IMG/VR virus record: IMGVR_UViG_3300042402_002687 | Coordinates: 1-64,000 of that record | Length of the DNA: 64,000 bases | From: a virus | Strand: one strand, 5' to 3' | Part shown: piece by piece, positions 1-64,000 of the stretch | Layout of the letters: every line of letters starts with the position of its first letter | Position numbering within the stretch: position 1 is the stretch's first letter | The notes under the pieces: generated by a model | Databases searched by the model: none | Told to the model about the DNA's origin: nothing | What the model saw: only the letters and a program-made list of their open reading frames with translations | Translations under genes and position numbers: made by a program

Positions 1-309
1 CTCCTTTATTATTCTAATTGCTTCAAAAAATAGACCTGAACGATTTCCCTCAAGTCCTGAACGCTTACCCGCTACGGATAAGTCTTGGCATGGTGAACCA
101 AATGATATTAAATCAACTGGTGGTAAGACTGCGCCATTGACATCTCTTACATCTTCAAACTTAGGCACACTAGGCCAGTGCTTCTTCAATACACTTTGGC
201 AATGCTTATCCCATTCAACTTGGAACTTACAATCCCAACCTGCTGAATCAAATCCTAAATCGAATCCGCCGACTCCTGCAAATAGACTTCCGTAAGTTAA
301 TTGTCCCAT
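1..309 (-). CDS. C5 cytosine DNA methyltransferase, N-terminal part (cut by window edge)
   Basis: Read from the sequence, the 103 visible codons hold the first two hallmarks of C5-cytosine methyltransferases: the SAM-binding motif I (SLFAGVGGFDLGF, residues 8-20) and motif IV with the catalytic cysteine (GSPCQDLS, residues 71-78, Cys74). The ATG at 309 has AGGA upstream. The gene runs off the left edge, so the target-recognition region is not visible and the DNA motif cannot be guessed. It overlaps the 3' end of the preceding small gene by 13 bases. In phages such enzymes usually protect the genome from host restriction; no partner nuclease is visible here, so an orphan role is likely (inference). 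Confidence 0.9.
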   Translation of the reverse strand, partial: MGQLTYGSLFAGVGGFDLGFDSAGWDCKFQVEWDKHCQSVLKKHWPSVPKFEDVRDVNGAVLPPVDLISFGSPCQDLSVAGKRSGLEGNRSGLFFEAIRIIKE

Positions 310-464
310 TTTTTTCCTGACATTAGTTTTGGTTGTTGATGACAGATTCCGCATTTACCGAAATGTCCATTTCCGTAGTGCGTCTTCCACTCACGACAGC
401 ATACCACCACGATTTCCATTCCGTAGCGTTGCTCAAGTTTTTTTCTTCCATCACTCGATGTCAT
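297..464 (-). CDS. Small Cys/His-rich protein, possible zinc finger
   Basis: A 55-residue reading frame with an adjacent Cys pair, two His and a CGICH motif, which would suit one zinc site. I do not recognise the family. It overlaps the preceding gene by 14 bases and the methyltransferase by 13, the tight packing seen throughout this region. No good ribosome site precedes the ATG at 464; another ATG at 482 is possible. It is kept because the Cys/His pattern is coherent and it fills the only gap between two real genes, but it could be spurious. Confidence 0.45.
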   Translation of the reverse strand: MTSSDGRKKLEQRYGMEIVVVCCREWKTHYGNGHFGKCGICHQQPKLMSGKKWDN

Positions 465-1077
465 AGTGGTATCTGTTGTCATCAGATGTTTTCCATTTGT
501 TAGCGTCTTCAACATCCCATTTTCTAGTATTGACAAATCTTTCAATTAGAGTTCCTGTTTTGGTTGTAAAAGATGGATCAAATAGTCTAACTCTATTATT
601 CGGCTGTATGGCATAGTTGCCATCATCTCTAAGCATTACATGACCACATTTGTGTTGACCAGGATTTGTACTAAACCCAAGATTTATAGTGTTGTCATCT
701 GGAGCATGCCAATCAAGCGTAAATAAATATTTTGTGTTGACAAACTCTCCAGAGCGAGCAACATAAGTCATTCTCATATTCCTCATTGCTTGGAATTCAG
801 TAACCGCTACATGAGGGCTGAAAGAATTCCATAGGACAAGTTCGTGGATGTCGACTTCAGGGACACCCGGTCTTTCACAGAAAGCGTTTATAGGCATTCT
901 CCACCAAATACCACCATCCTCCATTAGAAAATGAAATAGGGGGCTTCTCCCCTGAATACTTGTGACTCCAAAAATCATACAAGGGAAATATTTATCGTGA
1001 GAGTCCAATTGATCTCTCAAAAAGTTTCCTCTGACATAGCATTCAATCATAGGAACATTGGCGTTAAGCTCTGGCAT
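451..1077 (-). CDS. Conserved phage protein of unknown function
   Basis: 208 residues, soluble, with no signal peptide or membrane segment. The N-terminal part is dense in aromatic and Cys/His residues (for example MIECYVRGNFLRDQ and MEDGGIWWRMPINAFC), and the centre contains HKCGHVMLRDDGNYAIQPNNR. I recall similar sequences as hypothetical proteins in other environmental phages, but know no function. It lies among nucleic-acid enzymes (nuclease-like protein, thermonuclease, C5 methyltransferase), so a DNA-related role is possible. Confidence 0.75.
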   Translation of the reverse strand: MPELNANVPMIECYVRGNFLRDQLDSHDKYFPCMIFGVTSIQGRSPLFHFLMEDGGIWWRMPINAFCERPGVPEVDIHELVLWNSFSPHVAVTEFQAMRNMRMTYVARSGEFVNTKYLFTLDWHAPDDNTINLGFSTNPGQHKCGHVMLRDDGNYAIQPNNRVRLFDPSFTTKTGTLIERFVNTRKWDVEDANKWKTSDDNRYHYDIE

Positions 1078-1082
1078 TTGTT

Positions 1083-1271
1083 TTATATAACTTTCTTTTG
1101 CTTATAATCTGGCAGAAGTTTACGGAATTCGGCAAGTTCTTCTCTCAGCTCTCTGTTTTTTTCTTCAAGGCTATGACAGTAATCAATCCAAAATTTTATT
1201 ACTCTACGCTGCTCTAAAGACTTTTGTTCAATAGGGAGGTCTGGCATTTCACCAGTAGTGTTGTTACTCAT
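1083..1271 (-). CDS. Small coiled-coil protein
   Basis: 62 residues from the ATG at 1271; a TTG at 1283 would lengthen it slightly. Residues from about 22 onward are rich in Glu, Arg, Lys and Leu in a heptad-like arrangement (CHSLEEKNRELREELAEFRKLL), so a helical coiled coil is likely. It overlaps the end of the nuclease-like gene by 8 bases, suggesting translational coupling. Family and function are not recognised. Confidence 0.6.
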   Translation of the reverse strand: MSNNTTGEMPDLPIEQKSLEQRRVIKFWIDYCHSLEEKNRELREELAEFRKLLPDYKQKKVI

Positions 1272-1563
1272 AATTACTATCAATAATTAGTTCTTGAAAC
1301 ACATGCCATTCAATAATGGCGACTTTAACATCGGAATCTTCACCCAGAACTACTGATATACAAGGATACTTATGGTTTGCTTTCCAAGCGTCTTTTCGCA
1401 TCTTCATCCATGCAAGACGAGTTAGCGTAAACGATGAGCCGTTATGTTTGTAATCTAAAAGGAATTCATGGAACTCAGCATCTCCTTTACGAAAACCCCT
1501 GCCTGAATTCTTAACAGGCTTGGCATGATCTCTTTTGATTTCATCTTTTTCTGTTCTTTTCAT
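1264..1563 (-). CDS. PDDEXK-like nuclease, possible Holliday junction resolvase relative
   Basis: 99 residues. The central segment reads FHEFLLDYKHNGSSFTLTRL, then a helix rich in Lys and Trp and a hydrophobic strand (CISVVLGED). This E...DxK arrangement followed by a strand and helix resembles small phage PDDEXK proteins often annotated as Holliday junction resolvases, but the usual ExK is here DYK, so the assignment rests on pattern similarity. Position next to ferredoxin, thermonuclease and recombinase genes fits a recombination or repair role. A simple unknown protein is the alternative. Confidence 0.5.
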   Translation of the reverse strand: MKRTEKDEIKRDHAKPVKNSGRGFRKGDAEFHEFLLDYKHNGSSFTLTRLAWMKMRKDAWKANHKYPCISVVLGEDSDVKVAIIEWHVFQELIIDSNYE

Positions 1564-1591
1564 ATTTCAACTTTCTATATTATTTTTCTAT

Positions 1592-1852
1592 TTATAACTC
1601 AATAAAAATGCATTCGCCAGGGCATTCTTCTGCTGCCTCAATTACATCATCAACAAGACTATCAGGTACTCTGGCAACACCTTCCCCCATTGCCGGATTA
1701 GTTTTACCATCAAAAAGTTTTTCATTCCCATAATACTCTGCTGACTCTTTGACATAAAACAAACCGTCATCTTGGGGAAAAAAGACTGCGGGCGCAATCT
1801 CTGCACAAAGACCATCCCCTGTGCAAAGGTCTTGATCAATCCACACCTTCAT
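1592..1852 (-). CDS. Ferredoxin, actinobacterial single-cluster type
   Basis: An 86-residue acidic protein that begins MKVWIDQDLCTGDGLCAEI. It has exactly four cysteines at 10, 16, 77 and 81. The first pair is spaced CTGDGLC, with Asp13 where a 4Fe-4S ferredoxin would have the extra Cys, and the second lies in CPGEC near the end. This is the layout of actinobacterial 3Fe-4S (or Asp-ligated 4Fe-4S) ferredoxins that pass electrons to oxygenases such as cytochromes P450. No reductase or P450 is visible in the window, so the partner is probably a host enzyme, or less directly a phage oxidoreductase. The stop lies 2 bases after the thermonuclease stop-start junction, in the same operon. Confidence 0.9.
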   Translation of the reverse strand: MKVWIDQDLCTGDGLCAEIAPAVFFPQDDGLFYVKESAEYYGNEKLFDGKTNPAMGEGVARVPDSLVDDVIEAAEECPGECIFIEL

Positions 1853-1854
1853 TT

Positions 1855-2253
1855 TTATTTTTTCCTTTTTGCTAAAAGTGCTTCAAAATCTTTCACTTTA
1901 GTCTCACCCATGTAAGGCCATGCGAAACCTTCATCAATCAATGCTTGGTTAATAGATATTGGATTTCCGTCTAGGAATACCCAACCAAGTATTCGACCAT
2001 ACTTCTCTGTGCTGTCAGGCTTTTCTGTTCTGATAACAATGACATTGGCTGCCTCAACAGCTTTCTTAAGTTTATCTTTGACCTCAAGACCTAAAGTTTT
2101 TTCATATTTGTCAGTTGTGCGAGACTCTGGCGTATCAATACCTGCCAAACGAACTCTTTGTGTGAAAGAAATGTCAAACCCTAAATCAAGATCAACATCA
2201 ATGGTGTCTCCATCAACAACCTTTAAAACTTTTTTTACTCTATACTCGTACAT
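1855..2253 (-). CDS. Thermonuclease family protein (staphylococcal nuclease fold)
   Basis: 132 residues from the ATG at 2253, chosen because GGGAG sits six bases upstream; a GTG at 2259 is the alternative. Residues VVDGDTIDV and RVRLAGIDTPES give the Asp, Arg and Glu of the SNase active site, and KYGRILGWVF supplies the second catalytic Arg. There is no signal peptide, so it should act in the cytoplasm, cutting DNA or RNA with calcium. Possible roles are host DNA degradation or nucleotide scavenging. The preceding small membrane gene ends 2 bases before this ATG. Confidence 0.88.
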   Translation of the reverse strand: MYEYRVKKVLKVVDGDTIDVDLDLGFDISFTQRVRLAGIDTPESRTTDKYEKTLGLEVKDKLKKAVEAANVIVIRTEKPDSTEKYGRILGWVFLDGNPISINQALIDEGFAWPYMGETKVKDFEALLAKRKK

Positions 2254-2255
2254 AT

Positions 2256-2384
2256 TCACTCCCAGAAATAATCGTGATCATGTGCTTCATCAATTGCTTT
2301 TACAATAGATATGAATGCAATAGCACCCAGACCCATAATAGCTGACACTACTGCAAGCCCAATAATTGGTATTTTCTTAATCAC
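2256..2384 (-). CDS. 42-residue single-pass membrane protein
   Basis: A short gene found by reading the gap between the recombinase and the thermonuclease. The GTG start at 2384 overlaps the recombinase TGA as GTGA, the classic coupling signal. The product starts with two lysines, then has about 24 hydrophobic residues (IPIIGLAVVSAIMGLGAIAF and on), and ends in an acidic, His-containing tail (DEAHDHDYFWE). One membrane helix with a charged C-terminus is the clear prediction. Function unknown; small membrane proteins of this kind can modulate host envelope proteins. Confidence 0.6.
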   Translation of the reverse strand: MIKKIPIIGLAVVSAIMGLGAIAFISIVKAIDEAHDHDYFWE

Positions 2385-3295
2385 ACCAATATTTTAGCAT
2401 TTATTTCTTCCAATTGCTTGTCTGTTAAGACAATCTTGGATATCCCATTCCACTTCTCTTCGCCATAAAAGTACCAAGCACCTCGGCGCTCAATGATATT
2501 CATTTCTATCGCTATGTCTAGCAATTCTCTGTACTCGTCAATCTTGGCTTCTTGAGGAATTACATAGTAGTCCCCCTTGGTTCCAATACTAGCCCTCTGC
2601 TTAGTCTTATCTATTGTCCAAGCAACCTTTTGAGAAACAATCATGTTACGATCATCCCTCTCCATTTCCTTTGACGATTGAGAAAGGAAAAGTTTAACTA
2701 TGTTGTGCATATTGTGATACACAGAGTTGCCAATCTTGGCTTTTGTGATTGCATACATTCCACTCAGGTCCATAGTTTGATGAGCAATAAAAATCATCAG
2801 ATTCCTCTCTTTGTGCAAATAGTTAACTAACTGCTGTAGGAGAGCTCCTTGCGATCTTGCAAGCAATCCAATTGCTTTTGAACCTTCTGGTTTATCGTAT
2901 GCTTCTTGTCTAATGATGTTTGAGAGAGAGTCAAATAGAAATACATGCTTCTCTTCATCATGATTTAAGTAAGGATGGAGGTGTCTAAGAATATCCTCCA
3001 CTACTGTTGATTGAATAACAACAATGTCATTTATATCAATCCCGCACTTAGCGGCATACTCTTCATTGAAAGAATATTCCGAATCGATAATTACTGGTCT
3101 GAATCCTCGACTCTGCGCCTCTGCTAGAATTCTAAAACATATTGTTGATTTACCTACCGATGGGTTTCCCCAGAACAGATGAGTAGCACCTGTATTAAGA
3201 CCTCCACCGAGAGCTCTGTTCAAACCTACACTTGGCGTAGGAATGACATCATGCACCGGCATCTTGTCGCCTTTTCTTTTATCTACTATTAACAT
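2381..3295 (-). CDS. RecA/UvsX-type recombinase ATPase
   Basis: 304 residues. Walker A is GNPSVGKST (43-51), a catalytic Glu follows in the DSEYSF stretch, and Walker B is HVFLFDSLS. The core length and order fit phage RecA/UvsX/Sak4-like strand-exchange ATPases rather than the full bacterial RecA. It would form filaments on single-stranded DNA for recombination-dependent replication and repair, together with the SSB and Mre11-like genes in this module. A strong AAGGAG precedes the ATG at 3295. Whether it is nearer UvsX or RecA cannot be settled by eye. Confidence 0.88.
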   Translation of the reverse strand: MLIVDKRKGDKMPVHDVIPTPSVGLNRALGGGLNTGATHLFWGNPSVGKSTICFRILAEAQSRGFRPVIIDSEYSFNEEYAAKCGIDINDIVVIQSTVVEDILRHLHPYLNHDEEKHVFLFDSLSNIIRQEAYDKPEGSKAIGLLARSQGALLQQLVNYLHKERNLMIFIAHQTMDLSGMYAITKAKIGNSVYHNMHNIVKLFLSQSSKEMERDDRNMIVSQKVAWTIDKTKQRASIGTKGDYYVIPQEAKIDEYRELLDIAIEMNIIERRGAWYFYGEEKWNGISKIVLTDKQLEEINAKILV

Positions 3296-3316
3296 TTTTC
3301 TCCTTATTGAATATTT

Positions 3317-4369
3317 TTAGTGAAAAGTTTTTGTGCCAAGTCTTTTCACTACAGACTTGAGGAACTCATCGCACCTTGTTTGCCAATTGTACCTTGCATA
3401 AACAGATGGTGCTTGATTAAAGTAATAATTTATTTCGTCATCAAAATTATCCACTACTCTTCTCATTAAATAAATTAAAGAATCAATTTCGGGAAGGACA
3501 ACATCTCCACATGTATAGCCAGTGTTCTGTGTCTTTCCCAATTTAGCATCTATGATATTTCTACCCAAGAGATCTTTATATGAGCACCACAAACCTGTTG
3601 AAATAACTGGCATGCCGGTAGCAAGAGCTTGTAGAGGAATAAAACCAAAGCCCTCACCCTCGCTAGGGTAGACCAAAACATCATGATCATAGTAAAGCTT
3701 AATCAGATCCTCTTGGGATAGAGTTTCGTGAATGTAAGTAATATTGTCATGACGAGGTACCAGCATTGACGATATGCCAAATCCTTCTGTATTCTCATTA
3801 CCGTGGTATTTCAAAGTTAAAGATACATCACGCCTGTCCTGAAATGCTTTAGAGAAGGCAGCCTGTGTCATATCAGCCCTCTTACGAGGACTTGCTGAGT
3901 CAATATGCAAGAATTTTATCTTTCTGTTTTCACCTCTTTTGTAAGGCTTCCACATATCGTCAATTCCCATTTCAAAAACATATGTTGGAGTTGTAATTCC
4001 GGAATTAATAACAGCATCTTGTGCAAAATAATTGCCAACCCATATCTCATCCACACAATTCATTGCATCAATCCAATGGTCCCATACTTTTGTAGCCTCC
4101 AAATGCGTTCCTTGTATCTTGTATTGATTGTCATGAAATTTTATAAAATCAGGGCTACGCAAGTTCTGCATATTGTGATGGTTGTACCGTTCAGGCTCCA
4201 TATAAAACAACTGAGCATTTGCTTCACTTGAATTATCAAGGATTGTCATCTTTTCATTCCTATAAGTAAACTTAGAGAAATGTTCAATCATTTTGTAGTA
4301 ACTATACGAATAACCGGACTTGCCGTTCGCATCCTTAACAAACTGGTCTGTGTGCAATGACAGCTTCAA
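3317..4369 (-). CDS. GT4-type glycosyltransferase
   Basis: The C-terminal half carries the retaining GT-B signature VLVYPSEGEGFGFIPLQALATGMP in its two pieces (EGEGFGFIPLQ and ALATGMP), the nucleotide-sugar binding site of family GT4. The start is uncertain: the frame is open to 4453 and has an ATG at 4408, but a TTG at 4369 lies one base after the upstream stop and six bases after AAAGGA, giving 350 residues without overlap. The substrate is unknown. Two methyltransferase-like genes lie just upstream, so the trio may build or decorate a glycan on DNA, virion or cell surface. A second GT4 is at 61307-62326. Confidence 0.82.
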   Translation of the reverse strand: MKLSLHTDQFVKDANGKSGYSYSYYKMIEHFSKFTYRNEKMTILDNSSEANAQLFYMEPERYNHHNMQNLRSPDFIKFHDNQYKIQGTHLEATKVWDHWIDAMNCVDEIWVGNYFAQDAVINSGITTPTYVFEMGIDDMWKPYKRGENRKIKFLHIDSASPRKRADMTQAAFSKAFQDRRDVSLTLKYHGNENTEGFGISSMLVPRHDNITYIHETLSQEDLIKLYYDHDVLVYPSEGEGFGFIPLQALATGMPVISTGLWCSYKDLLGRNIIDAKLGKTQNTGYTCGDVVLPEIDSLIYLMRRVVDNFDDEINYYFNQAPSVYARYNWQTRCDEFLKSVVKRLGTKTFH

Positions 4370-4370
4370 A

Positions 4371-4862
4371 TTATTTCCTTTCCAGAATAGCCAGTTTCCT
4401 TTTACCATGAGGAATGAAACCTTCTGTTTGCATATCGCAAAATTCAAAATCAATCATCGTTGTAACCCTCTTCTCTGTGGTATCCAGTATTTTATTGAAT
4501 TGCAAAACGCTAGGCGCATGAGTAACTGAATGCTCAATAATTGCGACTTTTGATTGCTCAACAAGTGAAGAGAAACAATTCCACTCACCGTCATCTCCTT
4601 CGATTTCAAGACCTAGAGCCATCACTCCACACTCTGAGATATCAAAGAATTCACCTTGCTTGTTACACCACTCTTTGACTGTGCCATGAAAAGATTCTGG
4701 CATTGAACCGAGAGGATCAATTTGTACAACTCTTTTTACATTAATCAAGCTTTGCTTGTACGCCCCTACATCGATAACAGTATCAACATCACCAAAATAG
4801 TATTCGCAAATATGATGACGAATCATGTACTCCTTGGAGATTAGGTATTCCCATCTATCCAT
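4371..4862 (-). CDS. Probable SAM-dependent methyltransferase-like protein
   Basis: 163 residues from the ATG at 4862, which overlaps the upstream stop by one base (TAATG). Residues DTVIDVGAYKQS followed by VVQIDPLG look like motif I and the acidic loop of a class I Rossmann methyltransferase, and later hydrophobic strands (VAIIEHS, KLAILER) fit the sheet. Motif I lacks the usual GxGxG, so activity is uncertain. Lying between a clearer methyltransferase and a glycosyltransferase suggests a shared pathway. Confidence 0.5.
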   Translation of the reverse strand: MDRWEYLISKEYMIRHHICEYYFGDVDTVIDVGAYKQSLINVKRVVQIDPLGSMPESFHGTVKEWCNKQGEFFDISECGVMALGLEIEGDDGEWNCFSSLVEQSKVAIIEHSVTHAPSVLQFNKILDTTEKRVTTMIDFEFCDMQTEGFIPHGKRKLAILERK

Positions 4863-5461
4863 TAGCGACCAACCTTTGGCATAATGACAGCAGTTCCGCA
4901 ACCGACAGGGAAGTTGAGCATGTCATGTCCATACTTCGTTGACCAATCCACAGCAGCACGATAAGATCCGATGTCTGGATGATCATCATCAGAAGAATTC
5001 TTTGTGTCATGAACAGTAATAGCCCATACCTCATGTTTGTTCATCTTTGAACCATAATTCTCTAGGTCTTTATAAACCTGCTCATATGTGTGGTCTGCAT
5101 CAACATGCAGGTAGTCAATTGAATCAAACAATTGATGGCAGTTATCTGTCTTATCAACAATAAGATTAATTTCTGGGTAGCCAATAATCCCTTCAGCGGT
5201 GTATATTGGTAAACCCCAAGGTCCAATGTTTGCATCAATCAAGTTGACATTATATTGACCAAGTAGACCTTCTTTAATTAAAGACTTTTGTGATTCAACA
5301 GCCAACTTTGGTACAAAACCAGCACCGGAACCCAAGCAAACAATGCTACTCGCCCTCAAAGAATAAGGAAGTGCATAGTAAAACATCCCCATTCCAGCAT
5401 GATTCCCCACTGCGCCATGAGATTCAGACCACTTGGAACTCTTAATAATATCATCAAACAT
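4862..5461 (-). CDS. Class I SAM-dependent methyltransferase
   Basis: 199 residues. SSIVCLGSGAGFVPKLA is a typical SAM-binding strand-loop-helix with GSGAGF, VNLIDAN is the next strand with its acidic residue, and DSIDYLHVDADHTYEQVYKDL with ITVHDT follows. The last motifs, an HVDADH strand and an HDT strand, match methyltransferases of the Methyltransf_24/CmcI type that act on small molecules or sugars and often use a metal. The ATG at 5461 overlaps the polymerase stop by 8 bases. Confidence 0.75.
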   Translation of the reverse strand: MFDDIIKSSKWSESHGAVGNHAGMGMFYYALPYSLRASSIVCLGSGAGFVPKLAVESQKSLIKEGLLGQYNVNLIDANIGPWGLPIYTAEGIIGYPEINLIVDKTDNCHQLFDSIDYLHVDADHTYEQVYKDLENYGSKMNKHEVWAITVHDTKNSSDDDHPDIGSYRAAVDWSTKYGHDMLNFPVGCGTAVIMPKVGR

Positions 5462-8400
5462 AACTTTCTTTCTTTAATCCTTTTCTTTCAATATAATTTT
5501 CCACTGCGATAATTCCAGCGTCACTCTCTATTTTATACGAGTCTAGCCTTGTTAGTGTCTGTTTATCTTCAATTTTTTCAAGACGAACAGCAAACCAAGA
5601 GTTCACTTTGATAATATGTTTAATTTTCTTAAACACAGTAGGGAACACAACAATTTTAAAAATGTTATGACCATCCCAACAATAGAGGTTTGACATCTCT
5701 TTGTCTTTTGCTGTAGTAAATGTCCGTTGATGGAAAATATACATAAGTGTTTTTTCATCATCAACAAGACCCAATCCAGTACCATAAAGCCAAGAGTATT
5801 CGTGATTAAGACCTTTATTCTGGAACATCATTAACTTATAAAGATCACTATCGTGATATTCATACGCATCACAGAATGCATGTAATGTTCTGTCACCAAT
5901 CAACGCATAAACATAATCTCTTGTAGCGAGTTCAGTATTCCTCTCAGCAAACACCGTGGTTCCTCCTGAGTGGTCTTCAAATTCAATCCGGAGGTATTGC
6001 GGAGTCTTCTTTGTAGAACGCACCACAGCCTTCACCAGCGTCAATGGAGATGTAATTTCGTGGAAGTCCGCAAGTTTGCCAACAAAATCATCCATCTCAT
6101 TTGGTGCAGAATTCGTATTCAACGAGAAACCAAGCACAGGTAAGTAATATCTTTCATGGTCAAATGAAGATGCATGTCCAATGTTTTGGAAAGCACCTAC
6201 TTTGTCAAGATTCTCTCGAAGTGTACTCTTCACTGCTGTTTTCTTACATTTGTTTGCAAATTCATCATACGAATTAAAAGGCCTCTTTGTAGTTATCTCT
6301 TGAATTGCTGACTTACCACAAGAAGCAACATTTGCAAGACCGAAGCGGATTGCTTCATAACCATCACGAACTTCTACAGAAAAGAATTCTTCTGAAAGAT
6401 TAATGTCAGGGGGGAGAATTGTTGTGTTCATTCTCTGAGCCTCCATTAAGTATGCAGTAATCTTGTCGGTTGTTGATTCATTAAAAAGAAGGGACCATAC
6501 GAACTCTACTGGATAATTAATCTTTAACCACATTGTCTGATATGAAAGCATTGAGTATGCAACAGCGTGAGATTTATTAAACATATACAAGGCTGCCATT
6601 TCAAACTCTGACCAAATCTTTTTAGCAGCAGCTTTTGTGGTATATCTATTGTTAATAAACTTCTCTTGGAACTCATCAAATCCAGCAGCATCACGCTTCT
6701 TACCAATAATCTTACGAAGCTTGTCTGCCTCTGCCCATGTGAAGTCAGCTAACAGCACTGCCATTTGCATCAATTGTTCTTGGAAGATAACTGTCCCGAA
6801 TGTTTCTTCTAGTACATCTTTAACAACAGCATGGGGATAGACTGGTTTCGTTACACCCTTTTTGCAATCAATATACCTTTGACCCTGAGATAGCAAAGCG
6901 CCGGGGCGAACTAGAGCATTGGACACAACAAGGTCATTAAAGTTATCAATACCCATTCTTTCAATAAGATTACGATAAGCGGCAGCATCTGTTTGGAACA
7001 CACCTACTGTGTTACCTGCGTTAAAGTTCTCATAGACCTTTGGATCATCAAGTGTTAGCGATAGTTCACGAACATCAATACCTCTTGTCTCTTTAATCTT
7101 ATTGATACAATCTTTAATAACAGATACTGTCTTCAATCCGAGAACATCAATCTTAATAAGACCAACAGCCTCTGCGTCTTCCATGTCGAATGCTGTTACG
7201 ACAGACCTTTCTCCAGTTGCAGAATCCTTGCGTGTCTCTACAGGGCAAACATCGCTAAGGGGGATTGAGGATACGACCATGCCAGCAGCGTGTACACCAG
7301 CGTTTCTAATGCGACCTTCGAGCGTTCTTGCGAGTTTCGTAACATCAGGATATTGACGATTAAAAATCTTACCCTTTTCAGATGTATCTAGCTCGTCAAT
7401 TGTCTCAAAGTATGGAGTAATCATGTTAATTTCCTGGTAAGGAACTTGGAATACTCTTGCAACATCTTTAACAGCAGACTTGGGTTTGAACTGACCATAA
7501 GTGGTAATAGCTGCTACATTATCTTCGCCCCATCTCTCTCTAAGATAGTTGCGAACCTCACCTCTACGCTTATCTTCAAAATCTAAGTCAATGTCAGGAT
7601 AGTCGTTACGCTCAGGGTTAATAAATCGTGCGAACAATAGATTGTACTTCAAAGGATCAACGGCTGAAATATCTAGAAGGAAGGCGAGAACGGAACCACC
7701 GACAGAGCCTCGCCCTGTACCACGACCAATGCCATTCTTGTCAGCCCATTTCACTAAGTCCCATACAATCAAGAAGTAATCAGAAAAGCCCAATCCCTCA
7801 ATGATTCCTAGTTCTTCTTCTAATCTGACACGATACTCATCACCCAAGTTTTGGGTTTGAATTGCAAACATTGCAATCTCACGCAGGTACTGATTAGAGT
7901 CAAGCACCTTTGAGTATTTTGGAAGCAGATTTCTTTTCGTCTGAATCTTGGCCGTACACTTATCGGCAACCTCCATTGTGTTCTCCAGATATTCAACATT
8001 GTCATAACCGACTTCCTTGAACCATGAATGAACCGTTGTGGCATTTGCAATATATGGATTGATTTCATCAAAGCGCAAGTATCTCTCCGGATACATCGCA
8101 TTCATCTTTCCGATAATGTCAATGCTCTTATCTTGTACAACATGGAGATTATTCTGTGCGACACGGATATCTCCAGCGTTGAGGGAAGGATATTGTGACA
8201 CCATGAGTAGCACTTCTTCGGCACCACGATGGTCATGGGTTGGAAAGTGGCAGTCCGCCGTGGCAACAACCTTTTTGTTGTACGCCTTTGCCAAGCGAAT
8301 CAGTTCATCATTGAGATGCTTTGGATTCCATGCTTGAATCTCAAAATAGAAGTCATCACCAAAAATCTTAATGAACCGTTCCGTCAACTGTTCAGCCTTA

Positions 8401-8852
8401 GCGTAGTTCTTTGCCTCAATCGCCTTAGAAATCGCACCACCCATGCAACCAGACAATGCAATGATATCCCCATCCACAACTTCCTCTAGCAGAGAAAAGT
8501 CAATGCGAGGCTTATAATAGAAATTTTGTGTCCAGCCCAGTTGAGAAATCTTGAATAGTTTGTTGAGGCCCACATTATTCTTTGCCAACAAGATGAGGTG
8601 AAAGCGCTCATATTTAGTCTGTTCGTCTGTCCCAATAGAGGGAACGAAATAGGCTTCGACCCCGAACAGGGGTTTAACACCTTCCTTAGCGCAGGCATAT
8701 TGGAATTTAAGTACTCCACCCATTGTTCCGTGATCGGTAAGGGCAGCAGCATACTGTCCATTTATACTTGAGATGTTAGCAATCTCATGAGGTGTTGACA
8801 TTCCATCAAGTAATGAATACTCTGAATGACAGTGTAGGTGGACAAAATCCAT
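5454..8852 (-). CDS. dnaE: DNA polymerase III alpha subunit (family C replicase)
   Basis: 1132 residues, close to bacterial DnaE. It opens with the PHP domain (FVHLHCHSEYSLLDG, ALTDHGTMGG). The palm follows with GRGTGRGSVGGS, the catalytic PDIDLDFED and IKIDVLGLK. NAGVHAAGMVVS and FNKSHAVAYSMLSYQ are typical finger and thumb motifs. The protein ends soon after the OB/tau-binding region, so a shortened tail is possible. This is the phage replicase; no clamp or clamp loader is seen in the window, so host beta clamp may be used (inference). The PHP domain retains several metal-binding His and Asp residues, so proofreading is possible. Confidence 0.96.
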   Translation of the reverse strand: MDFVHLHCHSEYSLLDGMSTPHEIANISSINGQYAAALTDHGTMGGVLKFQYACAKEGVKPLFGVEAYFVPSIGTDEQTKYERFHLILLAKNNVGLNKLFKISQLGWTQNFYYKPRIDFSLLEEVVDGDIIALSGCMGGAISKAIEAKNYAKAEQLTERFIKIFGDDFYFEIQAWNPKHLNDELIRLAKAYNKKVVATADCHFPTHDHRGAEEVLLMVSQYPSLNAGDIRVAQNNLHVVQDKSIDIIGKMNAMYPERYLRFDEINPYIANATTVHSWFKEVGYDNVEYLENTMEVADKCTAKIQTKRNLLPKYSKVLDSNQYLREIAMFAIQTQNLGDEYRVRLEEELGIIEGLGFSDYFLIVWDLVKWADKNGIGRGTGRGSVGGSVLAFLLDISAVDPLKYNLLFARFINPERNDYPDIDLDFEDKRRGEVRNYLRERWGEDNVAAITTYGQFKPKSAVKDVARVFQVPYQEINMITPYFETIDELDTSEKGKIFNRQYPDVTKLARTLEGRIRNAGVHAAGMVVSSIPLSDVCPVETRKDSATGERSVVTAFDMEDAEAVGLIKIDVLGLKTVSVIKDCINKIKETRGIDVRELSLTLDDPKVYENFNAGNTVGVFQTDAAAYRNLIERMGIDNFNDLVVSNALVRPGALLSQGQRYIDCKKGVTKPVYPHAVVKDVLEETFGTVIFQEQLMQMAVLLADFTWAEADKLRKIIGKKRDAAGFDEFQEKFINNRYTTKAAAKKIWSEFEMAALYMFNKSHAVAYSMLSYQTMWLKINYPVEFVWSLLFNESTTDKITAYLMEAQRMNTTILPPDINLSEEFFSVEVRDGYEAIRFGLANVASCGKSAIQEITTKRPFNSYDEFANKCKKTAVKSTLRENLDKVGAFQNIGHASSFDHERYYLPVLGFSLNTNSAPNEMDDFVGKLADFHEITSPLTLVKAVVRSTKKTPQYLRIEFEDHSGGTTVFAERNTELATRDYVYALIGDRTLHAFCDAYEYHDSDLYKLMMFQNKGLNHEYSWLYGTGLGLVDDEKTLMYIFHQRTFTTAKDKEMSNLYCWDGHNIFKIVVFPTVFKKIKHIIKVNSWFAVRLEKIEDKQTLTRLDSYKIESDAGIIAVENYIERKGLKKESYV

Positions 8853-8856
8853 TTGT

Positions 8857-9387
8857 TTAGTTCCAGTCTAAATCGTAAAGCGTGTCTATCGTTGGGAGTT
8901 TACTCCAATATTTTTTATTGTACCATTGCTTACGCAAAAAAGCATTCACCCCTTCACTTAAAAGAATTTCAACCTCCGTTGGGTTATCTTCAACTACAAA
9001 TCTAGGGTTGAGGTTTTGGATAACCTCATGTTTTTCGTGAATGTTTGTAAACACCGGAGGGCTTGTGCTAAGTCTCCAATAATCAAGCCAAGGCTGTGTC
9101 TGCTCAATTGAAGCAGGACACCTTCTTGCAGTAACGATATGAACATCAATATCCATCTCGAACCAATAGTTTATTTGGTGCCACGCATCCTCGTATGGCT
9201 TCATATTTTTCCAAAACAATGGATTGTTAAATATCTTCATTGCTTCTTCATCGCTACTGTCTGATATTAGCCAATCAGTATAATCCACAAAGTCTGGATA
9301 TCCTGTATGAGTTATGTGATCATCAAGCGACAGCGCTATGTTCGCAATGACCCCATCAAGGTCAAGGACAATTGATTGTTTTTCCAT
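8857..9387 (-). CDS. HAD-fold 5'-nucleotidase-like hydrolase
   Basis: 176 residues. The phosphatase motif I is VLDLDGV at residues 7-13 with both Asp residues (9 and 11), motif II is the IVTARR region, and the acidic motif IV is FVVEDNP. This matches the NT5C-like 5'(3')-deoxyribonucleotidase group of the HAD superfamily. A role in balancing dNMP pools or removing one nucleotide would fit the ThyX and RNR genes; other HAD substrates cannot be excluded. A strong hairpin lies just upstream of its start. Confidence 0.75.
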   Translation of the reverse strand: MEKQSIVLDLDGVIANIALSLDDHITHTGYPDFVDYTDWLISDSSDEEAMKIFNNPLFWKNMKPYEDAWHQINYWFEMDIDVHIVTARRCPASIEQTQPWLDYWRLSTSPPVFTNIHEKHEVIQNLNPRFVVEDNPTEVEILLSEGVNAFLRKQWYNKKYWSKLPTIDTLYDLDWN

Positions 9388-9404
9388 AAATGTCTTTCTA
9401 CATA

Positions 9405-9433
9405 GTGAAGCCCCGCACTAGGCAGGGCTTCAC
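9405..9433 (-). terminator. Strong hairpin between SSB and nucleotidase genes
   Basis: GTGAAGCCC (9405-9413) is perfectly complementary to GGGCTTCAC (9425-9433). On the minus strand three more pairs (one G-U) close the loop to five bases, so about 12 pairs. No U-run follows, so it may act as a partial terminator, an RNA processing site or a stabiliser of SSB mRNA, which would separate abundant SSB from downstream genes. Confidence 0.6.
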
Positions 9434-9450
9434 ACACATGTAAATTTGTA

Positions 9451-10098
9451 TTACCAAGTGTCCTTGGAAATCTCTCCAGTTGTATAGAACTTCTCTTGCT
9501 TTTCGTAAGGAAGTGTCATGTACAAAGTATTGAGGTCATGCATTGGCAATTCCTTGATATTGTCAGGCATATCTGTTGATTCAAGAGGGATGAGACTGTA
9601 GTTAGTGTCTGATGCTCCCGAACCTGTACGAGAAATCTTATAGAAACGATCAGTGATGGTTCCGAATTCCTTTGCGTACTCAATCAAAATCAAACCGACA
9701 TGGCGTTGGTTGAAAGTAGTGTCAAGTACTCTCGGTTCCCATGTTCCCGGCTCAGTCTCAACAGCAATGTTGATAACTAGGTGTGGTTTTGATCTCCATG
9801 CCTTGTCGTGGACAGATTGCTCTGTTCCCCAACAGCGATAGTTGAACTTAGAAAGTCCAGCAGTTGAAGCTGCTCTCCATTTCCAGTTAATTGGTGAAGT
9901 AATAACTGGGATATTAATCGCAGTCCCGATTTCTTCATCATAGTGCTTTGAGTCTTCTGTCAATTCCTGACGGAAGCGAATGCGATAAGACTCTCCAGCC
10001 GAAACTGTAAAGTATTTCTTAACACCAGACTTTTGTGTATTCTGTGCTGGTACTACATTCTTCTCTAATTCTTTTAGTGATTTAATTGTTTCAAACAT
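9451..10098 (-). CDS. Single-stranded DNA-binding protein, probable
   Basis: 215 residues. The pattern of a strand-rich core (KKYFTVSAGESYRIRFRQEL), a Trp/Tyr/Cys-rich middle (SPINWKWRAAST, FNYRCWGTE) and a ferredoxin-like charged end resembles phage SSB proteins that replace gp32. It lies between primase and polymerase, has a strong GGAG ribosome site and ends at a hairpin, all consistent with an abundant replication protein. No acidic tail typical of bacterial SSB is seen. The family was recognised by layout, not by a definitive motif. Confidence 0.55.
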   Translation of the reverse strand: MFETIKSLKELEKNVVPAQNTQKSGVKKYFTVSAGESYRIRFRQELTEDSKHYDEEIGTAINIPVITSPINWKWRAASTAGLSKFNYRCWGTEQSVHDKAWRSKPHLVINIAVETEPGTWEPRVLDTTFNQRHVGLILIEYAKEFGTITDRFYKISRTGSGASDTNYSLIPLESTDMPDNIKELPMHDLNTLYMTLPYEKQEKFYTTGEISKDTW

Positions 10099-10111
10099 AA
10101 TTGTTTTTCTC

Positions 10112-11005
10112 CTATATTGTGTGTGTTTTATTATTAATGACTTCTTGTATTTGCATACTTGTCATTGCTCCAGGGTCTTTTAACCCTGTATTGTTTTCTA
10201 CCGTGTAAATTTCTTTACCTCGGCAGAGATCTATTATATCATTACGCATGGCAATTCCTGCGTCATCGTTGTCAGAAAAAATAATAATGCTATCAAAGCA
10301 TCTTTTCATCATCTTAACCTGATTCTGTGAGACTTGCGCCCCTAGTGTTGAGACAACATTTGGGAAACCAGCTTGGTGAACCATCATAGCGTCAACGCTA
10401 CCCTCTACAACGATGCAACTTTCATACTTCTTAGCGTTTTGTATGTTGAATAGAACATCTGCTCTCTTGAAGCCCTTGTTGTAAAGATAACGAGGCTCCT
10501 GCTCTTCATTAATCGCTCTACCAATAAATCCAACAAGTTTGTAATCTTGCGCCCTCACCGGAATAACGATTCTGTCTTTAACTCTTGAATATCCTATTTC
10601 AAAATACTCCAGTGTGTCTAATGACAAGCCACGATTTATGAAAGGGTCTAGTAGAGGAAGATCGGTTTCACTTTCAAAGTCAACTGATATATCTGATATG
10701 TCAAGTTCCTCTACTGCTACTTTATTACGGAAACCTCTTTCGATTTCATTCTTTAAAGCAATTGGGTCAAGACGAACATCTTTGCCATACGGCTTCCCAG
10801 TTATCTCACGATAGAGTTGTCTGAAATTACCTTTCTTACCACAAGATGGGTTAAAGCATTGCCATAAACCAGTTTTTGCATTAATAAAGAATGCAGGACT
10901 ATTTCTATTCTTGTGGAAAGGGCAGTATAGATTAAATTCTTGAGCATTTTGAGTTTCAATTGGTATATTGTTTTTCTCAAACAGTTCACGAATTTGAGAT
11001 TCCAT
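10112..11005 (-). CDS. dnaG: DnaG-type primase
   Basis: 297 residues from the ATG at 11005, two bases after the previous stop. The N-terminal CHC2 zinc finger has Cys28, His31, Cys50 and Cys55 (CPFH, QCFNPSC). The TOPRIM domain shows VVEGSVDAMMV with the catalytic Glu and IIFSDNDDAG with the Asp pair. There is no C-terminal helicase-binding domain of normal length, so it is a compact phage primase that should work with the DnaB-like helicase encoded next to it. A frame extension to 11053 is possible but overlaps the upstream gene. Confidence 0.93.
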   Translation of the reverse strand: MESQIRELFEKNNIPIETQNAQEFNLYCPFHKNRNSPAFFINAKTGLWQCFNPSCGKKGNFRQLYREITGKPYGKDVRLDPIALKNEIERGFRNKVAVEELDISDISVDFESETDLPLLDPFINRGLSLDTLEYFEIGYSRVKDRIVIPVRAQDYKLVGFIGRAINEEQEPRYLYNKGFKRADVLFNIQNAKKYESCIVVEGSVDAMMVHQAGFPNVVSTLGAQVSQNQVKMMKRCFDSIIIFSDNDDAGIAMRNDIIDLCRGKEIYTVENNTGLKDPGAMTSMQIQEVINNKTHTI

Positions 11006-11006
11006 A

Positions 11007-11195
11007 CTATATATTGAATATGATTTTAAACTTGAATACATTCTTGCTGGCATCGTAGTCCGTCTTTAAAATTGTTTTACTAAATTTACCATGAGTGTTG
11101 CTCCATTCATCTTCCATCCAAGGCCTAAGTCTTGCGATGGTTTCAATGTCCTCTGCTTCACCCTCAATAAATTTCTTTTTAATTAGATATCCCAT
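11007..11195 (-). CDS. Small basic protein of unknown function
   Basis: 62 residues from the ATG at 11195, overlapping the helicase stop by 13 bases. It starts MGYLIKKKFIEGEAEDIETI, has an Arg/Trp-rich centre and ends in alternating Lys/Phe strands (KNVFKFKIIF). Located between helicase and primase, it may be an accessory replication factor, but no family is recognised. An ATG at 11207 is another possible start. Confidence 0.55.
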   Translation of the reverse strand: MGYLIKKKFIEGEAEDIETIARLRPWMEDEWSNTHGKFSKTILKTDYDASKNVFKFKIIFNI

Positions 11196-12400
11196 TCTTC
11201 TACCCATTTTCCTGTCTCTAGGTTCCATCTTAAGAAGAAACCAAATTGTGTTGACCGTCTTACCTTTCTTGATACTACTTGAAATAAATCGGAATTATAT
11301 TCACGATGAATTGCTAGAACTAAGTCTGCATCATAAGCCAATTGCTTACTCCATGCTACTTCTTCCAACTCAGGTGGTCGCTCTGAGTGACCATCATTCA
11401 TGGTTACTGCTGCCACATCAATAATTGGCACTCCGTTCTTAACCGCCATGCGCTTAAATGCTTTAGAAAGGTTCTTCGCCTTCTCTGTTTCATTCTTTGC
11501 TCCACTGGCATCGTCAAATAGACCGTGATAGTCGAGAATAACAAGGTCAGGTCTATACTGATCAATCTTAGCCTGCACCATGTTCTGGTCTGCTGTTTCA
11601 AGACCCTCTGATGTTACAAGATATATAGGGTGCTTACCCTCAAATGTAGTCTCAGCCCATTCCTCATATGAATCAACAATTGCTGGATTCGCACGAACAA
11701 GGTCTGTATTTGTAAAAGCACCATCACCATTGGTAAGAAGAGTGTCAAGTCTCTGCCCCTCTTGCTGTTTGTTCATTTCAAGAGAGATAATCAATGGTCT
11801 ATAGCCAGCTTTCCAAGCATTAACTGCAAACAGTCTGGCAATAAAACTTTTACCAACACCTGTCCAGCCTAGGAGAACAATGAAGTCTCCGGGTTGCCAA
11901 CCACCAAATTGCTTATCAATGACACCGATACCACTAGGAATGCCCTGAAGCTCGTTAAGACCTCTCTCAGACCGCTCTCGCAGGTCTTTAGCACGATCTC
12001 TCCACTCTCCAGCCAAATCTGTATCTTTTAAATTGCTTGAGAACTTATACAACATGGATGTATTTTCCATGAGATAAGCCAAAGCCTCTTTAGGACCAGC
12101 CTCGGTGAGTAGCCCATTCGTCTTTGAAACTAAAACCCTAGTTTGGTAAGACAATGAACCATTCTTTGCTTCATCAATATAATATTTCAAAGGTTCAGGA
12201 GTGGAATAGAATTCAAACTCCGGATGGTGCTGCTTAACAGTCTCTTTGGATGGGACTTTCTTGTGCTCGTCATAGTGAGAGCAAATAAAGTTCCAAATAT
12301 CTCTATGTTCCATAAAGACGCTTTCAACGCCCTCATTAACAGCCGTTACATAATCATTTGATTGGATTAATGAATTTAACAATCTAACTTCGTAGTTCAT
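11183..12400 (-). CDS. dnaB: DnaB-like replicative helicase
   Basis: 405 residues. The N-terminal half is helical; the RecA-like motor begins at GIPSGIGVIDKQFGGW with Walker A GWTGVGKS (178-185), an ISLEM strand as in DnaB motif 1a, and Walker B LVILDYHGLF. The end shows VSRKVRR and LRWNLETGKW, as in DnaB family hexamers. It unwinds the template for the phage polymerase and primase. The ATG overlaps the upstream stop as ATGA, so it is translated together with the 103-residue gene before it. Confidence 0.93.
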   Translation of the reverse strand: MNYEVRLLNSLIQSNDYVTAVNEGVESVFMEHRDIWNFICSHYDEHKKVPSKETVKQHHPEFEFYSTPEPLKYYIDEAKNGSLSYQTRVLVSKTNGLLTEAGPKEALAYLMENTSMLYKFSSNLKDTDLAGEWRDRAKDLRERSERGLNELQGIPSGIGVIDKQFGGWQPGDFIVLLGWTGVGKSFIARLFAVNAWKAGYRPLIISLEMNKQQEGQRLDTLLTNGDGAFTNTDLVRANPAIVDSYEEWAETTFEGKHPIYLVTSEGLETADQNMVQAKIDQYRPDLVILDYHGLFDDASGAKNETEKAKNLSKAFKRMAVKNGVPIIDVAAVTMNDGHSERPPELEEVAWSKQLAYDADLVLAIHREYNSDLFQVVSRKVRRSTQFGFFLRWNLETGKWVEEWDI

Positions 12401-12708
12401 TCTTTTACCATTCTATCATGAGTCTCCCTCATGATTTGTTTGAATTTTTCTTTGGATTCTTTTTCTTGCTTTACTTTGTCTGTAATTTTCTTTGATTCAA
12501 TCGCAAAGTCGAATAGCAGGAATGGTCCTGTCCGACCTTTGACAAAGTATTTGATTGAATCAACTAACAATTCACCATCGTAGTGTTCTGCCAGCGCTTC
12601 CGCAACAGCCTCTTGTCTTGGTGAATCTGGAATAAAAAGTTTGCTAGAATCCTTGCAAGATTGTTTTAAGGACTCTATCAGTTTTTGACCTGTTATTCTG
12701 TTTTTCAT
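12397..12708 (-). CDS. Unknown protein coupled to the helicase; candidate loader
   Basis: 103 residues, helical and highly charged, especially the end (KKITDKVKQEKESKEKFKQI). The sequence has no ATPase motif. It has a strong AAAGAGG ribosome site and its start lies 65 bases inside the 3' end of whiB. Stop and helicase start overlap as ATGA, so the two are made in step. Small charged proteins at this position can be helicase loaders or helicase inhibitors; this is inference from context only. Confidence 0.6.
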   Translation of the reverse strand: MKNRITGQKLIESLKQSCKDSSKLFIPDSPRQEAVAEALAEHYDGELLVDSIKYFVKGRTGPFLLFDFAIESKKITDKVKQEKESKEKFKQIMRETHDRMVKE

Positions 12709-12934
12709 TTTTTGCCTCTTTCCATGTGAGGTTTAAATATTCAAACTCAGTTATACCACCATATACGCCATAAAACTCTCCACTATTCCAAACAGATATA
12801 AAACATTCTGTTCTTACAGGGCATTTTTTGCATATAGATACGGCTCTATCTATGTCTTCTTTTTTATAAGAAAACCAAATATTGCTTTCAGGGTGGTCAA
12901 CGCAAAGTGCTTTACTTGACCAATTACTTGGCAT
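12644..12934 (-). CDS. whiB: WhiB-family Fe-S transcription regulator
   Basis: 96 residues from the ATG at 12934; the adjacent ATG at 12937 is equally open, but AAGAG is better spaced for 12934. The four cluster cysteines are Cys11, Cys35, Cys38 and Cys44 (C...CKKCPVRTEC). GVYGG (56-60) is the turn that contacts the sigma factor. The C-terminal end is basic. WhiB proteins are confined to Actinobacteria and their phages, so this is the best host marker in the window. It probably tunes host RNA polymerase early in infection. The C-terminal 65 bases overlap the next gene. Confidence 0.92.
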   Translation of the reverse strand: MPSNWSSKALCVDHPESNIWFSYKKEDIDRAVSICKKCPVRTECFISVWNSGEFYGVYGGITEFEYLNLTWKEAKNEKQNNRSKTDRVLKTILQGF

Positions 12935-13127
12935 CATCCAACTCTTGAAGCTTAGCTTCAATTTGTTCATCAATAGAATCCCATAATTTCTTCCAAGACT
13001 CTGGATCATCTAGAGATGCTGCTTTGCACTTCGCACCAGCATCCAACCTCAGCGATTCATAATTGCCAAGGTTCTTGGTAATACCAATCGAAGCCCAAAT
13101 TTCTACTTCATTATTTTGTTCTGACAT
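12924..13127 (-). CDS. Small acidic conserved phage protein
   Basis: 67 residues that begin MSEQNNEVEIWASIGITKNLGNYESLRLDAG; the strand-rich first half (up to LRLDAGAKC) resembles short proteins I recall from other actinophages near replication genes. The second half is an acidic helix with Trp residues. No function is known. It overlaps the upstream gene by 17 bases and whiB by 11. Confidence 0.6.
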   Translation of the reverse strand: MSEQNNEVEIWASIGITKNLGNYESLRLDAGAKCKAASLDDPESWKKLWDSIDEQIEAKLQELDDAK

Positions 13128-13554
13128 TGCTATCCTTTATTTTCATTTGCACCTTTTGTGCAAGCGGTTTTATGTTTTTCTCTTTCACAATTGGCCGACC
13201 CGGCACTCTTGTATTAAAGAACTCTACCATGATGTACACATCATCTTCACTATAATAGCGCCAATTTGCGTAACCTTTGTATTTATTTCCAAATTTCTTT
13301 GCATCCGGTATTAAAGATTTTTTCTCATACTTGCGAATGGTGTCTGCTCGCTTCTCAACGATCTTGGCGACCTCGCCTACAGTATAAATCCTATACAGAA
13401 TCAATTCGTGTTGTTCATACGGCATCTCAACCGTTGAGCCATCATCTAGTTTTTCAATATAAATTTTATTTTGTTTTTTATTAATCTTTTTAAGTTTAAC
13501 AATCGTTCCGGCATATGTGTAAAACTTATTAGTTGTTAGTTTACTCTTAATCAC
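13111..13554 (-). CDS. MerR-like DNA-binding protein
   Basis: 147 residues from the GTG at 13554, chosen because AGGAGAGG lies just upstream; the frame runs on to 13584 but with a TTG. Residues about 57-120 read LYRIYTVGEVAKIVEKRADTI, then a Lys-rich turn, then WRYYSEDDVYIM, which is the winged helix-turn-helix of MerR or excisionase-like proteins. The first 50 residues form a basic strand-rich domain (a KOW-like pattern). It could be an early regulator. Overlaps its neighbours by 8 and 17 bases. Confidence 0.65.
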   Translation of the reverse strand: MIKSKLTTNKFYTYAGTIVKLKKINKKQNKIYIEKLDDGSTVEMPYEQHELILYRIYTVGEVAKIVEKRADTIRKYEKKSLIPDAKKFGNKYKGYANWRYYSEDDVYIMVEFFNTRVPGRPIVKEKNIKPLAQKVQMKIKDSNVRTK

Positions 13555-13735
13555 GATATCCTCTCCTCTTAGATAATTTAGCAATAAATCTCTTAAAGTC
13601 TTTAACCGTTACATCTTTAGTGTCTGAGCAGACAACACAGGTGATATCAACATAGTATTCTCCTAAAGAGTAATACTCAGCGCCAGCAAACTTCTGTCCA
13701 CCGCATTTGTCGCAAGTTAATCTTATGTGATTCAT
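13547..13735 (-). CDS. Small zinc-ribbon protein
   Basis: 62 residues with two CxxC knuckles (CDKCGG and CVVCS) about 22 residues apart, a plain zinc ribbon, followed by a basic tail (KRFIAKLSKRRGYR). A GGGGAT ribosome site precedes the ATG. Such ribbons bind nucleic acids or proteins; the specific role is unknown. Confidence 0.65.
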   Translation of the reverse strand: MNHIRLTCDKCGGQKFAGAEYYSLGEYYVDITCVVCSDTKDVTVKDFKRFIAKLSKRRGYRD

Positions 13736-13747
13736 CGCTAATCCCCA

Positions 13748-14950
13748 TTAATCAAGCCAGCAATTATATTCTGCTGTGACAATTCCCTTTTGTGGATGAA
13801 CAAACATTAATGGTTGCGAAGCACGACCTACTGCACCCAAGACTTCAATAGCATAAGTATTCATTGACTCAGGGCTTCCTGAAATACGGCATTGGACTGT
13901 ATTGAATGTCATCTTGGTAGGGGTATGGAAGTGACCAAAGTAAACATCAGTAAATTCATCAACAATATTGCCCTCACTATCTTTTCTCTCAATCCCGCCA
14001 ATTTTCCATCCATAGACTTTCTTTTGGAATGAATAGAACGAGGACAAACTGCCAAATTGATCACCATGAATAAGAAGTGTCTTATACTTTCCAATGTCAT
14101 CAATAGCGTACCAAAAGCGATCACCACGACCATCTGGAATATTAAACTTAATTCTAGGATTGTTTTCAAACATCAGCTGCACAATACGATAAAGCATTCT
14201 GTCAGCGTTTGTTTCTGGGTCATGGTTTCTTCTTGCTTTTCCACCAATTGAGCCATGATTTCCAATAACACCAGTGAATGTAATTGTTTCAAAGTTTTCA
14301 AGCATTTTATTAATAAAATTCTTCATTATCCTTGGTCCATCAACAGTTACTTGACGATAAAGACCACTATCAATCAAAAACTCTTGACCGGGAAATATAA
14401 GTTCTCCCTCTACAATGTCACCAAGACACCAAATGCGAAGATCACGAACAGGGTGATCTTGTCTTTGAATTTCTGTCAAGTGAATAACCTTGTCAGCAAA
14501 TTGATTAATTCTTTCTTCACAGACTTTTGAATTGTAATCAGGTGTAGTCTTGCCAAGTTGCCAATCTGCTAGAACAGCAACAGCGACCTCTTCTGAATTC
14601 TTACGAGTATCTTTCTTTGGTGTCGGAATTTTCGTTGTCTTGTAAAGAATGCCTTTATCAATCTCTTCCTTAACAGCACGATAAACAGCGTCTGCAAGAT
14701 GAACTTCTTTACTCTTCAATTTCTCGTATTCTTGAAGTAGTTTTGTATAACCAATCTTCAACTCTGAATCTGACGCTACAGTTTCTCCTGTAGCAATGTT
14801 TTTTGGCATTTCAATAATTCCATTTTCTTTTCTATATTTACACAGGCCCATTGAGTCGATTGATTTACGACAAGATGAGTCTGCATATCTCTGATTAGCT
14901 GTATTGGGGTTGAATTCAATATTGCAACCCTCTGCTCCACAAATTTTCAT
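13748..14950 (-). CDS. Calcineurin-like metallophosphoesterase, Mre11/SbcD-type candidate
   Basis: 400 residues. Residues 1-30 form a Cys-containing finger (CGAEGC...SSCR). The phosphoesterase core follows: VLADWQLGK, LGDIVEG, GNHGS, IHGDQFG and GHFHTP, the Asp/His/Asn set that binds two metals. This order is seen in DNA-repair nucleases and in many phage phosphoesterases. No SbcC/Rad50 partner is in the window. First gene of the replication operon, with a candidate promoter 8 to 39 bases upstream of its start codon and no ribosome site, so the mRNA may be leaderless. Confidence 0.8.
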   Translation of the reverse strand: MKICGAEGCNIEFNPNTANQRYADSSCRKSIDSMGLCKYRKENGIIEMPKNIATGETVASDSELKIGYTKLLQEYEKLKSKEVHLADAVYRAVKEEIDKGILYKTTKIPTPKKDTRKNSEEVAVAVLADWQLGKTTPDYNSKVCEERINQFADKVIHLTEIQRQDHPVRDLRIWCLGDIVEGELIFPGQEFLIDSGLYRQVTVDGPRIMKNFINKMLENFETITFTGVIGNHGSIGGKARRNHDPETNADRMLYRIVQLMFENNPRIKFNIPDGRGDRFWYAIDDIGKYKTLLIHGDQFGSLSSFYSFQKKVYGWKIGGIERKDSEGNIVDEFTDVYFGHFHTPTKMTFNTVQCRISGSPESMNTYAIEVLGAVGRASQPLMFVHPQKGIVTAEYNCWLD

Positions 14951-14957
14951 AAGGATA

Positions 14958-14989
14958 ATTGTAGCACTCTATTTGGCGCTTTGTGTCAA
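14958..14989 (-). promoter_or_regulatory. Candidate promoter of the replication operon
   Basis: On the minus strand TTGACA (14984-14989) is followed after 20 bases by TACAAT (14958-14963), and the ATG of the phosphoesterase is 7 bases further. The -35 box is perfect but the spacer is longer than the usual 17. The placement would start the transcript at or next to the ATG. It overlaps the 3' end of the HNH gene, at the boundary between late and replication genes. Confidence 0.5.
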
Positions 14990-15426
14990 TCTGCGGAATT
15001 ATATTTCCGAACAATTTCTGTTCTTTTTTTAAGAGGTTTTCTAATAGGTTTTGGTCTATTATTCATGTTTTGACGAAGTTTTTCACGGTGCTCTTCACTA
15101 GGTCTTTTACCCTCACGGTGAATTGCGCTATGTTCTTGAATAGAGCATAGAAATAAGTTTTCCAAACGATTGTCTGCTTTTACTTCATTAATATGATGAA
15201 CACTTTCCCATCTGTTTAGATACCTTTTAAGGTAGCTTTCGTACAAAGCTCTATGCTCATAGATATAGCCCTTAATGTTAGCAGGGTGTTCTGGCATCAA
15301 GACACGCACATAACCTTTATCGTCAATATATTTTCCCCCATTATAGTTGGGGTTTGCTTCACCTAGAGCCATTCTGTCAGTCCATTCAACATCGTCTCGC
15401 TTAGATGCCAAAGGTCTTTGAGGCAT
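14986..15426 (-). CDS. HNH homing-type endonuclease
   Basis: 146 residues. YIYEHRALYESYLKRYL, then SVHHINEVKADNRLENLFL is the HNH nuclease core with His-His-Asn and Asn-Asn metal and catalytic residues. The tail GKRPSEEHREKLRQ looks like a NUMOD3-type DNA-binding motif. Both are common in phage homing endonucleases. It follows the tail gene by one base and ends the late gene block. Free-standing homing nucleases often sit next to the sequence they cut in related phages. Confidence 0.85.
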   Translation of the reverse strand: MPQRPLASKRDDVEWTDRMALGEANPNYNGGKYIDDKGYVRVLMPEHPANIKGYIYEHRALYESYLKRYLNRWESVHHINEVKADNRLENLFLCSIQEHSAIHREGKRPSEEHREKLRQNMNNRPKPIRKPLKKRTEIVRKYNSAD

Positions 15427-15427
15427 A

Positions 15428-16096
15428 TTATCCCTGACCGCCGATGTCCTCTAGGTACATTTGCATCTTTGATTCACTACAGGGGATTATGAATGTAGTT
15501 GGGTTGGCAGCACTATTTCCACTATCTCTTTGAATTTCAATATTAAAGATACCAGTGCCAGCCGAACCAGAAATTCCACCACCTGTTGCAATAACATGAC
15601 TATATGTACCTGTTCCAAAATACGAGGGGAAAGATGATTGACGAACTTGTGTATTAGCAGTTGTTGGCACACCTGCTGAGGCATCAAGGAATGTGTGAAT
15701 TGGTTGACTAATTCTCCAAGTACACAGTGTTGTTGGGGCTGCAGCAATATTACCCTGCGTGACTCTTAATATAAAAACAGAATCCTCTTGACCGGGAGCT
15801 GCAACTTTAATACCAGGGAAGTTCAATGTTATACGAGCATAACGACTTGCTGGCAATGTAACACTATTGTCGGGATTTCCTGACCCTTCATTCTTTAGGT
15901 TAATGATCTCATGATATGTATTCATTGAGTTATATGTTAGAGATCCAGTAACCTCTTTAAGCTTAATAAGACCCCTTGGAACATCATCTGTAGCGTCTTT
16001 GACCTGTTGGGTATTCTCCGACATTTGCTGAAGCCTGTCAGCAGTTATTGGCGTTGCGGGTGTCCAAGATACTTGTGTATAGTTTTCGTAAGCCAT
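15428..16096 (-). CDS. Tail or fibre-associated virion protein
   Basis: 222 residues. The N-terminus (SWTPATPITADRLQQMSENT) is a motif I recall from phage tail appendage proteins, a short segment that attaches to the tail. The rest is rich in Ser, Thr, Gly and Asn with regular beta strands, and ends in a short acidic segment. It is probably a receptor-binding or fibre-tip protein. It directly follows the S74 fibre gene. Confidence 0.6.
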   Translation of the reverse strand: MAYENYTQVSWTPATPITADRLQQMSENTQQVKDATDDVPRGLIKLKEVTGSLTYNSMNTYHEIINLKNEGSGNPDNSVTLPASRYARITLNFPGIKVAAPGQEDSVFILRVTQGNIAAAPTTLCTWRISQPIHTFLDASAGVPTTANTQVRQSSFPSYFGTGTYSHVIATGGGISGSAGTGIFNIEIQRDSGNSAANPTTFIIPCSESKMQMYLEDIGGQG

Positions 16097-16105
16097 GTCT
16101 ACCTA

Positions 16106-17752
16106 TTATACACCCTCAAGGGTTTGAATCCTAGATTCCAAGGACTCTACTTTCCCCCAAAGGGTTCTGATAATTTGCTGCTGGGCAATACACATTCTCT
16201 CATATGCAAAATAGTCAGGGAGACCATCTTTGTCAAAACCACAAAGTTCGGAGAGTCCGGCTGCAACAGCTTCTTCCGCTATGAAGCCATACTCCCAAGG
16301 AGAGCCATCGCCACCGCCTTCTACTTTTTCATTGTATCTAAATCTTTTTGGCTCCATAGACAAAATAGATTGTTCATTAAAAGTATAGGATTCAATATCC
16401 TGCTTAAGACGAGCTGTTGACGAAGTTGTTCCAATCAAACTACTAGAGTTGAAGACAGCAGTTCTTCCAGAAACAGACTTGTCGTAGGCTTCTTGGTTCA
16501 TGGCAACTCTAAACATACCTATGCCACCACCATTGGCAACAACAAAATCCTGACCGCTCGCTGTTGCTGTTGTATCAAGAATACGACCAAGACGCAATGC
16601 TGGTGTGGCGGAGCCAGCTGTGTCTGCATAGGTAGCGCTTGTTGCATTTCCATTAAAGGTTGTAGCAGTAACATTGCTGCAATATATATGACCGTCTTGA
16701 TACACTTTAAATTTTGAAACATTATTTTCAACAATGTCAATACCAATGTTTCCGGGACCACCATTTGTGCTTCCAAGAGTTATATATCTATTTATTGCCG
16801 GAGCATTGGTACCATATCCAGCGAGTCTAGCGACTTGAATGTACTCACCCACTAAATCAGTTCTATGCCTCATATTAGCATGCCCGCCATCAAGGGGGGA
16901 AGAGTATATTAGTATATCGCCATAATCCAAAATTTCCATATAGTTTTGAGCGTTGTAACTTGTACTCTTTAGTGAGGTAGATGTAAGGTCAAATGGTCCA
17001 ATGCGACCACTGATAGTCGCAGTTATTGTTGTTGCTGTAATCGCACCAGAAATATCAGCACCTGTTGCTGTCAATACTCCAGTATTTGAAAGGGTATATC
17101 CACCATTGGTTATTTGACCATTGGAAGCAATGACTGTGTTGCCAAAAGTCACTGCTCCAGTTGATGAAAGAGTAGTGCTACCAGCTGTGATGGTGTTTGA
17201 GCTAATCGCCCAACCGCCAATGGTTCCTGCATTTGCAGTTACATTTCCACGAATTACTGCATCGGAAAATACTGCTTGACCAGCTGATGTTATAGCCCAA
17301 CCAGTTGTGCCACTTGATGTAATAACATTATTAGCAGCAATTGTGCCATTATAACTATTACTTCTAATAACATTATTAACTAAAACAAGATTTGCCGCTA
17401 ACTCATTGGCAGTAACTGCGTTAGCAGCTATTTCGTCTGCTGTGATTGTGTTTGCTTGCAACTCAGTTGCTGTAATAGTGTTTGCACGAATTGATTTTCC
17501 ACTTAGAAGTCCGGGAGCAAGATCAAGACCTGCTGGGGCTAGAACTTTTGTATTAACAAGATTCATTACCCATTCTTCGAGGGCGGCTTGATTTGCTTGC
17601 TGTATTGTTATTCTTGATTGAGAACCTCTATACCCAGGATTAAAATCAAACAAAGAGTATTTATCAGTGCTTATTAGCGTTGAACTTACACCATCGTGTT
17701 TATGACCACCAGCACCAAAAAAGGAGATGGCATTTTCTGATGACCTTTTCAC
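16106..17752 (-). CDS. Tail fibre with C-terminal S74 intramolecular chaperone
   Basis: 548 residues. The middle consists of beta repeats (TITATELQANTITADEI, ISSNTITAGSTTLSS) as in trimeric fibres. From about residue 444 comes the peptidase S74 domain: Ser445 and Lys450, five residues apart (SSTARLK), then MEPKRFRYNE, the EYGFIAEE strand, and a terminal coiled coil (LWGKVESLESRIQTLE). In this family the domain helps the fibre to trimerise and then cuts itself off. The start overlaps the previous stop as ATGA. Confidence 0.9.
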   Translation of the reverse strand: MKRSSENAISFFGAGGHKHDGVSSTLISTDKYSLFDFNPGYRGSQSRITIQQANQAALEEWVMNLVNTKVLAPAGLDLAPGLLSGKSIRANTITATELQANTITADEIAANAVTANELAANLVLVNNVIRSNSYNGTIAANNVITSSGTTGWAITSAGQAVFSDAVIRGNVTANAGTIGGWAISSNTITAGSTTLSSTGAVTFGNTVIASNGQITNGGYTLSNTGVLTATGADISGAITATTITATISGRIGPFDLTSTSLKSTSYNAQNYMEILDYGDILIYSSPLDGGHANMRHRTDLVGEYIQVARLAGYGTNAPAINRYITLGSTNGGPGNIGIDIVENNVSKFKVYQDGHIYCSNVTATTFNGNATSATYADTAGSATPALRLGRILDTTATASGQDFVVANGGGIGMFRVAMNQEAYDKSVSGRTAVFNSSSLIGTTSSTARLKQDIESYTFNEQSILSMEPKRFRYNEKVEGGGDGSPWEYGFIAEEAVAAGLSELCGFDKDGLPDYFAYERMCIAQQQIIRTLWGKVESLESRIQTLEGV

Positions 17753-20700
17753 TGTATAACCTTCCTTAAAGTAATTGAGTGATCCAATGTATCCCCAACA
17801 CTTAGACTATGAGAAACAACCCAATAGTCTGTATCTATTATACCAAGACTTTCTAGGTTGGATATTCTTATTCTATCCCCAATTTGAAGTGTTGGGATAG
17901 CAATTGTTTGAATATTAAGCACAGGAACTGGTTCACTAAACTTAGAGATTAGGAAGTCAGCAATTTCTTGGGCTTTTGCCGCACTATAAATATACTCATT
18001 ATCAATAACAACTTCTTTAAGACCATACTTCTTAATATCAGAAGACAACTCTGCACTTTGCTTTTTGATTAAATTAGAAGATTCCTGTTTAATTATTGGT
18101 GTTCCAGCAATTGCCGTATAGTCTTGTTCACCAGTCAATACATTGTTTCCTTGTATGAAAGCAAGACCTCCTTCATTTACCGAACTAGAGGCGGCCAATA
18201 GGAGTTGAGCAGTGTATGAACTTGTAGAGAATTTAACAATTTCTATTTCTGCTGGCGATGTGTTTGATATGGCAGTAATGAAGGGTTGTTGAATATTGAA
18301 AGCCGGTGCATTATCGTAAGATATTTCATAATATCTAGCCTCCCTTACAAGATCATTCGTGTAATGATCGGTAGCTTCCGTATCAAACTGCCCTCTCTCT
18401 ATCCCCGCAAAACTGTTGGAACTAATTGAAGTATATTTCATAACCTCATCATCAATCTTCAAATATCCGCTTGATGGGAATGGAGGGTCATTAGTTGTTG
18501 ACACAAGCAAAACCGTGTCATTTGAATCAATACCATCAGTAAGCCTGACAACACCAAGCGTTGCTGGATCTGGTGTTGCTGTCCAGATACCCTGTCTGTT
18601 AGAAACCAATGGGTTTTGCTCAGTAACACTTATTGTTATTTTGTTTGATTGCAGTTGAACATTGTAGTCACCAGAAACTATATGACTATTACTACTAATT
18701 GTTTTTTGTATACTCGAATGTTGAGTAATAGATGGCTCGAAATATCTATAGAAATGATTGTATTGAAACTTATCTTCCTCGTTTGCATAAAACCTTCCAA
18801 AATCGGCTAAAGATATCGCATCAACAATTTCTTTTGCGCTTTGATCGTTTCCATATAAATGAGGGAATACTGTTATTGGTCTAATCTGTGTAGAAAACCA
18901 TCTGTTCTTTATGGTTTCCGCATCCAATGCCTTGTTATATATAGCAAACTCATCAATATAGAACCCTTTAGAGGCATTACCTATTTCAATATTCCCTACC
19001 CCGAAGTTTGATGCTGTCACATTAGTCTCAGTATCAACCAGCACACCATCGTGATAGTACTTTAATTTTGAGTCTTTATAAGTTACACAGATGTGATCCC
19101 ATTTATCGGTATCAATTCCTGTATTTGAGCTAACTGTTTTACTTCCACTACCTGTATGCATAGTAAATCCATGAGCTGAGTTATTGTAGAAAAATGAGAA
19201 TCCATAGTTAACGCTTGAGACAACTGTTTCATTTGTTAAGTATGTACCGTCACCTGTAAATGCACCGTTGTTAAATTTTACATAGGCTTCATAAGTAAAT
19301 TCATTTGTGTATTGAGATGAAGAGGAATTCCCTAGATTTAAAGATTCATCATATGGAATTCTAATTGAAGATGTTGTTGATAAAAGAACTGATTTATTAT
19401 TTGGCTCAGACACTAGACCCGAAGTGGTATCTATCGTTGGACTATTTATATAAAGACCATTATTGCGATAGTGATTTCTATTTTTAGCAGAAGATGTAAA
19501 TGTTACATTTCTACACCCAGAAGAGTCTTCTGCTACTACTGTTCTACAACTAGCAGTTGTAACGCCTGCATAAGAGCCACCAGAAGCTTTTTGCTTCAAG
19601 TCTAGGGAGAAAGCAAACCCTGAACCAACAATTCCTTCGGAATGGTAGAATTCAATTCTAATCTTATAAGGGACATTTGCATCAAGATCAAGATATCTCC
19701 CCATATAGTCGTAAGAAGTTAGTGACCTAGGCGAAGACGCTGGAGCTGCGCCATTCCAGTAATCAATAATAATTGTGTCATCTAAATACATTCTCACACC
19801 AGAACTTGCTGTCAATAATTCAAATGATTGATCTCCACTTGCTGTCGGGATGTAATAGCCATCAATTACGCCATTAAAGTATTCACTATAAGTATTGCTA
19901 TCTTTTGTAAATGAAAAATTACTTATATTTACAGCCAATGCTGTATTGGAAGAAAAACCATTTACTGATGTGTCAACTGTTGAGTAACTTGTGTAAGAAG
20001 GTGGTATGTATGCTTTTGAACCCATTGCTTTGTCATAATCAGACAACTGCACATCTAAAGCATCTGCTTTAATGTCCTTAACTTCATTTTCTTTCCCCGA
20101 TTCAATCTTCCATATCCTAGCCCTTAATCCATTCCCCGGAGTTACGGCATCTTCATCTCTCCAGATAGGTGATGAAAAAGAATAAGAAGCTATTGCATTC
20201 TTTTTGCTGTAGAGGGAATAGGGAACAATCTGAGTAAATTCATTCTTGGAAATATTTGTCTGCATTAATAGATTCTCAACAGCATCGCCAACTGTTAAAT
20301 TTTGCAAATAAAATCCTGTTGTAATCTGTTTTTCAGTCAAGAACTTTGTTTTATCAAGGCAACGGACAGATACTTCCATCGAACTTCCACCAGACCACTC
20401 ATCTATGTAGAATTCCCCACCGTTAACATATTCGTATGGGTCAACTACGACTACTGCGTTTACAGAATGAGATTTTGCCGTTGTCCCTGCGTACCCTCTT
20501 TCTACAATTGTAACAACCTTATCAGTTCTGGAGGAGTAGAGAACGACTTCTCGGCTATCAGTTCCAGGATCAATAATTGCGGTAAAGTAGTTTGTGCTAT
20601 TGCCTTGAGGGAAATAAGATGCATCACTCAAAGTCATACTTGTTACTGATGTATTCATGGCGACTTTTAATTCATTTGATATTTGAATCTCATCAGTTTT

Positions 20701-21636
20701 TATAATCCTCCAGCCGTTATATATATTTACTTTCAAATCTTTTTTCATATATTTACCATATGTTGATGTATCGTCAAATGGATTGAAAATCTTTGTTGTA
20801 TTATCTAATGAAATTGATGCTGACGATGAGCCAGTGCCGGCGATTGGGATTGAGTTTTCCCATAATTCTCCAGTTCTATCTATTGAATGAGATACGACAT
20901 AATCCGTAACATCCACTTCATACAGAGGTATTGTTTCATTTATTCTTGCATTGTCTTGTTTGTTTTGAGTGCTATAGATTGTTACTCTTATTTTATCCAC
21001 CATATCTGTTACTGCAGAGGTCGGCAATATATGGTCTTTATAGTATTCATCTTTTCCAATTGTGCCATTTGATGTGTGGAACAATGAATAAGTATTGTTA
21101 TAAAAATCAACTTTATAACAACTTATTTTCCCATAAAATTCTGATGTTACTATTCTTACTTTGTTAACTTTTCTTTGAGTAAAGCTGTACTCCACATATG
21201 GATTGGTTGTAAAAGAATAACCACCATCGACATAGGCACTATTGGTTGAAACAGAATTTGATCTCCAGCCAAATTCGTAATTGTCTGACAGGTCGTTTGG
21301 CATTGCATGCCAATTGCCATCAGCACGAATAATTTTCCCATTAGAATCTTTTTCATTTGCAATAGCCCAAGTAAATGCCTGTCTTTGCAAACCATTGACA
21401 GACTGCTGAGGAGTGAAGAAGTATCCACAAAGAGATGTATTACCTGCAAGCTGGTCAGGTCTTGTTCCCTTTGTGTTGGATGCGTATGAATCATTTGTTG
21501 CAATTGTTAGATTATCCAAATGTCTACTGTCAAGGAAAGTGATTACAACTTTTGGTTTGACCTTTTGAGCATAGGCGTTGATTGCACTTTGGAAGTTTGT
21601 TGATAAAGTTTTGCCATTAATATCTTTTGTTAACAT
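17749..21636 (-). CDS. Large distal tail protein with PA14-like and LamG-like domains
   Basis: 1295 residues from the ATG at 21636, which has the strong site GGAGGAGG and overlaps the upstream stop (TAATG). About the middle of the protein is a PA14-like segment (GVIDGYYIPTASGDQSFELL, VRMYLDDTIIIDYW), followed by a concanavalin/LamG-like segment (FTYEAYVKFN, WDHICVTYKDSKLKYYHDGV, IDEFAIYNKAL). Both are sugar-binding folds. The C-terminus (QKTISSNSHIVSGDYNVQLQ to the end) is similar in tone to baseplate hub proteins. It probably forms the tail tip and touches the host surface. Confidence 0.75.
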   Translation of the reverse strand: MLTKDINGKTLSTNFQSAINAYAQKVKPKVVITFLDSRHLDNLTIATNDSYASNTKGTRPDQLAGNTSLCGYFFTPQQSVNGLQRQAFTWAIANEKDSNGKIIRADGNWHAMPNDLSDNYEFGWRSNSVSTNSAYVDGGYSFTTNPYVEYSFTQRKVNKVRIVTSEFYGKISCYKVDFYNNTYSLFHTSNGTIGKDEYYKDHILPTSAVTDMVDKIRVTIYSTQNKQDNARINETIPLYEVDVTDYVVSHSIDRTGELWENSIPIAGTGSSSASISLDNTTKIFNPFDDTSTYGKYMKKDLKVNIYNGWRIIKTDEIQISNELKVAMNTSVTSMTLSDASYFPQGNSTNYFTAIIDPGTDSREVVLYSSRTDKVVTIVERGYAGTTAKSHSVNAVVVVDPYEYVNGGEFYIDEWSGGSSMEVSVRCLDKTKFLTEKQITTGFYLQNLTVGDAVENLLMQTNISKNEFTQIVPYSLYSKKNAIASYSFSSPIWRDEDAVTPGNGLRARIWKIESGKENEVKDIKADALDVQLSDYDKAMGSKAYIPPSYTSYSTVDTSVNGFSSNTALAVNISNFSFTKDSNTYSEYFNGVIDGYYIPTASGDQSFELLTASSGVRMYLDDTIIIDYWNGAAPASSPRSLTSYDYMGRYLDLDANVPYKIRIEFYHSEGIVGSGFAFSLDLKQKASGGSYAGVTTASCRTVVAEDSSGCRNVTFTSSAKNRNHYRNNGLYINSPTIDTTSGLVSEPNNKSVLLSTTSSIRIPYDESLNLGNSSSSQYTNEFTYEAYVKFNNGAFTGDGTYLTNETVVSSVNYGFSFFYNNSAHGFTMHTGSGSKTVSSNTGIDTDKWDHICVTYKDSKLKYYHDGVLVDTETNVTASNFGVGNIEIGNASKGFYIDEFAIYNKALDAETIKNRWFSTQIRPITVFPHLYGNDQSAKEIVDAISLADFGRFYANEEDKFQYNHFYRYFEPSITQHSSIQKTISSNSHIVSGDYNVQLQSNKITISVTEQNPLVSNRQGIWTATPDPATLGVVRLTDGIDSNDTVLLVSTTNDPPFPSSGYLKIDDEVMKYTSISSNSFAGIERGQFDTEATDHYTNDLVREARYYEISYDNAPAFNIQQPFITAISNTSPAEIEIVKFSTSSYTAQLLLAASSSVNEGGLAFIQGNNVLTGEQDYTAIAGTPIIKQESSNLIKKQSAELSSDIKKYGLKEVVIDNEYIYSAAKAQEIADFLISKFSEPVPVLNIQTIAIPTLQIGDRIRISNLESLGIIDTDYWVVSHSLSVGDTLDHSITLRKVIQ

Positions 21637-22646
21637 TAAACCTCCTCCAAATCCATACTGCAATTCCAAAAGTATACGCCAGAATTCAAGTCTCTTCTTA
21701 TGAGTTCTTCGTCATATCCAGTAATGAATACATTGTACTCTGTTTCATCCAAAATGTCTTCGGGGTCTTCGCCGTATGACAAAATAGTTAATGTGTGTAA
21801 ATCTGGATCTATTGATTTGTCTTTTATGAAATTTCTTGCAAATCTTAAATCAATAGTCTGTTCTCTTTCTGAGGGCAGCCATTCCCAAGATAGTTTGAAA
21901 CTAACTCTCCCAGCTTTGTCTGGGTTCTTGTAATATCTAGATTTAGAAGCATTCCAATTCTTTTTTTCAATAAAATTAGGTTTAGTTGAATTACTGTATT
22001 TACGATTCTGCCCAGTCAATGGTTGACCGTCTAGCAGTAATAAAGAGACAATTGACCCAGGAGTGCGAGTATTGGGTGTAAAACGCAGGAGATCGGCAAT
22101 GAGAAGGGTTACAGACGATGATAGAGGGCCTGTCTCAAGCACTCTAATTGTCCCTAAATCATTTATAATGATACTTAATAATTGAGTTAATATCGAGCCA
22201 GCAAATTTTATCCTTCTACCAGCAACTACGACATCTGCTGAGCCAGATTGAGTGCTTGATGTGTGGCGGATTCTTCTTGCAACAGCAGAGGTGTCTGCCG
22301 ACCCAGATGGAGTTGCTGCGGCTCTAGCGACTTTGAGGGAACTACTTGTAACATCTGCAGAACCAACAAGATAGGCAAAAGATGAAAATCCCTTTGTACT
22401 GGCTGAGATTGTTACAGTCGTAGCGTCTAGTGTTGCGCTTCCAGATATAATCTTCCTTGCTGCAAAAGTAATGTCAGCCAGACCAGACTGTGCATCATAG
22501 GTTGCACCACGAATTTGACCACCTTGGAATGTTCCAGTTACTTCAATTGTTAAAGCGCAAGATATTCCAATTAATGGTGTGCCGTTATAAAACCTTATTC
22601 CGGTTAATTGTTCGTTTATCTGCTGAAGTGGATCTCCGTCAGCCAT
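21636..22646 (-). CDS. Tail tip protein, domain shared with its neighbour
   Basis: 336 residues. Residues about 90-150 contain a degenerate repeat in which GSAD recurs about every 25 residues (LVGSADVTSSS, PSGSADTSAVARRIR, QSGSADVVVAGRRI). The last 140 residues (LLLDGQPLTGQNRK, WEWLPSEREQTIDLRFARNF, EELIRRDLNSGVYFW) are homologous to the whole 132-residue protein encoded next at 22646-23044. The role is probably distal tail or hub structure, as it lies between tape measure and adhesin genes. Confidence 0.65.
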   Translation of the reverse strand: MADGDPLQQINEQLTGIRFYNGTPLIGISCALTIEVTGTFQGGQIRGATYDAQSGLADITFAARKIISGSATLDATTVTISASTKGFSSFAYLVGSADVTSSSLKVARAAATPSGSADTSAVARRIRHTSSTQSGSADVVVAGRRIKFAGSILTQLLSIIINDLGTIRVLETGPLSSSVTLLIADLLRFTPNTRTPGSIVSLLLLDGQPLTGQNRKYSNSTKPNFIEKKNWNASKSRYYKNPDKAGRVSFKLSWEWLPSEREQTIDLRFARNFIKDKSIDPDLHTLTILSYGEDPEDILDETEYNVFITGYDEELIRRDLNSGVYFWNCSMDLEEV

Positions 22647-23044
22647 TATGCTTCCTCAACGCTTAGACTTACTGAGTAATAATCACAACCAGTAGAAATA
22701 TCCCTTCTTATTAAATCCTCTGAATAATCCTCAATATAAACATATATCAACTCAGCCGGTCTTGCAGGGTCAAGTTTTATTGACATCGGTATCTTTGATC
22801 TTGTTGTCAAAGCTAAATCTTTAATATAATCTCTTGCCTTACGATTATCAATTGTATGGGAGGCTAGAGAGGGTAGCCATTCCCATTTGAAAGAAAATTT
22901 TCTCTTAGATGCTTTTATATATCTTTTTCGTACACCCTCGTCTAATTCAACATCTGATGCATTCAGGACTATTGAATCATTAATCTTGCGACCCTGCTCC
23001 GTCAACTCTTGTCCGTTAAGTGATAAAAAACTTATTACTGTCAT
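22646..23044 (-). CDS. Distal tail protein, short paralogue of the next gene's C-terminal domain
   Basis: 132 residues: FLSLNGQELTEQGRK, then WEWLPSLASHTIDNRKARDY, then DLIRRDISTGCDYYSVSLS. These blocks match the C-terminal domain of the 336-residue protein in order and spacing. It follows the tape measure directly, the place of distal tail (Dit-like) proteins in siphophages. Stop and next start overlap (TAATG-like), so the paralogues are made together. Confidence 0.65.
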   Translation of the reverse strand: MTVISFLSLNGQELTEQGRKINDSIVLNASDVELDEGVRKRYIKASKRKFSFKWEWLPSLASHTIDNRKARDYIKDLALTTRSKIPMSIKLDPARPAELIYVYIEDYSEDLIRRDISTGCDYYSVSLSVEEA

Positions 23045-26000
23045 TACAATCCTCTATTAATACCATTATAGGATTTTACAACTCTAGATTCAAGTCCAGC
23101 CTGTTTTTGATTAGCTGGTACAACCTTAACATTATATTCCTTCATCATTGTGTTGAACCATTCCGTTTCCCCAATAAAGTTGTCAACATAGAAGTTATAG
23201 TTGTGATTAGATTCAGAGGTTGAAATCTGTTGTGATGAACCAGAGTTTGCAATCTTTGAATAATTAGCCATTGGAATATTGAGGGAAGGAACTTTTGGTG
23301 CATAGATTCCCTTATTCATTTGGTTAAGCATGTCCAATCCGTACTTATCAACAGCCTTCTTTCTGATTACAAATTCTCCACCATGAAGTGTTGCAGGGAT
23401 TCCCATATTCATAGGACCAAATGTTGGACCCCCTTCTCCGTACATCATCATTCCACCCATACCGTATTTCATCTTTCCACCATTTGCATAGGGAATTGAG
23501 CCACCCTTAAATGCTGAAATCACTTGAGTGTATTTAATATATTGTGTAGAGTCCTTATATTTGCCATTGTATTCCCCTTCACTGACGCTAAAGAAGGCAC
23601 CACCACCTTTTCTTGGTCTTACGAAATACAGTGTCTTGGAACCATCACCAGCGCCTGCTGCTGTTTCTTTTGCATCAGCAATTGCCTTCTTCATAGCAGC
23701 AATGCCTCCAGCTCCCGCTTCTGCAATCGCTTTAGAAAGAGCATCCTTTTGAATCTTTGCAAGTTCGTCATTGATTCCGGTTACAAGTTTTGCAGCAGCA
23801 GCAGCAACGCTTGCTTCTTTGCTCTTTGCCTCTGCAACCATCTTTGCAGCAGCATCTGTAATTGCTTGCGTAAATATTGAGGATGTTGTTTCAGGACCAG
23901 TTCCTGTTGTCTTTCCCTTAACATATGCATTTACAGCGTCAAGACCTGTTCCATAAGAAGTTTGAATTGGACCACCAACTGCAAATGCTGTTGAAACACT
24001 TGAACCAATTCCACCGAGCATCCCGCTTGTAATTCCAAGAATTGAATTAGGATCAGACACTCCAGTTGCAAGACCAAACTTTGTTGCAGCAGTTGTTCTT
24101 AGCGATTCCAATCCTGTTGAGAAGAATCCTGCTTGTGCAGTAATTGGATCCATTCCTGCTTGAATTTTTGCAGGAAGAGCTGTGAACAGTTCAGTAAACT
24201 TCGTTTGGATTCCAGTACTGGTAAGACCTGCCTCAGTAAGCATCTTCCCAACTTGGTCTTTGAATTGCTCTTCTGTAAATGTTCCGTTCTCAAGTAGTTT
24301 TTCAGAATACTTTTCAAAGTCCTTTATAGCCTGATCAAACTGCTTTGAGGCGGCTTCTCTTTGTGCCTTGATGATTTCAATTGCGTTATTGCGGTTGATT
24401 GATTGAAGTTCTCTTTGTCTTCCGGAATCTAAATCTGTAAGTTGCTCACTAAAGTCTTGGCTGTCCTTGAGTTCCTGAAGGTCAAGACTTCTTGCGTCAT
24501 CAATTCTTCCTTCATAAATTGCAAGAGATCTATCTTTACGATTATTTTGCCTACGCAATTCGTTTTCACGAATCATTTTTCTTCTATTTGTTTCGTAAGC
24601 CTCTGTTGCAGTTAAAGCTTGCTCTGCCTCAGCAAGAGCATTGATTGCTTCTATTTGATCATCGAATACTTTGAGGGAAGCATCTTTCTGAGCGGTTAAT
24701 TGCTCAGTTAATTCATCCTTAATCTTATTAACAGCCTCACCAAGTTTTCCAGATACAGCATCGAGAGCACTGTTGTTAAACTCGATTGTTGCCTGAATCT
24801 TTGCATCCTTAACTGCTGCTAAGGCATCCTTAAGTGCCTCACCAGCTGCCTTGGCGGTTTCAGGGTTTTTGAATGCTTGCTCAAGCATATTCTTAACTGA
24901 GCTAAACAACCCCTTACCAGCACCTTCTGGGAGAAGATCTTTTGTTATAGCTGATAATTCTTTACCAAATTTCTTTTTTGAGTAATTTTTAAGAAAGTTA
25001 AATGGTGCATCCAGCATATCGCTACGACTTCCAATTTGTCTCTTGGTGGCATCAATTATGCCGTCTATACCGTCTGATACACCATCGTATGCTGTATCAA
25101 TAGCGCCAAGCATGCCATCAAACCAGTTAATCTGAGTACCTGATATATCTTTTCCAAAATCCTTAATTCCCTTTGCAACGCCCTTGAGGAAACCCATCCC
25201 TGGGATTCTTGAAATTAGTCCAGCAAGATTACCAAACCATTCAATAACTTTTCCAAGGGCTGTTGTAATACCTTTAGGAATCAACAAAATACCTTTAAGT
25301 ATTAATTTGATAACTATAAAGATACCTTTAGCAGTCAATCTCATTGCCTCAAGCATTAATTGTGGAATTATTTCCACAATATTATAAAGAAGTTGAAATG
25401 CCCATTTGAAAATTTGTATAAAAAGATCCGTGAGTAACATTTTTATCATTGTCCCAATGGCTGTCGTTAGTTGCCCAATGCCTGCTTTTAGTTTCTTTTT
25501 AGCAGCTTCCATTTGTTTATCGGCAACTTCTTTGTTGTAATCCTTGTCATCCTGAGTAGCAGGGCGACCTGCAGAAGCCGAAGTTGCTTTCCCTGTTGCT
25601 TCCACCCGCTTTTTGTTCTTGTTGGCAGCTGCATCAAATTTGGCTCCAATAACATCAAATATTCCACCAAAAACCGCCATAAACCCTCGGTACACACTTA
25701 TGACAACAGCCAAGAATCTTCTAAATGCTGGGGCTACTTTTGTTTCAACAAGAACTTTAACTTTAGTTAAAGTAGTATTTAACCAGCCAGAGAAACTTTC
25801 AAGTTTACTTCTCGCTTTATCTGTGCCCGATACTGCTGTTGAAGTGCCTCCAATAAGAACACCAACAAAATCTTCAAGAGGCTTAAGGAGTTCTTTGAAT
25901 ATATCTTTGATTTTCTTCCAAGATTCTTTGAAATTCTTAAGAGTGTCTCCAGATTTTGAACCCCAAGTCTTTTGGGTTTTGCTTAGTAAAGCAATTGATC

Positions 26001-29000
26001 CTGTTACTCCTGCAATTATCGCAACAGCGGGTTTACCAACATAAGGAATTGCTGATAGACCTCTGAGCAAACCTTCAACAAGATTACCGCCTATCATTCC
26101 AGCCGTACCCATGTTCATTGTTGCCATGTTTATACCTTGGCTTAGCCCCATGTTCAGTTGGTTGCTCAATCCTCCACCAGCACCTCTGGCACCGGATTTA
26201 ATACCACCACCGAGTTTTGCCATCATTGATTTTCTAATTTCTCCAAACATCCTTGTTCCATCATTCTTCAATGCGGTTAAGAAGCCTCTCCAACCTGTCC
26301 CTGCATTTTTCGCTTCGGAACCAGTCTGCTTCAAATATTTAAGGAAATCAAAAGTTCCCTTAGCGGCACCTACTGCTGCCTTCCCAATATTCCACATTGT
26401 AATTCCAAATGGCAATATTTTTAATACAGCATATGCAAAATGCGCGTGTACCTTTACAAGAACTTCAATAAGTTTCGCAGCAGTCTTATATGTCTTTTGA
26501 AGTGTAGTAGGAACTGGAATTGGCGCACCTGTTGGGGTTGGGTACAAAGGTCCACCCCCGCCCGCTCCGCCCGCTGGCGGAGTTACTGGTGGCTTTGCTC
26601 CACCACCTGTTGAGCCTCCACCTGTTTGCGGAGTTGCTGGAATAACTGGAGGAGTTGTGTTTTGAACAACAGTTTGCAATTTCTTGATTTGCTCACTAAT
26701 TGTGTCATATATATCTTGGATGTTAGAACCCATAATCCTAGTCCAATTTTGTATTTCACTAGGATCCACCATAATTTTTTCAAGAGCTAATTGTAAAGAA
26801 AGAAGTTCATCTTCTGTTATTGTAGATATTTTATTAATTAATAATTGAAGTTCATCTTCAATATTTGCATAATTTTTAACTTGAGGGAAGCTGCTAAGTT
26901 CTTGATTAATATAATCTATGCTCTCAGCAACCGTTCTTGCAAGAGTCGCAGATGGCGCAGGCGTATTATTGACAACTGGAAGAATTGCATCATAAGCATC
27001 GTCTGCCATTTCAGTTACACTTTCAATAATTAAATTCTCAATATGTTCAAACATTGTTTCAAAAGGCAACTTGGTTGCTGCAGACAATTGATCTCGAATA
27101 TCTGTTGGCATACCTTGAAGGTGGTTTAAAAGATCCACCAGTTCGTCATAAGGCATATTTACTGCTTCAATAATTAATTGAGCAATATTGGCAAGATACT
27201 CTGAAATGTCATTTGATACTTGAGTTATTTTTTCCTCAATAACCGGAACTTCAAGCATTGGTATTTGACCACTTGTTGCTTTAGTTACGGCAGTGTTAAA
27301 CATATTTAAATCATTAACAAAATCATCGGTAATTTTCTTAGAAACATCGTTAAGTTTTTCAGCCGCTTGCTTAACCTTATCTTCTGCTTGCGCCTTTGGT
27401 TTTGGCATGATTGGGAGAGGAACAAATCCAGCTTGAAGAGTCACATAGTCTGCTGATTCAACAATGTTGTTAAAATGTTCTTTAATTATTCTCGTTGAAT
27501 CTTCTAGATACCTTGCTGCTTTTCTTGACGCAACCTCCACCTGTCGACCTCTATCGTTCTCCCTCTTGGTGCCCTTAAGTAAATATCCAGCTATCAATTG
27601 CAATTCTTCTTCAGTTGCTCTTTCAAATAAATCCATTGCAAAACCGACTTCTTTTATTTCTTTTACAAGAGCTACAATTAATGGTTTTAATTGAGTTTGC
27701 CTATCCAAACCTGGACCAAATAGACCTGAGCGAGCTGGCGTTTGAGATTGACTTGAACTTTGAGATTGAGTTCCACCAGTTGGTTTCTTTGTTCTTTTAG
27801 CAGCTTCTATTAATCTTTCTTTTGTCAACTCAATTGCATCGTATACATCGGAATTGGCAACAGTGTTTGCAAATAAAGCAAGATCTTTAAACATTTTAAC
27901 AAACTCATCGTTTTTTGCAATTTTTGTAAAATCTTTATTAATAAGGTTGTCACGCATTTTTTCATACGCAACTTTTGGCTCGCTCAATGCTTGAGATAAT
28001 GTTAGACCAAGAGTTGACAATGCTTTCTCAAGAAGAACCATTTGCTCTTTCATATCTGCCATTGGAGCAAGTGCAACACCTTTAAGATTTTCTTTAGAAA
28101 GGATTAAAGTATCAACATACCCCTCAACGGCCCGAGCTAACTCTTCACCAACCAAACCTAAATTCTTAAACATTTTTGTCGCAAGGTCTTCAACCACTGT
28201 ACCAATCAATGGGTCGGGACCAGCAGCGGCACTAAGCGACCTTGGCTGTTGTTTCAATGATGAAAGAGGTACGAACGGAATTGCACCAAATTGATCAGGA
28301 ACTAAACTTCTAACTATATTTTCTGATGTAAGTGCGTTTGTAAGCAATTTTTCCTGTAAAGCCTTAACCATCTTTGCTGCCGACATTAGAGCAGAAACTG
28401 CTGCTTCAGCAGGAGGTGTTGCAAAATCACGATCATAGCCAGATGCTTCCCATTGCTGTTCTGCTATATCATAAGCTCTCTGTATGGAGGCTTTGATTTG
28501 ATTACCTGTACTAAGAATAGATTGTTCTTCCCTAGATCTTAGTTCTGAAGGTATTTTATAGATTGGCTCTAATTGTTTTTCAAAACCACTAACAATAGTC
28601 AGAGCTATTCTTCTTTTCTCTTCTTTATATTGATTAATTATTGATTGAAGTTGTGCAATTTCAGATTGAAGTCGAGACTGCTCTGCTGGGTCTTCTGCAC
28701 TCATAAGTGCCTTTGTTGCTGTTAAAAGCGATTTCCTTGTTTCAGAAAGCCCTTGGGAAATAACCTCTGGTCTGGTTGTCAAGTATGGATTAGGAGCTTT
28801 TCTTTTGTACAGCTCTTCTTTTGATAATGTAGAAATATCAAGTCTTCCAGTTTTAGAATTTTTTGTTCTATCAATTCTATTTCTTATATTTTCAATTGTT
28901 TCTTTTTGTATTGTATCGCTTGCCGTATATAATCTGTCAATCTCCCTTTTCTTTTCTGCAAGTTTATTTATTAATCTTTTTATTTCTTTTTCAATTTTAA

Positions 29001-32000
29001 TTGAAGTGTCATCATTTACATCTCCACCACCGGTAAGATGTTCTCTTCTTTGCCTTTCCAAATCAGCAATAGCATCGTCTACGGCTGGTTTTAGGTTTAG
29101 AAGATACTCATCAGAAAGTCTCATGTATTCAAGATGATCAAGTAAACTCATTCTTCTTGCCGCTTCGAAATTTGTCATTTCTCCATTAATTTGTTCTTCG
29201 ACACTTATTGATCTTTTAAGCTCTGCAATAAGACCTACATCTTCTGCTTTAGGCTTTGGTTTTTCTGTCTTTTGACCAAGACCAGATGCCTCGTATAGAG
29301 CTTCTTGAAATTTAGTAGTAACTTTATTGTCAAACCCAAGACTCGACAAACCAATTTTCCCAACTCCTGTTTGCATTAAATATGCAATTTGATCAATTTT
29401 TTTAATATTTCCAATTAGGGCAAGATCTGGATTGAAACTCTTTGCGTTCTTATCTGTAGAAGGTTTTACTGTCTTTAAAAGATCTAAAACAAATTGTATA
29501 GCAGAATTTTGATCTGTAAACACAAACTCAACTTCATCGGCAACCCTTGCCATTTCCTGAAATACTGGAGGAAGTGCTATGTCAAATTGTTTTGCCATAT
29601 TTCTAATTACATCACCTGTAAGACGCATTCTCTTTTGACCTGGAGTAGTCCTACTCTCCCCAATCTCCGAAAGATCCTTGTGATATGTTTTAAACCCAAA
29701 TTCTTTGAGTTCTCTCAAAGTTGATTTCTTGAATGTCTCTAAAGCATCATCGATTGAGACGCTTGCATTTTTAGCAATTTGAACCATATTGTTGCTAACT
29801 TCACGCATAAACTCTTCTGGTTCAAGATTAACTACGCCACGAACAATTTTCTTACTTGCATCTTCAAAAATTGATTCAGAAAATGCAGTATTACCAATTT
29901 GATCAAGTTGTGTTAATGCTGTTTTAAAATTCTCTATTTCAGCGTATAACTGGTCAATACCCAATTCATATTGCGTAATTTGCTCAGCAATTTGTCCATA
30001 TTTTAGCAATGGTGTAGGGGTGGTAGCCAAGGCTTTGGTTTTACCAACTATGGCTGTCTTGGCTTGCCTAATTGATTTTCTTCTTTCTTCAATACTGTCA
30101 CTTATTCTTTGAGCAGCTACTATAACCATATCTATTGATGTAAAAGAATCAGACATCAAAGCACTATCTACGGCTTGGCCTCTAATTATTTTTCTTATTA
30201 ATTCAACTTCTTTTTGATGTTTTGCATTATATTCATTTAATTCTTGAATATTTCTTTGATTAAGTTGGGTAAGTTCTTCAAATCCAGATTCTGTTGAGTA
30301 TGTAGCAACTTCTTTCAACAGTCCACTTTGAATTCCTCTCCTCAAGATGGCCATCAAGCCAGAGAATTTTTTCATTTCAACACTTAGCTCAGCAAGAACA
30401 TTTATCCTTTGTCTTTCAAGAGATTTCTTTAGTTCAATCTCTGCTTGAAGTATTGTTTCAAATTCTTGTCTTGCATTCTCAAGCATTGTCTCATCAGAAA
30501 CAATTCTTGGCGGAGTTGCTGAGTCTTGCATAGAAGTAAGTTGTTCCTTAAGCCCTACCAATTCAGCCGATTTATCTCCATCAATAAGTTTCCTCTGAGC
30601 ATTGATAGCATCCCTCTTTGAAGCATTAACAGCTAGTTTTTCTTTAATCTCAGCAATTTCCTTGCTTATACCCTCAGTGGCTCGCTTCTTAGCCTCTGGG
30701 GAATTCATGGATTTCAAGGACTGTAGCATTTCAGAAAGAGTTATCTCTTTTCTGCGAAGCTCGTTAAATAAAGTATTGTCGGATTTCTGTTCTTCAGAAG
30801 AATACTCACGGAGCAGTTTATCCAAGATATCTCTTGCATTATTTAATTCATTCACTTTATCAGCAATGGCTTGAGCATTTTCTTGAGCATACTTTTGAGC
30901 TTTCTCAAGATTGGTAGCGTAATCAGTTTTCTGTTTAGAAACATTTTCTTCAATTATTTCAACTTTATTTACTCTCAGTCCTTTTATTACTTGTGATTGT
31001 GTAAAAATATCATCTTTCAAACCACTTGCAACATCTTCCATTTTTTTTGAACTTTCTCTCAACGATTTTGCTCTGTCAAGCACAGATGGCATTAATTGAC
31101 CTATATTGACAGATGCAGCTGACCCAATGTTTACTACAAGATTCTCTAATCTTTTCTTTTCTAATTCCAAATTTTTTACGGTATCTTGCATCTGTTTTAG
31201 TGTTGTTGTTATTTCATTACCACTGCTATCTACAGATACAACTTCTTCTAAACCAGACTCTTTAAGTTTTTTTATTTTTTCTTTTGTTGCTTGTAATGAA
31301 CTTGTTACCCAGTCAAGTGCGTTATTCTTTTCATCAGCATCTGCATCATACTCTTCCATAAGTTCCAAAAATTCAAGATGCAACGCACTATTTGCCTCAT
31401 CAGCTTTTTCTTGTTTATCTTCAATGTTTAAAAATGAAGACGCTCTTCCTATTGCAGTACCACCAAGACTGGTCTTGATGTTTGCGACTCTTCCTGTAAC
31501 ACTTATAACTCTTTGAGATAAGCCAGCAACATTCTCACCTTCAATATTGATAGTATCTGAGACAGAGGTTGACAGTTTAATCATAGCTGTTTGCAAATTA
31601 ACTACTTGACTAAGTAGGAGTTCTATTTGACTCTTATTTTCACCAGTTGCATCCTTGCTTTGTATTTGTAAAGCTCCAATAAGAACTGTAAAGAATTCTC
31701 TCAAATCTTTTGAAACACCGAGTTTTAGATTATTAATTCTATTTTCAAGATCTATTATTGCCGATGCCGAATCATCGTTATTTTGAGCCTTATCAAGAGC
31801 AATACGAATTTTATTTATGCTATCCGACAATGCTGCTGGTGTGATATCACCCATTGATGGTATTTGAGCAATAATTGCACTTATGTTAAAACTTCCTGGT
31901 TTGAATGATATACCTTTTGTTGTTTTAATTAAATCAACAGTATTTTTTATAGCAGTATCTTTTATTAAAGTAAGTGAGTCAACTTCTGCTTCTCTAAACA

Positions 32001-35000
32001 GATCTCTTCTTTGTTCTAATGTTTTTAAGATTTCTGAAATAAAATTATCGTATGTCTCTATTACACCGCCAGCACTTAAATCTTTTTGATTAATTTGAGT
32101 AAACTTACTTGGGTCAAATCCTTCACCTAACAAGTCTGCAGAAGCAATTGCATCTTGAGTTATTGATGTGATTCTTTCCTGAACTTTCTCTATGGAGCTT
32201 AGATCAATGGCTTTTATAACCGTAGTGTTCTTAATACCTTGAGCAGTCTTTTTGCCAGTATTAGTTATAACTTCTTCAAGTTTGTCCTCTTCAGCATTTT
32301 GAACAATCTCTGAAGAGTTGTTGGAAGCATTTTCAGTCTTCTTAGAACCACCACTATTTCCTGCACGACCACCACTTTTCTTTACAGCATCTTCTGCGTC
32401 TTGACCCTTCTCGTCAACAACATCAGCAAGTGTTTCATCAGTAGCTAAAGCGACATCATCCGTCACTTGAGATACAGCATCGTCTACGGCTGGCGAGCCT
32501 CTTGTTGCATTCGCCTTTCCACCCTTTGGTTGCATTTTTTCTTTAATTTCATCAAGGGTTATTTTCATCTTATTTTCATCTTTTTCAAGAGCGTTCATGA
32601 TATTTTGACTTATGTTGGTAGGTGCCCTTTTACCAACTTTCAATCCAAGAAGATCTGCAATAATTTTACGCTGGTATGCCTTAAGACCTAGAAGACCTTC
32701 AAGCGTAGGATTCATTGCTACATCCAAAATCTTTTGTGCGTTTTCTTCCATTTTTTTAATAGATTTTGTAAGTTCATCTGCTGGGTTTTTTGCTGGCTTT
32801 ATTGGCTTATCTGGCTCGGCAACAATGCCACCTATTTCAGCAATAATTACATTAGATTGGTCTGTTAAATCTTCAAGTTTTTGTTGCTGCTCTTCAATTA
32901 CATCATCAATAACAATAGATGCATTGGAAGCGCTTGCGGCAGCATTTCCTGCAGCATTGCTTGGTGCAGGTTGAGAAGGCTTTGACCCCTGTGAAGGTTG
33001 TGGTGCTGGAGTAGGTTGTGGAGCAGGGGCTGGTGCTGGCTGTGGTGTAGGAGCGGGAGCAGGTTGTGGTGTTGGCTGAGGTGTGACTGGTGGCATTGTT
33101 ACAGTATTTTGTAAATCAATTAATCTTTGAGTAAATAAGTCTTCTATATTCTGAAGCAAATCAACAAGACGGCTTTGAAGATTGTTTGGATCCCAATCTT
33201 GCGTTATTGTTTGAAGATCCACAGCAAGATCAATAGCTTGGTCTGCAATATCTTCTGTAAATTTATCAATACCATTAACTAATTTTTCAAGTTCCATAGC
33301 CATCTTGTCAAGATCGGCTTGTACACCCTGATCTAGTTCGTCACGAATATCATCAATTATTTGTTGATAATTTTGTGTAGCAGATACTCTCTTAGAAGGC
33401 TTACCCCCCGCTCCTCCGGGACCTGTTCCTCCACCAGAACCTCCGCCAGAACCTCCGCCAGAGCCTCCGCCAGAGCCTCCGCCAGAGCCTCCGGAACCTG
33501 TTCCCTTTGGTGGATTAACTCGATTTGTACTAAACCCATTCATTCTTAATAATTCAAGGAATGCTTCAGCAATTCCTGTTCCAATAGCTGCTGCTTCTGT
33601 TTTTATATTAGTAATAATATTTCCGAATTCGTCATATGTTTCTTTCCTATAACCTTCAGAAACTGATAAATCTCCTGCACTATCAAACCCAGCCTTAACG
33701 GATTCTTTATAACCTGGCATAAGACCTTCAAAGTTTGCTTGTCGTTTATCAACACCAAGTGATTTGAATATCTTATCTGCCGTTCTCTTCTGGAAGAATC
33801 CACCAGTAGACAAAGCCATTGCTTTTTCAAGTTGCTGGAATTCTTTTAGAGTAGCTTTCAAAAAGAATTTATTACCAATCTGAGCTAAACCTCCACGCAT
33901 TTTGAATAATGCGGCATTGGAACGAATCATGGATTCTGAAACTTCAATTGCCTGTGTTTTTAATTTACCAAATGCATTCATTCCACGAATTGAAGCAAAT
34001 GCAGATCTCAGTTGAAATACCGCACCCATAATTTTCATTACCGGACCAATAGCAGCAAATAGTGCCAACCCAATTGCAAAAATCATCTTTCCAACTGGTC
34101 CAATTTTTTTAAGAATATTTGATATAAATTCAAGAATAGGGACTAGCGCTTTTAATACTTCACTAACAATTGGAACAATTTGTCTTCCGATTCCTTTAAT
34201 AATTTCTCTTGCTCTGTTATACCGTGTCTCTGCAGTTTCAAGAGAGGCCGCAACTTCTTGCAGGAATTTTCTTTGAGCCTCAGAACCTTCAGTACCTCCC
34301 TGAGCAGCAACAATCAATGCACGACCTGATTCTGTTGATATTTGAGCTACAACATCCGCCCCCGCCTGCGCTTGCTCTCTGAGGTAGTTGGCAAATTCGG
34401 ATCTACCCGCAGTGAACGCAGCAGCAACCTTTTCATCCTTGCTTGATGCCAATTCAACGGCCGCTGATAAGTCTTCAAACTTCTTAACTTGGAATTTACT
34501 ATATTCGTCTCCAAGACCAGCGGTATTCTTTCTTATATACTCTGAAAATTTATCAGCAATTTCTCTTTCTATAGAACCTTGTCTATCAAGAGCATCTTGG
34601 AACTGAGCAAGGTTCTGAATTGCGACTTCCATTCTTGGACCCTGACGCACTCCAAAAAGATTTGAGAACATTTCCATGGTTCCCTGCTCACCCTTCGATT
34701 CTTTAAGGTAGTTATAAGAGTCTGCAAGTTTTTGAATTGTTTCAATACCGACACCTGCTTCGATTGTAAAATCTTTATTATTCTGTCTAAAACCATCAAT
34801 TAATTGACTGTTTTCTTTTGTTAAGTCAACAAGTCTTTGTAGAGATACTTTAACCGAGTTGGCAGATGCTCCAACTTGGAAACCAGCAGCAACCATTGGA
34901 ACCATCAATGAAGCAGCTTCACCCATTGAAAGACCAAAAGAGGTTGCCGATGCTGTCAATTCAGGGAAGCCTTTTGCCAAGTTATTTAGAGACAAAGATG

Positions 35001-36039
35001 TTTTGTTTTCAAGTTGGTTAAACATTGCTAATTGAGCAGTTACTTCCTTCAACGCTTCATCTGCAGTAACATCTTTGCCCAAGTCTCTATTCACCCTCAT
35101 CACTGTTTGATAAATTGATTGAATGAATGCTTGTGATTCTCCAATATCAACATTACCCAACTTCTCAGTTGCTGCAGTTAAATCAACCAAGCTCGAAAGA
35201 GCACCTATTGAGCTAATTCCTAATTCAGCATAATCGCCTACAAGACCTTGTACGAGTTCCCTGGAAATACCGTATTTGAAACTTATATCGTCAAGAGTTT
35301 TGGTAAGTTTCTCCATTGCTCCATTAACGGTATACAATTGCTGCACTTGACCATCAATAACCATTGAATAACTCTTGCCATCTTTTGCCAATGATGCCCC
35401 AGTAGTCCTGACAACTTCATCTATGGTCTTGTAAGAGTCTCCAATAAGTTTTGTTGTACGAACTGTTTGAACTTCCAATCTCTTGAATGTGCTAAATGCA
35501 GATCTTGCAAATGCGATTATTGGAGCGGATACTGAAAGAGATAACCTCGTTCCGGACATGCTGTACTTGTTGGAAAGATCTGTTAAAGAAGCCGCTTGAT
35601 TCTTATAGCTTTGTGCAAGAGAATACTTTTGCAACTCCTTCTGCATAGCAAGTTGGCTATTAAGAGAATTTACTAGAGATTGAGATGCCGCAACTTGTTG
35701 TCTTGTCGCAGCCGCGCTTGCCGTTGATATAGCAGTAAAGCTATTTATATCTCTTTGCAGTCTTTCAACAGTGGCTGAGACATGCTTAAAGTGGTTGGCA
35801 AGAACTTGCTGGTTCTTTGAAAGGTTTGAAGTTGCTCTTGCATATGCAGATGAGGAACTGGTACCACTTGACAAAGCCTTATTTAAGGAATCAACTCCAC
35901 TTTTTGTGGACATTGATGTTCTATTTAAATCATTTGTAATTCTTAGAATGTATTGAACAGAGTCACCCATAGACTCAATAGCCGCTTTTAGGCTGTTGTC
36001 AATAATAGTATCAATTTGAACTCTGCCTGTACTTGTCAT
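23044..36039 (-). CDS. Giant tail tape measure protein
   Basis: 4331 residues, about one fifth of the window. The N-terminal part (to about residue 690) matches phage minor tail/tape measure proteins: helical, with LVDLTAATEKLG and FGLSMGEAASLMVPMVAAGF, then a hydrophobic stretch near 646-680 (MIFAIGLALFAAIGPVMKIM). A Gly-Ser tract (about 843-878) and a Pro-rich tract (about 983-1028) follow. Residues about 1030-3130 are long charged helices. A second Gly/Pro tract (about 3133-3178) leads to a part with several hydrophobic segments (near 3530-3616) and a Gly/Met-rich end. At the usual ratio near 0.15 nm per residue the tail would be about 650 nm (inference). This protein sets tail length and probably aids DNA entry. 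Confidence 0.95.
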   Translation of the reverse strand: MTSTGRVQIDTIIDNSLKAAIESMGDSVQYILRITNDLNRTSMSTKSGVDSLNKALSSGTSSSSAYARATSNLSKNQQVLANHFKHVSATVERLQRDINSFTAISTASAAATRQQVAASQSLVNSLNSQLAMQKELQKYSLAQSYKNQAASLTDLSNKYSMSGTRLSLSVSAPIIAFARSAFSTFKRLEVQTVRTTKLIGDSYKTIDEVVRTTGASLAKDGKSYSMVIDGQVQQLYTVNGAMEKLTKTLDDISFKYGISRELVQGLVGDYAELGISSIGALSSLVDLTAATEKLGNVDIGESQAFIQSIYQTVMRVNRDLGKDVTADEALKEVTAQLAMFNQLENKTSLSLNNLAKGFPELTASATSFGLSMGEAASLMVPMVAAGFQVGASANSVKVSLQRLVDLTKENSQLIDGFRQNNKDFTIEAGVGIETIQKLADSYNYLKESKGEQGTMEMFSNLFGVRQGPRMEVAIQNLAQFQDALDRQGSIEREIADKFSEYIRKNTAGLGDEYSKFQVKKFEDLSAAVELASSKDEKVAAAFTAGRSEFANYLREQAQAGADVVAQISTESGRALIVAAQGGTEGSEAQRKFLQEVAASLETAETRYNRAREIIKGIGRQIVPIVSEVLKALVPILEFISNILKKIGPVGKMIFAIGLALFAAIGPVMKIMGAVFQLRSAFASIRGMNAFGKLKTQAIEVSESMIRSNAALFKMRGGLAQIGNKFFLKATLKEFQQLEKAMALSTGGFFQKRTADKIFKSLGVDKRQANFEGLMPGYKESVKAGFDSAGDLSVSEGYRKETYDEFGNIITNIKTEAAAIGTGIAEAFLELLRMNGFSTNRVNPPKGTGSGGSGGGSGGGSGGGSGGGSGGGTGPGGAGGKPSKRVSATQNYQQIIDDIRDELDQGVQADLDKMAMELEKLVNGIDKFTEDIADQAIDLAVDLQTITQDWDPNNLQSRLVDLLQNIEDLFTQRLIDLQNTVTMPPVTPQPTPQPAPAPTPQPAPAPAPQPTPAPQPSQGSKPSQPAPSNAAGNAAASASNASIVIDDVIEEQQQKLEDLTDQSNVIIAEIGGIVAEPDKPIKPAKNPADELTKSIKKMEENAQKILDVAMNPTLEGLLGLKAYQRKIIADLLGLKVGKRAPTNISQNIMNALEKDENKMKITLDEIKEKMQPKGGKANATRGSPAVDDAVSQVTDDVALATDETLADVVDEKGQDAEDAVKKSGGRAGNSGGSKKTENASNNSSEIVQNAEEDKLEEVITNTGKKTAQGIKNTTVIKAIDLSSIEKVQERITSITQDAIASADLLGEGFDPSKFTQINQKDLSAGGVIETYDNFISEILKTLEQRRDLFREAEVDSLTLIKDTAIKNTVDLIKTTKGISFKPGSFNISAIIAQIPSMGDITPAALSDSINKIRIALDKAQNNDDSASAIIDLENRINNLKLGVSKDLREFFTVLIGALQIQSKDATGENKSQIELLLSQVVNLQTAMIKLSTSVSDTINIEGENVAGLSQRVISVTGRVANIKTSLGGTAIGRASSFLNIEDKQEKADEANSALHLEFLELMEEYDADADEKNNALDWVTSSLQATKEKIKKLKESGLEEVVSVDSSGNEITTTLKQMQDTVKNLELEKKRLENLVVNIGSAASVNIGQLMPSVLDRAKSLRESSKKMEDVASGLKDDIFTQSQVIKGLRVNKVEIIEENVSKQKTDYATNLEKAQKYAQENAQAIADKVNELNNARDILDKLLREYSSEEQKSDNTLFNELRRKEITLSEMLQSLKSMNSPEAKKRATEGISKEIAEIKEKLAVNASKRDAINAQRKLIDGDKSAELVGLKEQLTSMQDSATPPRIVSDETMLENARQEFETILQAEIELKKSLERQRINVLAELSVEMKKFSGLMAILRRGIQSGLLKEVATYSTESGFEELTQLNQRNIQELNEYNAKHQKEVELIRKIIRGQAVDSALMSDSFTSIDMVIVAAQRISDSIEERRKSIRQAKTAIVGKTKALATTPTPLLKYGQIAEQITQYELGIDQLYAEIENFKTALTQLDQIGNTAFSESIFEDASKKIVRGVVNLEPEEFMREVSNNMVQIAKNASVSIDDALETFKKSTLRELKEFGFKTYHKDLSEIGESRTTPGQKRMRLTGDVIRNMAKQFDIALPPVFQEMARVADEVEFVFTDQNSAIQFVLDLLKTVKPSTDKNAKSFNPDLALIGNIKKIDQIAYLMQTGVGKIGLSSLGFDNKVTTKFQEALYEASGLGQKTEKPKPKAEDVGLIAELKRSISVEEQINGEMTNFEAARRMSLLDHLEYMRLSDEYLLNLKPAVDDAIADLERQRREHLTGGGDVNDDTSIKIEKEIKRLINKLAEKKREIDRLYTASDTIQKETIENIRNRIDRTKNSKTGRLDISTLSKEELYKRKAPNPYLTTRPEVISQGLSETRKSLLTATKALMSAEDPAEQSRLQSEIAQLQSIINQYKEEKRRIALTIVSGFEKQLEPIYKIPSELRSREEQSILSTGNQIKASIQRAYDIAEQQWEASGYDRDFATPPAEAAVSALMSAAKMVKALQEKLLTNALTSENIVRSLVPDQFGAIPFVPLSSLKQQPRSLSAAAGPDPLIGTVVEDLATKMFKNLGLVGEELARAVEGYVDTLILSKENLKGVALAPMADMKEQMVLLEKALSTLGLTLSQALSEPKVAYEKMRDNLINKDFTKIAKNDEFVKMFKDLALFANTVANSDVYDAIELTKERLIEAAKRTKKPTGGTQSQSSSQSQTPARSGLFGPGLDRQTQLKPLIVALVKEIKEVGFAMDLFERATEEELQLIAGYLLKGTKRENDRGRQVEVASRKAARYLEDSTRIIKEHFNNIVESADYVTLQAGFVPLPIMPKPKAQAEDKVKQAAEKLNDVSKKITDDFVNDLNMFNTAVTKATSGQIPMLEVPVIEEKITQVSNDISEYLANIAQLIIEAVNMPYDELVDLLNHLQGMPTDIRDQLSAATKLPFETMFEHIENLIIESVTEMADDAYDAILPVVNNTPAPSATLARTVAESIDYINQELSSFPQVKNYANIEDELQLLINKISTITEDELLSLQLALEKIMVDPSEIQNWTRIMGSNIQDIYDTISEQIKKLQTVVQNTTPPVIPATPQTGGGSTGGGAKPPVTPPAGGAGGGGPLYPTPTGAPIPVPTTLQKTYKTAAKLIEVLVKVHAHFAYAVLKILPFGITMWNIGKAAVGAAKGTFDFLKYLKQTGSEAKNAGTGWRGFLTALKNDGTRMFGEIRKSMMAKLGGGIKSGARGAGGGLSNQLNMGLSQGINMATMNMGTAGMIGGNLVEGLLRGLSAIPYVGKPAVAIIAGVTGSIALLSKTQKTWGSKSGDTLKNFKESWKKIKDIFKELLKPLEDFVGVLIGGTSTAVSGTDKARSKLESFSGWLNTTLTKVKVLVETKVAPAFRRFLAVVISVYRGFMAVFGGIFDVIGAKFDAAANKNKKRVEATGKATSASAGRPATQDDKDYNKEVADKQMEAAKKKLKAGIGQLTTAIGTMIKMLLTDLFIQIFKWAFQLLYNIVEIIPQLMLEAMRLTAKGIFIVIKLILKGILLIPKGITTALGKVIEWFGNLAGLISRIPGMGFLKGVAKGIKDFGKDISGTQINWFDGMLGAIDTAYDGVSDGIDGIIDATKRQIGSRSDMLDAPFNFLKNYSKKKFGKELSAITKDLLPEGAGKGLFSSVKNMLEQAFKNPETAKAAGEALKDALAAVKDAKIQATIEFNNSALDAVSGKLGEAVNKIKDELTEQLTAQKDASLKVFDDQIEAINALAEAEQALTATEAYETNRRKMIRENELRRQNNRKDRSLAIYEGRIDDARSLDLQELKDSQDFSEQLTDLDSGRQRELQSINRNNAIEIIKAQREAASKQFDQAIKDFEKYSEKLLENGTFTEEQFKDQVGKMLTEAGLTSTGIQTKFTELFTALPAKIQAGMDPITAQAGFFSTGLESLRTTAATKFGLATGVSDPNSILGITSGMLGGIGSSVSTAFAVGGPIQTSYGTGLDAVNAYVKGKTTGTGPETTSSIFTQAITDAAAKMVAEAKSKEASVAAAAAKLVTGINDELAKIQKDALSKAIAEAGAGGIAAMKKAIADAKETAAGAGDGSKTLYFVRPRKGGGAFFSVSEGEYNGKYKDSTQYIKYTQVISAFKGGSIPYANGGKMKYGMGGMMMYGEGGPTFGPMNMGIPATLHGGEFVIRKKAVDKYGLDMLNQMNKGIYAPKVPSLNIPMANYSKIANSGSSQQISTSESNHNYNFYVDNFIGETEWFNTMMKEYNVKVVPANQKQAGLESRVVKSYNGINRGL
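33433..33494. repeat. Tandem 12-base repeats coding for Gly-Ser linker
   Basis: The unit CCTCCGCCAGAG (plus strand) and its close variants recur about five times within the tape measure gene, coding for GGGS-type repeats. The near-identical codons show recent slippage. Linker length could vary between relatives. Confidence 0.8.
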
Positions 36040-36085
36040 AATTATCTCTTATACATTATTACATACGCCTTTATGATAAAGCGAA

Positions 36086-36414
36086 TTATTCAATAGAATA
36101 TCCAAGACCAAATGGAATAGAACTAATTTCTTTAGCATCAGCCGGTCTTACTGGTTCTGGATCATACCAGTCATCATCAAAATCAACATCTGCACCTTGC
36201 GATGCGGCCATTACTTTCATTGTTGTGTTTGTATCATTAGCACAAGCTCTGTAAAGAAGAAACATCTCGTCTAAGGTGAGATTATATTCAAGATCTTCTA
36301 TGCTTTTCCAAGCCCCAGTTTTTACGAATATTTCGCATTCGTATTTGAGTAGCGGGATGTCCTCCCAAGAAAGAGGCTCACCACTCCCGCCCTCATCTGT
36401 TAGGAAGGGTCTGA
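36086..36414 (-). CDS. Tail assembly chaperone, downstream part reached by -1 frameshift
   Basis: This frame has no convincing start of its own and overlaps the upstream chaperone gene in the -1 frame; the overlap holds the slip site at 36403-36418. About 110 residues, acidic (EDIPLLKYECEIFVK, VDFDDDWYDPEPVRP), end just before the tape measure gene. Position, overlap and sizes are those of the lambda G/GT pair, in which a small share of ribosomes make the long product (about 206 residues here). Both forms help wrap the tape measure during tail assembly. Confidence 0.75.
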
Positions 36415-36705
36415 ACCCATTGCGGCAGACATAAGTTCGCCAAAGCAACGAAGGTCGAGAGCATCTTCAAGTGCCTCTCTATCTTCTGAAAGTTCAGGAT
36501 CAACTGCAAGCAGTGCTACTGCTGCAGCCTCAACCATAACATCGATATCGTCATCATTAAGGTTGTCCTCCGTCTTCAGGTCTTTAACAATCTTCATAAA
36601 CTTTCTCAAGTTACGAATTGTCAAAGGTCTAATTGTTCTCTTCTTACCATCAGCGAAGATGATTTCTGTGCCTAAAAATAGGTCTTTGTTTTTGTCTGTA
36701 GCCAC
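36400..36705 (-). CDS. Tail assembly chaperone, short product
   Basis: 101 residues from a GTG at 36705 with AAGGAG seven bases upstream. It has FLGTEIIFADGKKRTIRPLTI, then helices with LRKFMKIVKDL and acidic DDDIDVMVEAAAVALL, which fits tail chaperones that lie between tube and tape measure genes. It ends TCC-TAA, right after a possible slip site. A terminator separates it from the tail tube gene. Confidence 0.75.
   Translation of the reverse strand: MATDKNKDLFLGTEIIFADGKKRTIRPLTIRNLRKFMKIVKDLKTEDNLNDDDIDVMVEAAAVALLAVDPELSEDREALEDALDLRCFGELMSAAMGSDPS
36403..36418 (-). promoter_or_regulatory. Candidate -1 ribosomal frameshift site
   Basis: Two seven-base runs in the short overlap nearly fit X XXY YYZ: GGGTTCA (36412-36418) and CCCTTCC (36403-36409), each one base off. 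The second lies directly before the TAA at 36400-36402, where pausing at the stop could aid slippage. Both give the -1 shift required by the downstream frame. Which one is used is not decided by the sequence. Confidence 0.5.
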
Positions 36706-36733
36706 TTTTTCTCCTTAGTGTTATGGGGATAGC

Positions 36734-36774
36734 AAAATCCCTAGAGTTTCAGTATAGCATACTGACCCTAGGGA
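36734..36774 (-). terminator. Rho-independent terminator after the tail tube gene
   Basis: On the minus strand TCCCTAG (36768-36774) pairs with CTAGGGA (36738-36744), enclosing TCAGTAT/ATACTGA (36759-36765 with 36749-36755) and a three-base loop. TTTT follows. This would limit read-through from the very abundant tube protein into the chaperone and tape measure genes. Confidence 0.8.
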
Positions 36775-36805
36775 CTTCACAAGATAATTAAGTTTTATTT
36801 ATTGA

Positions 36806-37387
36806 TTAAGCGGTTTGATCGATGATCTTGCCGTACTCATAACCAGAGTCTTCAACCTTTGGAAGAATTCTGAAACCGACAGCAAAGACGGATGCCTCTG
36901 CTCTCTTCATGGTTACATTCGATGCATCCATTGAGATTGCTCTCTTTGTGTAGAATTTTCTGGTCTTAACTCCGCCAGCAGCAGAGTTTGGTGCTGTACC
37001 TGTGATTACAAGTGCCTTCTCGTATGGGAATACGGTCTGTGCGCCAAACTTGAAAGTTTGGGTGTTCGCACCGTCAGCATTGTTCGTGATATCAGATCCA
37101 CCAGTGTTCTGGTCATAGTTCCATGCGAGTGCAAGGTTGTTCAATGTTGCTTCTGCCAAGGTGGTCTTAACCATAACCTTAACTTTCGACTGAACGATTC
37201 TTGCAGCATCACCGTACTGATCAATTTCGATATCAACCATGTCTGGCTCCCACGAAATCTCAACGCCATTTTGTGTAGCGCCGAGGTCCGAGAAAGCATC
37301 CATGCTTGCAATCGAGGTAGCATTGGCGGAATCGCCAAGCTTAAGTGTGGCCTCTCCGACCACGATGTTTGAGACATTAACTGCCAT
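36806..37387 (-). CDS. Major tail tube protein
   Basis: 193 residues. Strand-rich, begins MAVNVSNIVVGEATLKLGDS, has ISWEPDMVDIEIDQYGD and a TMKRAEASVFAVGFRILPK end, the pattern of siphophage tube proteins. The strong TAGGAGG ribosome site and the terminator right after the gene agree with high expression. It stacks in rings around the tape measure protein. Confidence 0.85.
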   Translation of the reverse strand: MAVNVSNIVVGEATLKLGDSANATSIASMDAFSDLGATQNGVEISWEPDMVDIEIDQYGDAARIVQSKVKVMVKTTLAEATLNNLALAWNYDQNTGGSDITNNADGANTQTFKFGAQTVFPYEKALVITGTAPNSAAGGVKTRKFYTKRAISMDASNVTMKRAEASVFAVGFRILPKVEDSGYEYGKIIDQTA

Positions 37388-37405
37388 TTTTAGTTCCTCC
37401 TAAAA

Positions 37406-37600
37406 TTATTCAAGGACAAAAATTCTTTTGCCCTTTTTATCACGCCATTTAGCGATCTTTTTTGTATGTTCTTGACTGATTTCATCTTTTCTTCTTCCGA
37501 TTCCAAGACCTTTATTCCACTCAAAATCATAGACTTTGTTTCCTATTTTAACAACATACCCCGGTAATTTACCGACATATGTAATAGTAGTATATTTCAT
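37406..37600 (-). CDS. Small basic protein in the tail module
   Basis: 64 residues, strongly basic at the end (KKIAKWRDKKGKRIFVLE), with an N-terminal strand pair (TTITYVGKLPGYVVKIGN). No family recognised. It has its own promoter with 5 bases between -10 box and ATG, so it may be read from a leaderless mRNA and lead the tube gene. Confidence 0.6.
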   Translation of the reverse strand: MKYTTITYVGKLPGYVVKIGNKVYDFEWNKGLGIGRRKDEISQEHTKKIAKWRDKKGKRIFVLE

Positions 37601-37605
37601 ATATT

Positions 37606-37634
37606 ATTATACTACCATACTTATTTTACCACAA
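37606..37634 (-). promoter_or_regulatory. Candidate promoter for the tail tube unit
   Basis: TTGTGG (37629-37634) and TATAAT (37606-37611) with an exact 17-base spacer on the minus strand; the ATG at 37600 follows five bases after the -10 box. The -10 box is consensus. It overlaps the end of the previous gene. Confidence 0.6.
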
Positions 37635-38037
37635 GGCATATTCTGAAGTCTAAATTCATTCTATATAACCCATTTATTTCCAATGGGGCATTTAGGCTTG
37701 ACCCAGTTTGCTTAGACGACAGGATTCTGACAGTATCACTTTCGATACCATTTGCCTGAGCGACCTGATCACCGATGCTTAACAGATTGATGAACCTATC
37801 TGAAAGACGGAATAACCTGTCAACATCTGTGTCAAAAATTGAGTATTTTATATAATCGTATCTTTCCCAGTATGTTTCCACATTGGAAACCATTGGATTG
37901 TAGTAGTAGACAACATACGGAGCAGACTCACCATCAGTAGCCACAACTGGGAAGAAGCTCATTTCCTTACCCGCAACGGAAAGGATAGTTGCATCACTCT
38001 TTAAATGGGAGTTTATATCATAGACACTAATTGCCAT
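37621..38037 (-). CDS. Tail terminator-like protein
   Basis: 138 residues from the ATG at 38037, which has AGG upstream and overlaps the previous stop by 11 bases. Features such as YVVYYYNPMVSNVETYWERYDY and FINLLSIGDQVAQANGI, alternating strands and helices, and its place before the tube gene suit a tail terminator or tail completion protein (gpU/gp17-like). Family identity is inferred from order rather than motif. Confidence 0.55.
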   Translation of the reverse strand: MAISVYDINSHLKSDATILSVAGKEMSFFPVVATDGESAPYVVYYYNPMVSNVETYWERYDYIKYSIFDTDVDRLFRLSDRFINLLSIGDQVAQANGIESDTVRILSSKQTGSSLNAPLEINGLYRMNLDFRICLVVK

Positions 38038-38368
38038 AATCGTAACCTGCATTTCTAAAATTTTCCGCTAACTTATTTGATATAAATTCTTCAATATATA
38101 AAACAACATCATCATAAGTCTCTCCGGTTGCGTTAAGTAGATGATATGGATTTATCTCATCAACAGATATGTTTATTTCTCCGCCATCATACCCAAGAGT
38201 AACTACTACATCATTAGCAGCGTTACCAAATCTGGCAGGCAGTTCAATTTGTAAATCATTTACGGAATCAGCCATCGTCTGACTTACTAGCATTTCTATC
38301 TGATTTGGCATTGAGTAAATATAATCAAGAACTTCATCCAGATTACTTTTGGCTTGAAATCTAATCAT
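38027..38368 (-). CDS. HK97 gp10-like head-tail protein, probable
   Basis: 113 residues, mixed helix and strand (YSMPNQIEMLVSQTMADSVNDLQIELPARFG then VVVTLGYDGGEINI). In siphophage gene order the protein between the stopper and tail terminator is HK97 gp10-like; size and composition fit. No motif decides it. Confidence 0.5.
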   Translation of the reverse strand: MIRFQAKSNLDEVLDYIYSMPNQIEMLVSQTMADSVNDLQIELPARFGNAANDVVVTLGYDGGEINISVDEINPYHLLNATGETYDDVVLYIEEFISNKLAENFRNAGYDYGN

Positions 38369-38757
38369 TACTGTTCCACCACAGATCTTAGAGATACAAG
38401 AAGATGGTGCTTTTTACCATTCCATCCATATTTTGCCTGAATTGTAATAATTTCATAAGGACCAGTCTCTAAAACATTTCCATATCTATCTTTGATGTTG
38501 AGAACTCTTGATGATGTGATAACAGTTGAAGAATAAGAGCCAGGAACAATCATCTGAATAACAGGGATGAAATCTTGATACGGAGCCATTCTTACCTTTG
38601 CTCCAGCAGAGTACTGGTCTTCAGGAGAGTTGACGATTGCAGGAATTTTCTGGTTTAGAGAAAAGGTATAATACTGCTGACCAGCGGGGTTCACGCTTGT
38701 TGTTTTTTCGTGAATCTCAACGGTGTGAGGATATCTTAAAAATCCAGCACCAGCCAT
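38368..38757 (-). CDS. Head-closure (stopper)-like protein
   Basis: 129 residues, nearly all strand: YPHTVEIHEKTTSVNPAGQQ, IPAIVNSPEDQYSAG, and GPYEIITIQAKYGWNGKKHH. Similar layout to SPP1 gp16/HK97 head-closure proteins, with the typical start RYPHTVEIHEK seen in that group. It would plug the portal vertex and join the tail. Overlap with the connector gene is one base (TAATG). Confidence 0.6.
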   Translation of the reverse strand: MAGAGFLRYPHTVEIHEKTTSVNPAGQQYYTFSLNQKIPAIVNSPEDQYSAGAKVRMAPYQDFIPVIQMIVPGSYSSTVITSSRVLNIKDRYGNVLETGPYEIITIQAKYGWNGKKHHLLVSLRSVVEQ

Positions 38758-39686
38758 TATCCTATATAATCCATAACAAATAGCGTATAGTCCATGAGCA
38801 ATGTGTCTGCATCAATGTTTCCTGTGGACTCGTAGAACGATTGCTTTGACTGTAATTTAACAATATCCAAATCAACGGCATAGAAACCATGCCTTCTATA
38901 CATAGAATCATCATTGAGCATATCAGCTAAAAGAAGAGAAGCCGCTTGTTTAGCATTCTCAGGAACATACTGCCAACCATAATCCGCCTTGACGCTGTAT
39001 GTAGTATTTGCGCTAAACACATTTGTAAAAAGAAAGGCATTTAGGCTGTCTACAATACTTGCCCTCCATTTTATATTATAAGAAGAATTAAAATTGAAAG
39101 GCTGATTCTTGACTTTTTCAAGATTATTGAGCTGAGCACTTGTTGAGTCATGAATGATAGTTTCTTCATCAAGACCAAGATCTTTGACTACCAATTTCAA
39201 ATTAAATATTGGAAGAGGTAGATGCAGCGTCTTTGAATTCCTGCCTTCCAGAAGAATCGTTTTGTCATAATATGGGTCAAAAGTTTGACCAATAAAGGTA
39301 TTTATAATATTCCTGACTTGTCTTTCATTTTTGTCAAAATTTTGACCAAAAGATTCCTCAAGCTCAGGGTGCTCCTCGAAGAACTCATCATACGAAATGT
39401 ATGGCGTATAGACATTGATAATTTGAGATTGAGTGTATTGAGTCCCCGAAACTGTGTATGTGAAATCAGCCCTGTACTTCCCCCCAGAATTTAAAATATA
39501 GATACCAGAGGCTTGCTGACCAAATGTGATTGTATAAACCCCTGTGGCTGTCCTAGAGGCACTGGTTGGACCTGAGACTAGATCACCGAATTCATGATAG
39601 AGCGACACCGATACCAGATTTGAGGTTGGGTCACTTGGCAGGGTTAGTGTAAGGGTTTTAGATGTGTTGATTTTTACTTCATCCAT
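38757..39686 (-). CDS. Head-tail connector protein
   Basis: 309 residues. The first 100 residues form a beta domain (SKTLTLTLPSDP, GVYTITFGQ), and the rest is a helix-rich domain with FFEEHPELEESFGQNF and DYGWQYVPENAKQAASLLLADM, as in HK97 gp6-like adaptors. An N-terminal Ig-like domain before the adaptor is unusual. The ATG at 39686 has no ribosome site but a near-consensus promoter directly before it. Confidence 0.6.
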   Translation of the reverse strand: MDEVKINTSKTLTLTLPSDPTSNLVSVSLYHEFGDLVSGPTSASRTATGVYTITFGQQASGIYILNSGGKYRADFTYTVSGTQYTQSQIINVYTPYISYDEFFEEHPELEESFGQNFDKNERQVRNIINTFIGQTFDPYYDKTILLEGRNSKTLHLPLPIFNLKLVVKDLGLDEETIIHDSTSAQLNNLEKVKNQPFNFNSSYNIKWRASIVDSLNAFLFTNVFSANTTYSVKADYGWQYVPENAKQAASLLLADMLNDDSMYRRHGFYAVDLDIVKLQSKQSFYESTGNIDADTLLMDYTLFVMDYIG

Positions 39687-39695
39687 TATGCTTTA

Positions 39696-39724
39696 ATTAT
39701 ACAGCATATAGGTTTAGTTGGTAA
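39696..39724 (-). promoter_or_regulatory. Candidate promoter of the connector-tail unit
   Basis: On the minus strand TTACCA (39719-39724), a 17-base spacer and a perfect TATAAT (39696-39701), with the ATG nine bases downstream. The start of transcription would lie 2 or 3 bases before the ATG. There is no Shine-Dalgarno, supporting a leaderless or nearly leaderless message. Confidence 0.65.
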
Positions 39725-39727
39725 ATC

Positions 39728-40018
39728 TCAAAACCACCAAAAATGCTTCAGGATAGACAAACTGGCTAGGATGACCCAAAGCACATTGAAGAGGATAATT
39801 GTTGGCAAAGTCTTGCGGGTTGATGTCCAGATAAGACTTATGCTTGAAATGATGGCAAAGATATATAACCACCACCATTGTTTATCAAGAAGAAGACCCG
39901 GAAAGATAATTGCAATCTTTGTTGCAAATCCCCAAGCCTCTACTGAGTTAACCCTTGTCCAATAAGAACGACTACTCATCGTCTTGATTGCATCAATTAT
40001 TTTCTTAAAGAATACCAT
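39728..40018 (-). CDS. Membrane protein with two or three helices
   Basis: 96 residues. After a basic start come hydrophobic stretches around 31-43, 48-63 and 70-90 (IAIIFPGLLLD, WWWLYIFAIISSISLIW, ILFNVLWVILASLSIL), separated by a basic TSTRKT turn. It is the last gene of the halogenase cassette and might anchor or export its product. No family recognised. Confidence 0.7.
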   Translation of the reverse strand: MVFFKKIIDAIKTMSSRSYWTRVNSVEAWGFATKIAIIFPGLLLDKQWWWLYIFAIISSISLIWTSTRKTLPTIILFNVLWVILASLSILKHFWWF

Positions 40019-40797
40019 TTCTTTTTTTCCTTCATCTCTTGCTCTATTCTAATCTGGTGCTGTCTATAGATCCGGCTATCATCCTTTTGAGCTAAGCTTC
40101 CTTTGCCCATACCATTCCCATTTATAAATCTACGCATTGATTCATTTCCCCAAATAATATTTTTAAAATCTCCATGCCTATGATATGGAATCATATGCTG
40201 GATAGGTGTTCCGGCTGGAATAGTGAACTCCTTGTCCGTTAAAACATTTATCACAACATTTATTTGGTTATAAAAATCAGTATGAACAATGCCCGGAACA
40301 ATTGTATAATTTTCATTAGGTTCGTGTAGCATTGGTAGCGCAATAAGAGAAACCCCTTTTGGAGTGCGATATCTCCAAGGTGTTACTAATTTAGGGAATT
40401 GACCTGTTTGAACTTTATTATGTTTTGATATAGGACACCCCTCAGTCATTTCTTTGTTGAAGCCATCAATTGGAAAAGAATAATGATCATTGAAATCAGA
40501 TGTTTTAAATTCAAAACGCTTACCAGTGGAGTCTGGTCTTATTGTTACATCACACCATAGAGGGATTACAAAACCAGCAGTTGAGTAATCGTATACACCT
40601 TGGCATCTTCTCAATGAAAAACGGTCATGTGGTAAATCTTTCCACCAAGAAGGTAATTTTTTTTCCGCAAGATATGGCGGAATGCCCATGATCCTATTGT
40701 CATCAGGTATTATTACAATTTCATTCTTCTTGGGCTTAGGTATATCTTCTAAGAAATTTACAACCTTATATTTGTATTTGTTTGAGCGATTCCGCAT
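39997..40797 (-). CDS. DUF6065-like protein next to the halogenase
   Basis: 266 residues from the ATG at 40797, preceded by AAAGGTGG; it overlaps the halogenase stop by 32 bases. Key segments are IPPYLAEKKLPSWWKDLPHD, STAGFVIPLWCDVTI, PWRYRTPKGVSLIALPM, PGIVHTDFYNQINVVINV and FTIPAGTPIQHMIPYHRHGD, a jelly-roll-like order that I associate with the DUF6065 family (from memory, not a search). Several His and Asp residues could bind a metal. It probably works with the halogenase, as substrate-binding or modifying partner (inference). Confidence 0.6.
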   Translation of the reverse strand: MRNRSNKYKYKVVNFLEDIPKPKKNEIVIIPDDNRIMGIPPYLAEKKLPSWWKDLPHDRFSLRRCQGVYDYSTAGFVIPLWCDVTIRPDSTGKRFEFKTSDFNDHYSFPIDGFNKEMTEGCPISKHNKVQTGQFPKLVTPWRYRTPKGVSLIALPMLHEPNENYTIVPGIVHTDFYNQINVVINVLTDKEFTIPAGTPIQHMIPYHRHGDFKNIIWGNESMRRFINGNGMGKGSLAQKDDSRIYRQHQIRIEQEMKEKKKWYSLRK

Positions 40798-42235
40798 GGT
40801 CCACCTTTGCATGATTTGATTGTTCTATCTTAGCAGAGTCAACAAGATGAATTACATGATCTCTAATGTTAAAGTACTCAATTAACCTAGTGGCATTCTC
40901 TCTCTTCAAGACCCCTTGCCCTTGTGCAACATGATACAAATGAGGAACATGGAAAAGTTCAAAATCAACATTGCCAACATCAGTTGCCATTGGGCTGCGT
41001 ACACTCCATAGATCTAATAAATTATTTAAATACTCTGGCTTTTCCATGTTCTTCTGGTTTCTCCACATTTCACTATCATCTCTATCAGAAATATAGTGAA
41101 GGGAAATCATGGAAACCAAGTTATCCATCATAACATCCATTTTTTTATTAAAGTTATTACCGACTATAGAATTAGAATCATCATAGCCTACAAAGTTTTC
41201 AATAAAGCACCTAATTTGCTGAATTGTTGAGCTTATTGAAGTAGCCTCTAGTGGTTCAACAAATGAAGAACACAGACCCAAAGCCAAACAATTCTTATAC
41301 CACATTTTGTCAAGACTTCCCGGTTCAAATTTAAAAGACTTCTTTGGTGTAACTTCAAACCCAAGCAAATCTGATACATCTTTTATAGCCTGATCATCCG
41401 AAATTAAGTCAGAGTTGAATACATAACCGTTACCCCGCCTGCTTTGAGTTGGGATTTCCCAAACCCATCCATTGGCAGTTGCTCTAGCCCGAGTATAGGG
41501 TCTAATCTGACCACTGGGGTCAGACTCTGTTGGGAATGCTATAGCAGCATTCATTTGAAGGAACTTTGAGTAAGACCTCCACTTAGTATTTCCCATTGCA
41601 TTCATCAAGACTCTGGCTGTACCACTAGCATCAATCCAAAAATCCGATGTTTTTACATCCATATTGGATGTCATAACAGATTCGATATATCCATTTTCAT
41701 TATTCAAATTTACTTTTATAACCTCAGTATCTTCAATACTGATTCCTCTATTTTGGCATAATTTTTGCAAATAATCATTTAATCTATTTGTATCAAAATG
41801 GTATTGATTGACTGATGTATGTGGATTATCCGCTCTGACTTTGTTTTCAATCATAGCTCTAGATGCAGTATTTTCAGTCAGTGTTTTTCCAGCTTCAACC
41901 AATCCATTGTATAAACCACTTATTTGAAAAAGACCTTCATAGGGAACAGACGCAACGCTATGGAAATAATCAGGGGTATGCTTTGTCCAATTTTCAAATC
42001 GAATACCATTTTTATGAGTAGCATGTGTCTCATTAAGCATTTCTGCAAGGGGTATCTTGCAGATATCCATGAACATACGCCAATGTTCTGTGCTACCTTC
42101 CCCAACACCAACGATTCCAATCTTTGATGAAGACAATATTGATATGTTGAATCTTGGATAAGCTGCTTTTATCATTAAGCCAGCTAACAGTCCAGCAGTA
42201 CCGGATCCAACTATTGTAATGTTCTTTGTATACAT
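40766..42235 (-). CDS. Flavin-dependent tryptophan-type halogenase
   Basis: 489 residues. FAD binding GSGTAG is at 10-15 and GVGEGS at 43-48. Lys75 (in ATHKNGIRF) fits the catalytic lysine of PrnA/RebH that carries the hypohalous acid, WVWEIP (257-262) is the WxWxIP halogenase signature, and Glu330 (EPLEATSISS) matches the glutamate of the active site. These residues argue for an active halogenase rather than a monooxygenase. Such enzymes need reduced flavin from a reductase, which is not encoded nearby. The substrate might be free tryptophan, a peptide or a protein. The start lies inside the end of the upstream gene (25 bases). Confidence 0.92.
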   Translation of the reverse strand: MYTKNITIVGSGTAGLLAGLMIKAAYPRFNISILSSSKIGIVGVGEGSTEHWRMFMDICKIPLAEMLNETHATHKNGIRFENWTKHTPDYFHSVASVPYEGLFQISGLYNGLVEAGKTLTENTASRAMIENKVRADNPHTSVNQYHFDTNRLNDYLQKLCQNRGISIEDTEVIKVNLNNENGYIESVMTSNMDVKTSDFWIDASGTARVLMNAMGNTKWRSYSKFLQMNAAIAFPTESDPSGQIRPYTRARATANGWVWEIPTQSRRGNGYVFNSDLISDDQAIKDVSDLLGFEVTPKKSFKFEPGSLDKMWYKNCLALGLCSSFVEPLEATSISSTIQQIRCFIENFVGYDDSNSIVGNNFNKKMDVMMDNLVSMISLHYISDRDDSEMWRNQKNMEKPEYLNNLLDLWSVRSPMATDVGNVDFELFHVPHLYHVAQGQGVLKRENATRLIEYFNIRDHVIHLVDSAKIEQSNHAKVDHAESLKQIQI

Positions 42236-43293
42236 ATAACCTTATCTATCATTTTTTTTGGATCAATATTTGGTGAATATTGTAAACTATTTTTATTTTC
42301 AAAATAAACTTGAATAAGTTCAAGGTAATCTTTGCCCTCATAATCAATATTATTCCTTGTAACAATGTCATACATAAAAGTATCTATTTGATGTCTTTCT
42401 GAGGCAAGAACGCTTGGTGGTATTACAACACCACTTGGATGTGAATTGCTCAAGGATGTTAGGGTTCTATACTGGCAATTTGATTTAATAAAATCAGAAA
42501 GGACTTCCGGCATTTCTTCTGCTAATTCATTTTCTCTTCCAGTATATGGCTGACCATTTAAATACTTGGATAGCCTAGACGGAGGATATTGAGTGGACAA
42601 CCATTCTTCTAATTCCGATGGGATGTTTAAACTTGCCCATAAAGCCTTTGCCTTTTGAGAAATCTCAATATGCTCTTGAACATCACTATCCGACACCTTA
42701 GCCCATTCATAAATAAGTTTAAGTATTGAAGAATAAGACCTTCCAGCTAGAAGCTGGTTGAATTCGTCATTAGGGTTTTCATTTTCTACTTGTAGAGTCT
42801 CAAAATATGCAATATGACAGACACCAGAAAGGCTAATTGGATTGAATGTTTTGGATATCACATAGGGGTTGGTATTTTTAGGAATAAAAAAAGGAAATCC
42901 GCCATATTTCCCGTAATCGCATCGAAGCGGGTGTGTTCCATCTTTTGTTTTTGAAGTACCTTCAATTTTAGAATAGTCTTCAAAACTTGGCAATTCAATG
43001 GAATTAACAAATAAAAAAAATTTAAAATAATCAAATACTTTTTTATCTAAAATATCAAACATTTGATCAAAATAAGTTAAATTAATATTTATACCATTAC
43101 AAATAAAATTATGGACACCAACGCCCCTGACTGGGAAGGCAATAATCTTGCCAGATTCTGTATTGATTACATCATAATCATTATAAGGAACCAAACCGTC
43201 TACGGTATTAACCTTTAAATCAGTATTACTCACATCCCCTATGAAATAGAAGCTTTCATAGTCAAGGGGGTTGATTTCATTAATATCTATCAT
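42211..43293 (-). CDS. Unknown 360-residue protein of the halogenase cassette
   Basis: The ATG at 43293 overlaps the oxygenase stop as ATGA; nine bases more are open upstream. The N-terminal third is strand-rich (YESFYFIGDVSNTDLKV, GKIIAFPVRGVGVHNFI), the rest helical (LNIPSELEEWLSTQYPPSRLSKYL). No motif of a known enzyme is visible. Its fixed position between oxygenase and halogenase suggests it works on the same substrate, or carries it. Confidence 0.6.
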   Translation of the reverse strand: MIDINEINPLDYESFYFIGDVSNTDLKVNTVDGLVPYNDYDVINTESGKIIAFPVRGVGVHNFICNGININLTYFDQMFDILDKKVFDYFKFFLFVNSIELPSFEDYSKIEGTSKTKDGTHPLRCDYGKYGGFPFFIPKNTNPYVISKTFNPISLSGVCHIAYFETLQVENENPNDEFNQLLAGRSYSSILKLIYEWAKVSDSDVQEHIEISQKAKALWASLNIPSELEEWLSTQYPPSRLSKYLNGQPYTGRENELAEEMPEVLSDFIKSNCQYRTLTSLSNSHPSGVVIPPSVLASERHQIDTFMYDIVTRNNIDYEGKDYLELIQVYFENKNSLQYSPNIDPKKMIDKVICIQRTLQ

Positions 43294-43895
43294 ACAAACC
43301 ATGTTACCAGACTATATTTTACACCATTATCAACTGGGTGCGCTATATGTGTATATGGGAAATTAGATGGGAAAAGAATCACATCATCCTTGTTCAGCTT
43401 GACTGTCAAGTTGAAATTATTAAATTCCAATTCTCCTCCATCAAAACCATCTTCCCCTAGGCAAGCAACCATGCTAAGAATTCTTTCATTTTCGGAACCA
43501 TGATCATGGTGTATATGGTATTCAGAACCACCTGTGTATTTTAATAAAGAATACCCTGTCTCTGTTTTTAATGAAAGGTCAAAAAAGTTTCTATAGTCCC
43601 AAATGCATTCGTTTAGGGGTGTAAGAATGTTTTCTATAAACTTTCCTTTTAAATCTTTTAAATCTTCATTAATATCTTCGGATAAGAGTACATTCATTGA
43701 CATTTCAAGAGAAGTTCTGTAATCGCCAACAAACCCATTGTTTACACCATTGCCAGTTGATGACTGCATCCATAACAAATATGCCCAATCTCTATTTGCT
43801 TCACTTTCAATTAAATTAGTAAAATTTTCACTTTTTAATGCGTTTCTATATATAAAAATACACGGAGCTTGTTCAAATTTTTCAATTGACAACAA
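43290..43895 (-). CDS. 2OG-Fe(II) oxygenase, prolyl hydroxylase-like
   Basis: 201 residues from a TTG at 43895, chosen because GAAGAGG lies about nine bases upstream; the frame is open to 43928 but has no ATG. YHIHHDHG holds the HxD iron pair, the distal His is in YTHIAHP, and the 2OG-binding Lys is in VKYSLVTWF, separated as in P4H enzymes. ILSMVACLGEDGFDGGELEF is the typical core strand. It would hydroxylate a protein side chain or small molecule. Overlaps the upstream stop by 14 bases. Confidence 0.8.
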   Translation of the reverse strand: MLSIEKFEQAPCIFIYRNALKSENFTNLIESEANRDWAYLLWMQSSTGNGVNNGFVGDYRTSLEMSMNVLLSEDINEDLKDLKGKFIENILTPLNECIWDYRNFFDLSLKTETGYSLLKYTGGSEYHIHHDHGSENERILSMVACLGEDGFDGGELEFNNFNLTVKLNKDDVILFPSNFPYTHIAHPVDNGVKYSLVTWFV

Positions 43896-44286
43896 AACTA
43901 AATTCCTCTTCTTTATTATCGCCAACAAGAATACTGCACAGATGCTCGCCAGAGGTTTGACAAAGGTAGTTGTACCTTACAGTGTGCATTTCTTCATAAA
44001 TAGGTTTAATTGATTTATTATTTATTAAAAGTTTAATGTTATTCTTTAAAGTTTTATATTCATTAATATATCGGATACATTGATGAAAACCAATAGGTGC
44101 TTCTGTGTACAACAGACTTAGATCCTTCTTTTCTGGAATTTTAATCACTGACACAGTGTATCTATTGAAATCAACATCTGTGGATTCTTGCGAATCTCCA
44201 ATTAGAATTGGGAGACCTGTTTTTATCGCTAACTCTTCTGCACTAGCGATATGGTCATCGCTAGGACAATACACATATCTTCTCAT
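43882..44286 (-). CDS. Unknown protein of the halogenase cassette
   Basis: 134 residues, beginning MRRYVYCPSDDHIASAEELA, a strand-helix-strand start (YVYCPSDDHIA, LPILIGDSQES) of Rossmann-like type, with an acidic Asn-rich end. No recognised family. One-base overlap (TAATG) with the upstream gene and 14 bases with the oxygenase show it is translated in the same chain. Confidence 0.55.
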   Translation of the reverse strand: MRRYVYCPSDDHIASAEELAIKTGLPILIGDSQESTDVDFNRYTVSVIKIPEKKDLSLLYTEAPIGFHQCIRYINEYKTLKNNIKLLINNKSIKPIYEEMHTVRYNYLCQTSGEHLCSILVGDNKEEEFSFVVN

Positions 44287-44519
44287 TACAAGTATTGATT
44301 CAGCAAGTCTTTTGTTTGGATATAGTGTTCATAAGCATTTTTTAATGAAGCAAATTTAACAATATCCTCTGGGGAAGTTTTGTCGTCAAAGAAATCTGCT
44401 TCAAAAGTATCGGGATCAACTCCCTCTTGAATCAATGAAGAATATAGACTTCTTTGCGCTTGTGTTATATTTTCTTCAACAATTTTCTTCTTGTCTTCAT
44501 CTGTTATATTGAATATCAT
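44286..44519 (-). CDS. Small helical protein at the head of the cassette
   Basis: 77 residues, acidic and helical (DEDKKKIVEENITQAQRSLY, FASLKNAYEHYIQTKDL). A GGAG ribosome site precedes the ATG. Could be a carrier- or adaptor-like protein, but lacks the Ser motif of acyl carrier proteins. Also possible is a short substrate peptide; its only aromatic residues are Phe and Tyr, with no Trp. Confidence 0.55.
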   Translation of the reverse strand: MIFNITDEDKKKIVEENITQAQRSLYSSLIQEGVDPDTFEADFFDDKTSPEDIVKFASLKNAYEHYIQTKDLLNQYL

Positions 44520-44527
44520 AAAATCTC

Positions 44528-46639
44528 CTATGCATTTAAAATTGTAATTACTGAACCAGATTGACCTGTTCCACCACCAGACACAGTTCCACCAATTGTT
44601 GATGTTACCACCGTGTTGGCTATTGAGTCAGTAATGATAATTATACCACCACCACCACCAGTGATGCCAGCTGATCCGGCAGTTGATGAACCAGCAGCGC
44701 CTGCAGTTCCACCATTTTTTACGACACTTCCTTGACCTGATACGGACCCCGCTGTTCTGTAGCGATATGTCCCATGATTGTATTGGTTATGATACCTTGG
44801 CCATGCAGATCCAATATGCCATGCTCCACATCCGGAAAAGAACTTATCTCCTCCATGACCGGGGTTATGTTCAACCCCCTGATGGGGTCCATCATGACCA
44901 GTATGAAATTCACCGCTTGTGTGTGAGCTATCTGCGATTCTTGCTTCTCCAATATTTCCTCTATGTCCCGGAGTATGGTCAATGCTATTAATTGAATAAT
45001 AAGTTCCAGTCAATGAATCAACATGTGCGTTATTGTTATAATCACCTTGGTGATGCCCATAATTTCCGCCTTGGTTATTTGCAGCACCAAAGTTATAAGT
45101 TCCGGGACCATGACCAAAAGTGCGCCCAGCAGCGTTTCCGCACCAAAAACTACAATCCCCCGAACAGGCAGTATGGTGTACCACACCTCTATGAACATGG
45201 TGATAGGTATACCCATGCCTATAATTTTCTGTAGCAGCGACATTGGGTACGCCCTGTGGAACACCATGTGGAAGATTTGGGGTAGGAGTTGAGGCATGAG
45301 GTCCATGTGTTCCATCACCTGTTATATAATGCTTTGAACCATCAACCAGGTGAGTTAATGGTTGGTTAGGAGCTGCTGTACCTGCACTTCCTGTTGAGCT
45401 ATTTGCACCAACATTTGCATTCTGCCCTTGAGCTAAAATTGTTCCTAATCCAGTGATTTGCTTGGCAACAATGAGGACAATACCCCCGCCGATTCCGCCA
45501 GTTCCTCCAGCAGACGCAGATGGCGTTGTACCAGCTGTTCCGGGACCACCCGGTGCAAGAGTATTTCTGTTAAGTTCACCAGCACCACCATTTGTTGCAG
45601 GGGTTAAAGTTCCAGACGCACCAGACGCACCAGCAGCTCCGCCTCTTATTGCAGACACTGTTCCTTCGGCATCTATCACTATACCAGAAATCAATGCTTC
45701 AATATTTTTCCTATCAGAGTCAGTTATTTGTGATGCTGTATATGTATTACCACCAGAATTTCCTCCGATGGCTTTTGCGATATTACCAGAGCCAAGGAGC
45801 ATACGCTCTGCAAGGGTCGAATTAAAATAAAGTTGTTGCGGGATGACTCCAATATTACCAGTAAGAGTCAGTGTATTTTTTACAAATACACGATAACCGT
45901 TTGTATTCAGATGAACTCCGGTATTAATAGTAAGATTGTTGTAGTACATATCTCTAGAGAGAGATGTATTTGAGGCAATTACAACAGTACCGTCAGACCC
46001 AGTTCCGTAAACTGAGTCGTTACCTATTCTTTGAACCGAAGAGGATGGCTCAACTAAGAACATTCGCACTGGTCTTACGCTATGTGATTCAGATTTCAAA
46101 GGACCAACGGCATCCAAGTATAGCCACATTGCAGCTCTTGATGCCGCATCGCCATAGGTAGTTCCAGTTTCTTGCGTTGAACCCCAATAGTTAGCACTGC
46201 CTAGATTGTCTGGATTATTAAGGCCTCCTATGTCTCCATTATCATAAAAAAGAACGGATACCATTTGACCAAGTTCAAATGAAGATGGAAGAAACCAGTC
46301 ATTCTTACCACCAGAAGTGCAAGTTCTAGCCAAAGCTGCTGCTGATGTAGCGGGGTCTGTATTTCCCTGAGCGATAATGGCTAAAGTATTAGCATAACCA
46401 GTTCCATATGCAGTGCCAGTCGCTCCGAGAACATTGGATGTTTGATAAGATGTTTGCGCCCAAGTCCTTTTAGGATCTGCCCCAACCCCATTCCACCCAT
46501 AAGGAGCAGCTTCAAAATATTTCCCTGTTTCATTACCGGCAGTTGATGGAGTAGCAAATATAAATCCACCGCTTGGGCCTCTATCCCCAACTTCAAATGT
46601 TCTTAATGTTTTAGCATTAAATCTTTCTAAACCAGCCAT
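44528..46639 (-). CDS. Fibre or adhesin with lectin-like head and His-rich domain
   Basis: 703 residues. Residues about 15-195 are a C-type-lectin-like/DUF1566 domain (GPSGGFIFATPSTAGN, GKNDWFLPSSFELGQM, YWGSTQ, SVRPVR). Next comes a beta module shared with the following gene (VYGTGSDGTVVI, GYRVFVKNTLTL). Gly-rich coils lead to a segment of about 190 residues (near 425-615) with about two dozen His and four Cys (YTYHHVHRGVVHHTACSGDC, FGHGPGTYNFG, GHHQGDY). The end is a Gly-rich cap (GGGGGIIIITDS). It is probably a receptor-binding fibre in which His and Cys hold metal ions. Confidence 0.75.
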   Translation of the reverse strand: MAGLERFNAKTLRTFEVGDRGPSGGFIFATPSTAGNETGKYFEAAPYGWNGVGADPKRTWAQTSYQTSNVLGATGTAYGTGYANTLAIIAQGNTDPATSAAALARTCTSGGKNDWFLPSSFELGQMVSVLFYDNGDIGGLNNPDNLGSANYWGSTQETGTTYGDAASRAAMWLYLDAVGPLKSESHSVRPVRMFLVEPSSSVQRIGNDSVYGTGSDGTVVIASNTSLSRDMYYNNLTINTGVHLNTNGYRVFVKNTLTLTGNIGVIPQQLYFNSTLAERMLLGSGNIAKAIGGNSGGNTYTASQITDSDRKNIEALISGIVIDAEGTVSAIRGGAAGASGASGTLTPATNGGAGELNRNTLAPGGPGTAGTTPSASAGGTGGIGGGIVLIVAKQITGLGTILAQGQNANVGANSSTGSAGTAAPNQPLTHLVDGSKHYITGDGTHGPHASTPTPNLPHGVPQGVPNVAATENYRHGYTYHHVHRGVVHHTACSGDCSFWCGNAAGRTFGHGPGTYNFGAANNQGGNYGHHQGDYNNNAHVDSLTGTYYSINSIDHTPGHRGNIGEARIADSSHTSGEFHTGHDGPHQGVEHNPGHGGDKFFSGCGAWHIGSAWPRYHNQYNHGTYRYRTAGSVSGQGSVVKNGGTAGAAGSSTAGSAGITGGGGGIIIITDSIANTVVTSTIGGTVSGGGTGQSGSVITILNA

Positions 46640-46640
46640 A

Positions 46641-47363
46641 CTATACCAATTGAGAGTATATCACTGTACCATTTGCGCAACTTGTTCCACCAGCAACATT
46701 TGTTGAAACATTTGCTGGCAAAGATGCTTGAGCAGAAGTGATGATAATAACTCCGCCTCCTCCACCACCAGAACCAGCCGTTCCTGGTGCGCTAATTGAA
46801 GCATTAACTGTATTTGCATCACAAGAGATGTATCTCGCATTAAGAATAACAACTCCACCACCAGTGCCGCTTACTGATGCACCACCAGCACCTCCTCTTA
46901 GAAATAAAGGAGTGGTTTGAGTTGCAGTTATTACATATCCTTTAGAAGACTGTGTAGGCTGATACCAGTAGCCACTCTGTGTCGTCTTATCGCCAGTTCC
47001 TCCATTTGAAACAGTTGGAGGAGTTGCGATTTGTGTTGCGCTGTTTCCACCAAGGCTGTTGGTGACTGCTGTATTGGCAGCAGCCCCGCCAGCAATTGAG
47101 CCATTAGCATTTGATCCAGTTGTAAAACCAATTAAAGAACCATTACGGAGAGTAAGTATATTTTTTACAAAAACTCTATAACCGGCGGTAATTAAGTTTG
47201 TATTTGCATTTATTTCCAAGTTATAATAATACTTATCAGACGACAAAGTTGTATTTGTAGAAATAGTCACAGACCCATCTGAGCCAGTTCCGTATACAGG
47301 GTCAGCGGCATCAATGAATGAGGCAAAAGCGTTTGCAGCAGGAAATCTAGAAATACCAGTCAT
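46641..47363 (-). CDS. Gly-rich fibre protein, short form
   Basis: 240 residues. VYGTGSDGSVTISTNTTLSS and AGYRVFVKNILTLRNGS repeat the module of the long fibre, and the cap GGGGGGVIIITSA also matches. It lacks the lectin and His-rich parts. The two genes are one base apart, so they may form mixed or alternative fibres. Confidence 0.7.
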   Translation of the reverse strand: MTGISRFPAANAFASFIDAADPVYGTGSDGSVTISTNTTLSSDKYYYNLEINANTNLITAGYRVFVKNILTLRNGSLIGFTTGSNANGSIAGGAAANTAVTNSLGGNSATQIATPPTVSNGGTGDKTTQSGYWYQPTQSSKGYVITATQTTPLFLRGGAGGASVSGTGGGVVILNARYISCDANTVNASISAPGTAGSGGGGGGVIIITSAQASLPANVSTNVAGGTSCANGTVIYSQLV

Positions 47364-47722
47364 TACGACTCCTCTATGCCAAATATTGTAACATTTATTG
47401 CAGAGTTAGATGAAGCTAAAAATGTAATTTGATCACTATTTGTATTGTTCGCAGTACTTCCATTATTAATTAAAACCATAGAGCAGTTGAATGATACAGT
47501 CTCATTTGCATTAATTGTTACACTGCTTAATATATCATGAGTATTTGCTTCAGCAATATTGAGAGGCTTTAAACGAATTGTTGCAGTTTTTGAAGAAGCT
47601 GTTGTATTAGTTAACAGGATTTGTTTAACGATAGTTGTGGTGTTAATTGGAACAGTATATGCAACAGATGTAACGGTAGTAATTTGAGTTGGACCAGCCA
47701 ATCTTTTTTGTGTCACAGCCAT
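47363..47722 (-). CDS. Virion beta protein
   Basis: 119 residues, beta-sandwich pattern: VPINTTTIVKQILLTNTTASS, ATIRLKPLN, ANETVSFNCSMVLINNGS, AINVTIFGIEE. The same strand order occurs in the 110-residue protein at 52718-53050, which looks like a distant paralogue. Likely a fibre-attached or capsid-decorating protein. Confidence 0.55.
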   Translation of the reverse strand: MAVTQKRLAGPTQITTVTSVAYTVPINTTTIVKQILLTNTTASSKTATIRLKPLNIAEANTHDILSSVTINANETVSFNCSMVLINNGSTANNTNSDQITFLASSNSAINVTIFGIEES

Positions 47723-48012
47723 TATATAACCTCCATGTAGAACTTAATCATGTTGTCACGAACAGTATTTTTATTCACCCATGAACTACCATTGTATTCC
47801 AAAATCTGTCCTGATGCTGGAGTCGTAATAGCCACATCAGTCAGGGCATCTAAATCTGCAGAGCCTCCACTGCTGAACTGGACAATTGTATTGGAACCGT
47901 TTTTGTAAAAAATCTTTCCATCGGCATAGTTAAGCCCCAGCTCACCATGTTCAAGCGAAGCCGGGACTGCTGAAGCCGTTCCTGAGTTTTTGATTTTAAT
48001 GGTGTTAGCCAT
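47722..48012 (-). CDS. Short fibre-base protein (Mtd N-terminal-like)
   Basis: 96 residues. ANTIKIKNSGTASAVPASLEHGELGLNYADGK in pieces (IKIKNSGTASAVPASLEHGE, LGLNYADGKIFYKNG) fits the anchoring domain found at the start of many phage fibre and tropism-determinant proteins. No receptor domain follows it, so it may be a base to which others dock. Confidence 0.65.
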   Translation of the reverse strand: MANTIKIKNSGTASAVPASLEHGELGLNYADGKIFYKNGSNTIVQFSSGGSADLDALTDVAITTPASGQILEYNGSSWVNKNTVRDNMIKFYMEVI

Positions 48013-48024
48013 TACTCCCTCCTA

Positions 48025-49113
48025 TCAGAAAGTTCCGCCATCCACTGTATCAGACCACGAAGGAACGCCTGCTACAACTTTAAGAAACTGACCTGCCGAG
48101 CCAATGCCAAGTTTTGCAAGGGTATTTGTAGCAGAGGAGTAAACCAAGTCACCAGTTGTATAGGAGGTAAGACCAGTACCACCGTAAGTTGCGCCAATTG
48201 CTGTGCCATTCCATACACCAGTTGCAATGGTTCCAACTGATGTCAAACTTGAGCCTGTGACACCTGAACCCAAAGTTGTTCCAGAAAGAACTGAAGTTCC
48301 GGCAATTTGGAAACTCTTGGTGGTGAGAAGATTTAGGTGTTCTGAAGATGTCCATGCATCTGTTGCATCAACCCAATTAAGAGTCTTATCTGTTGCACCC
48401 TTGATTGTGAAACCAGCACCGTCTGCAGTTGTGTCTGTTGGTGTATCAACATTTGCAAGAACAATATTCTTATCCTCAACAGTTAAAGTTGCGGTATTAA
48501 GGGTTGTTGTATTACCATTAACAACAAGATCTCCAGTAACTGTAAGAGTATTAGAGATTGTAACATCAGCTGGAAGGCTAATTGTTACCGCCCCAACACC
48601 AGAGTTGGAAACTGCAACTTGATTGGCTGTGCCAGTAAGACCAGTTACAAGGTTTGTTGCTCTGTCACTAACTTGTGAAGCAGTGATGGAGATTGCTGTA
48701 TTGCCAGCAGCAGTCAGGCGACCATCTGCTTGAACAGTGAAGGTACCGACTGTGCCTGCACCGCCATAAGAACCAGCCGTTACTGCTGTATTGGTAAGAG
48801 AAACTCCTGATACTGCGCCATCAACATAAGCCTTGGTTGCAGCATGCGTGTTTGCGGTTGGTGTTGGAACAAGAACAAGACCACTAAATGTCTTATTCCC
48901 AGTTACCGTCTGTACTCCTGAAAGTGTGAGGTAAGCACCTGCACCAGCAACTGCCTCAACGGTTGTAGCAGTTCCACCTGCTCCACCTGTCCCTTTACCG
49001 TAGTAGAGGACATCATCTACTTCGTTATATGCAAGTTCTGCATTTTCCAGAGAGGCTGGCGCTCCAGCTGCTCCTCCAGAAGCCCTTCTTTTGATTCTAA
49101 TTGTATTAGCCAT
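48025..49113 (-). CDS. Tail fibre protein with the same anchoring domain
   Basis: 362 residues from the ATG at 49113, which has GGAGG and lies one base after the previous stop. The N-terminus IRIKRRASGGAAGAPASLEN is a version of the domain in the next gene. The remainder is Thr/Ser/Gly-rich with repeated strands (TISNTLTVTGDLVVNGNTTT, LTVEDKNIVLANV, GATYGGTGLTSYTTGDLVY), typical of phage fibre shafts. Confidence 0.7.
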   Translation of the reverse strand: MANTIRIKRRASGGAAGAPASLENAELAYNEVDDVLYYGKGTGGAGGTATTVEAVAGAGAYLTLSGVQTVTGNKTFSGLVLVPTPTANTHAATKAYVDGAVSGVSLTNTAVTAGSYGGAGTVGTFTVQADGRLTAAGNTAISITASQVSDRATNLVTGLTGTANQVAVSNSGVGAVTISLPADVTISNTLTVTGDLVVNGNTTTLNTATLTVEDKNIVLANVDTPTDTTADGAGFTIKGATDKTLNWVDATDAWTSSEHLNLLTTKSFQIAGTSVLSGTTLGSGVTGSSLTSVGTIATGVWNGTAIGATYGGTGLTSYTTGDLVYSSATNTLAKLGIGSAGQFLKVVAGVPSWSDTVDGGTF

Positions 49114-49114
49114 T

Positions 49115-49390
49115 TTAGTAATTACCTCCATCAAGTAATGTATTTGCGATTGAGTGAACATGATCTGCTCTACTTGCAACCTCAAGAGTTCCGCTATTTG
49201 CGGCTCTTGCAATGTCCAATGGCGCTGCATTTGACATTGTTAAGATTCTTTCTAATGTTATTGTTGCTGGAGTTGCGACAAGTGTTGTTACATCTCCATT
49301 GCTGACTACAACTGATGTAATATCGCTATTTGATACAGTAATGTTGGTTACATCACCTGTCAAAACTTGCAGTGTTGTTATATCAGCCAC
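49115..49390 (-). CDS. Small repetitive virion protein
   Basis: 91 residues. Residues 4-40 are near-repeats of the pattern T-x-L/V-V/I-x-x-x-D (TLQVLTGDVTNITVSNSDIT, SVVVSNGDVTTLVATPATIT), which could form a beta ladder. The end contains SRADHVHS, a short motif seen in fibre proteins. It opens the fibre module behind the endolysin. Confidence 0.6.
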   Translation of the reverse strand: MADITTLQVLTGDVTNITVSNSDITSVVVSNGDVTTLVATPATITLERILTMSNAAPLDIARAANSGTLEVASRADHVHSIANTLLDGGNY

Positions 49391-49718
49391 GACTTACTTC
49401 TCCAATAACTGTTATTTTACCTCCCATTAAGGTTGTAACAGTTGATCCATTTGTTTCTTCAAGATCATAATAGTATATACCAGTATTTATATTCGAAGTT
49501 GTGCCAGATGATAATGTGATATTAAGTGTTCCAGCAGCAGCATTACTAATGGTTGTTGTGAATGTTTGTATAATTGTCTCAGAAGATTTTGTTTTTCTAA
49601 TTTGAGCTCTATATGTACGACCAGATATATTAATAGCAGTATTGGCGCTATTTTTTATTCGGACTTCATGAGTATATGAATCCCCTTTATAAATTGATAT
49701 ATCTCTTATGCCAGCCAT
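49383..49718 (-). CDS. Baseplate/fibre-associated beta protein
   Basis: 111 residues: ISIYKGDSYTHEVRIKNSAN, then TYRAQIRKTKSSETIIQTF and GIYYYDLEETNGSTVTTLMGG. This is the BppU-like N-terminal fold seen in phage baseplate upper proteins. Overlaps the next gene by 8 bases and follows the Cys-rich peptide gene by two. Confidence 0.6.
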   Translation of the reverse strand: MAGIRDISIYKGDSYTHEVRIKNSANTAINISGRTYRAQIRKTKSSETIIQTFTTTISNAAAGTLNITLSSGTTSNINTGIYYYDLEETNGSTVTTLMGGKITVIGEVSRG

Positions 49719-49720
49719 AT

Positions 49721-49816
49721 TTAGCAGTCACAAGTCTCACAACCACAGCTGCACTGTTCAATACAGTCGCAACCGCATTCGCAAGATTTGTTTCTTCCTT
49801 TATTCAAATCTTCCAT
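49721..49816 (-). CDS. 31-residue Cys-rich, metallothionein-like peptide
   Basis: A short gene found between the endolysin and the fibre module. The last 20 residues contain nine Cys at positions 12, 14, 16, 18, 22, 24, 26, 29 and 31, that is runs of CxC with short gaps, as in metallothioneins. The rest is Asp, Glu, Gly, Ser and a basic start (LNKGRNK). There are no aromatic residues and no signal peptide. Start and endolysin stop overlap as TAATG, and the gene ends just before the next ATG, so the frame sits in the operon like a true gene. It should bind several Zn, Cu or Cd ions if kept reduced. Not recognised as a known phage family. Confidence 0.65.
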   Translation of the reverse strand: MEDLNKGRNKSCECGCDCIEQCSCGCETCDC

Positions 49817-50346
49817 TATGCACCCGGCTTTGGCAACGCTCTCCAAGCTGCTTCAAACTTTGCAGCATCCTTTGCCATTTCTGGAGAAAGCTCTAAATGC
49901 AACCACTTTCCGCCGAATGACCCGGCATTGTCGGACTCACTAAAAATTTTGACCCCTGCCTCGTTTTCTCCTCTTGAGCACCTGAAGCCGCGGCCATAGC
50001 CAACATTCTTGTCCGACTTGTCAGCATCATATGCATAGTCGTGAATCTCCTCAATGCCAAGTTCTTTGGTGTACTTAATAAACCAGTTCCACATCTCAAC
50101 ACCAACCTTGCGGTCCGTGTAGCCAACATCGCATGCGGCTCCGGTTGCGTGGACTGATAGGAATTTCTCCATGCCTGGGTCGCCAATTTTCTTGCCTTCG
50201 GTCTTAGAGTTTCTCATCAACCTGGCGGAATACACGCCCATGTTTGTTGCTTTCCATCTTTTTCCACAAAGCTCAACGAGTTTTAGCGTTCCAGGCTGTG
50301 CGCCTTTTCCGTCAAAACTAGGATAATACGAATACTTTCTTGGCAT
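49816..50346 (-). CDS. Endolysin, M15-type peptidase
   Basis: 176 residues. SVHATGAACDVG (64-75) gives His66 and Asp73, and the third zinc ligand is His150 in KWLHLELS, matching the SxHxxGxAxD and WxH motifs of M15 D-Ala peptidases. It would cut the peptide stem of the cell wall. No signal sequence or cell-wall-binding domain is seen, so it needs a holin; three small membrane protein genes lie next to it. The ATG overlaps the stop before it. Confidence 0.85.
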   Translation of the reverse strand: MPRKYSYYPSFDGKGAQPGTLKLVELCGKRWKATNMGVYSARLMRNSKTEGKKIGDPGMEKFLSVHATGAACDVGYTDRKVGVEMWNWFIKYTKELGIEEIHDYAYDADKSDKNVGYGRGFRCSRGENEAGVKIFSESDNAGSFGGKWLHLELSPEMAKDAAKFEAAWRALPKPGA

Positions 50347-50534
50347 TATTTTACCTTTCCAAATGCTGAATCATTAGGATTCAGGTAGCGCATAATGACA
50401 GGAAGAGCCGCAGCCCATAATGCATTTGCAGCCATTTTTACATCACCAGTTGATGCGTATACAGCGACAGCAGCTCCCAATACGCTTCTTGCGTAGGATG
50501 CAGCCATTGCCTTTTGTGCTTCAGTAATTTTCAT
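50346..50534 (-). CDS. Holin-like small membrane protein
   Basis: 62 residues with a helical, Ala-rich pair (SYARSVLGAAVAVYASTG and MAANALWAAALPVIMRYL) and the end LNPNDSAFGKV. I recall this pattern as a phage holin family located beside endolysins. Strong AAAGGAG site. The pair of helices is short and amphipathic, so it may need partners. Confidence 0.6.
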   Translation of the reverse strand: MKITEAQKAMAASYARSVLGAAVAVYASTGDVKMAANALWAAALPVIMRYLNPNDSAFGKVK

Positions 50535-50571
50535 ATAATATATCTCCTTTGTGGATAACCACTATAAGTCA

Positions 50572-50577
50572 ATTATA
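50572..50577 (-). promoter_or_regulatory. Possible -10 box before the lysis genes
   Basis: A perfect TATAAT on the minus strand lies 38 bases before the ATG at 50534, followed by a short GTGG/CCAC hairpin and a strong ribosome site. No -35 box is evident, so this could be chance in AT-rich DNA. Confidence 0.3.
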
Positions 50578-50579
50578 CC

Positions 50580-50828
50580 TTAGATGTCATTTTTAGGCTG
50601 AGTCTTCGAGCCGTTAAAAATTTCATCAATCTCGTCAAGGTCTAGTTTGCCATCGTTAAGGAAGGCTTTGGCAAGACCTTCAACAACTTTAGCAACTCCT
50701 CCAATTCCAGCCATCAGGATGGCTTGAGGTAAATTAACTCCAGCAATAGAGCCAGCGCCAATCACGCCAAGACCCGATGCACCAAATACGGCAAGTATTC
50801 TTAATAAGATATTTTTTGTATTATTCAT
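50580..50828 (-). CDS. Membrane protein with acidic tail, holin or antiholin candidate
   Basis: 82 residues: two hydrophobic stretches (ILLRILAVFGASGLGVIGAG and LPQAILMAGIGGVAKVV), then DGKLDLDEIDEIF, a half EF-hand-like loop. The acidic tail should face the cytoplasm. With neighbours on both sides it forms a probable lysis control set. Confidence 0.6.
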   Translation of the reverse strand: MNNTKNILLRILAVFGASGLGVIGAGSIAGVNLPQAILMAGIGGVAKVVEGLAKAFLNDGKLDLDEIDEIFNGSKTQPKNDI

Positions 50829-50999
50829 TTAGTCTTCATCCTTTTTAATTAAAACACCAAACATGTGAACAACAAATGCGGTTATTGTTAACCACAATCC
50901 ATAAGTTTGAGTTTTTCCAGATAATGTAATTAAAACAATTACACCTCCGGATAGTGTCCATGCCAAAGCATGGAGTTCGTTTAAGATTTTTTTAAACAT
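50829..50999 (-). CDS. 56-residue two-helix membrane protein
   Basis: A gene too short for usual ORF finding, read directly. Its ATG at 50999 overlaps the upstream stop (TAATG), and its stop is followed by the next ATG. MFKKILNELHALAWTLSGG leads into the first helix (GGVIVLITLS), a turn with KTQTYG, and the second (LWLTITAFVVHMFGVLI), ending KKDED. Both ends should be inside. Third candidate of the lysis set. Confidence 0.6.
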   Translation of the reverse strand: MFKKILNELHALAWTLSGGVIVLITLSGKTQTYGLWLTITAFVVHMFGVLIKKDED

Positions 51000-52693
51000 T
51001 ATTTTCTCCTTGATCGGCTACTACCCCGATCTGTGTTACCAGAACCACCGCCTCCCGATGGTCCACCAGCACCTCCACCCGATGGTGCAGGACTACCTCC
51101 AGAGGGCATAGGAGCCGTTGTAATCATTGTTAAAGTAGTTGTTACAGCAATGAGTGCTCTTCTTGCTTTTACATCTATTTCAGAACCTGTAGGGACATAA
51201 TCATCAAGACCTTCTCCGAAGATGTCAATCTCTCCCTCAAAGGCTTCTTTAATTTCAGTTGGGGCATCGGTAAGCGTTTCAACAAGAGCAGCTTCTTCTG
51301 CTAGAGTAAGATTCTCAACAGCAATTTCTTGGAAGATTTCTGTAGCCTGATCTGCATCAATACTCTCCAAAACCTTTGCGCTTGTAGCAAGGTCGGTTGC
51401 CTGATCTTCTGTAACACCAAGTTCCAAAACACTGTCAACAGCATTAGACACTTGTTCTTCAGAAACAGAATCTGACTCTAAAATTCCAACAACCGCTTCA
51501 AATTGTTCATCTGACAACGGCGTATCTAATACAGAGTCAATAACTGATGCAAATTTTTCATCCGAAATTGGCTCATCAAAAATAGAATCAAGGGCAGCAG
51601 AAAATTGTTCTTCAGATAACGGCTCAGAAAAGACTGCATCGACAGCAGCTTCAAATTGGTCTGCACTTAGTTGAGATGTATTGTCAAAGACAGCTTCTAC
51701 TGCAGCAGAGAAGTTTTCGTCAGACATAGGCCCATCAAACACTGAATCAATAACTGTAGAAAACTGCGAATCAGTTAAGTCTTGACCAAGGAGGGAGTTA
51801 ACCACTGCCGTAAGTTCTTCAGGAGTTCCGGCATCTGCTACTAAGCCATCAACAGCATTTGCAAGGTTTGCATTAGTTATAGGTGCATCGAAAATATCAT
51901 CAACCGTTGCGTCTATAGTTTCTTGAACCTCTTGGGGAACTTCAATTGTTGGCGTTGGGTCTTCAGGAATTTCAACAGGTGTTGTATCTATTTCTGGAGT
52001 AGAAACTGGAGTTTGGTCCAACTCAGGAATTGAAACAGTGGTGTTTTCTGTTGGAAGTGTTTCAACAGGAGGCGGAACAACCTCCTCAACAGTCGTTGTA
52101 GTCGTTTCAGGCTCAGGTGCTATAGTTGTTGTAGAAGTTGTAGTGGAGGTTGTAGTTGAAGATGTTGTTGTGGTTGGCACCACTGTCGTTGTGGTTGTGG
52201 ATGTTGTGGTGGTCGTTGTAGAAGTTGTGGTAGTTGGCTCTACAGTGGTAGAGGTGGTTGTGGTTGATTCCACTGTCGTGGATGTTGTGGAAGTGGTCTG
52301 AGTAGACCCAACACCATTGAAGCTCAGTTCATACCGCAAGTTCCACCCTTGATTTGTATGCCAAGCATCAGGGTTTCCACAGCAAATACCAGCCCTTAGT
52401 CTGTAACGACCAGCAGGTACTTCCATAGAGATGTACGACTGCAAGCCAATGGAGTCGTCAATGCTATAAAGCAAAGTTCCTGCTTCGTTGTATAGCCACA
52501 ACATCGGGTCTGAGTTATACCCAGTAATCATATAAGTTTGCGCTATAAACTGTGTTGTCTCGCTGTAATCAAACCAAACATCTGTTGGCTCTGTGATTAT
52601 TAGGTTTTCAGCCTTAGCGGGGGATGCAAAAATAGAAATAAAAATTAAAGGTATTAATACCCAAGAACCTTTTTTAAATCTTAATTGTCTCAC
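50999..52693 (-). CDS. Secreted repeat protein with poly-Thr linker
   Basis: 564 residues. Residues 1-29 form a signal peptide (basic start, WVLIPLIFISIFASPAKA, cleavage after AKA). Next is a beta domain of about 100 residues (FDYSETTQFIAQTYMITGY, AGRYRLRAGICCGNP) akin to secreted pre-peptidase-like domains. A Thr/Ser-only linker follows, then Pro/Glu. About seven repeats of 17 residues (LSDEQFEAVV..., LSEEQFSAALDSIFDEP) occupy nt 51415-51780. The end is Gly/Ser-rich with a final basic tail. Start is a GTG with a -10 box six bases before it. Purpose unknown; it may sit on the cell surface or outside the virion. Confidence 0.8.
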   Translation of the reverse strand: MRQLRFKKGSWVLIPLIFISIFASPAKAENLIITEPTDVWFDYSETTQFIAQTYMITGYNSDPMLWLYNEAGTLLYSIDDSIGLQSYISMEVPAGRYRLRAGICCGNPDAWHTNQGWNLRYELSFNGVGSTQTTSTTSTTVESTTTTSTTVEPTTTTSTTTTTTSTTTTTVVPTTTTSSTTTSTTTSTTTIAPEPETTTTTVEEVVPPPVETLPTENTTVSIPELDQTPVSTPEIDTTPVEIPEDPTPTIEVPQEVQETIDATVDDIFDAPITNANLANAVDGLVADAGTPEELTAVVNSLLGQDLTDSQFSTVIDSVFDGPMSDENFSAAVEAVFDNTSQLSADQFEAAVDAVFSEPLSEEQFSAALDSIFDEPISDEKFASVIDSVLDTPLSDEQFEAVVGILESDSVSEEQVSNAVDSVLELGVTEDQATDLATSAKVLESIDADQATEIFQEIAVENLTLAEEAALVETLTDAPTEIKEAFEGEIDIFGEGLDDYVPTGSEIDVKARRALIAVTTTLTMITTAPMPSGGSPAPSGGGAGGPSGGGGSGNTDRGSSRSRRK

Positions 52694-52699
52694 CTAACA

Positions 52700-52705
52700 A
52701 TAATA
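52700..52705 (-). promoter_or_regulatory. Candidate leaderless -10 box for the secreted protein
   Basis: TATTAT on the minus strand, six bases before the GTG at 52693 and with no ribosome site between. Same box and spacing as at 62592-62597. No -35 box is evident. Confidence 0.45.
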
Positions 52706-52717
52706 CTTGATTATTGA

Positions 52718-53050
52718 TTAAGCGACATACTCCACACCACTAATAGTATAAGTTGCTGTTGACACACTTGAGCTTACATAAATAGAAGCACCAGCGTTAA
52801 CAACAACTGCTGAATCGTAAGATATAGTTTCTCCACTAAGAACTGAAAAGTTGCTTAACACTTTATTGTTTGCACCAGCAGAACCACTTGCTGGAATAAG
52901 ATGAACATTGCAAAGCAGTGTGCTTGCACCTGTGTTGCAAATATTTATATTCTTCACAATTGCATAGCTTCCAACATTGGAGCTTAATGTGTAAACATTA
53001 GCTGCGCTATCGCTACCGATATAAAGAGTTTTGGGAGTTAAGTTAGCCAT
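52718..53050 (-). CDS. Virion beta protein, paralogue of 47363-47722
   Basis: 110 residues from the ATG at 53050, which overlaps the stop before it and has GAGG. Strand order (GSYAIVKNINICNTGASTLL, ETISYDSAVVVNAGASIYV, TYTISGVEYV) fits the fold of 47363-47722. Last gene of the head accessory group. Confidence 0.55.
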   Translation of the reverse strand: MANLTPKTLYIGSDSAANVYTLSSNVGSYAIVKNINICNTGASTLLCNVHLIPASGSAGANNKVLSNFSVLSGETISYDSAVVVNAGASIYVSSSVSTATYTISGVEYVA

Positions 53051-53394
53051 TAGAACCTCATCCAAGCAAGAATGCTTGTGTCATTAGCCACAGTGTTCAT
53101 ATACTGAATTGTGGTTGCATCTAGCACATGATCAACGATTTCACCCGCTGTATGCGCTATTGCACTTGTTGAATCATAACCTCTTGAAGATACAGTAAAA
53201 GTATTTGCTGATCTTGAAGAGCAGAGAATTTTTTCTTCTGCTGCGGTTCCTCTTCCAATTACAATTACAAAAGGGTTTAGAGAACCGGAGGGGAATGTAC
53301 TTCCATCAATAACTACAATTGATGTTGCTGAGTTGGATACATTTGCTGTTAATTGTGTTTTTAAAACACCACCAGCGAATTCTCTTCTTAACAA
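53050..53394 (-). CDS. Virion protein with Ig-like beta fold
   Basis: 114 residues from a TTG at 53394 with GGGGG five bases upstream. TQLTANVSNSATSIVVIDGS and GRGTAAEEKILCSSRSANTF, TVSSRGYDSTSAIAHTAGE are seen in many phage capsid or tail accessory proteins. ATVIQYMN-like and SILAWMRF end is short and hydrophobic. Confidence 0.55.
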   Translation of the reverse strand: MLRREFAGGVLKTQLTANVSNSATSIVVIDGSTFPSGSLNPFVIVIGRGTAAEEKILCSSRSANTFTVSSRGYDSTSAIAHTAGEIVDHVLDATTIQYMNTVANDTSILAWMRF

Positions 53395-53407
53395 AGCAAC
53401 CCCCTAA

Positions 53408-53791
53408 TTAGTTAATAGAAATACTTAGGTCGCCTGAGCTAACTCTAAGAATATCTCCTGCATCAAGTGATTTGTTTGCAGTTAAAGGACCATATACAAG
53501 AATATTACCACTTGTAATTGCATCGCAAACTGCAATTGCAACAACCGTACAAGTAGGCATACCGTTGAAGTCAATGTCTGAATCATTCGTTGTTGCACCT
53601 GAAGAAGCAGCATTGAATGTTGCTACTTTTCTAGCATAGGAGCCACCACTAACCTCTGTTCCCGCTGAGGAATCGGTAGGAGCGGCTGTGTAAAGAGCCA
53701 AATAAACCGTTGATGGTTTCGTATAAGTCGTTGTGCCAAGAAAATGATCAAGAAGTTTAACCTCAAGATAATCGCTTAAATTTCCAGCCAT
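53408..53791 (-). CDS. Conserved phage virion protein
   Basis: 127 residues. NLSDYLEVKLLDHFLGTTTY, STVYLALYTAAPTDSSAGTE and GGSYARKVATFNAASSGA are hallmarks of a widespread phage structural protein often annotated as a tail fibre or capsid accessory protein. Family known; location in the particle uncertain. Confidence 0.7.
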   Translation of the reverse strand: MAGNLSDYLEVKLLDHFLGTTTYTKPSTVYLALYTAAPTDSSAGTEVSGGSYARKVATFNAASSGATTNDSDIDFNGMPTCTVVAIAVCDAITSGNILVYGPLTANKSLDAGDILRVSSGDLSISIN

Positions 53792-53794
53792 AAA

Positions 53795-54115
53795 TTAATC
53801 CTCCTTAGAAGCCAAGTACTCTTCAAGTTCAAGTACATCTGGCATTCTAAAATTTTCAAGAGTTAGGAGGAAAGCGGCTTGCTCCTCTGTAACTTCTTGG
53901 ATACTATCTTCTCTTGTAAAAAGAAGACCATTACCGCTATATGCAGCTCCACTTTCAAAAATAATAACAACACGATTATCGTTTACTGTTGCAACTTTCT
54001 TTTCTACTGGTTTTGCTTCTTTTGGCTTGGCAGCAGCCTTTTTCGCTGGTGCCTTTTTTGCCGGGGTTTTGCTTGCATCATTAACTGATGTTGAAGTAAC
54101 AATATTTTCACTCAT
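53795..54115 (-). CDS. Head accessory protein with basic Ala/Lys/Pro arm
   Basis: 106 residues. An N-terminal arm rich in Lys, Ala and Pro (TPAKKAPAKKAAAKPKEAKP) is followed by a small folded part (RVVIIFESGAAYSGNGLLFT) and an acidic end. Arm and position after the capsid gene suggest a decoration protein or one that contacts packaged DNA. Confidence 0.6.
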   Translation of the reverse strand: MSENIVTSTSVNDASKTPAKKAPAKKAAAKPKEAKPVEKKVATVNDNRVVIIFESGAAYSGNGLLFTREDSIQEVTEEQAAFLLTLENFRMPDVLELEEYLASKED

Positions 54116-54153
54116 AACAAATATCTTATCATACTTAACTATAAAATGCGAAA

Positions 54154-54177
54154 GGGAGGGGATATTTCACCCCTCCC
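54154..54177 (-). terminator. Terminator after the major capsid gene
   Basis: GGGAGGGG (54154-54161) pairs perfectly with CCCCTCCC (54170-54177) around an 8-base loop, and TTTCGCATTTT follows on the minus strand. It would reduce transcription after the abundant capsid gene. Confidence 0.8.
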
Positions 54178-54200
54178 AATCACAAATTTCTAATTACTAA

Positions 54201-55232
54201 TTACAGTGAACGAAGCTTGACATTCTTACCGATTACATATGAATCAGCATTTTCAATGTTGCTTGCAACTCTCATGTACTGAGTATATTCAATCGTGTCT
54301 GTCTTTGGCTTGAACTGACGGTACACAGTAATGTCACGGTGGATACCAATAACACGGTTCTGCGGGAATGTAAGTTCAATATGACCATGTGATCCTGCTG
54401 CACCTGAGTAGTCACCAGTAACGGTTTCTGGCATCAAAGGAACTTCAATCAACGGAATACCGAATGGTGAAATACCAGTTGAACCAGGACCACCATTACC
54501 ACGCATTGCGCCCTGAAGGAAAGCCACATCACCGGTTACTGAACCGGGAGATGGTGCGCCTGCAGTTGCGGCTGTTGCGGAGTTTGGATTACCCAAGCTA
54601 TAGATGGTGTCTTGAACATTGCCTGAACCAGAGAAGAATCTCAGTTCATTTCTGCGCTGGAGATACTTGGTTGGCATATTGCGAAGGATACGATCATAAG
54701 TAGCTCTTGAAACCTGATTACCAGCCTCATCGACTACACGACCATTTGTCTTAGCAAGCTTAACGAAGCCATCAAGTGCCTTAAGAAGACCATTGTTTGA
54801 CGATGTATTACCATTGATGAACAAATCGTCAAGGTCGTTAGCTGTTTGACGAGCCATAACCTGTGCGATGTGATCTTCAAGAGATGCACCTTCAATGTTG
54901 TCTTCCAAAGACTCAGTGCTCAATGCCCAGTCAAGACGAAGCTTAACGGTTGACAATGAAACCTTGCTGAATGTTACAGCGGCATTTGCACCGCTGTCTG
55001 TTGCCTCTGTTGCCTTTGAAAGCAAGCGAGTGCCTACGGAAACCTTATCGATTTCCATTTGTGGTGTACGCATACGAACGACTCTTGCGTTCTGCATAAG
55101 TACAGACTGATCAATAACAAAATCGAGGAATCGATTTGACTGAGCTGGTTTCATCAAACCACCTGAATCATTACCTACAACCCCAGTTGTTACTTCGTCA
55201 GCTTTTGATAGAATTTCTTCTTGTGATGCCAT
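54201..55232 (-). CDS. Major capsid protein, HK97 fold
   Basis: 343 residues. The N-terminal arm (SKADEVTTGVVGNDSGG LMKP region), the E-loop segment TRLLSKATEATDSG, and the P-domain pattern SLSTVKLRLDWALSTESLED, then DDLFINGNTSSNNGLLKALDG are typical of actinophage capsid proteins. FPQNRVIGIHRDITVYRQFKP is the usual end of the A-domain. Strong GGAGG site before the ATG. Confidence 0.93.
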   Translation of the reverse strand: MASQEEILSKADEVTTGVVGNDSGGLMKPAQSNRFLDFVIDQSVLMQNARVVRMRTPQMEIDKVSVGTRLLSKATEATDSGANAAVTFSKVSLSTVKLRLDWALSTESLEDNIEGASLEDHIAQVMARQTANDLDDLFINGNTSSNNGLLKALDGFVKLAKTNGRVVDEAGNQVSRATYDRILRNMPTKYLQRRNELRFFSGSGNVQDTIYSLGNPNSATAATAGAPSPGSVTGDVAFLQGAMRGNGGPGSTGISPFGIPLIEVPLMPETVTGDYSGAAGSHGHIELTFPQNRVIGIHRDITVYRQFKPKTDTIEYTQYMRVASNIENADSYVIGKNVKLRSL

Positions 55233-55248
55233 TTTGTTTTTCCTCCTA

Positions 55249-55899
55249 TTATGACTTATAGCCCAAGGAGTTAATTAAACCTTGTGGCAAATATACATTG
55301 TTCCATAGCGATGCTGGAGCGGACTTGGTAAGTTCCTCGCCATCCTCATCATCCTCTGGATCAACACTTTTCTTGATAGCACCAGCAGTTGCGAAGGCCT
55401 TAACCTGCTCTTCCTGCTCGGTCAGAGCTTGCTCTGTTGCTTCTAATTTTTCTTGAAGTTCAGCAGTGCTGGCTTCAAATCCCTTTGTAATATCATCGAT
55501 CTTATTTTGAACCGAAGCTTCAATCTCTTCTTTAATTGAAGTAGCGAAGGTTTCGAGTTTTTGATCAACCACATCACTGAGAGCGTTTTTTAGGATTTCA
55601 ATATCCATTTCTTCCTCCTGTGTGTTTTCAGTTACTTCAACTTGTGCTGAAGCATTTTCTTGAACATCTGGAACAAGCCAGTTAACTACTCTTTTTAGCA
55701 GAGATAGTCTGTTAATTTCTTGTTCATTCATGTTAAAGACCTTATCATAGTTTATATCATTTTGCAATTCGCTATCGTTCTCAGTTTTAGTAATCGCATC
55801 AATCATTTCTTTGAGAACCTCATTCATTGAATTTAGCTCTTCTAAATTGCTGTCTTCAGAAATTTCTTCTAAAGATTCTTTTTTAATTTCATTTGTCAT
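55249..55899 (-). CDS. Scaffold protein from internal starts
   Basis: Two in-frame ATGs in the protease gene have near-perfect ribosome sites. At 55899 (AAGGAG, six bases before) translation would give 216 residues, and at 55608 (GGAGGAAGAA) 119 residues. Both products consist of the acidic, coiled-coil C-terminal part (LEATEQALTEQEEQVKAF), as expected of a scaffold. This is the arrangement of lambda C/Nu3. The first start lies just after a five-Lys stretch that ends the protease part. Confidence 0.6.
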   Translation of the reverse strand: MTNEIKKESLEEISEDSNLEELNSMNEVLKEMIDAITKTENDSELQNDINYDKVFNMNEQEINRLSLLKRVVNWLVPDVQENASAQVEVTENTQEEEMDIEILKNALSDVVDQKLETFATSIKEEIEASVQNKIDDITKGFEASTAELQEKLEATEQALTEQEEQVKAFATAGAIKKSVDPEDDEDGEELTKSAPASLWNNVYLPQGLINSLGYKS

Positions 55900-56859
55900 T
55901 GAAGACTCCTTTTTCTTTTTCTTTGGATAACCCTGTGCTGGATTCTTAATGCCAGCACCCATGTTTCCAGTTGTCACTTCGCCTTCTTTTTCAATGCCCT
56001 TTTCTTTCGTATTAGCATATCTCTCAAGGAGTCTGCGACCTTTTGCAGCGAGTTCTGCTGCGTCTTGTGCGTTTTGTGGCACAGGCTCGCCCCATGCAGC
56101 AGCAGATAGCGCAAGTCTTGAGGGTTCTCCATTTGGTTTTTTCATAGGACCAGATGGGTTTGTGAAAAACCGTGTAAGGAATGAACCCTTTCTACGCATT
56201 TTTTCTGGAGTATCTGCTGCACCCCGCACTCCCGGCTTAAGATTTGCGCCTTCAGTCTCTTTAAAGTGTCTACGGCCTGCAGCAGTAAGACCGCCTTTAG
56301 GGTCTTTCAGAGGTTGTTTTGCTTTTTCAAAATCAATATCTTCAACAATATCTAGGATATAGTCAAGATTACCATCAGTGTCCATCTTGATAATGTCAAC
56401 AACTGCCAGAGCATTTGCGGGGTTATCTACGAGGCTAAGTTCGCCAAGCATGTATTGCTTAATAATATTTACAGGTCGACCACGGAACATTTTTTCAGCA
56501 GATTCAATTTTTTCAACGATCTTGCCCCCAATAGAGAAGGCCTTAAGCGTTCCATCCAAAATCTTTTCCCAAGTGTCTTGGGCACCTTTTGATATATAGG
56601 CATCAACCTTGATTGCATTATATTTAGTTCCATCTTGAGCAGTTATTTCAATTGGCTCAAAATTAATTGCTTTACCGACAGCAATGGGTGCATGCATCTC
56701 ACGGATGTTTCCACCCCAATTTTTAAATGCTTCTAGTGAGGCACTAAATTCAACAATATCTCCAGATTTGTCAATGTTGTCAGCAGTAGCAATACCACTT
56801 ACGATTCTCTCTTCTTTCTTGATCATGTCAATGGGGAAGGACAAGTTAAAATTTTCCAT
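55249..56859 (-). CDS. Capsid maturation protease fused to scaffold
   Basis: 536 residues from the ATG at 56859 (GAGG upstream; a GTG at 56865 is the alternative). Residues 1-160 are the HK97-type prohead protease: REMHAPIAVGKA with the His, LKAFSIGGKI with the Ser, and LGELSLVDNPANA. Residues about 180-300 match the family I know as DUF6321 (GGLTAAGRRHFKETEGANLK, RRKGSFLTRFF, LALSAAAWGEPVP). The last 210 residues are an acidic scaffold part. The protease would free the scaffold and trim capsid proteins in the prohead. Confidence 0.85.
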   Translation of the reverse strand: MENFNLSFPIDMIKKEERIVSGIATADNIDKSGDIVEFSASLEAFKNWGGNIREMHAPIAVGKAINFEPIEITAQDGTKYNAIKVDAYISKGAQDTWEKILDGTLKAFSIGGKIVEKIESAEKMFRGRPVNIIKQYMLGELSLVDNPANALAVVDIIKMDTDGNLDYILDIVEDIDFEKAKQPLKDPKGGLTAAGRRHFKETEGANLKPGVRGAADTPEKMRRKGSFLTRFFTNPSGPMKKPNGEPSRLALSAAAWGEPVPQNAQDAAELAAKGRRLLERYANTKEKGIEKEGEVTTGNMGAGIKNPAQGYPKKKKKESSMTNEIKKESLEEISEDSNLEELNSMNEVLKEMIDAITKTENDSELQNDINYDKVFNMNEQEINRLSLLKRVVNWLVPDVQENASAQVEVTENTQEEEMDIEILKNALSDVVDQKLETFATSIKEEIEASVQNKIDDITKGFEASTAELQEKLEATEQALTEQEEQVKAFATAGAIKKSVDPEDDEDGEELTKSAPASLWNNVYLPQGLINSLGYKS

Positions 56860-56901
56860 AGTCACCTCGTAATCTTATATTATACACTATTGTTTGTATA
56901 A

Positions 56902-57162
56902 TCAGCCAACTGCGTAAGCCGAAAAGCTAACACCGGCTGTAACAATTTTAATTGTTGTATAGTCGCCTGGAATTTTATGGTATGTGTGACTACCAGCATC
57001 TGGTGAATGCGGAATGACAACTTGATGTATCCCATTTAATTCAATAATAGCACTTGTTGTGTTGCTTTTATTCCATACAAACAGATAATCAGTATGATGT
57101 CCAATTGACACCACTCCGTCTGTGCTTGCGATAGCTGTTGTTGTATATACGATACTACTCAT
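56902..57162 (-). CDS. Small virion-like beta protein
   Basis: 86 residues from the ATG at 57162, which has GGAG and lies just inside the portal stop; the longer open frame upstream lies within the portal gene. Strands SIVYTTTAIASTDGVVSIGH, SAIIELNGIHQVVIPHS and TTIKIVTAGVSFSAYAVG. It may be a capsid decoration protein. Overlaps portal by 8 bases. Confidence 0.6.
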   Translation of the reverse strand: MSSIVYTTTAIASTDGVVSIGHHTDYLFVWNKSNTTSAIIELNGIHQVVIPHSPDAGSHTYHKIPGDYTTIKIVTAGVSFSAYAVG

Positions 57163-58789
57163 TATTTTCTCCTTCAAATACCTTAACGGTATCTGTATTA
57201 TCGCCAGAATCTTGACTCTGACCTCTTTCTTTTTGATCTCCAGTGCCTTGTACACCACTTGGTGTCGCTCCACTGTCAGATCTAGACTTTGGCGGTTCAG
57301 ATGATGCATTATTGGAATTACCAATAGGCGCTCCACCATTCTCCTGCTTAACTTTTGTAGGGAACGGCAACATATCATCACCCTCAGATCTTTCTGGCAA
57401 GCCAATCTTGCTTCTAACCTCATTAGGACTTACAACCTCTGTACGGAGGTATCTGTCATAAATTCTTGATTCCATGTCCTCATCAAGCAAGTCAATCTTC
57501 TTCAACTTAAACTGGAGAAGGTCTGTGAACTCGGCAAGAAGTCTATTAATCTTCTTTTCAATAATTGCTTGGTCTGGGCCGATTACTTGAATCTTGAATG
57601 TTTTATCAGCATCTCTTGAAACAGCAAGGTTTGCATTGTCATAAACACCAACTTTTGGTGCGGGAACCCTATTTGCAATAAGAATCTCATCACGGTTTGA
57701 TTTGCGATACTTATCAAAAGAAGCATCCTGAATTCCCGCTTCCAGTTTCTCAAACTTAATGTCAGCATCTCCACCAATTCCGGCAGGCAATGGAACAATA
57801 AGAGTTCCGTGATTACGACCCTTGACTTCTGTTCTAAAGTAGTTTACCAATTCCATTTTGGAACGATTACTTAATTTAGCACCTTTAAGAATAATTGCAT
57901 AACGAGGAATTGCTTTATTTTCAAAATAATCAATGTTGTATTCTTTTGCAAACTTATCGCCAACAATTGCGGCAGCAGCAGATACGGCTGCGGGGATACC
58001 GTAATATGTATTATTAGGAGAATACATCTTGAAATGGATGATTTCATTAGGATTTGGATCACTATTGATAGGGTCTTTCATTTCCAAATCTTGGAAGTTT
58101 CTAAAGAACACTGCTTGAATTTTATTTGCTCTTGACAGTTGCACGAAACCATCACGATGTCTTCTAACACGAACCATCGTTGCTGGAATATGACCAATAT
58201 AGCCAACTTTGCCAGAATTATTTCTACCTATTTCAAGATAACCGTTTCCTACTGTTAGACAATCTTGCCAAACACGAACGAGGGTTTCAATAAGAGTTTC
58301 TTCAACATTCAAGTCTTCAAAAAGAACTTCAAGCTCTTCTCGTAAATCTTGCAAGTTCTTGCGAGTTCTTTCCAGCTTTGCTGGATCATCTTGTGCTTTC
58401 TCAATCCTTCTTCTTGATTTGAGGGTTTCTGAAAACTCAAATCCAAGTCCTACTGTATTCATAACTCTTGCATTAATAGCTGCGCAGTGGATTGCACTTT
58501 GGTCATACAACTTAGCAAGACTATCCAAGTCGTATGGAGGGTTTACAATATCCCAAAGAGAATATCCATTAACAACTTCTGGGTCAAGATATTTTGATTT
58601 TGTGCCATCTTCACCTTCGTGTCTTTTCTGTATCTTGTATGCTTTCCTCTTCATTCTTGGAGAAAGAGAATCTATCTTCACCATTGAGAATGGGTCTATC
58701 GCTTCCTCAGTTGAAGAGAAGCCAGTGTATGAAATATCATCAATTTCATCAGAAAAGTCTTGTTCGGCTAATACCATTTTGTTGTCCAT
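57155..58789 (-). CDS. Portal protein
   Basis: 544 residues. DLDSLAKLYDQSAIHCAAIN, then GNGYLEIGRNNSGKVGYIGH, PATMVRVRRHRDGFVQL, INSDPNPNEIIHFKMYSPNN and YGIPAAVSAAAAIVGDKFAK fit phage portals of the SPP1/HK97 kind, here with a long acidic, Gln/Ser-rich tail. It forms the ring through which DNA is pumped. GGAAG precedes the ATG. Confidence 0.9.
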   Translation of the reverse strand: MDNKMVLAEQDFSDEIDDISYTGFSSTEEAIDPFSMVKIDSLSPRMKRKAYKIQKRHEGEDGTKSKYLDPEVVNGYSLWDIVNPPYDLDSLAKLYDQSAIHCAAINARVMNTVGLGFEFSETLKSRRRIEKAQDDPAKLERTRKNLQDLREELEVLFEDLNVEETLIETLVRVWQDCLTVGNGYLEIGRNNSGKVGYIGHIPATMVRVRRHRDGFVQLSRANKIQAVFFRNFQDLEMKDPINSDPNPNEIIHFKMYSPNNTYYGIPAAVSAAAAIVGDKFAKEYNIDYFENKAIPRYAIILKGAKLSNRSKMELVNYFRTEVKGRNHGTLIVPLPAGIGGDADIKFEKLEAGIQDASFDKYRKSNRDEILIANRVPAPKVGVYDNANLAVSRDADKTFKIQVIGPDQAIIEKKINRLLAEFTDLLQFKLKKIDLLDEDMESRIYDRYLRTEVVSPNEVRSKIGLPERSEGDDMLPFPTKVKQENGGAPIGNSNNASSEPPKSRSDSGATPSGVQGTGDQKERGQSQDSGDNTDTVKVFEGENNE

Positions 58790-58791
58790 AA

Positions 58792-59118
58792 TTACTTCCT
58801 AAAGTGCTCGTCAAACACATCTTCAAAAGGATCGGCTACCAAGCCAGCAGCGAGGCGCTCTGCTTGGTCATCTCTCTCATCAGAAGAAACTTTTCTTGCA
58901 CCAGGAACCCAACGGATTACTCCATCTTCAGAACCTGTCCAGTATTTGGCGGCCTCGGCAACACGAAGTTCAAGAGATTCATCACCAACAAGACCTTCTG
59001 CACAGAGAACACCATCTCCATCAGTTAATGGAAGACCATCTGGCATTATCCAAAGACATACGCCATAGGTTCTCTCCGGAACCCAAATATTTTTACTTTT
59101 GATCATATCTGAAGACAT
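58792..59118 (-). CDS. Conserved protein preceding portal
   Basis: 108 residues from the ATG at 59118 (a TTG at 59127 is open). Highly ordered start: KSKNIWVPERTYGVCLWIMP, DGLPLTDGDGVLCAEGLVGD, AKYWTGSEDGVIRWVPGAR. I recall similar proteins next to portal genes in other environmental phages. It probably has a structural or packaging role. There is no ribosome site, but a -10 box eight bases before. Confidence 0.6.
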   Translation of the reverse strand: MSSDMIKSKNIWVPERTYGVCLWIMPDGLPLTDGDGVLCAEGLVGDESLELRVAEAAKYWTGSEDGVIRWVPGARKVSSDERDDQAERLAAGLVADPFEDVFDEHFRK

Positions 59119-59126
59119 TTGAGACA

Positions 59127-59132
59127 ATTCTA
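59127..59132 (-). promoter_or_regulatory. Candidate -10 box for the head module
   Basis: TAGAAT on the minus strand, eight bases before the ATG at 59118, without a ribosome site between. No clear -35 box at the right distance. Confidence 0.4.
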
Positions 59133-59161
59133 CACCACTTTCTTTAATTTATCCACATTGC

Positions 59162-59180
59162 ATTGACAACTTCTGTCAAT
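59162..59180 (-). terminator. Hairpin after the ribonucleotide reductase gene
   Basis: ATTGACA (59162-59168) and TGTCAAT (59174-59180) form seven pairs with a five-base loop right at the reductase stop. No U-run follows. It may be a weak terminator or an operator for the head module promoter. Confidence 0.45.
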
Positions 59181-61246
59181 TATTTAGGAATGTTGTCTTT
59201 AATAAGTTTAATTTCGCAAGAATCTGTACTGCAATAGTTTTCACCAATAGCGTCTGCTGCCATTCCTGCATAAACTCCGGAGAAGTCAATTGGGAATAAT
59301 TTCATTTCACCATCATTGATATATTCCTCTTCTGTTATTTGAGTGTATGGCATTTGAGGATATGTAAAATTACCTGAAGGTAGGAAAGACACAGTTTTAA
59401 GTTGTCCGTCATACATGTGCAAGACGGTTCCAATATGCTTCTGCTCCTTTTCCGAATCAAAAGAGATTGTGACTGACACAGAGTTATCTGACCAGTATCT
59501 TTGAGCATGAGCAGCTATTGCCATTTTCTCAAATATAGTGACATCCTTTTCCGCTCTTCTTGCTAAAGACTTGATTGGAAAAAATACGACAGATGTTGTA
59601 TCTGGGGATTCAGATGCTGGCTCAACACGGTAATTAGCCATGCGGAATAGAGGCAACATTGGATCATCATTAGAAAAACGAATTGCACGATTAAAGTACT
59701 TACCACCTGGTGTCCAATGAACTCCCGGAGACTCTCCAGCCAAAATTGAAACAGTACCGGAAGGCTTAACAGTTGTCATCTTGATTGATTCACGAATACC
59801 AAACCATTCTGAATAGATGTTGTCGTATCTTTTAATTGTTTCATATCCACTATTCATCCATTGACGCAATACAGGCATTCCATTGATGTCAGCAAAATTT
59901 GCAATACCAGACATTGACGCACCAATACGGCGATTTCTTTGCATGATTGCATTTGTTTTTTCCCAATGAGTTGGAAGAAGAGTTACAGTTTTTGCATAAA
60001 GATAAGCAAACTTCAAAGTGCGCTTATAGTCATCAAGAGAGTCGTGACGGTTGAGGTAGGTTTCAACAAGAGTGCAGCACTCGTATGATTCAAGTGATTG
60101 CTCTGCACAGGGGTTATAACCAGCAACACGCCAGTCTTTATTATTTGGAGGATCAGCCAAGCGGCCATATTGCTGAGACATGTCCATCCAAATAACTCCG
60201 GGTTCACCATTCAAAGCAATGCTGTCAATAATATTTGAGATATCAGCACCAACCTTTGTCTCGATAGAGTTGTTACTCATCCATCCATGTCCGGGATCAC
60301 TAGGATCGTATGAATTTCTTTCAGGGAATACTTCAGGATTTTTCAGATTTAAAAAGTCTTCCGTATTGCGACCAATAAACAACTCTGCTGAACGGCGAAC
60401 ATTCCCTGATACAACACAAACACCAATTAAGTTACCCATATCGGCAATATCGACTGTTGTTAACTTTTCCCCTCCACGACCTTCAAACATTTTTTTAATC
60501 TTTTTATGAAGTTTCATCAATGGCTCTGGACCAGATGCTGTGCCTCCAAATGTTGCAATTGGCGATCCATATGGTCTTATAAGTGAGTAATCAAATTCGA
60601 TTGTTGGCTGATCTGGCTTTAGATATGAATTAATTAAATCACCAGTTGCTCTAGCCCAACTCTCTCTGTCATCTGCAATGACATCAACAAACACCTTGTC
60701 TAAAGGTTTGTAAATATTAAAATCTTTATCGGAACCCTTGTCGTCAAAACCAACACCAATGCCAAGCATTGATGCTTCCATCAAAAAAGTAAATGGCTCA
60801 GCAGGATTGTCTTTAGACATTTCAGATGTTGAAACAAAAGCACAGTTTTGAAGAGCAGCGGAGTTCTTGTGAATGTTTACAAGAGGTGTTCCCATAATCC
60901 AAAGTCCACGACCTGGGGGTGTCCACTTGAGATTAAATAAGCGATCAAAGGCTTCTTTTGCGCTAGATTGAGCCTTTACGCCGTTCCAAGGTAGACGGTT
61001 TTTTCTGCAGTGGTCTTTTTGTAGCGAGTACATGCCATTAATGACACGCTCGCAAACATCAGTCCAAGTCTCCTTTGTTCCATCCTGTTTTTTTCTTGAA
61101 TATGTCCTCAAGAAAGTTATTTCCCCAACCGAGTTGCCTGCAGCGTCTCTGTATCCAAATGGGGCTTTTTTGTTTTTATATGATGATACAAAATCATCAC
61201 TAAGTCTGAATGAAAATAGACTTTCATTTAATGTGCTTGAAACCAT
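59180..61246 (-). CDS. nrdJ: Class II (adenosylcobalamin) ribonucleotide reductase
   Basis: 688 residues from the ATG at 61246 with GGAG upstream. NCAFVSTSEM holds the first active-site Cys, NPCAEQSLESYECC the radical-site Cys and Glu, and KPSGTVSILAGESPGVHWTP is the loop typical of class II enzymes. YCSTDSCE at the end gives the C-terminal redox pair. The monomeric RTPR-like type reduces ribonucleoside triphosphates with B12 and works with or without oxygen. It relies on cobalamin from host or habitat. It supplies dNTPs together with ThyX. Confidence 0.93.
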   Translation of the reverse strand: MVSSTLNESLFSFRLSDDFVSSYKNKKAPFGYRDAAGNSVGEITFLRTYSRKKQDGTKETWTDVCERVINGMYSLQKDHCRKNRLPWNGVKAQSSAKEAFDRLFNLKWTPPGRGLWIMGTPLVNIHKNSAALQNCAFVSTSEMSKDNPAEPFTFLMEASMLGIGVGFDDKGSDKDFNIYKPLDKVFVDVIADDRESWARATGDLINSYLKPDQPTIEFDYSLIRPYGSPIATFGGTASGPEPLMKLHKKIKKMFEGRGGEKLTTVDIADMGNLIGVCVVSGNVRRSAELFIGRNTEDFLNLKNPEVFPERNSYDPSDPGHGWMSNNSIETKVGADISNIIDSIALNGEPGVIWMDMSQQYGRLADPPNNKDWRVAGYNPCAEQSLESYECCTLVETYLNRHDSLDDYKRTLKFAYLYAKTVTLLPTHWEKTNAIMQRNRRIGASMSGIANFADINGMPVLRQWMNSGYETIKRYDNIYSEWFGIRESIKMTTVKPSGTVSILAGESPGVHWTPGGKYFNRAIRFSNDDPMLPLFRMANYRVEPASESPDTTSVVFFPIKSLARRAEKDVTIFEKMAIAAHAQRYWSDNSVSVTISFDSEKEQKHIGTVLHMYDGQLKTVSFLPSGNFTYPQMPYTQITEEEYINDGEMKLFPIDFSGVYAGMAADAIGENYCSTDSCEIKLIKDNIPK

Positions 61247-61306
61247 GAATCTCCTTAATAGTGTAGACAACAATTTTATCAAACCTAGAACTAAGCGCAA
61301 TAGATA

Positions 61307-62326
61307 TTACTTAGGTCTAATGTTTTTTTCGTATTCGTCTAGTCTATCGAGCATCATATCAGCAATTGCCGGCCATGAATGGTTAGCGTGAATTATTTTT
61401 GCAGAATTCAAAGCGAGCATTTTGAAGAGGTCATATTCATTAACGACATTCTCCATGTGCATCACAAGTTCTTCAAAATCAGGTATAGCCCAGTCCCCAG
61501 TGTCTGTTGCGTATGAATGGCTGTTGAAAGTTGCATCACCATATTCAGCTGCCAATGGTATTCCATAATGAGCAAAGTCAGCGCAACCAGTTAGGTTTGT
61601 GACAATTGTTGGCATACCGGTTGCCATTGCTTCAAAAGGTATCATTCCAAAACCTTCTCCACTTGTTGGGTAAACCATGCAATGACATTTGGCATAAAGT
61701 TGTATTATCTCATCATTAGAGAAAATATCTGGAATACCGATAATTTGAGGATGCTGGTCAGCTTGAACAAGCTTGCCATTTACATAGGCTTCTGCAAAAC
61801 AGAACTTATTATACTTAAGTATTAATTTAAAATCCTCTTTACCTTCATAAAGTTCTAGAAAGGCATCAACAACAAGTTGAGCATTCTTTCTTTTAGCATC
61901 TCCACCAATATGTAGAAAATTAAATGTATTATTTAATTCTCTTTCAATAATTCTATATTCTGAAGAGATACCATGAGGTATTACAAATATCTCTTTAGAT
62001 ATACCATTGTTAATGTAAACATCTTTTACAAAGTTTGATGTAGTCCATATTTCATCACAAATGTTCATATTGTAATGCCAGCCTTCTGGTATTCGTGTAG
62101 ACTCCCAAGGAGTATAACCTATATTATAAGAATTTGACAATTGATAATAATAAGGCTGACAGAAATTAATATGAAAAGGTATTTCTGGATTGTTATACAT
62201 AACAACAGTATTTTTTTCCTGAAGAGCGGTAATCATACTTACTGCAGCGTTTGTGTACCCCTGACTAGACCAAAGTTCACCACTTAAGTCCATGTTCTGA
62301 GCGCTAAACCAGCTTATTTTTTTCAT
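61307..62326 (-). CDS. GT4-type glycosyltransferase, second copy
   Basis: 339 residues. CMVYPTSGEGFGMIPFEAMA and ATGMPTIVTN form the donor-binding signature. Residues IGYTPWESTRIPEGWHYNMN and WTTSNFVKDVYINNGISKEI correspond to similar segments of the 3317-4369 protein (VDEIWVGNYFAQDAVINSGI), so the two are paralogues. Start ATG at 62326; no ribosome site is evident. Confidence 0.85.
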   Translation of the reverse strand: MKKISWFSAQNMDLSGELWSSQGYTNAAVSMITALQEKNTVVMYNNPEIPFHINFCQPYYYQLSNSYNIGYTPWESTRIPEGWHYNMNICDEIWTTSNFVKDVYINNGISKEIFVIPHGISSEYRIIERELNNTFNFLHIGGDAKRKNAQLVVDAFLELYEGKEDFKLILKYNKFCFAEAYVNGKLVQADQHPQIIGIPDIFSNDEIIQLYAKCHCMVYPTSGEGFGMIPFEAMATGMPTIVTNLTGCADFAHYGIPLAAEYGDATFNSHSYATDTGDWAIPDFEELVMHMENVVNEYDLFKMLALNSAKIIHANHSWPAIADMMLDRLDEYEKNIRPK

Positions 62327-62330
62327 TTAT

Positions 62331-62585
62331 TTAATCTGTCTTCTTTTTATCGGTAATTTCTTTAGCGTGAGGTATCTCATCATTGAAGTCCAAATATTTT
62401 ACACCATTATCGATTAATTTTTCAGCACAATCCTGATCAATTTCACAAGTTATGGCTCTTCCAGTAAAAGCACAGTAGGTTGCGGCAATATAGAAATCAG
62501 AACATTTAACAACACTAATCACATCTTCGTCAAGGACAACGAATGGTCCACAGTCTTCAGATTCTACAATTGCGATAATTTTCAT
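62331..62585 (-). CDS. Small unknown protein, first minus-strand gene
   Basis: 84 residues: strand-rich start (MKIIAIVESEDCGPFVVLDE), three more Cys, and a charged end. No family recognised. The -10 box lies six bases before its ATG, so its mRNA is probably leaderless. Confidence 0.6.
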   Translation of the reverse strand: MKIIAIVESEDCGPFVVLDEDVISVVKCSDFYIAATYCAFTGRAITCEIDQDCAEKLIDNGVKYLDFNDEIPHAKEITDKKKTD

Positions 62586-62591
62586 ATATAT

Positions 62592-62597
62592 ATAATA
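62592..62597 (-). promoter_or_regulatory. Candidate leaderless -10 box, leftward
   Basis: TATTAT on the minus strand, six bases before the ATG at 62585 and overlapped by the first of the phased TAC repeats. No clear -35 box; the repeats may replace it as activator sites. Confidence 0.5.
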
Positions 62598-62667
62598 CTA
62601 TTAGTACTCTATTAGTACATTAAATACTATAGGTATACTAGGTATACCATAGTGTACTAAGTATACT
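62596..62667. repeat. Eight helically phased TAC motifs in the divergent spacer
   Basis: TAC occurs at 62596, 62605, 62616, 62625, 62636, 62645, 62655 and 62664 (plus strand), spaced 9, 11, 9, 11, 9, 10 and 9 bases. Most are within TACTA, TAGTAC or GTATAC, so half-sites repeat in both directions once per DNA turn. A multi-copy operator or bent DNA is likely. Confidence 0.65.
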
Positions 62668-62669
62668 GG

Positions 62670-62685
62670 CGCATCTTCCGATGCG
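62670..62685. other. Small perfect hairpin between divergent units
   Basis: CGCATC (62670-62675) and GATGCG (62680-62685) form six pairs around TTCC. It lies upstream of the thyX -10 box, so it would not be in a leaderless thyX mRNA; it may be a protein site or act at DNA level. Confidence 0.45.
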
Positions 62686-62745
62686 AAGCATACCATGCCC
62701 TTCAAGAAAAATATCAAAATTTTCATTTTTTTTTCCAAGCCCTGC

Positions 62746-62751
62746 TATCCT
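62746..62751 (+). promoter_or_regulatory. Candidate leaderless -10 box for thyX
   Basis: TATCCT lies six bases before the ATG at 62758, with no ribosome site. Same distance as the leftward box at 62592-62597. No clear -35 box. Confidence 0.45.
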
Positions 62752-62757
62752 ACTGGT

Positions 62758-63453
62758 ATGACAAACGAATATTATCATGAAGTATTGGATTTTGGAGAAA
62801 TTGAGTTAATCTCATCGATGGCATCAGATCTTGATGTAGTCAATGCTGCCAAGGTCAGCTTCTCTTCTTATAAGAAAGAAATTGATGAATCCTGCGTTGG
62901 CTTGATTAATTACCTTGTAAAGAACAAACATGCGACTCCGCTTGAACATTCCGTTTTTAAATTCCGCATAAAGGCTCCCATCTTCGTTACAAGGGAGTGG
63001 ATGAGGCATCGCTGGTCATCGTTTAATGAGATGAGTATGAGATATTATGTTCCACCTAAAATTGATTACTATATCCCAGCCTTTGAGAATATTAGAAGAC
63101 AAACCGGAAAACCTGGTGCTTATTCTTTTGAAGAAATTGAAGACCCAGATCTCAAATCATTGGTTATGCGCAGGATGCAAGAAGTAATTGGCTATTCTGA
63201 TTTAGTTTATCGAGACTTGATTGAATTAGGTGTCGCTAAAGAAATTGCTCGATGTGTGTTGCCGGTAAGTCAGTATACAGAGTTTATATGGACAGTTAAC
63301 GCTAGAAGTTTGATTAATTTTATTTCATTAAGAAATGATTCAAATGCTCAATATGAAATTAATGAATATGCAAAAATTATTGAAAAAGTTTTTGCTCAAA
63401 AAATGCCAATAACATATGAAGCATTCATTAATTCTGGTAGAGTATCTATATGA
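62758..63453 (+). CDS. thyX: Flavin-dependent thymidylate synthase
   Basis: 231 residues. RHRWSSFNEMSMRYY is the ThyX motif RHRxxSxNxxSxR, and LPVSQYTEFIWTVNARSLIN is the conserved C-terminal nucleotide-binding part, with RNDSNAQYEI following. The enzyme makes dTMP from dUMP with FAD and folate. The frame is open to 62695, but ThyX begins naturally at the ATG at 62758. First gene of the rightward unit; stop overlaps the next start as ATGA. Confidence 0.95.
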   Translation: MTNEYYHEVLDFGEIELISSMASDLDVVNAAKVSFSSYKKEIDESCVGLINYLVKNKHATPLEHSVFKFRIKAPIFVTREWMRHRWSSFNEMSMRYYVPPKIDYYIPAFENIRRQTGKPGAYSFEEIEDPDLKSLVMRRMQEVIGYSDLVYRDLIELGVAKEIARCVLPVSQYTEFIWTVNARSLINFISLRNDSNAQYEINEYAKIIEKVFAQKMPITYEAFINSGRVSI

Positions 63454-63620
63454 GTTTTTTTCTATTTTGGTCATGGATTGCAATCCATACATTAATACTG
63501 AATATAGCAATAAAAGCTGGATGGAGCCATGACGCAGGCTATGTTGCTCCATTCTTAATGATTCTTTCATTACATTTAATTATTGCATTGTTTAATGCCA
63601 AAAATAGAAGTGGATCTTAA
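63450..63620 (+). CDS. 56-residue two-helix membrane protein
   Basis: Short gene read directly, its ATG overlapping the thyX stop (ATGA). Two hydrophobic stretches (FFLFWSWIAIHTLILNIAI and VAPFLMILSLHLIIALF) flank a hydrophilic turn (KAGWSHDAG), and the end is basic. Unknown function. Confidence 0.6.
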   Translation: MSFFLFWSWIAIHTLILNIAIKAGWSHDAGYVAPFLMILSLHLIIALFNAKNRSGS

Positions 63621-64000
63621 ATCTTTCTTAAAGGATAAAAAAGTATTGGCTTTGTCTGATACATCTTATCCCCATAAATATATAAAAGACTTTTGCAACG
63701 AAATATCTGAGTCCGTTGTCGATGTTTATGTATCCCCAGCAACAACATCTGGATTTTTGAAAGTCTATGTCTCTCATACTGGAAACAGGCGATCAAAAAT
63801 ATTGAAAGATAAGAAATTTTTGTTGTTTAACAAAATTAAGCCAAAAGATTATATTATTGTTATATTTTTTGGTTCTAAAAAGACAAAAGAAACAAGAATG
63901 TTGACAGTTTTGGCGCAACAGCTCGTAATTCACGATTATAATATAATTACAGTAACCGAGGAAGGAGTAGATTATGACAAGGATAATCCCATTTTCAAAC
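63595..64000 (+). CDS. Unknown protein, cut by the right edge
   Basis: At least 135 residues, starting inside the previous gene (26-base overlap). Strand-helix start (KKVLALSDTSYPHKYIKDFC), VYVSPATTSGFLKVYVSHTG, KDYIIVIFFGSKKTKETRML, then QQLVIHDYNIITVTEEG. An alpha/beta fold with a phosphate-loop-like SDTS segment is possible, but no family is recognised. A TTG further in (after AAAGGA) is another possible start. Confidence 0.6.
   Translation, partial: MPKIEVDLKSFLKDKKVLALSDTSYPHKYIKDFCNEISESVVDVYVSPATTSGFLKVYVSHTGNRRSKILKDKKFLLFNKIKPKDYIIVIFFGSKKTKETRMLTVLAQQLVIHDYNIITVTEEGVDYDKDNPIFK

Follow-up and report, generated by a model that had tools for sequence, protein, structure and literature searches.

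A conserved 9-bp lattice of palindromic units as a candidate cooperative operator in the divergent control region of an uncultured phage

What controls the only point at which the genes of this phage change strand, and what is the role of the periodic array of short motifs lying there? The window, meaning the whole 64,000-nucleotide stretch of DNA that was analysed, covers positions 1-64000 of a 71,825-bp IMG/VR virus record. The main open reading frames (ORFs) all point leftward as far as 62585 and all point rightward from 62758 on; this is the sole strand switch in the record and makes 62586-62757 the only divergent control region seen. The rightward side begins with thyX (62758..63453, plus strand), identified by Pfam match as an FAD-dependent thymidylate synthase (PF02511). 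The leftward side begins with an ORF of 84 aa (62331..62585, minus strand; MKIIAIVES...), which is the constant neighbour of the array. This MKIIAIVESDD... ORF is conserved, measuring 72-84 aa across the phage and its relatives, and has no Pfam or PHROG match and no known family. Downstream of it lie genes for a glycosyltransferase (window 61307-62326) and a B12-dependent ribonucleotide reductase (window 59180-61300). When an annotated phage collection was searched, neither the nucleotides of 60000-64000 nor the leftward ORF found a match. The host is probably actinobacterial, because a WhiB gene is present, a judgement drawn from the distribution of that family.

The initial annotation, made from the letters of the window, described eight TAC motifs with spacings of 9, 11, 9, 11, 9, 10 and 9 bp. 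These are exactly as claimed: the motifs start at 62596, 62605, 62616, 62625, 62636, 62645, 62655 and 62664, within a tandem array of near-palindromic units (62596..62667) whose pitch is 9-11 bp here and 9 bp in most relatives. The periodicity exceeds shuffled controls, since a TAC chain of eight at 9-11 bp occurred in 0 of 5000 dinucleotide shuffles of 62586-62700. Even when the best of all 64 trinucleotides was taken in a look-elsewhere test, the longest chain in 1500 shuffles was 7. Moreover, the next longest 9-11-bp TAC chain in the whole record is 2. Two further claims failed. The motifs were said to lie on nearly one face of the DNA, but with a turn of 10.5 bp their phases (0, 308, 325, 274, 291, 240, 222 and 171 degrees) shift by about 190 degrees, and random 9-11 spacings give a higher mean vector strength (0.68) than these motifs do (0.59). 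The best-fitting period of the chain in the window is 9.8 bp. A strict same-face helical operator is ruled out by this drift together with the 9-bp period in relatives. The array was also said to span both divergent promoters; its limits are the putative proximal leftward -10 (62592-62597) and a point shortly downstream of the putative distal leftward -10 (62687-62692), and the putative thyX promoter (62743-62751) is about 80 bp outside it.

The nature of the repeated element becomes clear from relatives. A ThyX search gave 80 viral loci, and in those with upstream DNA thyX is divergent from the same small ORF. The relatives set comprised 41 non-redundant spacers, including that of the window. 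Mean autocorrelation over the 41 spacers peaks at lags 9 (0.379) and 18 (0.334) and not at 10-11, and the strict TAC chain is confined to the clade of the window plus a small number of others (9/41, P up to 0.03). The shared element is the 8-bp palindrome AGYATRCT followed by one further base, W. The unit model, learned by EM on one strand from a best seed that was itself palindromic, is dyad-symmetric, pairing A.74 with T.85, G.79 with C.88, T+C with A+G, and A.81 with T.89. Exact AGYATRCT occurs 56 times in the leaders versus 0 in the thyX-side spacer (3643 nt), and 33 of the 47 gaps of 8-11 bp between neighbouring units (at most one mismatch) are 9 bp. Exact units lean to one strand, with AGTATGCT found 24 times and AGCATACT 6 times on the minus strand. 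The array of the window is degenerate, with the exact consensus in one of eight units (AGTATACT, 62660..62667), one mismatch at 62632 and 62651, and two mismatches at 62592, 62603, 62614 and 62641. A two-unit pattern matched mostly at one place per record in the longer records of relatives; the exceptions were G007, with a second weak place, and 8 records without a match at one mismatch.

The array lies among three putative promoters, for which promoter activity is inferred from their motifs. The proximal leftward promoter P_L1 (62592..62600, minus strand; -10 TAGTATTAT) would lie 6 nt from the ATG of the leftward ORF. The thyX promoter P_R (62743..62751, plus strand; extended -10 TGCTATCCT) is likewise placed 6 nt from the thyX ATG. 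Across relatives, TGNTANNNT stands 4-9 nt before an in-frame thyX start in 37/41 cases, compared with 0.7% in shuffled controls, and a TG-type extended -10 of the same form is found just upstream of the leftward ORF in 30/41. Both transcripts thus look leaderless from the sequence, and leaderless genes are common in actinobacteria.

The distal leftward promoter P_L2 (62687..62695, minus strand) has the putative extended -10 TGGTATGCT, with its hexamer at 62687-62692. A P_L2 -10 is present beyond the array in 41/41 relatives, reading TAYRCT in most, and the T, A and last T of its hexamer never vary among the 41; L042 even has a perfect TTGACA-17-TATGCT. These sites were picked by eye, so the conservation statistics for P_L2 are descriptive. 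The P_L2 octamer keeps the register of the array, being offset by -2 to +1 bp from a multiple of 9, in 26/29 relatives, whereas about 13 would be expected if registers were equal. Between P_L2 and the array lies an inverted repeat, CGCATC-TTCC-GATGCG (62670..62685). A stem of at least 6 bp is found at this place in 23/41 relatives versus 0.6 expected, and the 15 distinct stems of at least 5 bp vary in sequence while complementarity is kept, as is also seen in the comparison of L015 with L017. In many relatives the thyX-side spacer also carries a CGACA/CGCACA motif, placed where the -35 of P_L2 would stand, 18 bp ahead of the -10 hexamer; it was not seen in the window's own clade.

The expectation that the array would recur in relatives was borne out in part. 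It is common to dozens of them, but the 10 most distant showed no unit, even though the promoter motifs and the two flanking genes persist there. The array is therefore lineage-limited. Whole units are gained and lost, as illustrated by L003 and L005, near-identical phages that differ by exactly one 9-bp unit. Substitutions per site, counted in 23 disjoint close pairs, amount to 0.061 on the array side, versus 0.109 in the thyX-side spacer, 0.141 in thyX and 0.110 in the leftward ORF, a difference to which recombination could contribute. An exact three-unit pattern, which misses degenerate arrays such as that of the window, matches 16 stretches of viral contigs. Among those examined apart from the ThyX loci, in six (L083, L085, L088, L093, L094 and L095) the array adjoins the same leftward ORF and other genes occupy the thyX side, while L089 is a low-complexity repeat. 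A tie between the array and thyX is ruled out, since the array stays by the leftward ORF where thyX is not its neighbour. The pattern also gives 4 hits in bacterial genomes, and the one examined, L100, is a low-complexity repeat. Taken together, these comparisons indicate that the array is a real, conserved but lineage-limited element of regulatory type.

The suggestion of a cooperative operator in the initial annotation, shorn of its helical-face argument, is the best-supported reading, based on palindromic units, a lattice in register with a -10, and slower substitution. It is held here with moderate confidence that the array is a cooperative operator controlling the leftward gene block. A small DNA-binding protein, most likely encoded by the phage, would bind each AGYATRCT palindrome weakly, and the 9-bp (locally 9-11-bp) pitch of tandem sites would let that protein assemble as a filament. 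Such a filament might start on the P_L2 -10, cover the inverted repeat and the array, and reach the leaderless P_L1. It would thereby block or time transcription of the leftward 62-kb block, which consists of the small ORF, the glycosyltransferase, the ribonucleotide reductase, and structural and replication genes, while thyX would use its own promoter outside the array. Repression is somewhat more likely than activation, because unit zero of the lattice is a -10. Several observations speak against an operator: the candidate regulators do not track the array, the array of the window is degenerate, and the 10 most distant relatives do without it. The strand lean of exact units also counts against it, as a symmetric site would not predict such a lean.

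That lean counts in favour of a reading without a separate regulator, in which the units would form a series of -10-like elements where RNA polymerase is held or pauses, or from which many transcripts start. TATRCT, found in the units, resembles the P_L2 hexamer TAYRCT, and P_L2 itself is unit zero of the lattice. Nevertheless, the most conserved positions of the unit are the dyad-related G2 and C7, neither of which a -10 needs, and the unit has TAG or AAG where the extended -10s of this phage have TGN. Furthermore, where P_L2 reads TACGCT or TACCCT, the units mostly still read TATRCT, and this explanation is considered quite improbable. Somewhat better placed, though still unlikely, is the proposal that the divergent region is the replication origin of the phage, where an initiator or helicase loader would bind the units as iterons and the AT-rich flank would serve as the melting element. 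The array does sit at the only strand switch of the record, where GC skew turns from -0.095 to +0.076 and 62586-62670 is 74% AT, and the phage encodes DnaB-, DnaG- and DnaE-like proteins. Gene orientation, however, explains the skew switch equally well, a 9-bp unit is short for iterons, and the ORFs scanned include no recognised initiator. In the most distant relatives the genes persist without the array, and an origin would have to accommodate a lattice in register with a promoter -10.

The array could also act as RNA, in the leader of a P_L2 transcript made of a 5' hairpin followed by 9-nt repeats. The hairpin by P_L2 keeps its pairing despite sequence change and folds somewhat better on the minus strand than on the plus (mean z -2.1 versus -1.3), and neighbouring palindromic units can pair with each other. 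Folding of the array itself barely goes beyond shuffles (mean z -0.6 on the minus strand and -0.9 on the plus strand), and a covariance-model search gave no Rfam family above its gathering score. If transcription starts about 7 nt after the -10, as assumed from the leaderless genes, the 5' arm of the hairpin is mostly untranscribed. An RNA role is less likely, with only a slim chance of being right, because most of the hairpin would precede the expected start or straddle it, a judgement that depends on the assumed start position. A palindromic unit that keeps register with a -10 speaks more for a DNA site than for an RNA. It is highly improbable, finally, that the array is a low-complexity slippage product without function. 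Gain and loss of whole units and the distant relatives without an array would suit such an origin, but the array accumulates substitutions more slowly than all its neighbours, shares its unit among many diverged relatives, keeps register with P_L2, and holds a constant position beside one ORF.

Among known systems, the cooperative operator proposed here has three close parallels. MetJ with its met boxes, like other ribbon-helix-helix (RHH) proteins, binds tandem 8-bp palindromes with AG....CT ends as cooperative dimers, and tandem palindromes are known as targets of the RHH_1 class. Met boxes, which read AGACGTCT, follow one another directly at 8 bp. The array shares the tandem 8-bp palindromes and the AG....CT ends, but its pitch is 9 bp, and no cognate RHH_1 (PF01402) protein was found in the phage genome, nor any over the cut-off in 10 relatives. 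An RHH regulator encoded by the phage was dropped for that reason.

The second parallel is Apl of coliphage 186, which represses both pR and pL from seven 6-bp direct repeats spaced at 10-11 bp between these promoters (PMC7498355). This system, with which the recombination directionality factors (RDFs) P2-type Cox and lambda Xis are grouped, resembles the array in having a phage control region, flanked by two major promoters, with about seven short tandem sites, roughly one per helical turn. Apl binds as a cooperative filament (PMC7498355), a mode that is proposed for the array. The sites of 186 are asymmetric 6-mers at 10-11 bp between face-to-face promoters, whereas the array has 8-bp palindromes at 9 bp between two co-oriented leftward promoters. 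The third is BldC of Streptomyces, a MerR-like winged helix-turn-helix (wHTH) protein that forms a head-to-tail filament on direct repeats of 9 bp (PMC5859096, PMC11963761). The likeness lies in the 9-bp pitch, the variable number of repeats and the actinobacterial promoters (PMC5859096, PMC11963761), and in a phage protein with a predicted BldC-like wHTH. The BldC consensus AATTXXXX(C), in contrast, is asymmetric and not evident in the array units; by inspection none contains AATT, and BldC tolerates divergent sites (PMC5859096). As in direct-repeat arrays of the RDF/BldC type, at least three tandem sites occur at about 9-11 bp, but asymmetric sites in one orientation were not found, the unit being palindromic with only a lean to one strand. 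By analogy, the array plausibly works like those of Apl and BldC and is a candidate for membership in either class.

Which protein would bind the array? The initial annotation named WhiB or a MerR-like protein as the possible regulator. The MerR-like wHTH protein (13114..13584, minus strand), a core gene of the group, is the leading candidate, because its model predicts a BldC-like wHTH without the long MerR coiled coil, joined to an N-terminal beta domain. The BldC chain superposes on this model at 2.0 A over 58 columns with a TM of 0.72 on BldC, at a Foldseek E of only 0.1, and the top-ranked PDB matches are other folds and classical MerR proteins. Neither named protein tracks the presence of the array. 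The MerR-like protein, WhiB and an ORF at 66088-66507, read as HTH by eye and from a weak PHROG match, are found in array-bearing and array-less relatives alike; as all three are core genes, linkage between array and regulator is uninformative. The leftward ORF was also considered as a DNA-binding protein, and its AlphaFold model is a small beta-rich fold with weak PDB matches (best E 0.07).

These results give a little-studied group of probably actinobacterial phages a defined cis-element in the only divergent control region seen, and they also supply putative extended -10 promoters of the leaderless kind and a few candidate regulators. Should the lattice serve as a filament track, a 9-bp palindromic version would join the Apl/Xis/BldC binding mode. 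A bolder and doubtful extension is that a phage-specific filament-forming protein with a new specificity, for 8-bp palindromes on a 9-bp lattice from a -10, could be the master switch of a widespread uncultured phage group, possibly also binding its replication origin.

Other genes of this phage were noticed during the analysis. The window encodes a very large tape measure protein of 4331 aa (23044-36039). An N4-type hairpin promoter, which would go with an encoded virion RNA polymerase, was considered, and this giant protein proved to be a tape measure and not a polymerase. A tryptophan-halogenase-like protein (PF04820, E 1.7e-94; window 40766-42235) is encoded among the structural genes, and a proteasome-subunit-like ORF (PF00227, E 8e-6) lies at 66769-67374 of the record (L082:6769-7374). 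A cytochrome P450 (PF00067; record 67686-68870, L082:7686-8870) and a 4Fe-4S ferredoxin (Fer4_15; window 1595-1852) possibly form a redox pair.
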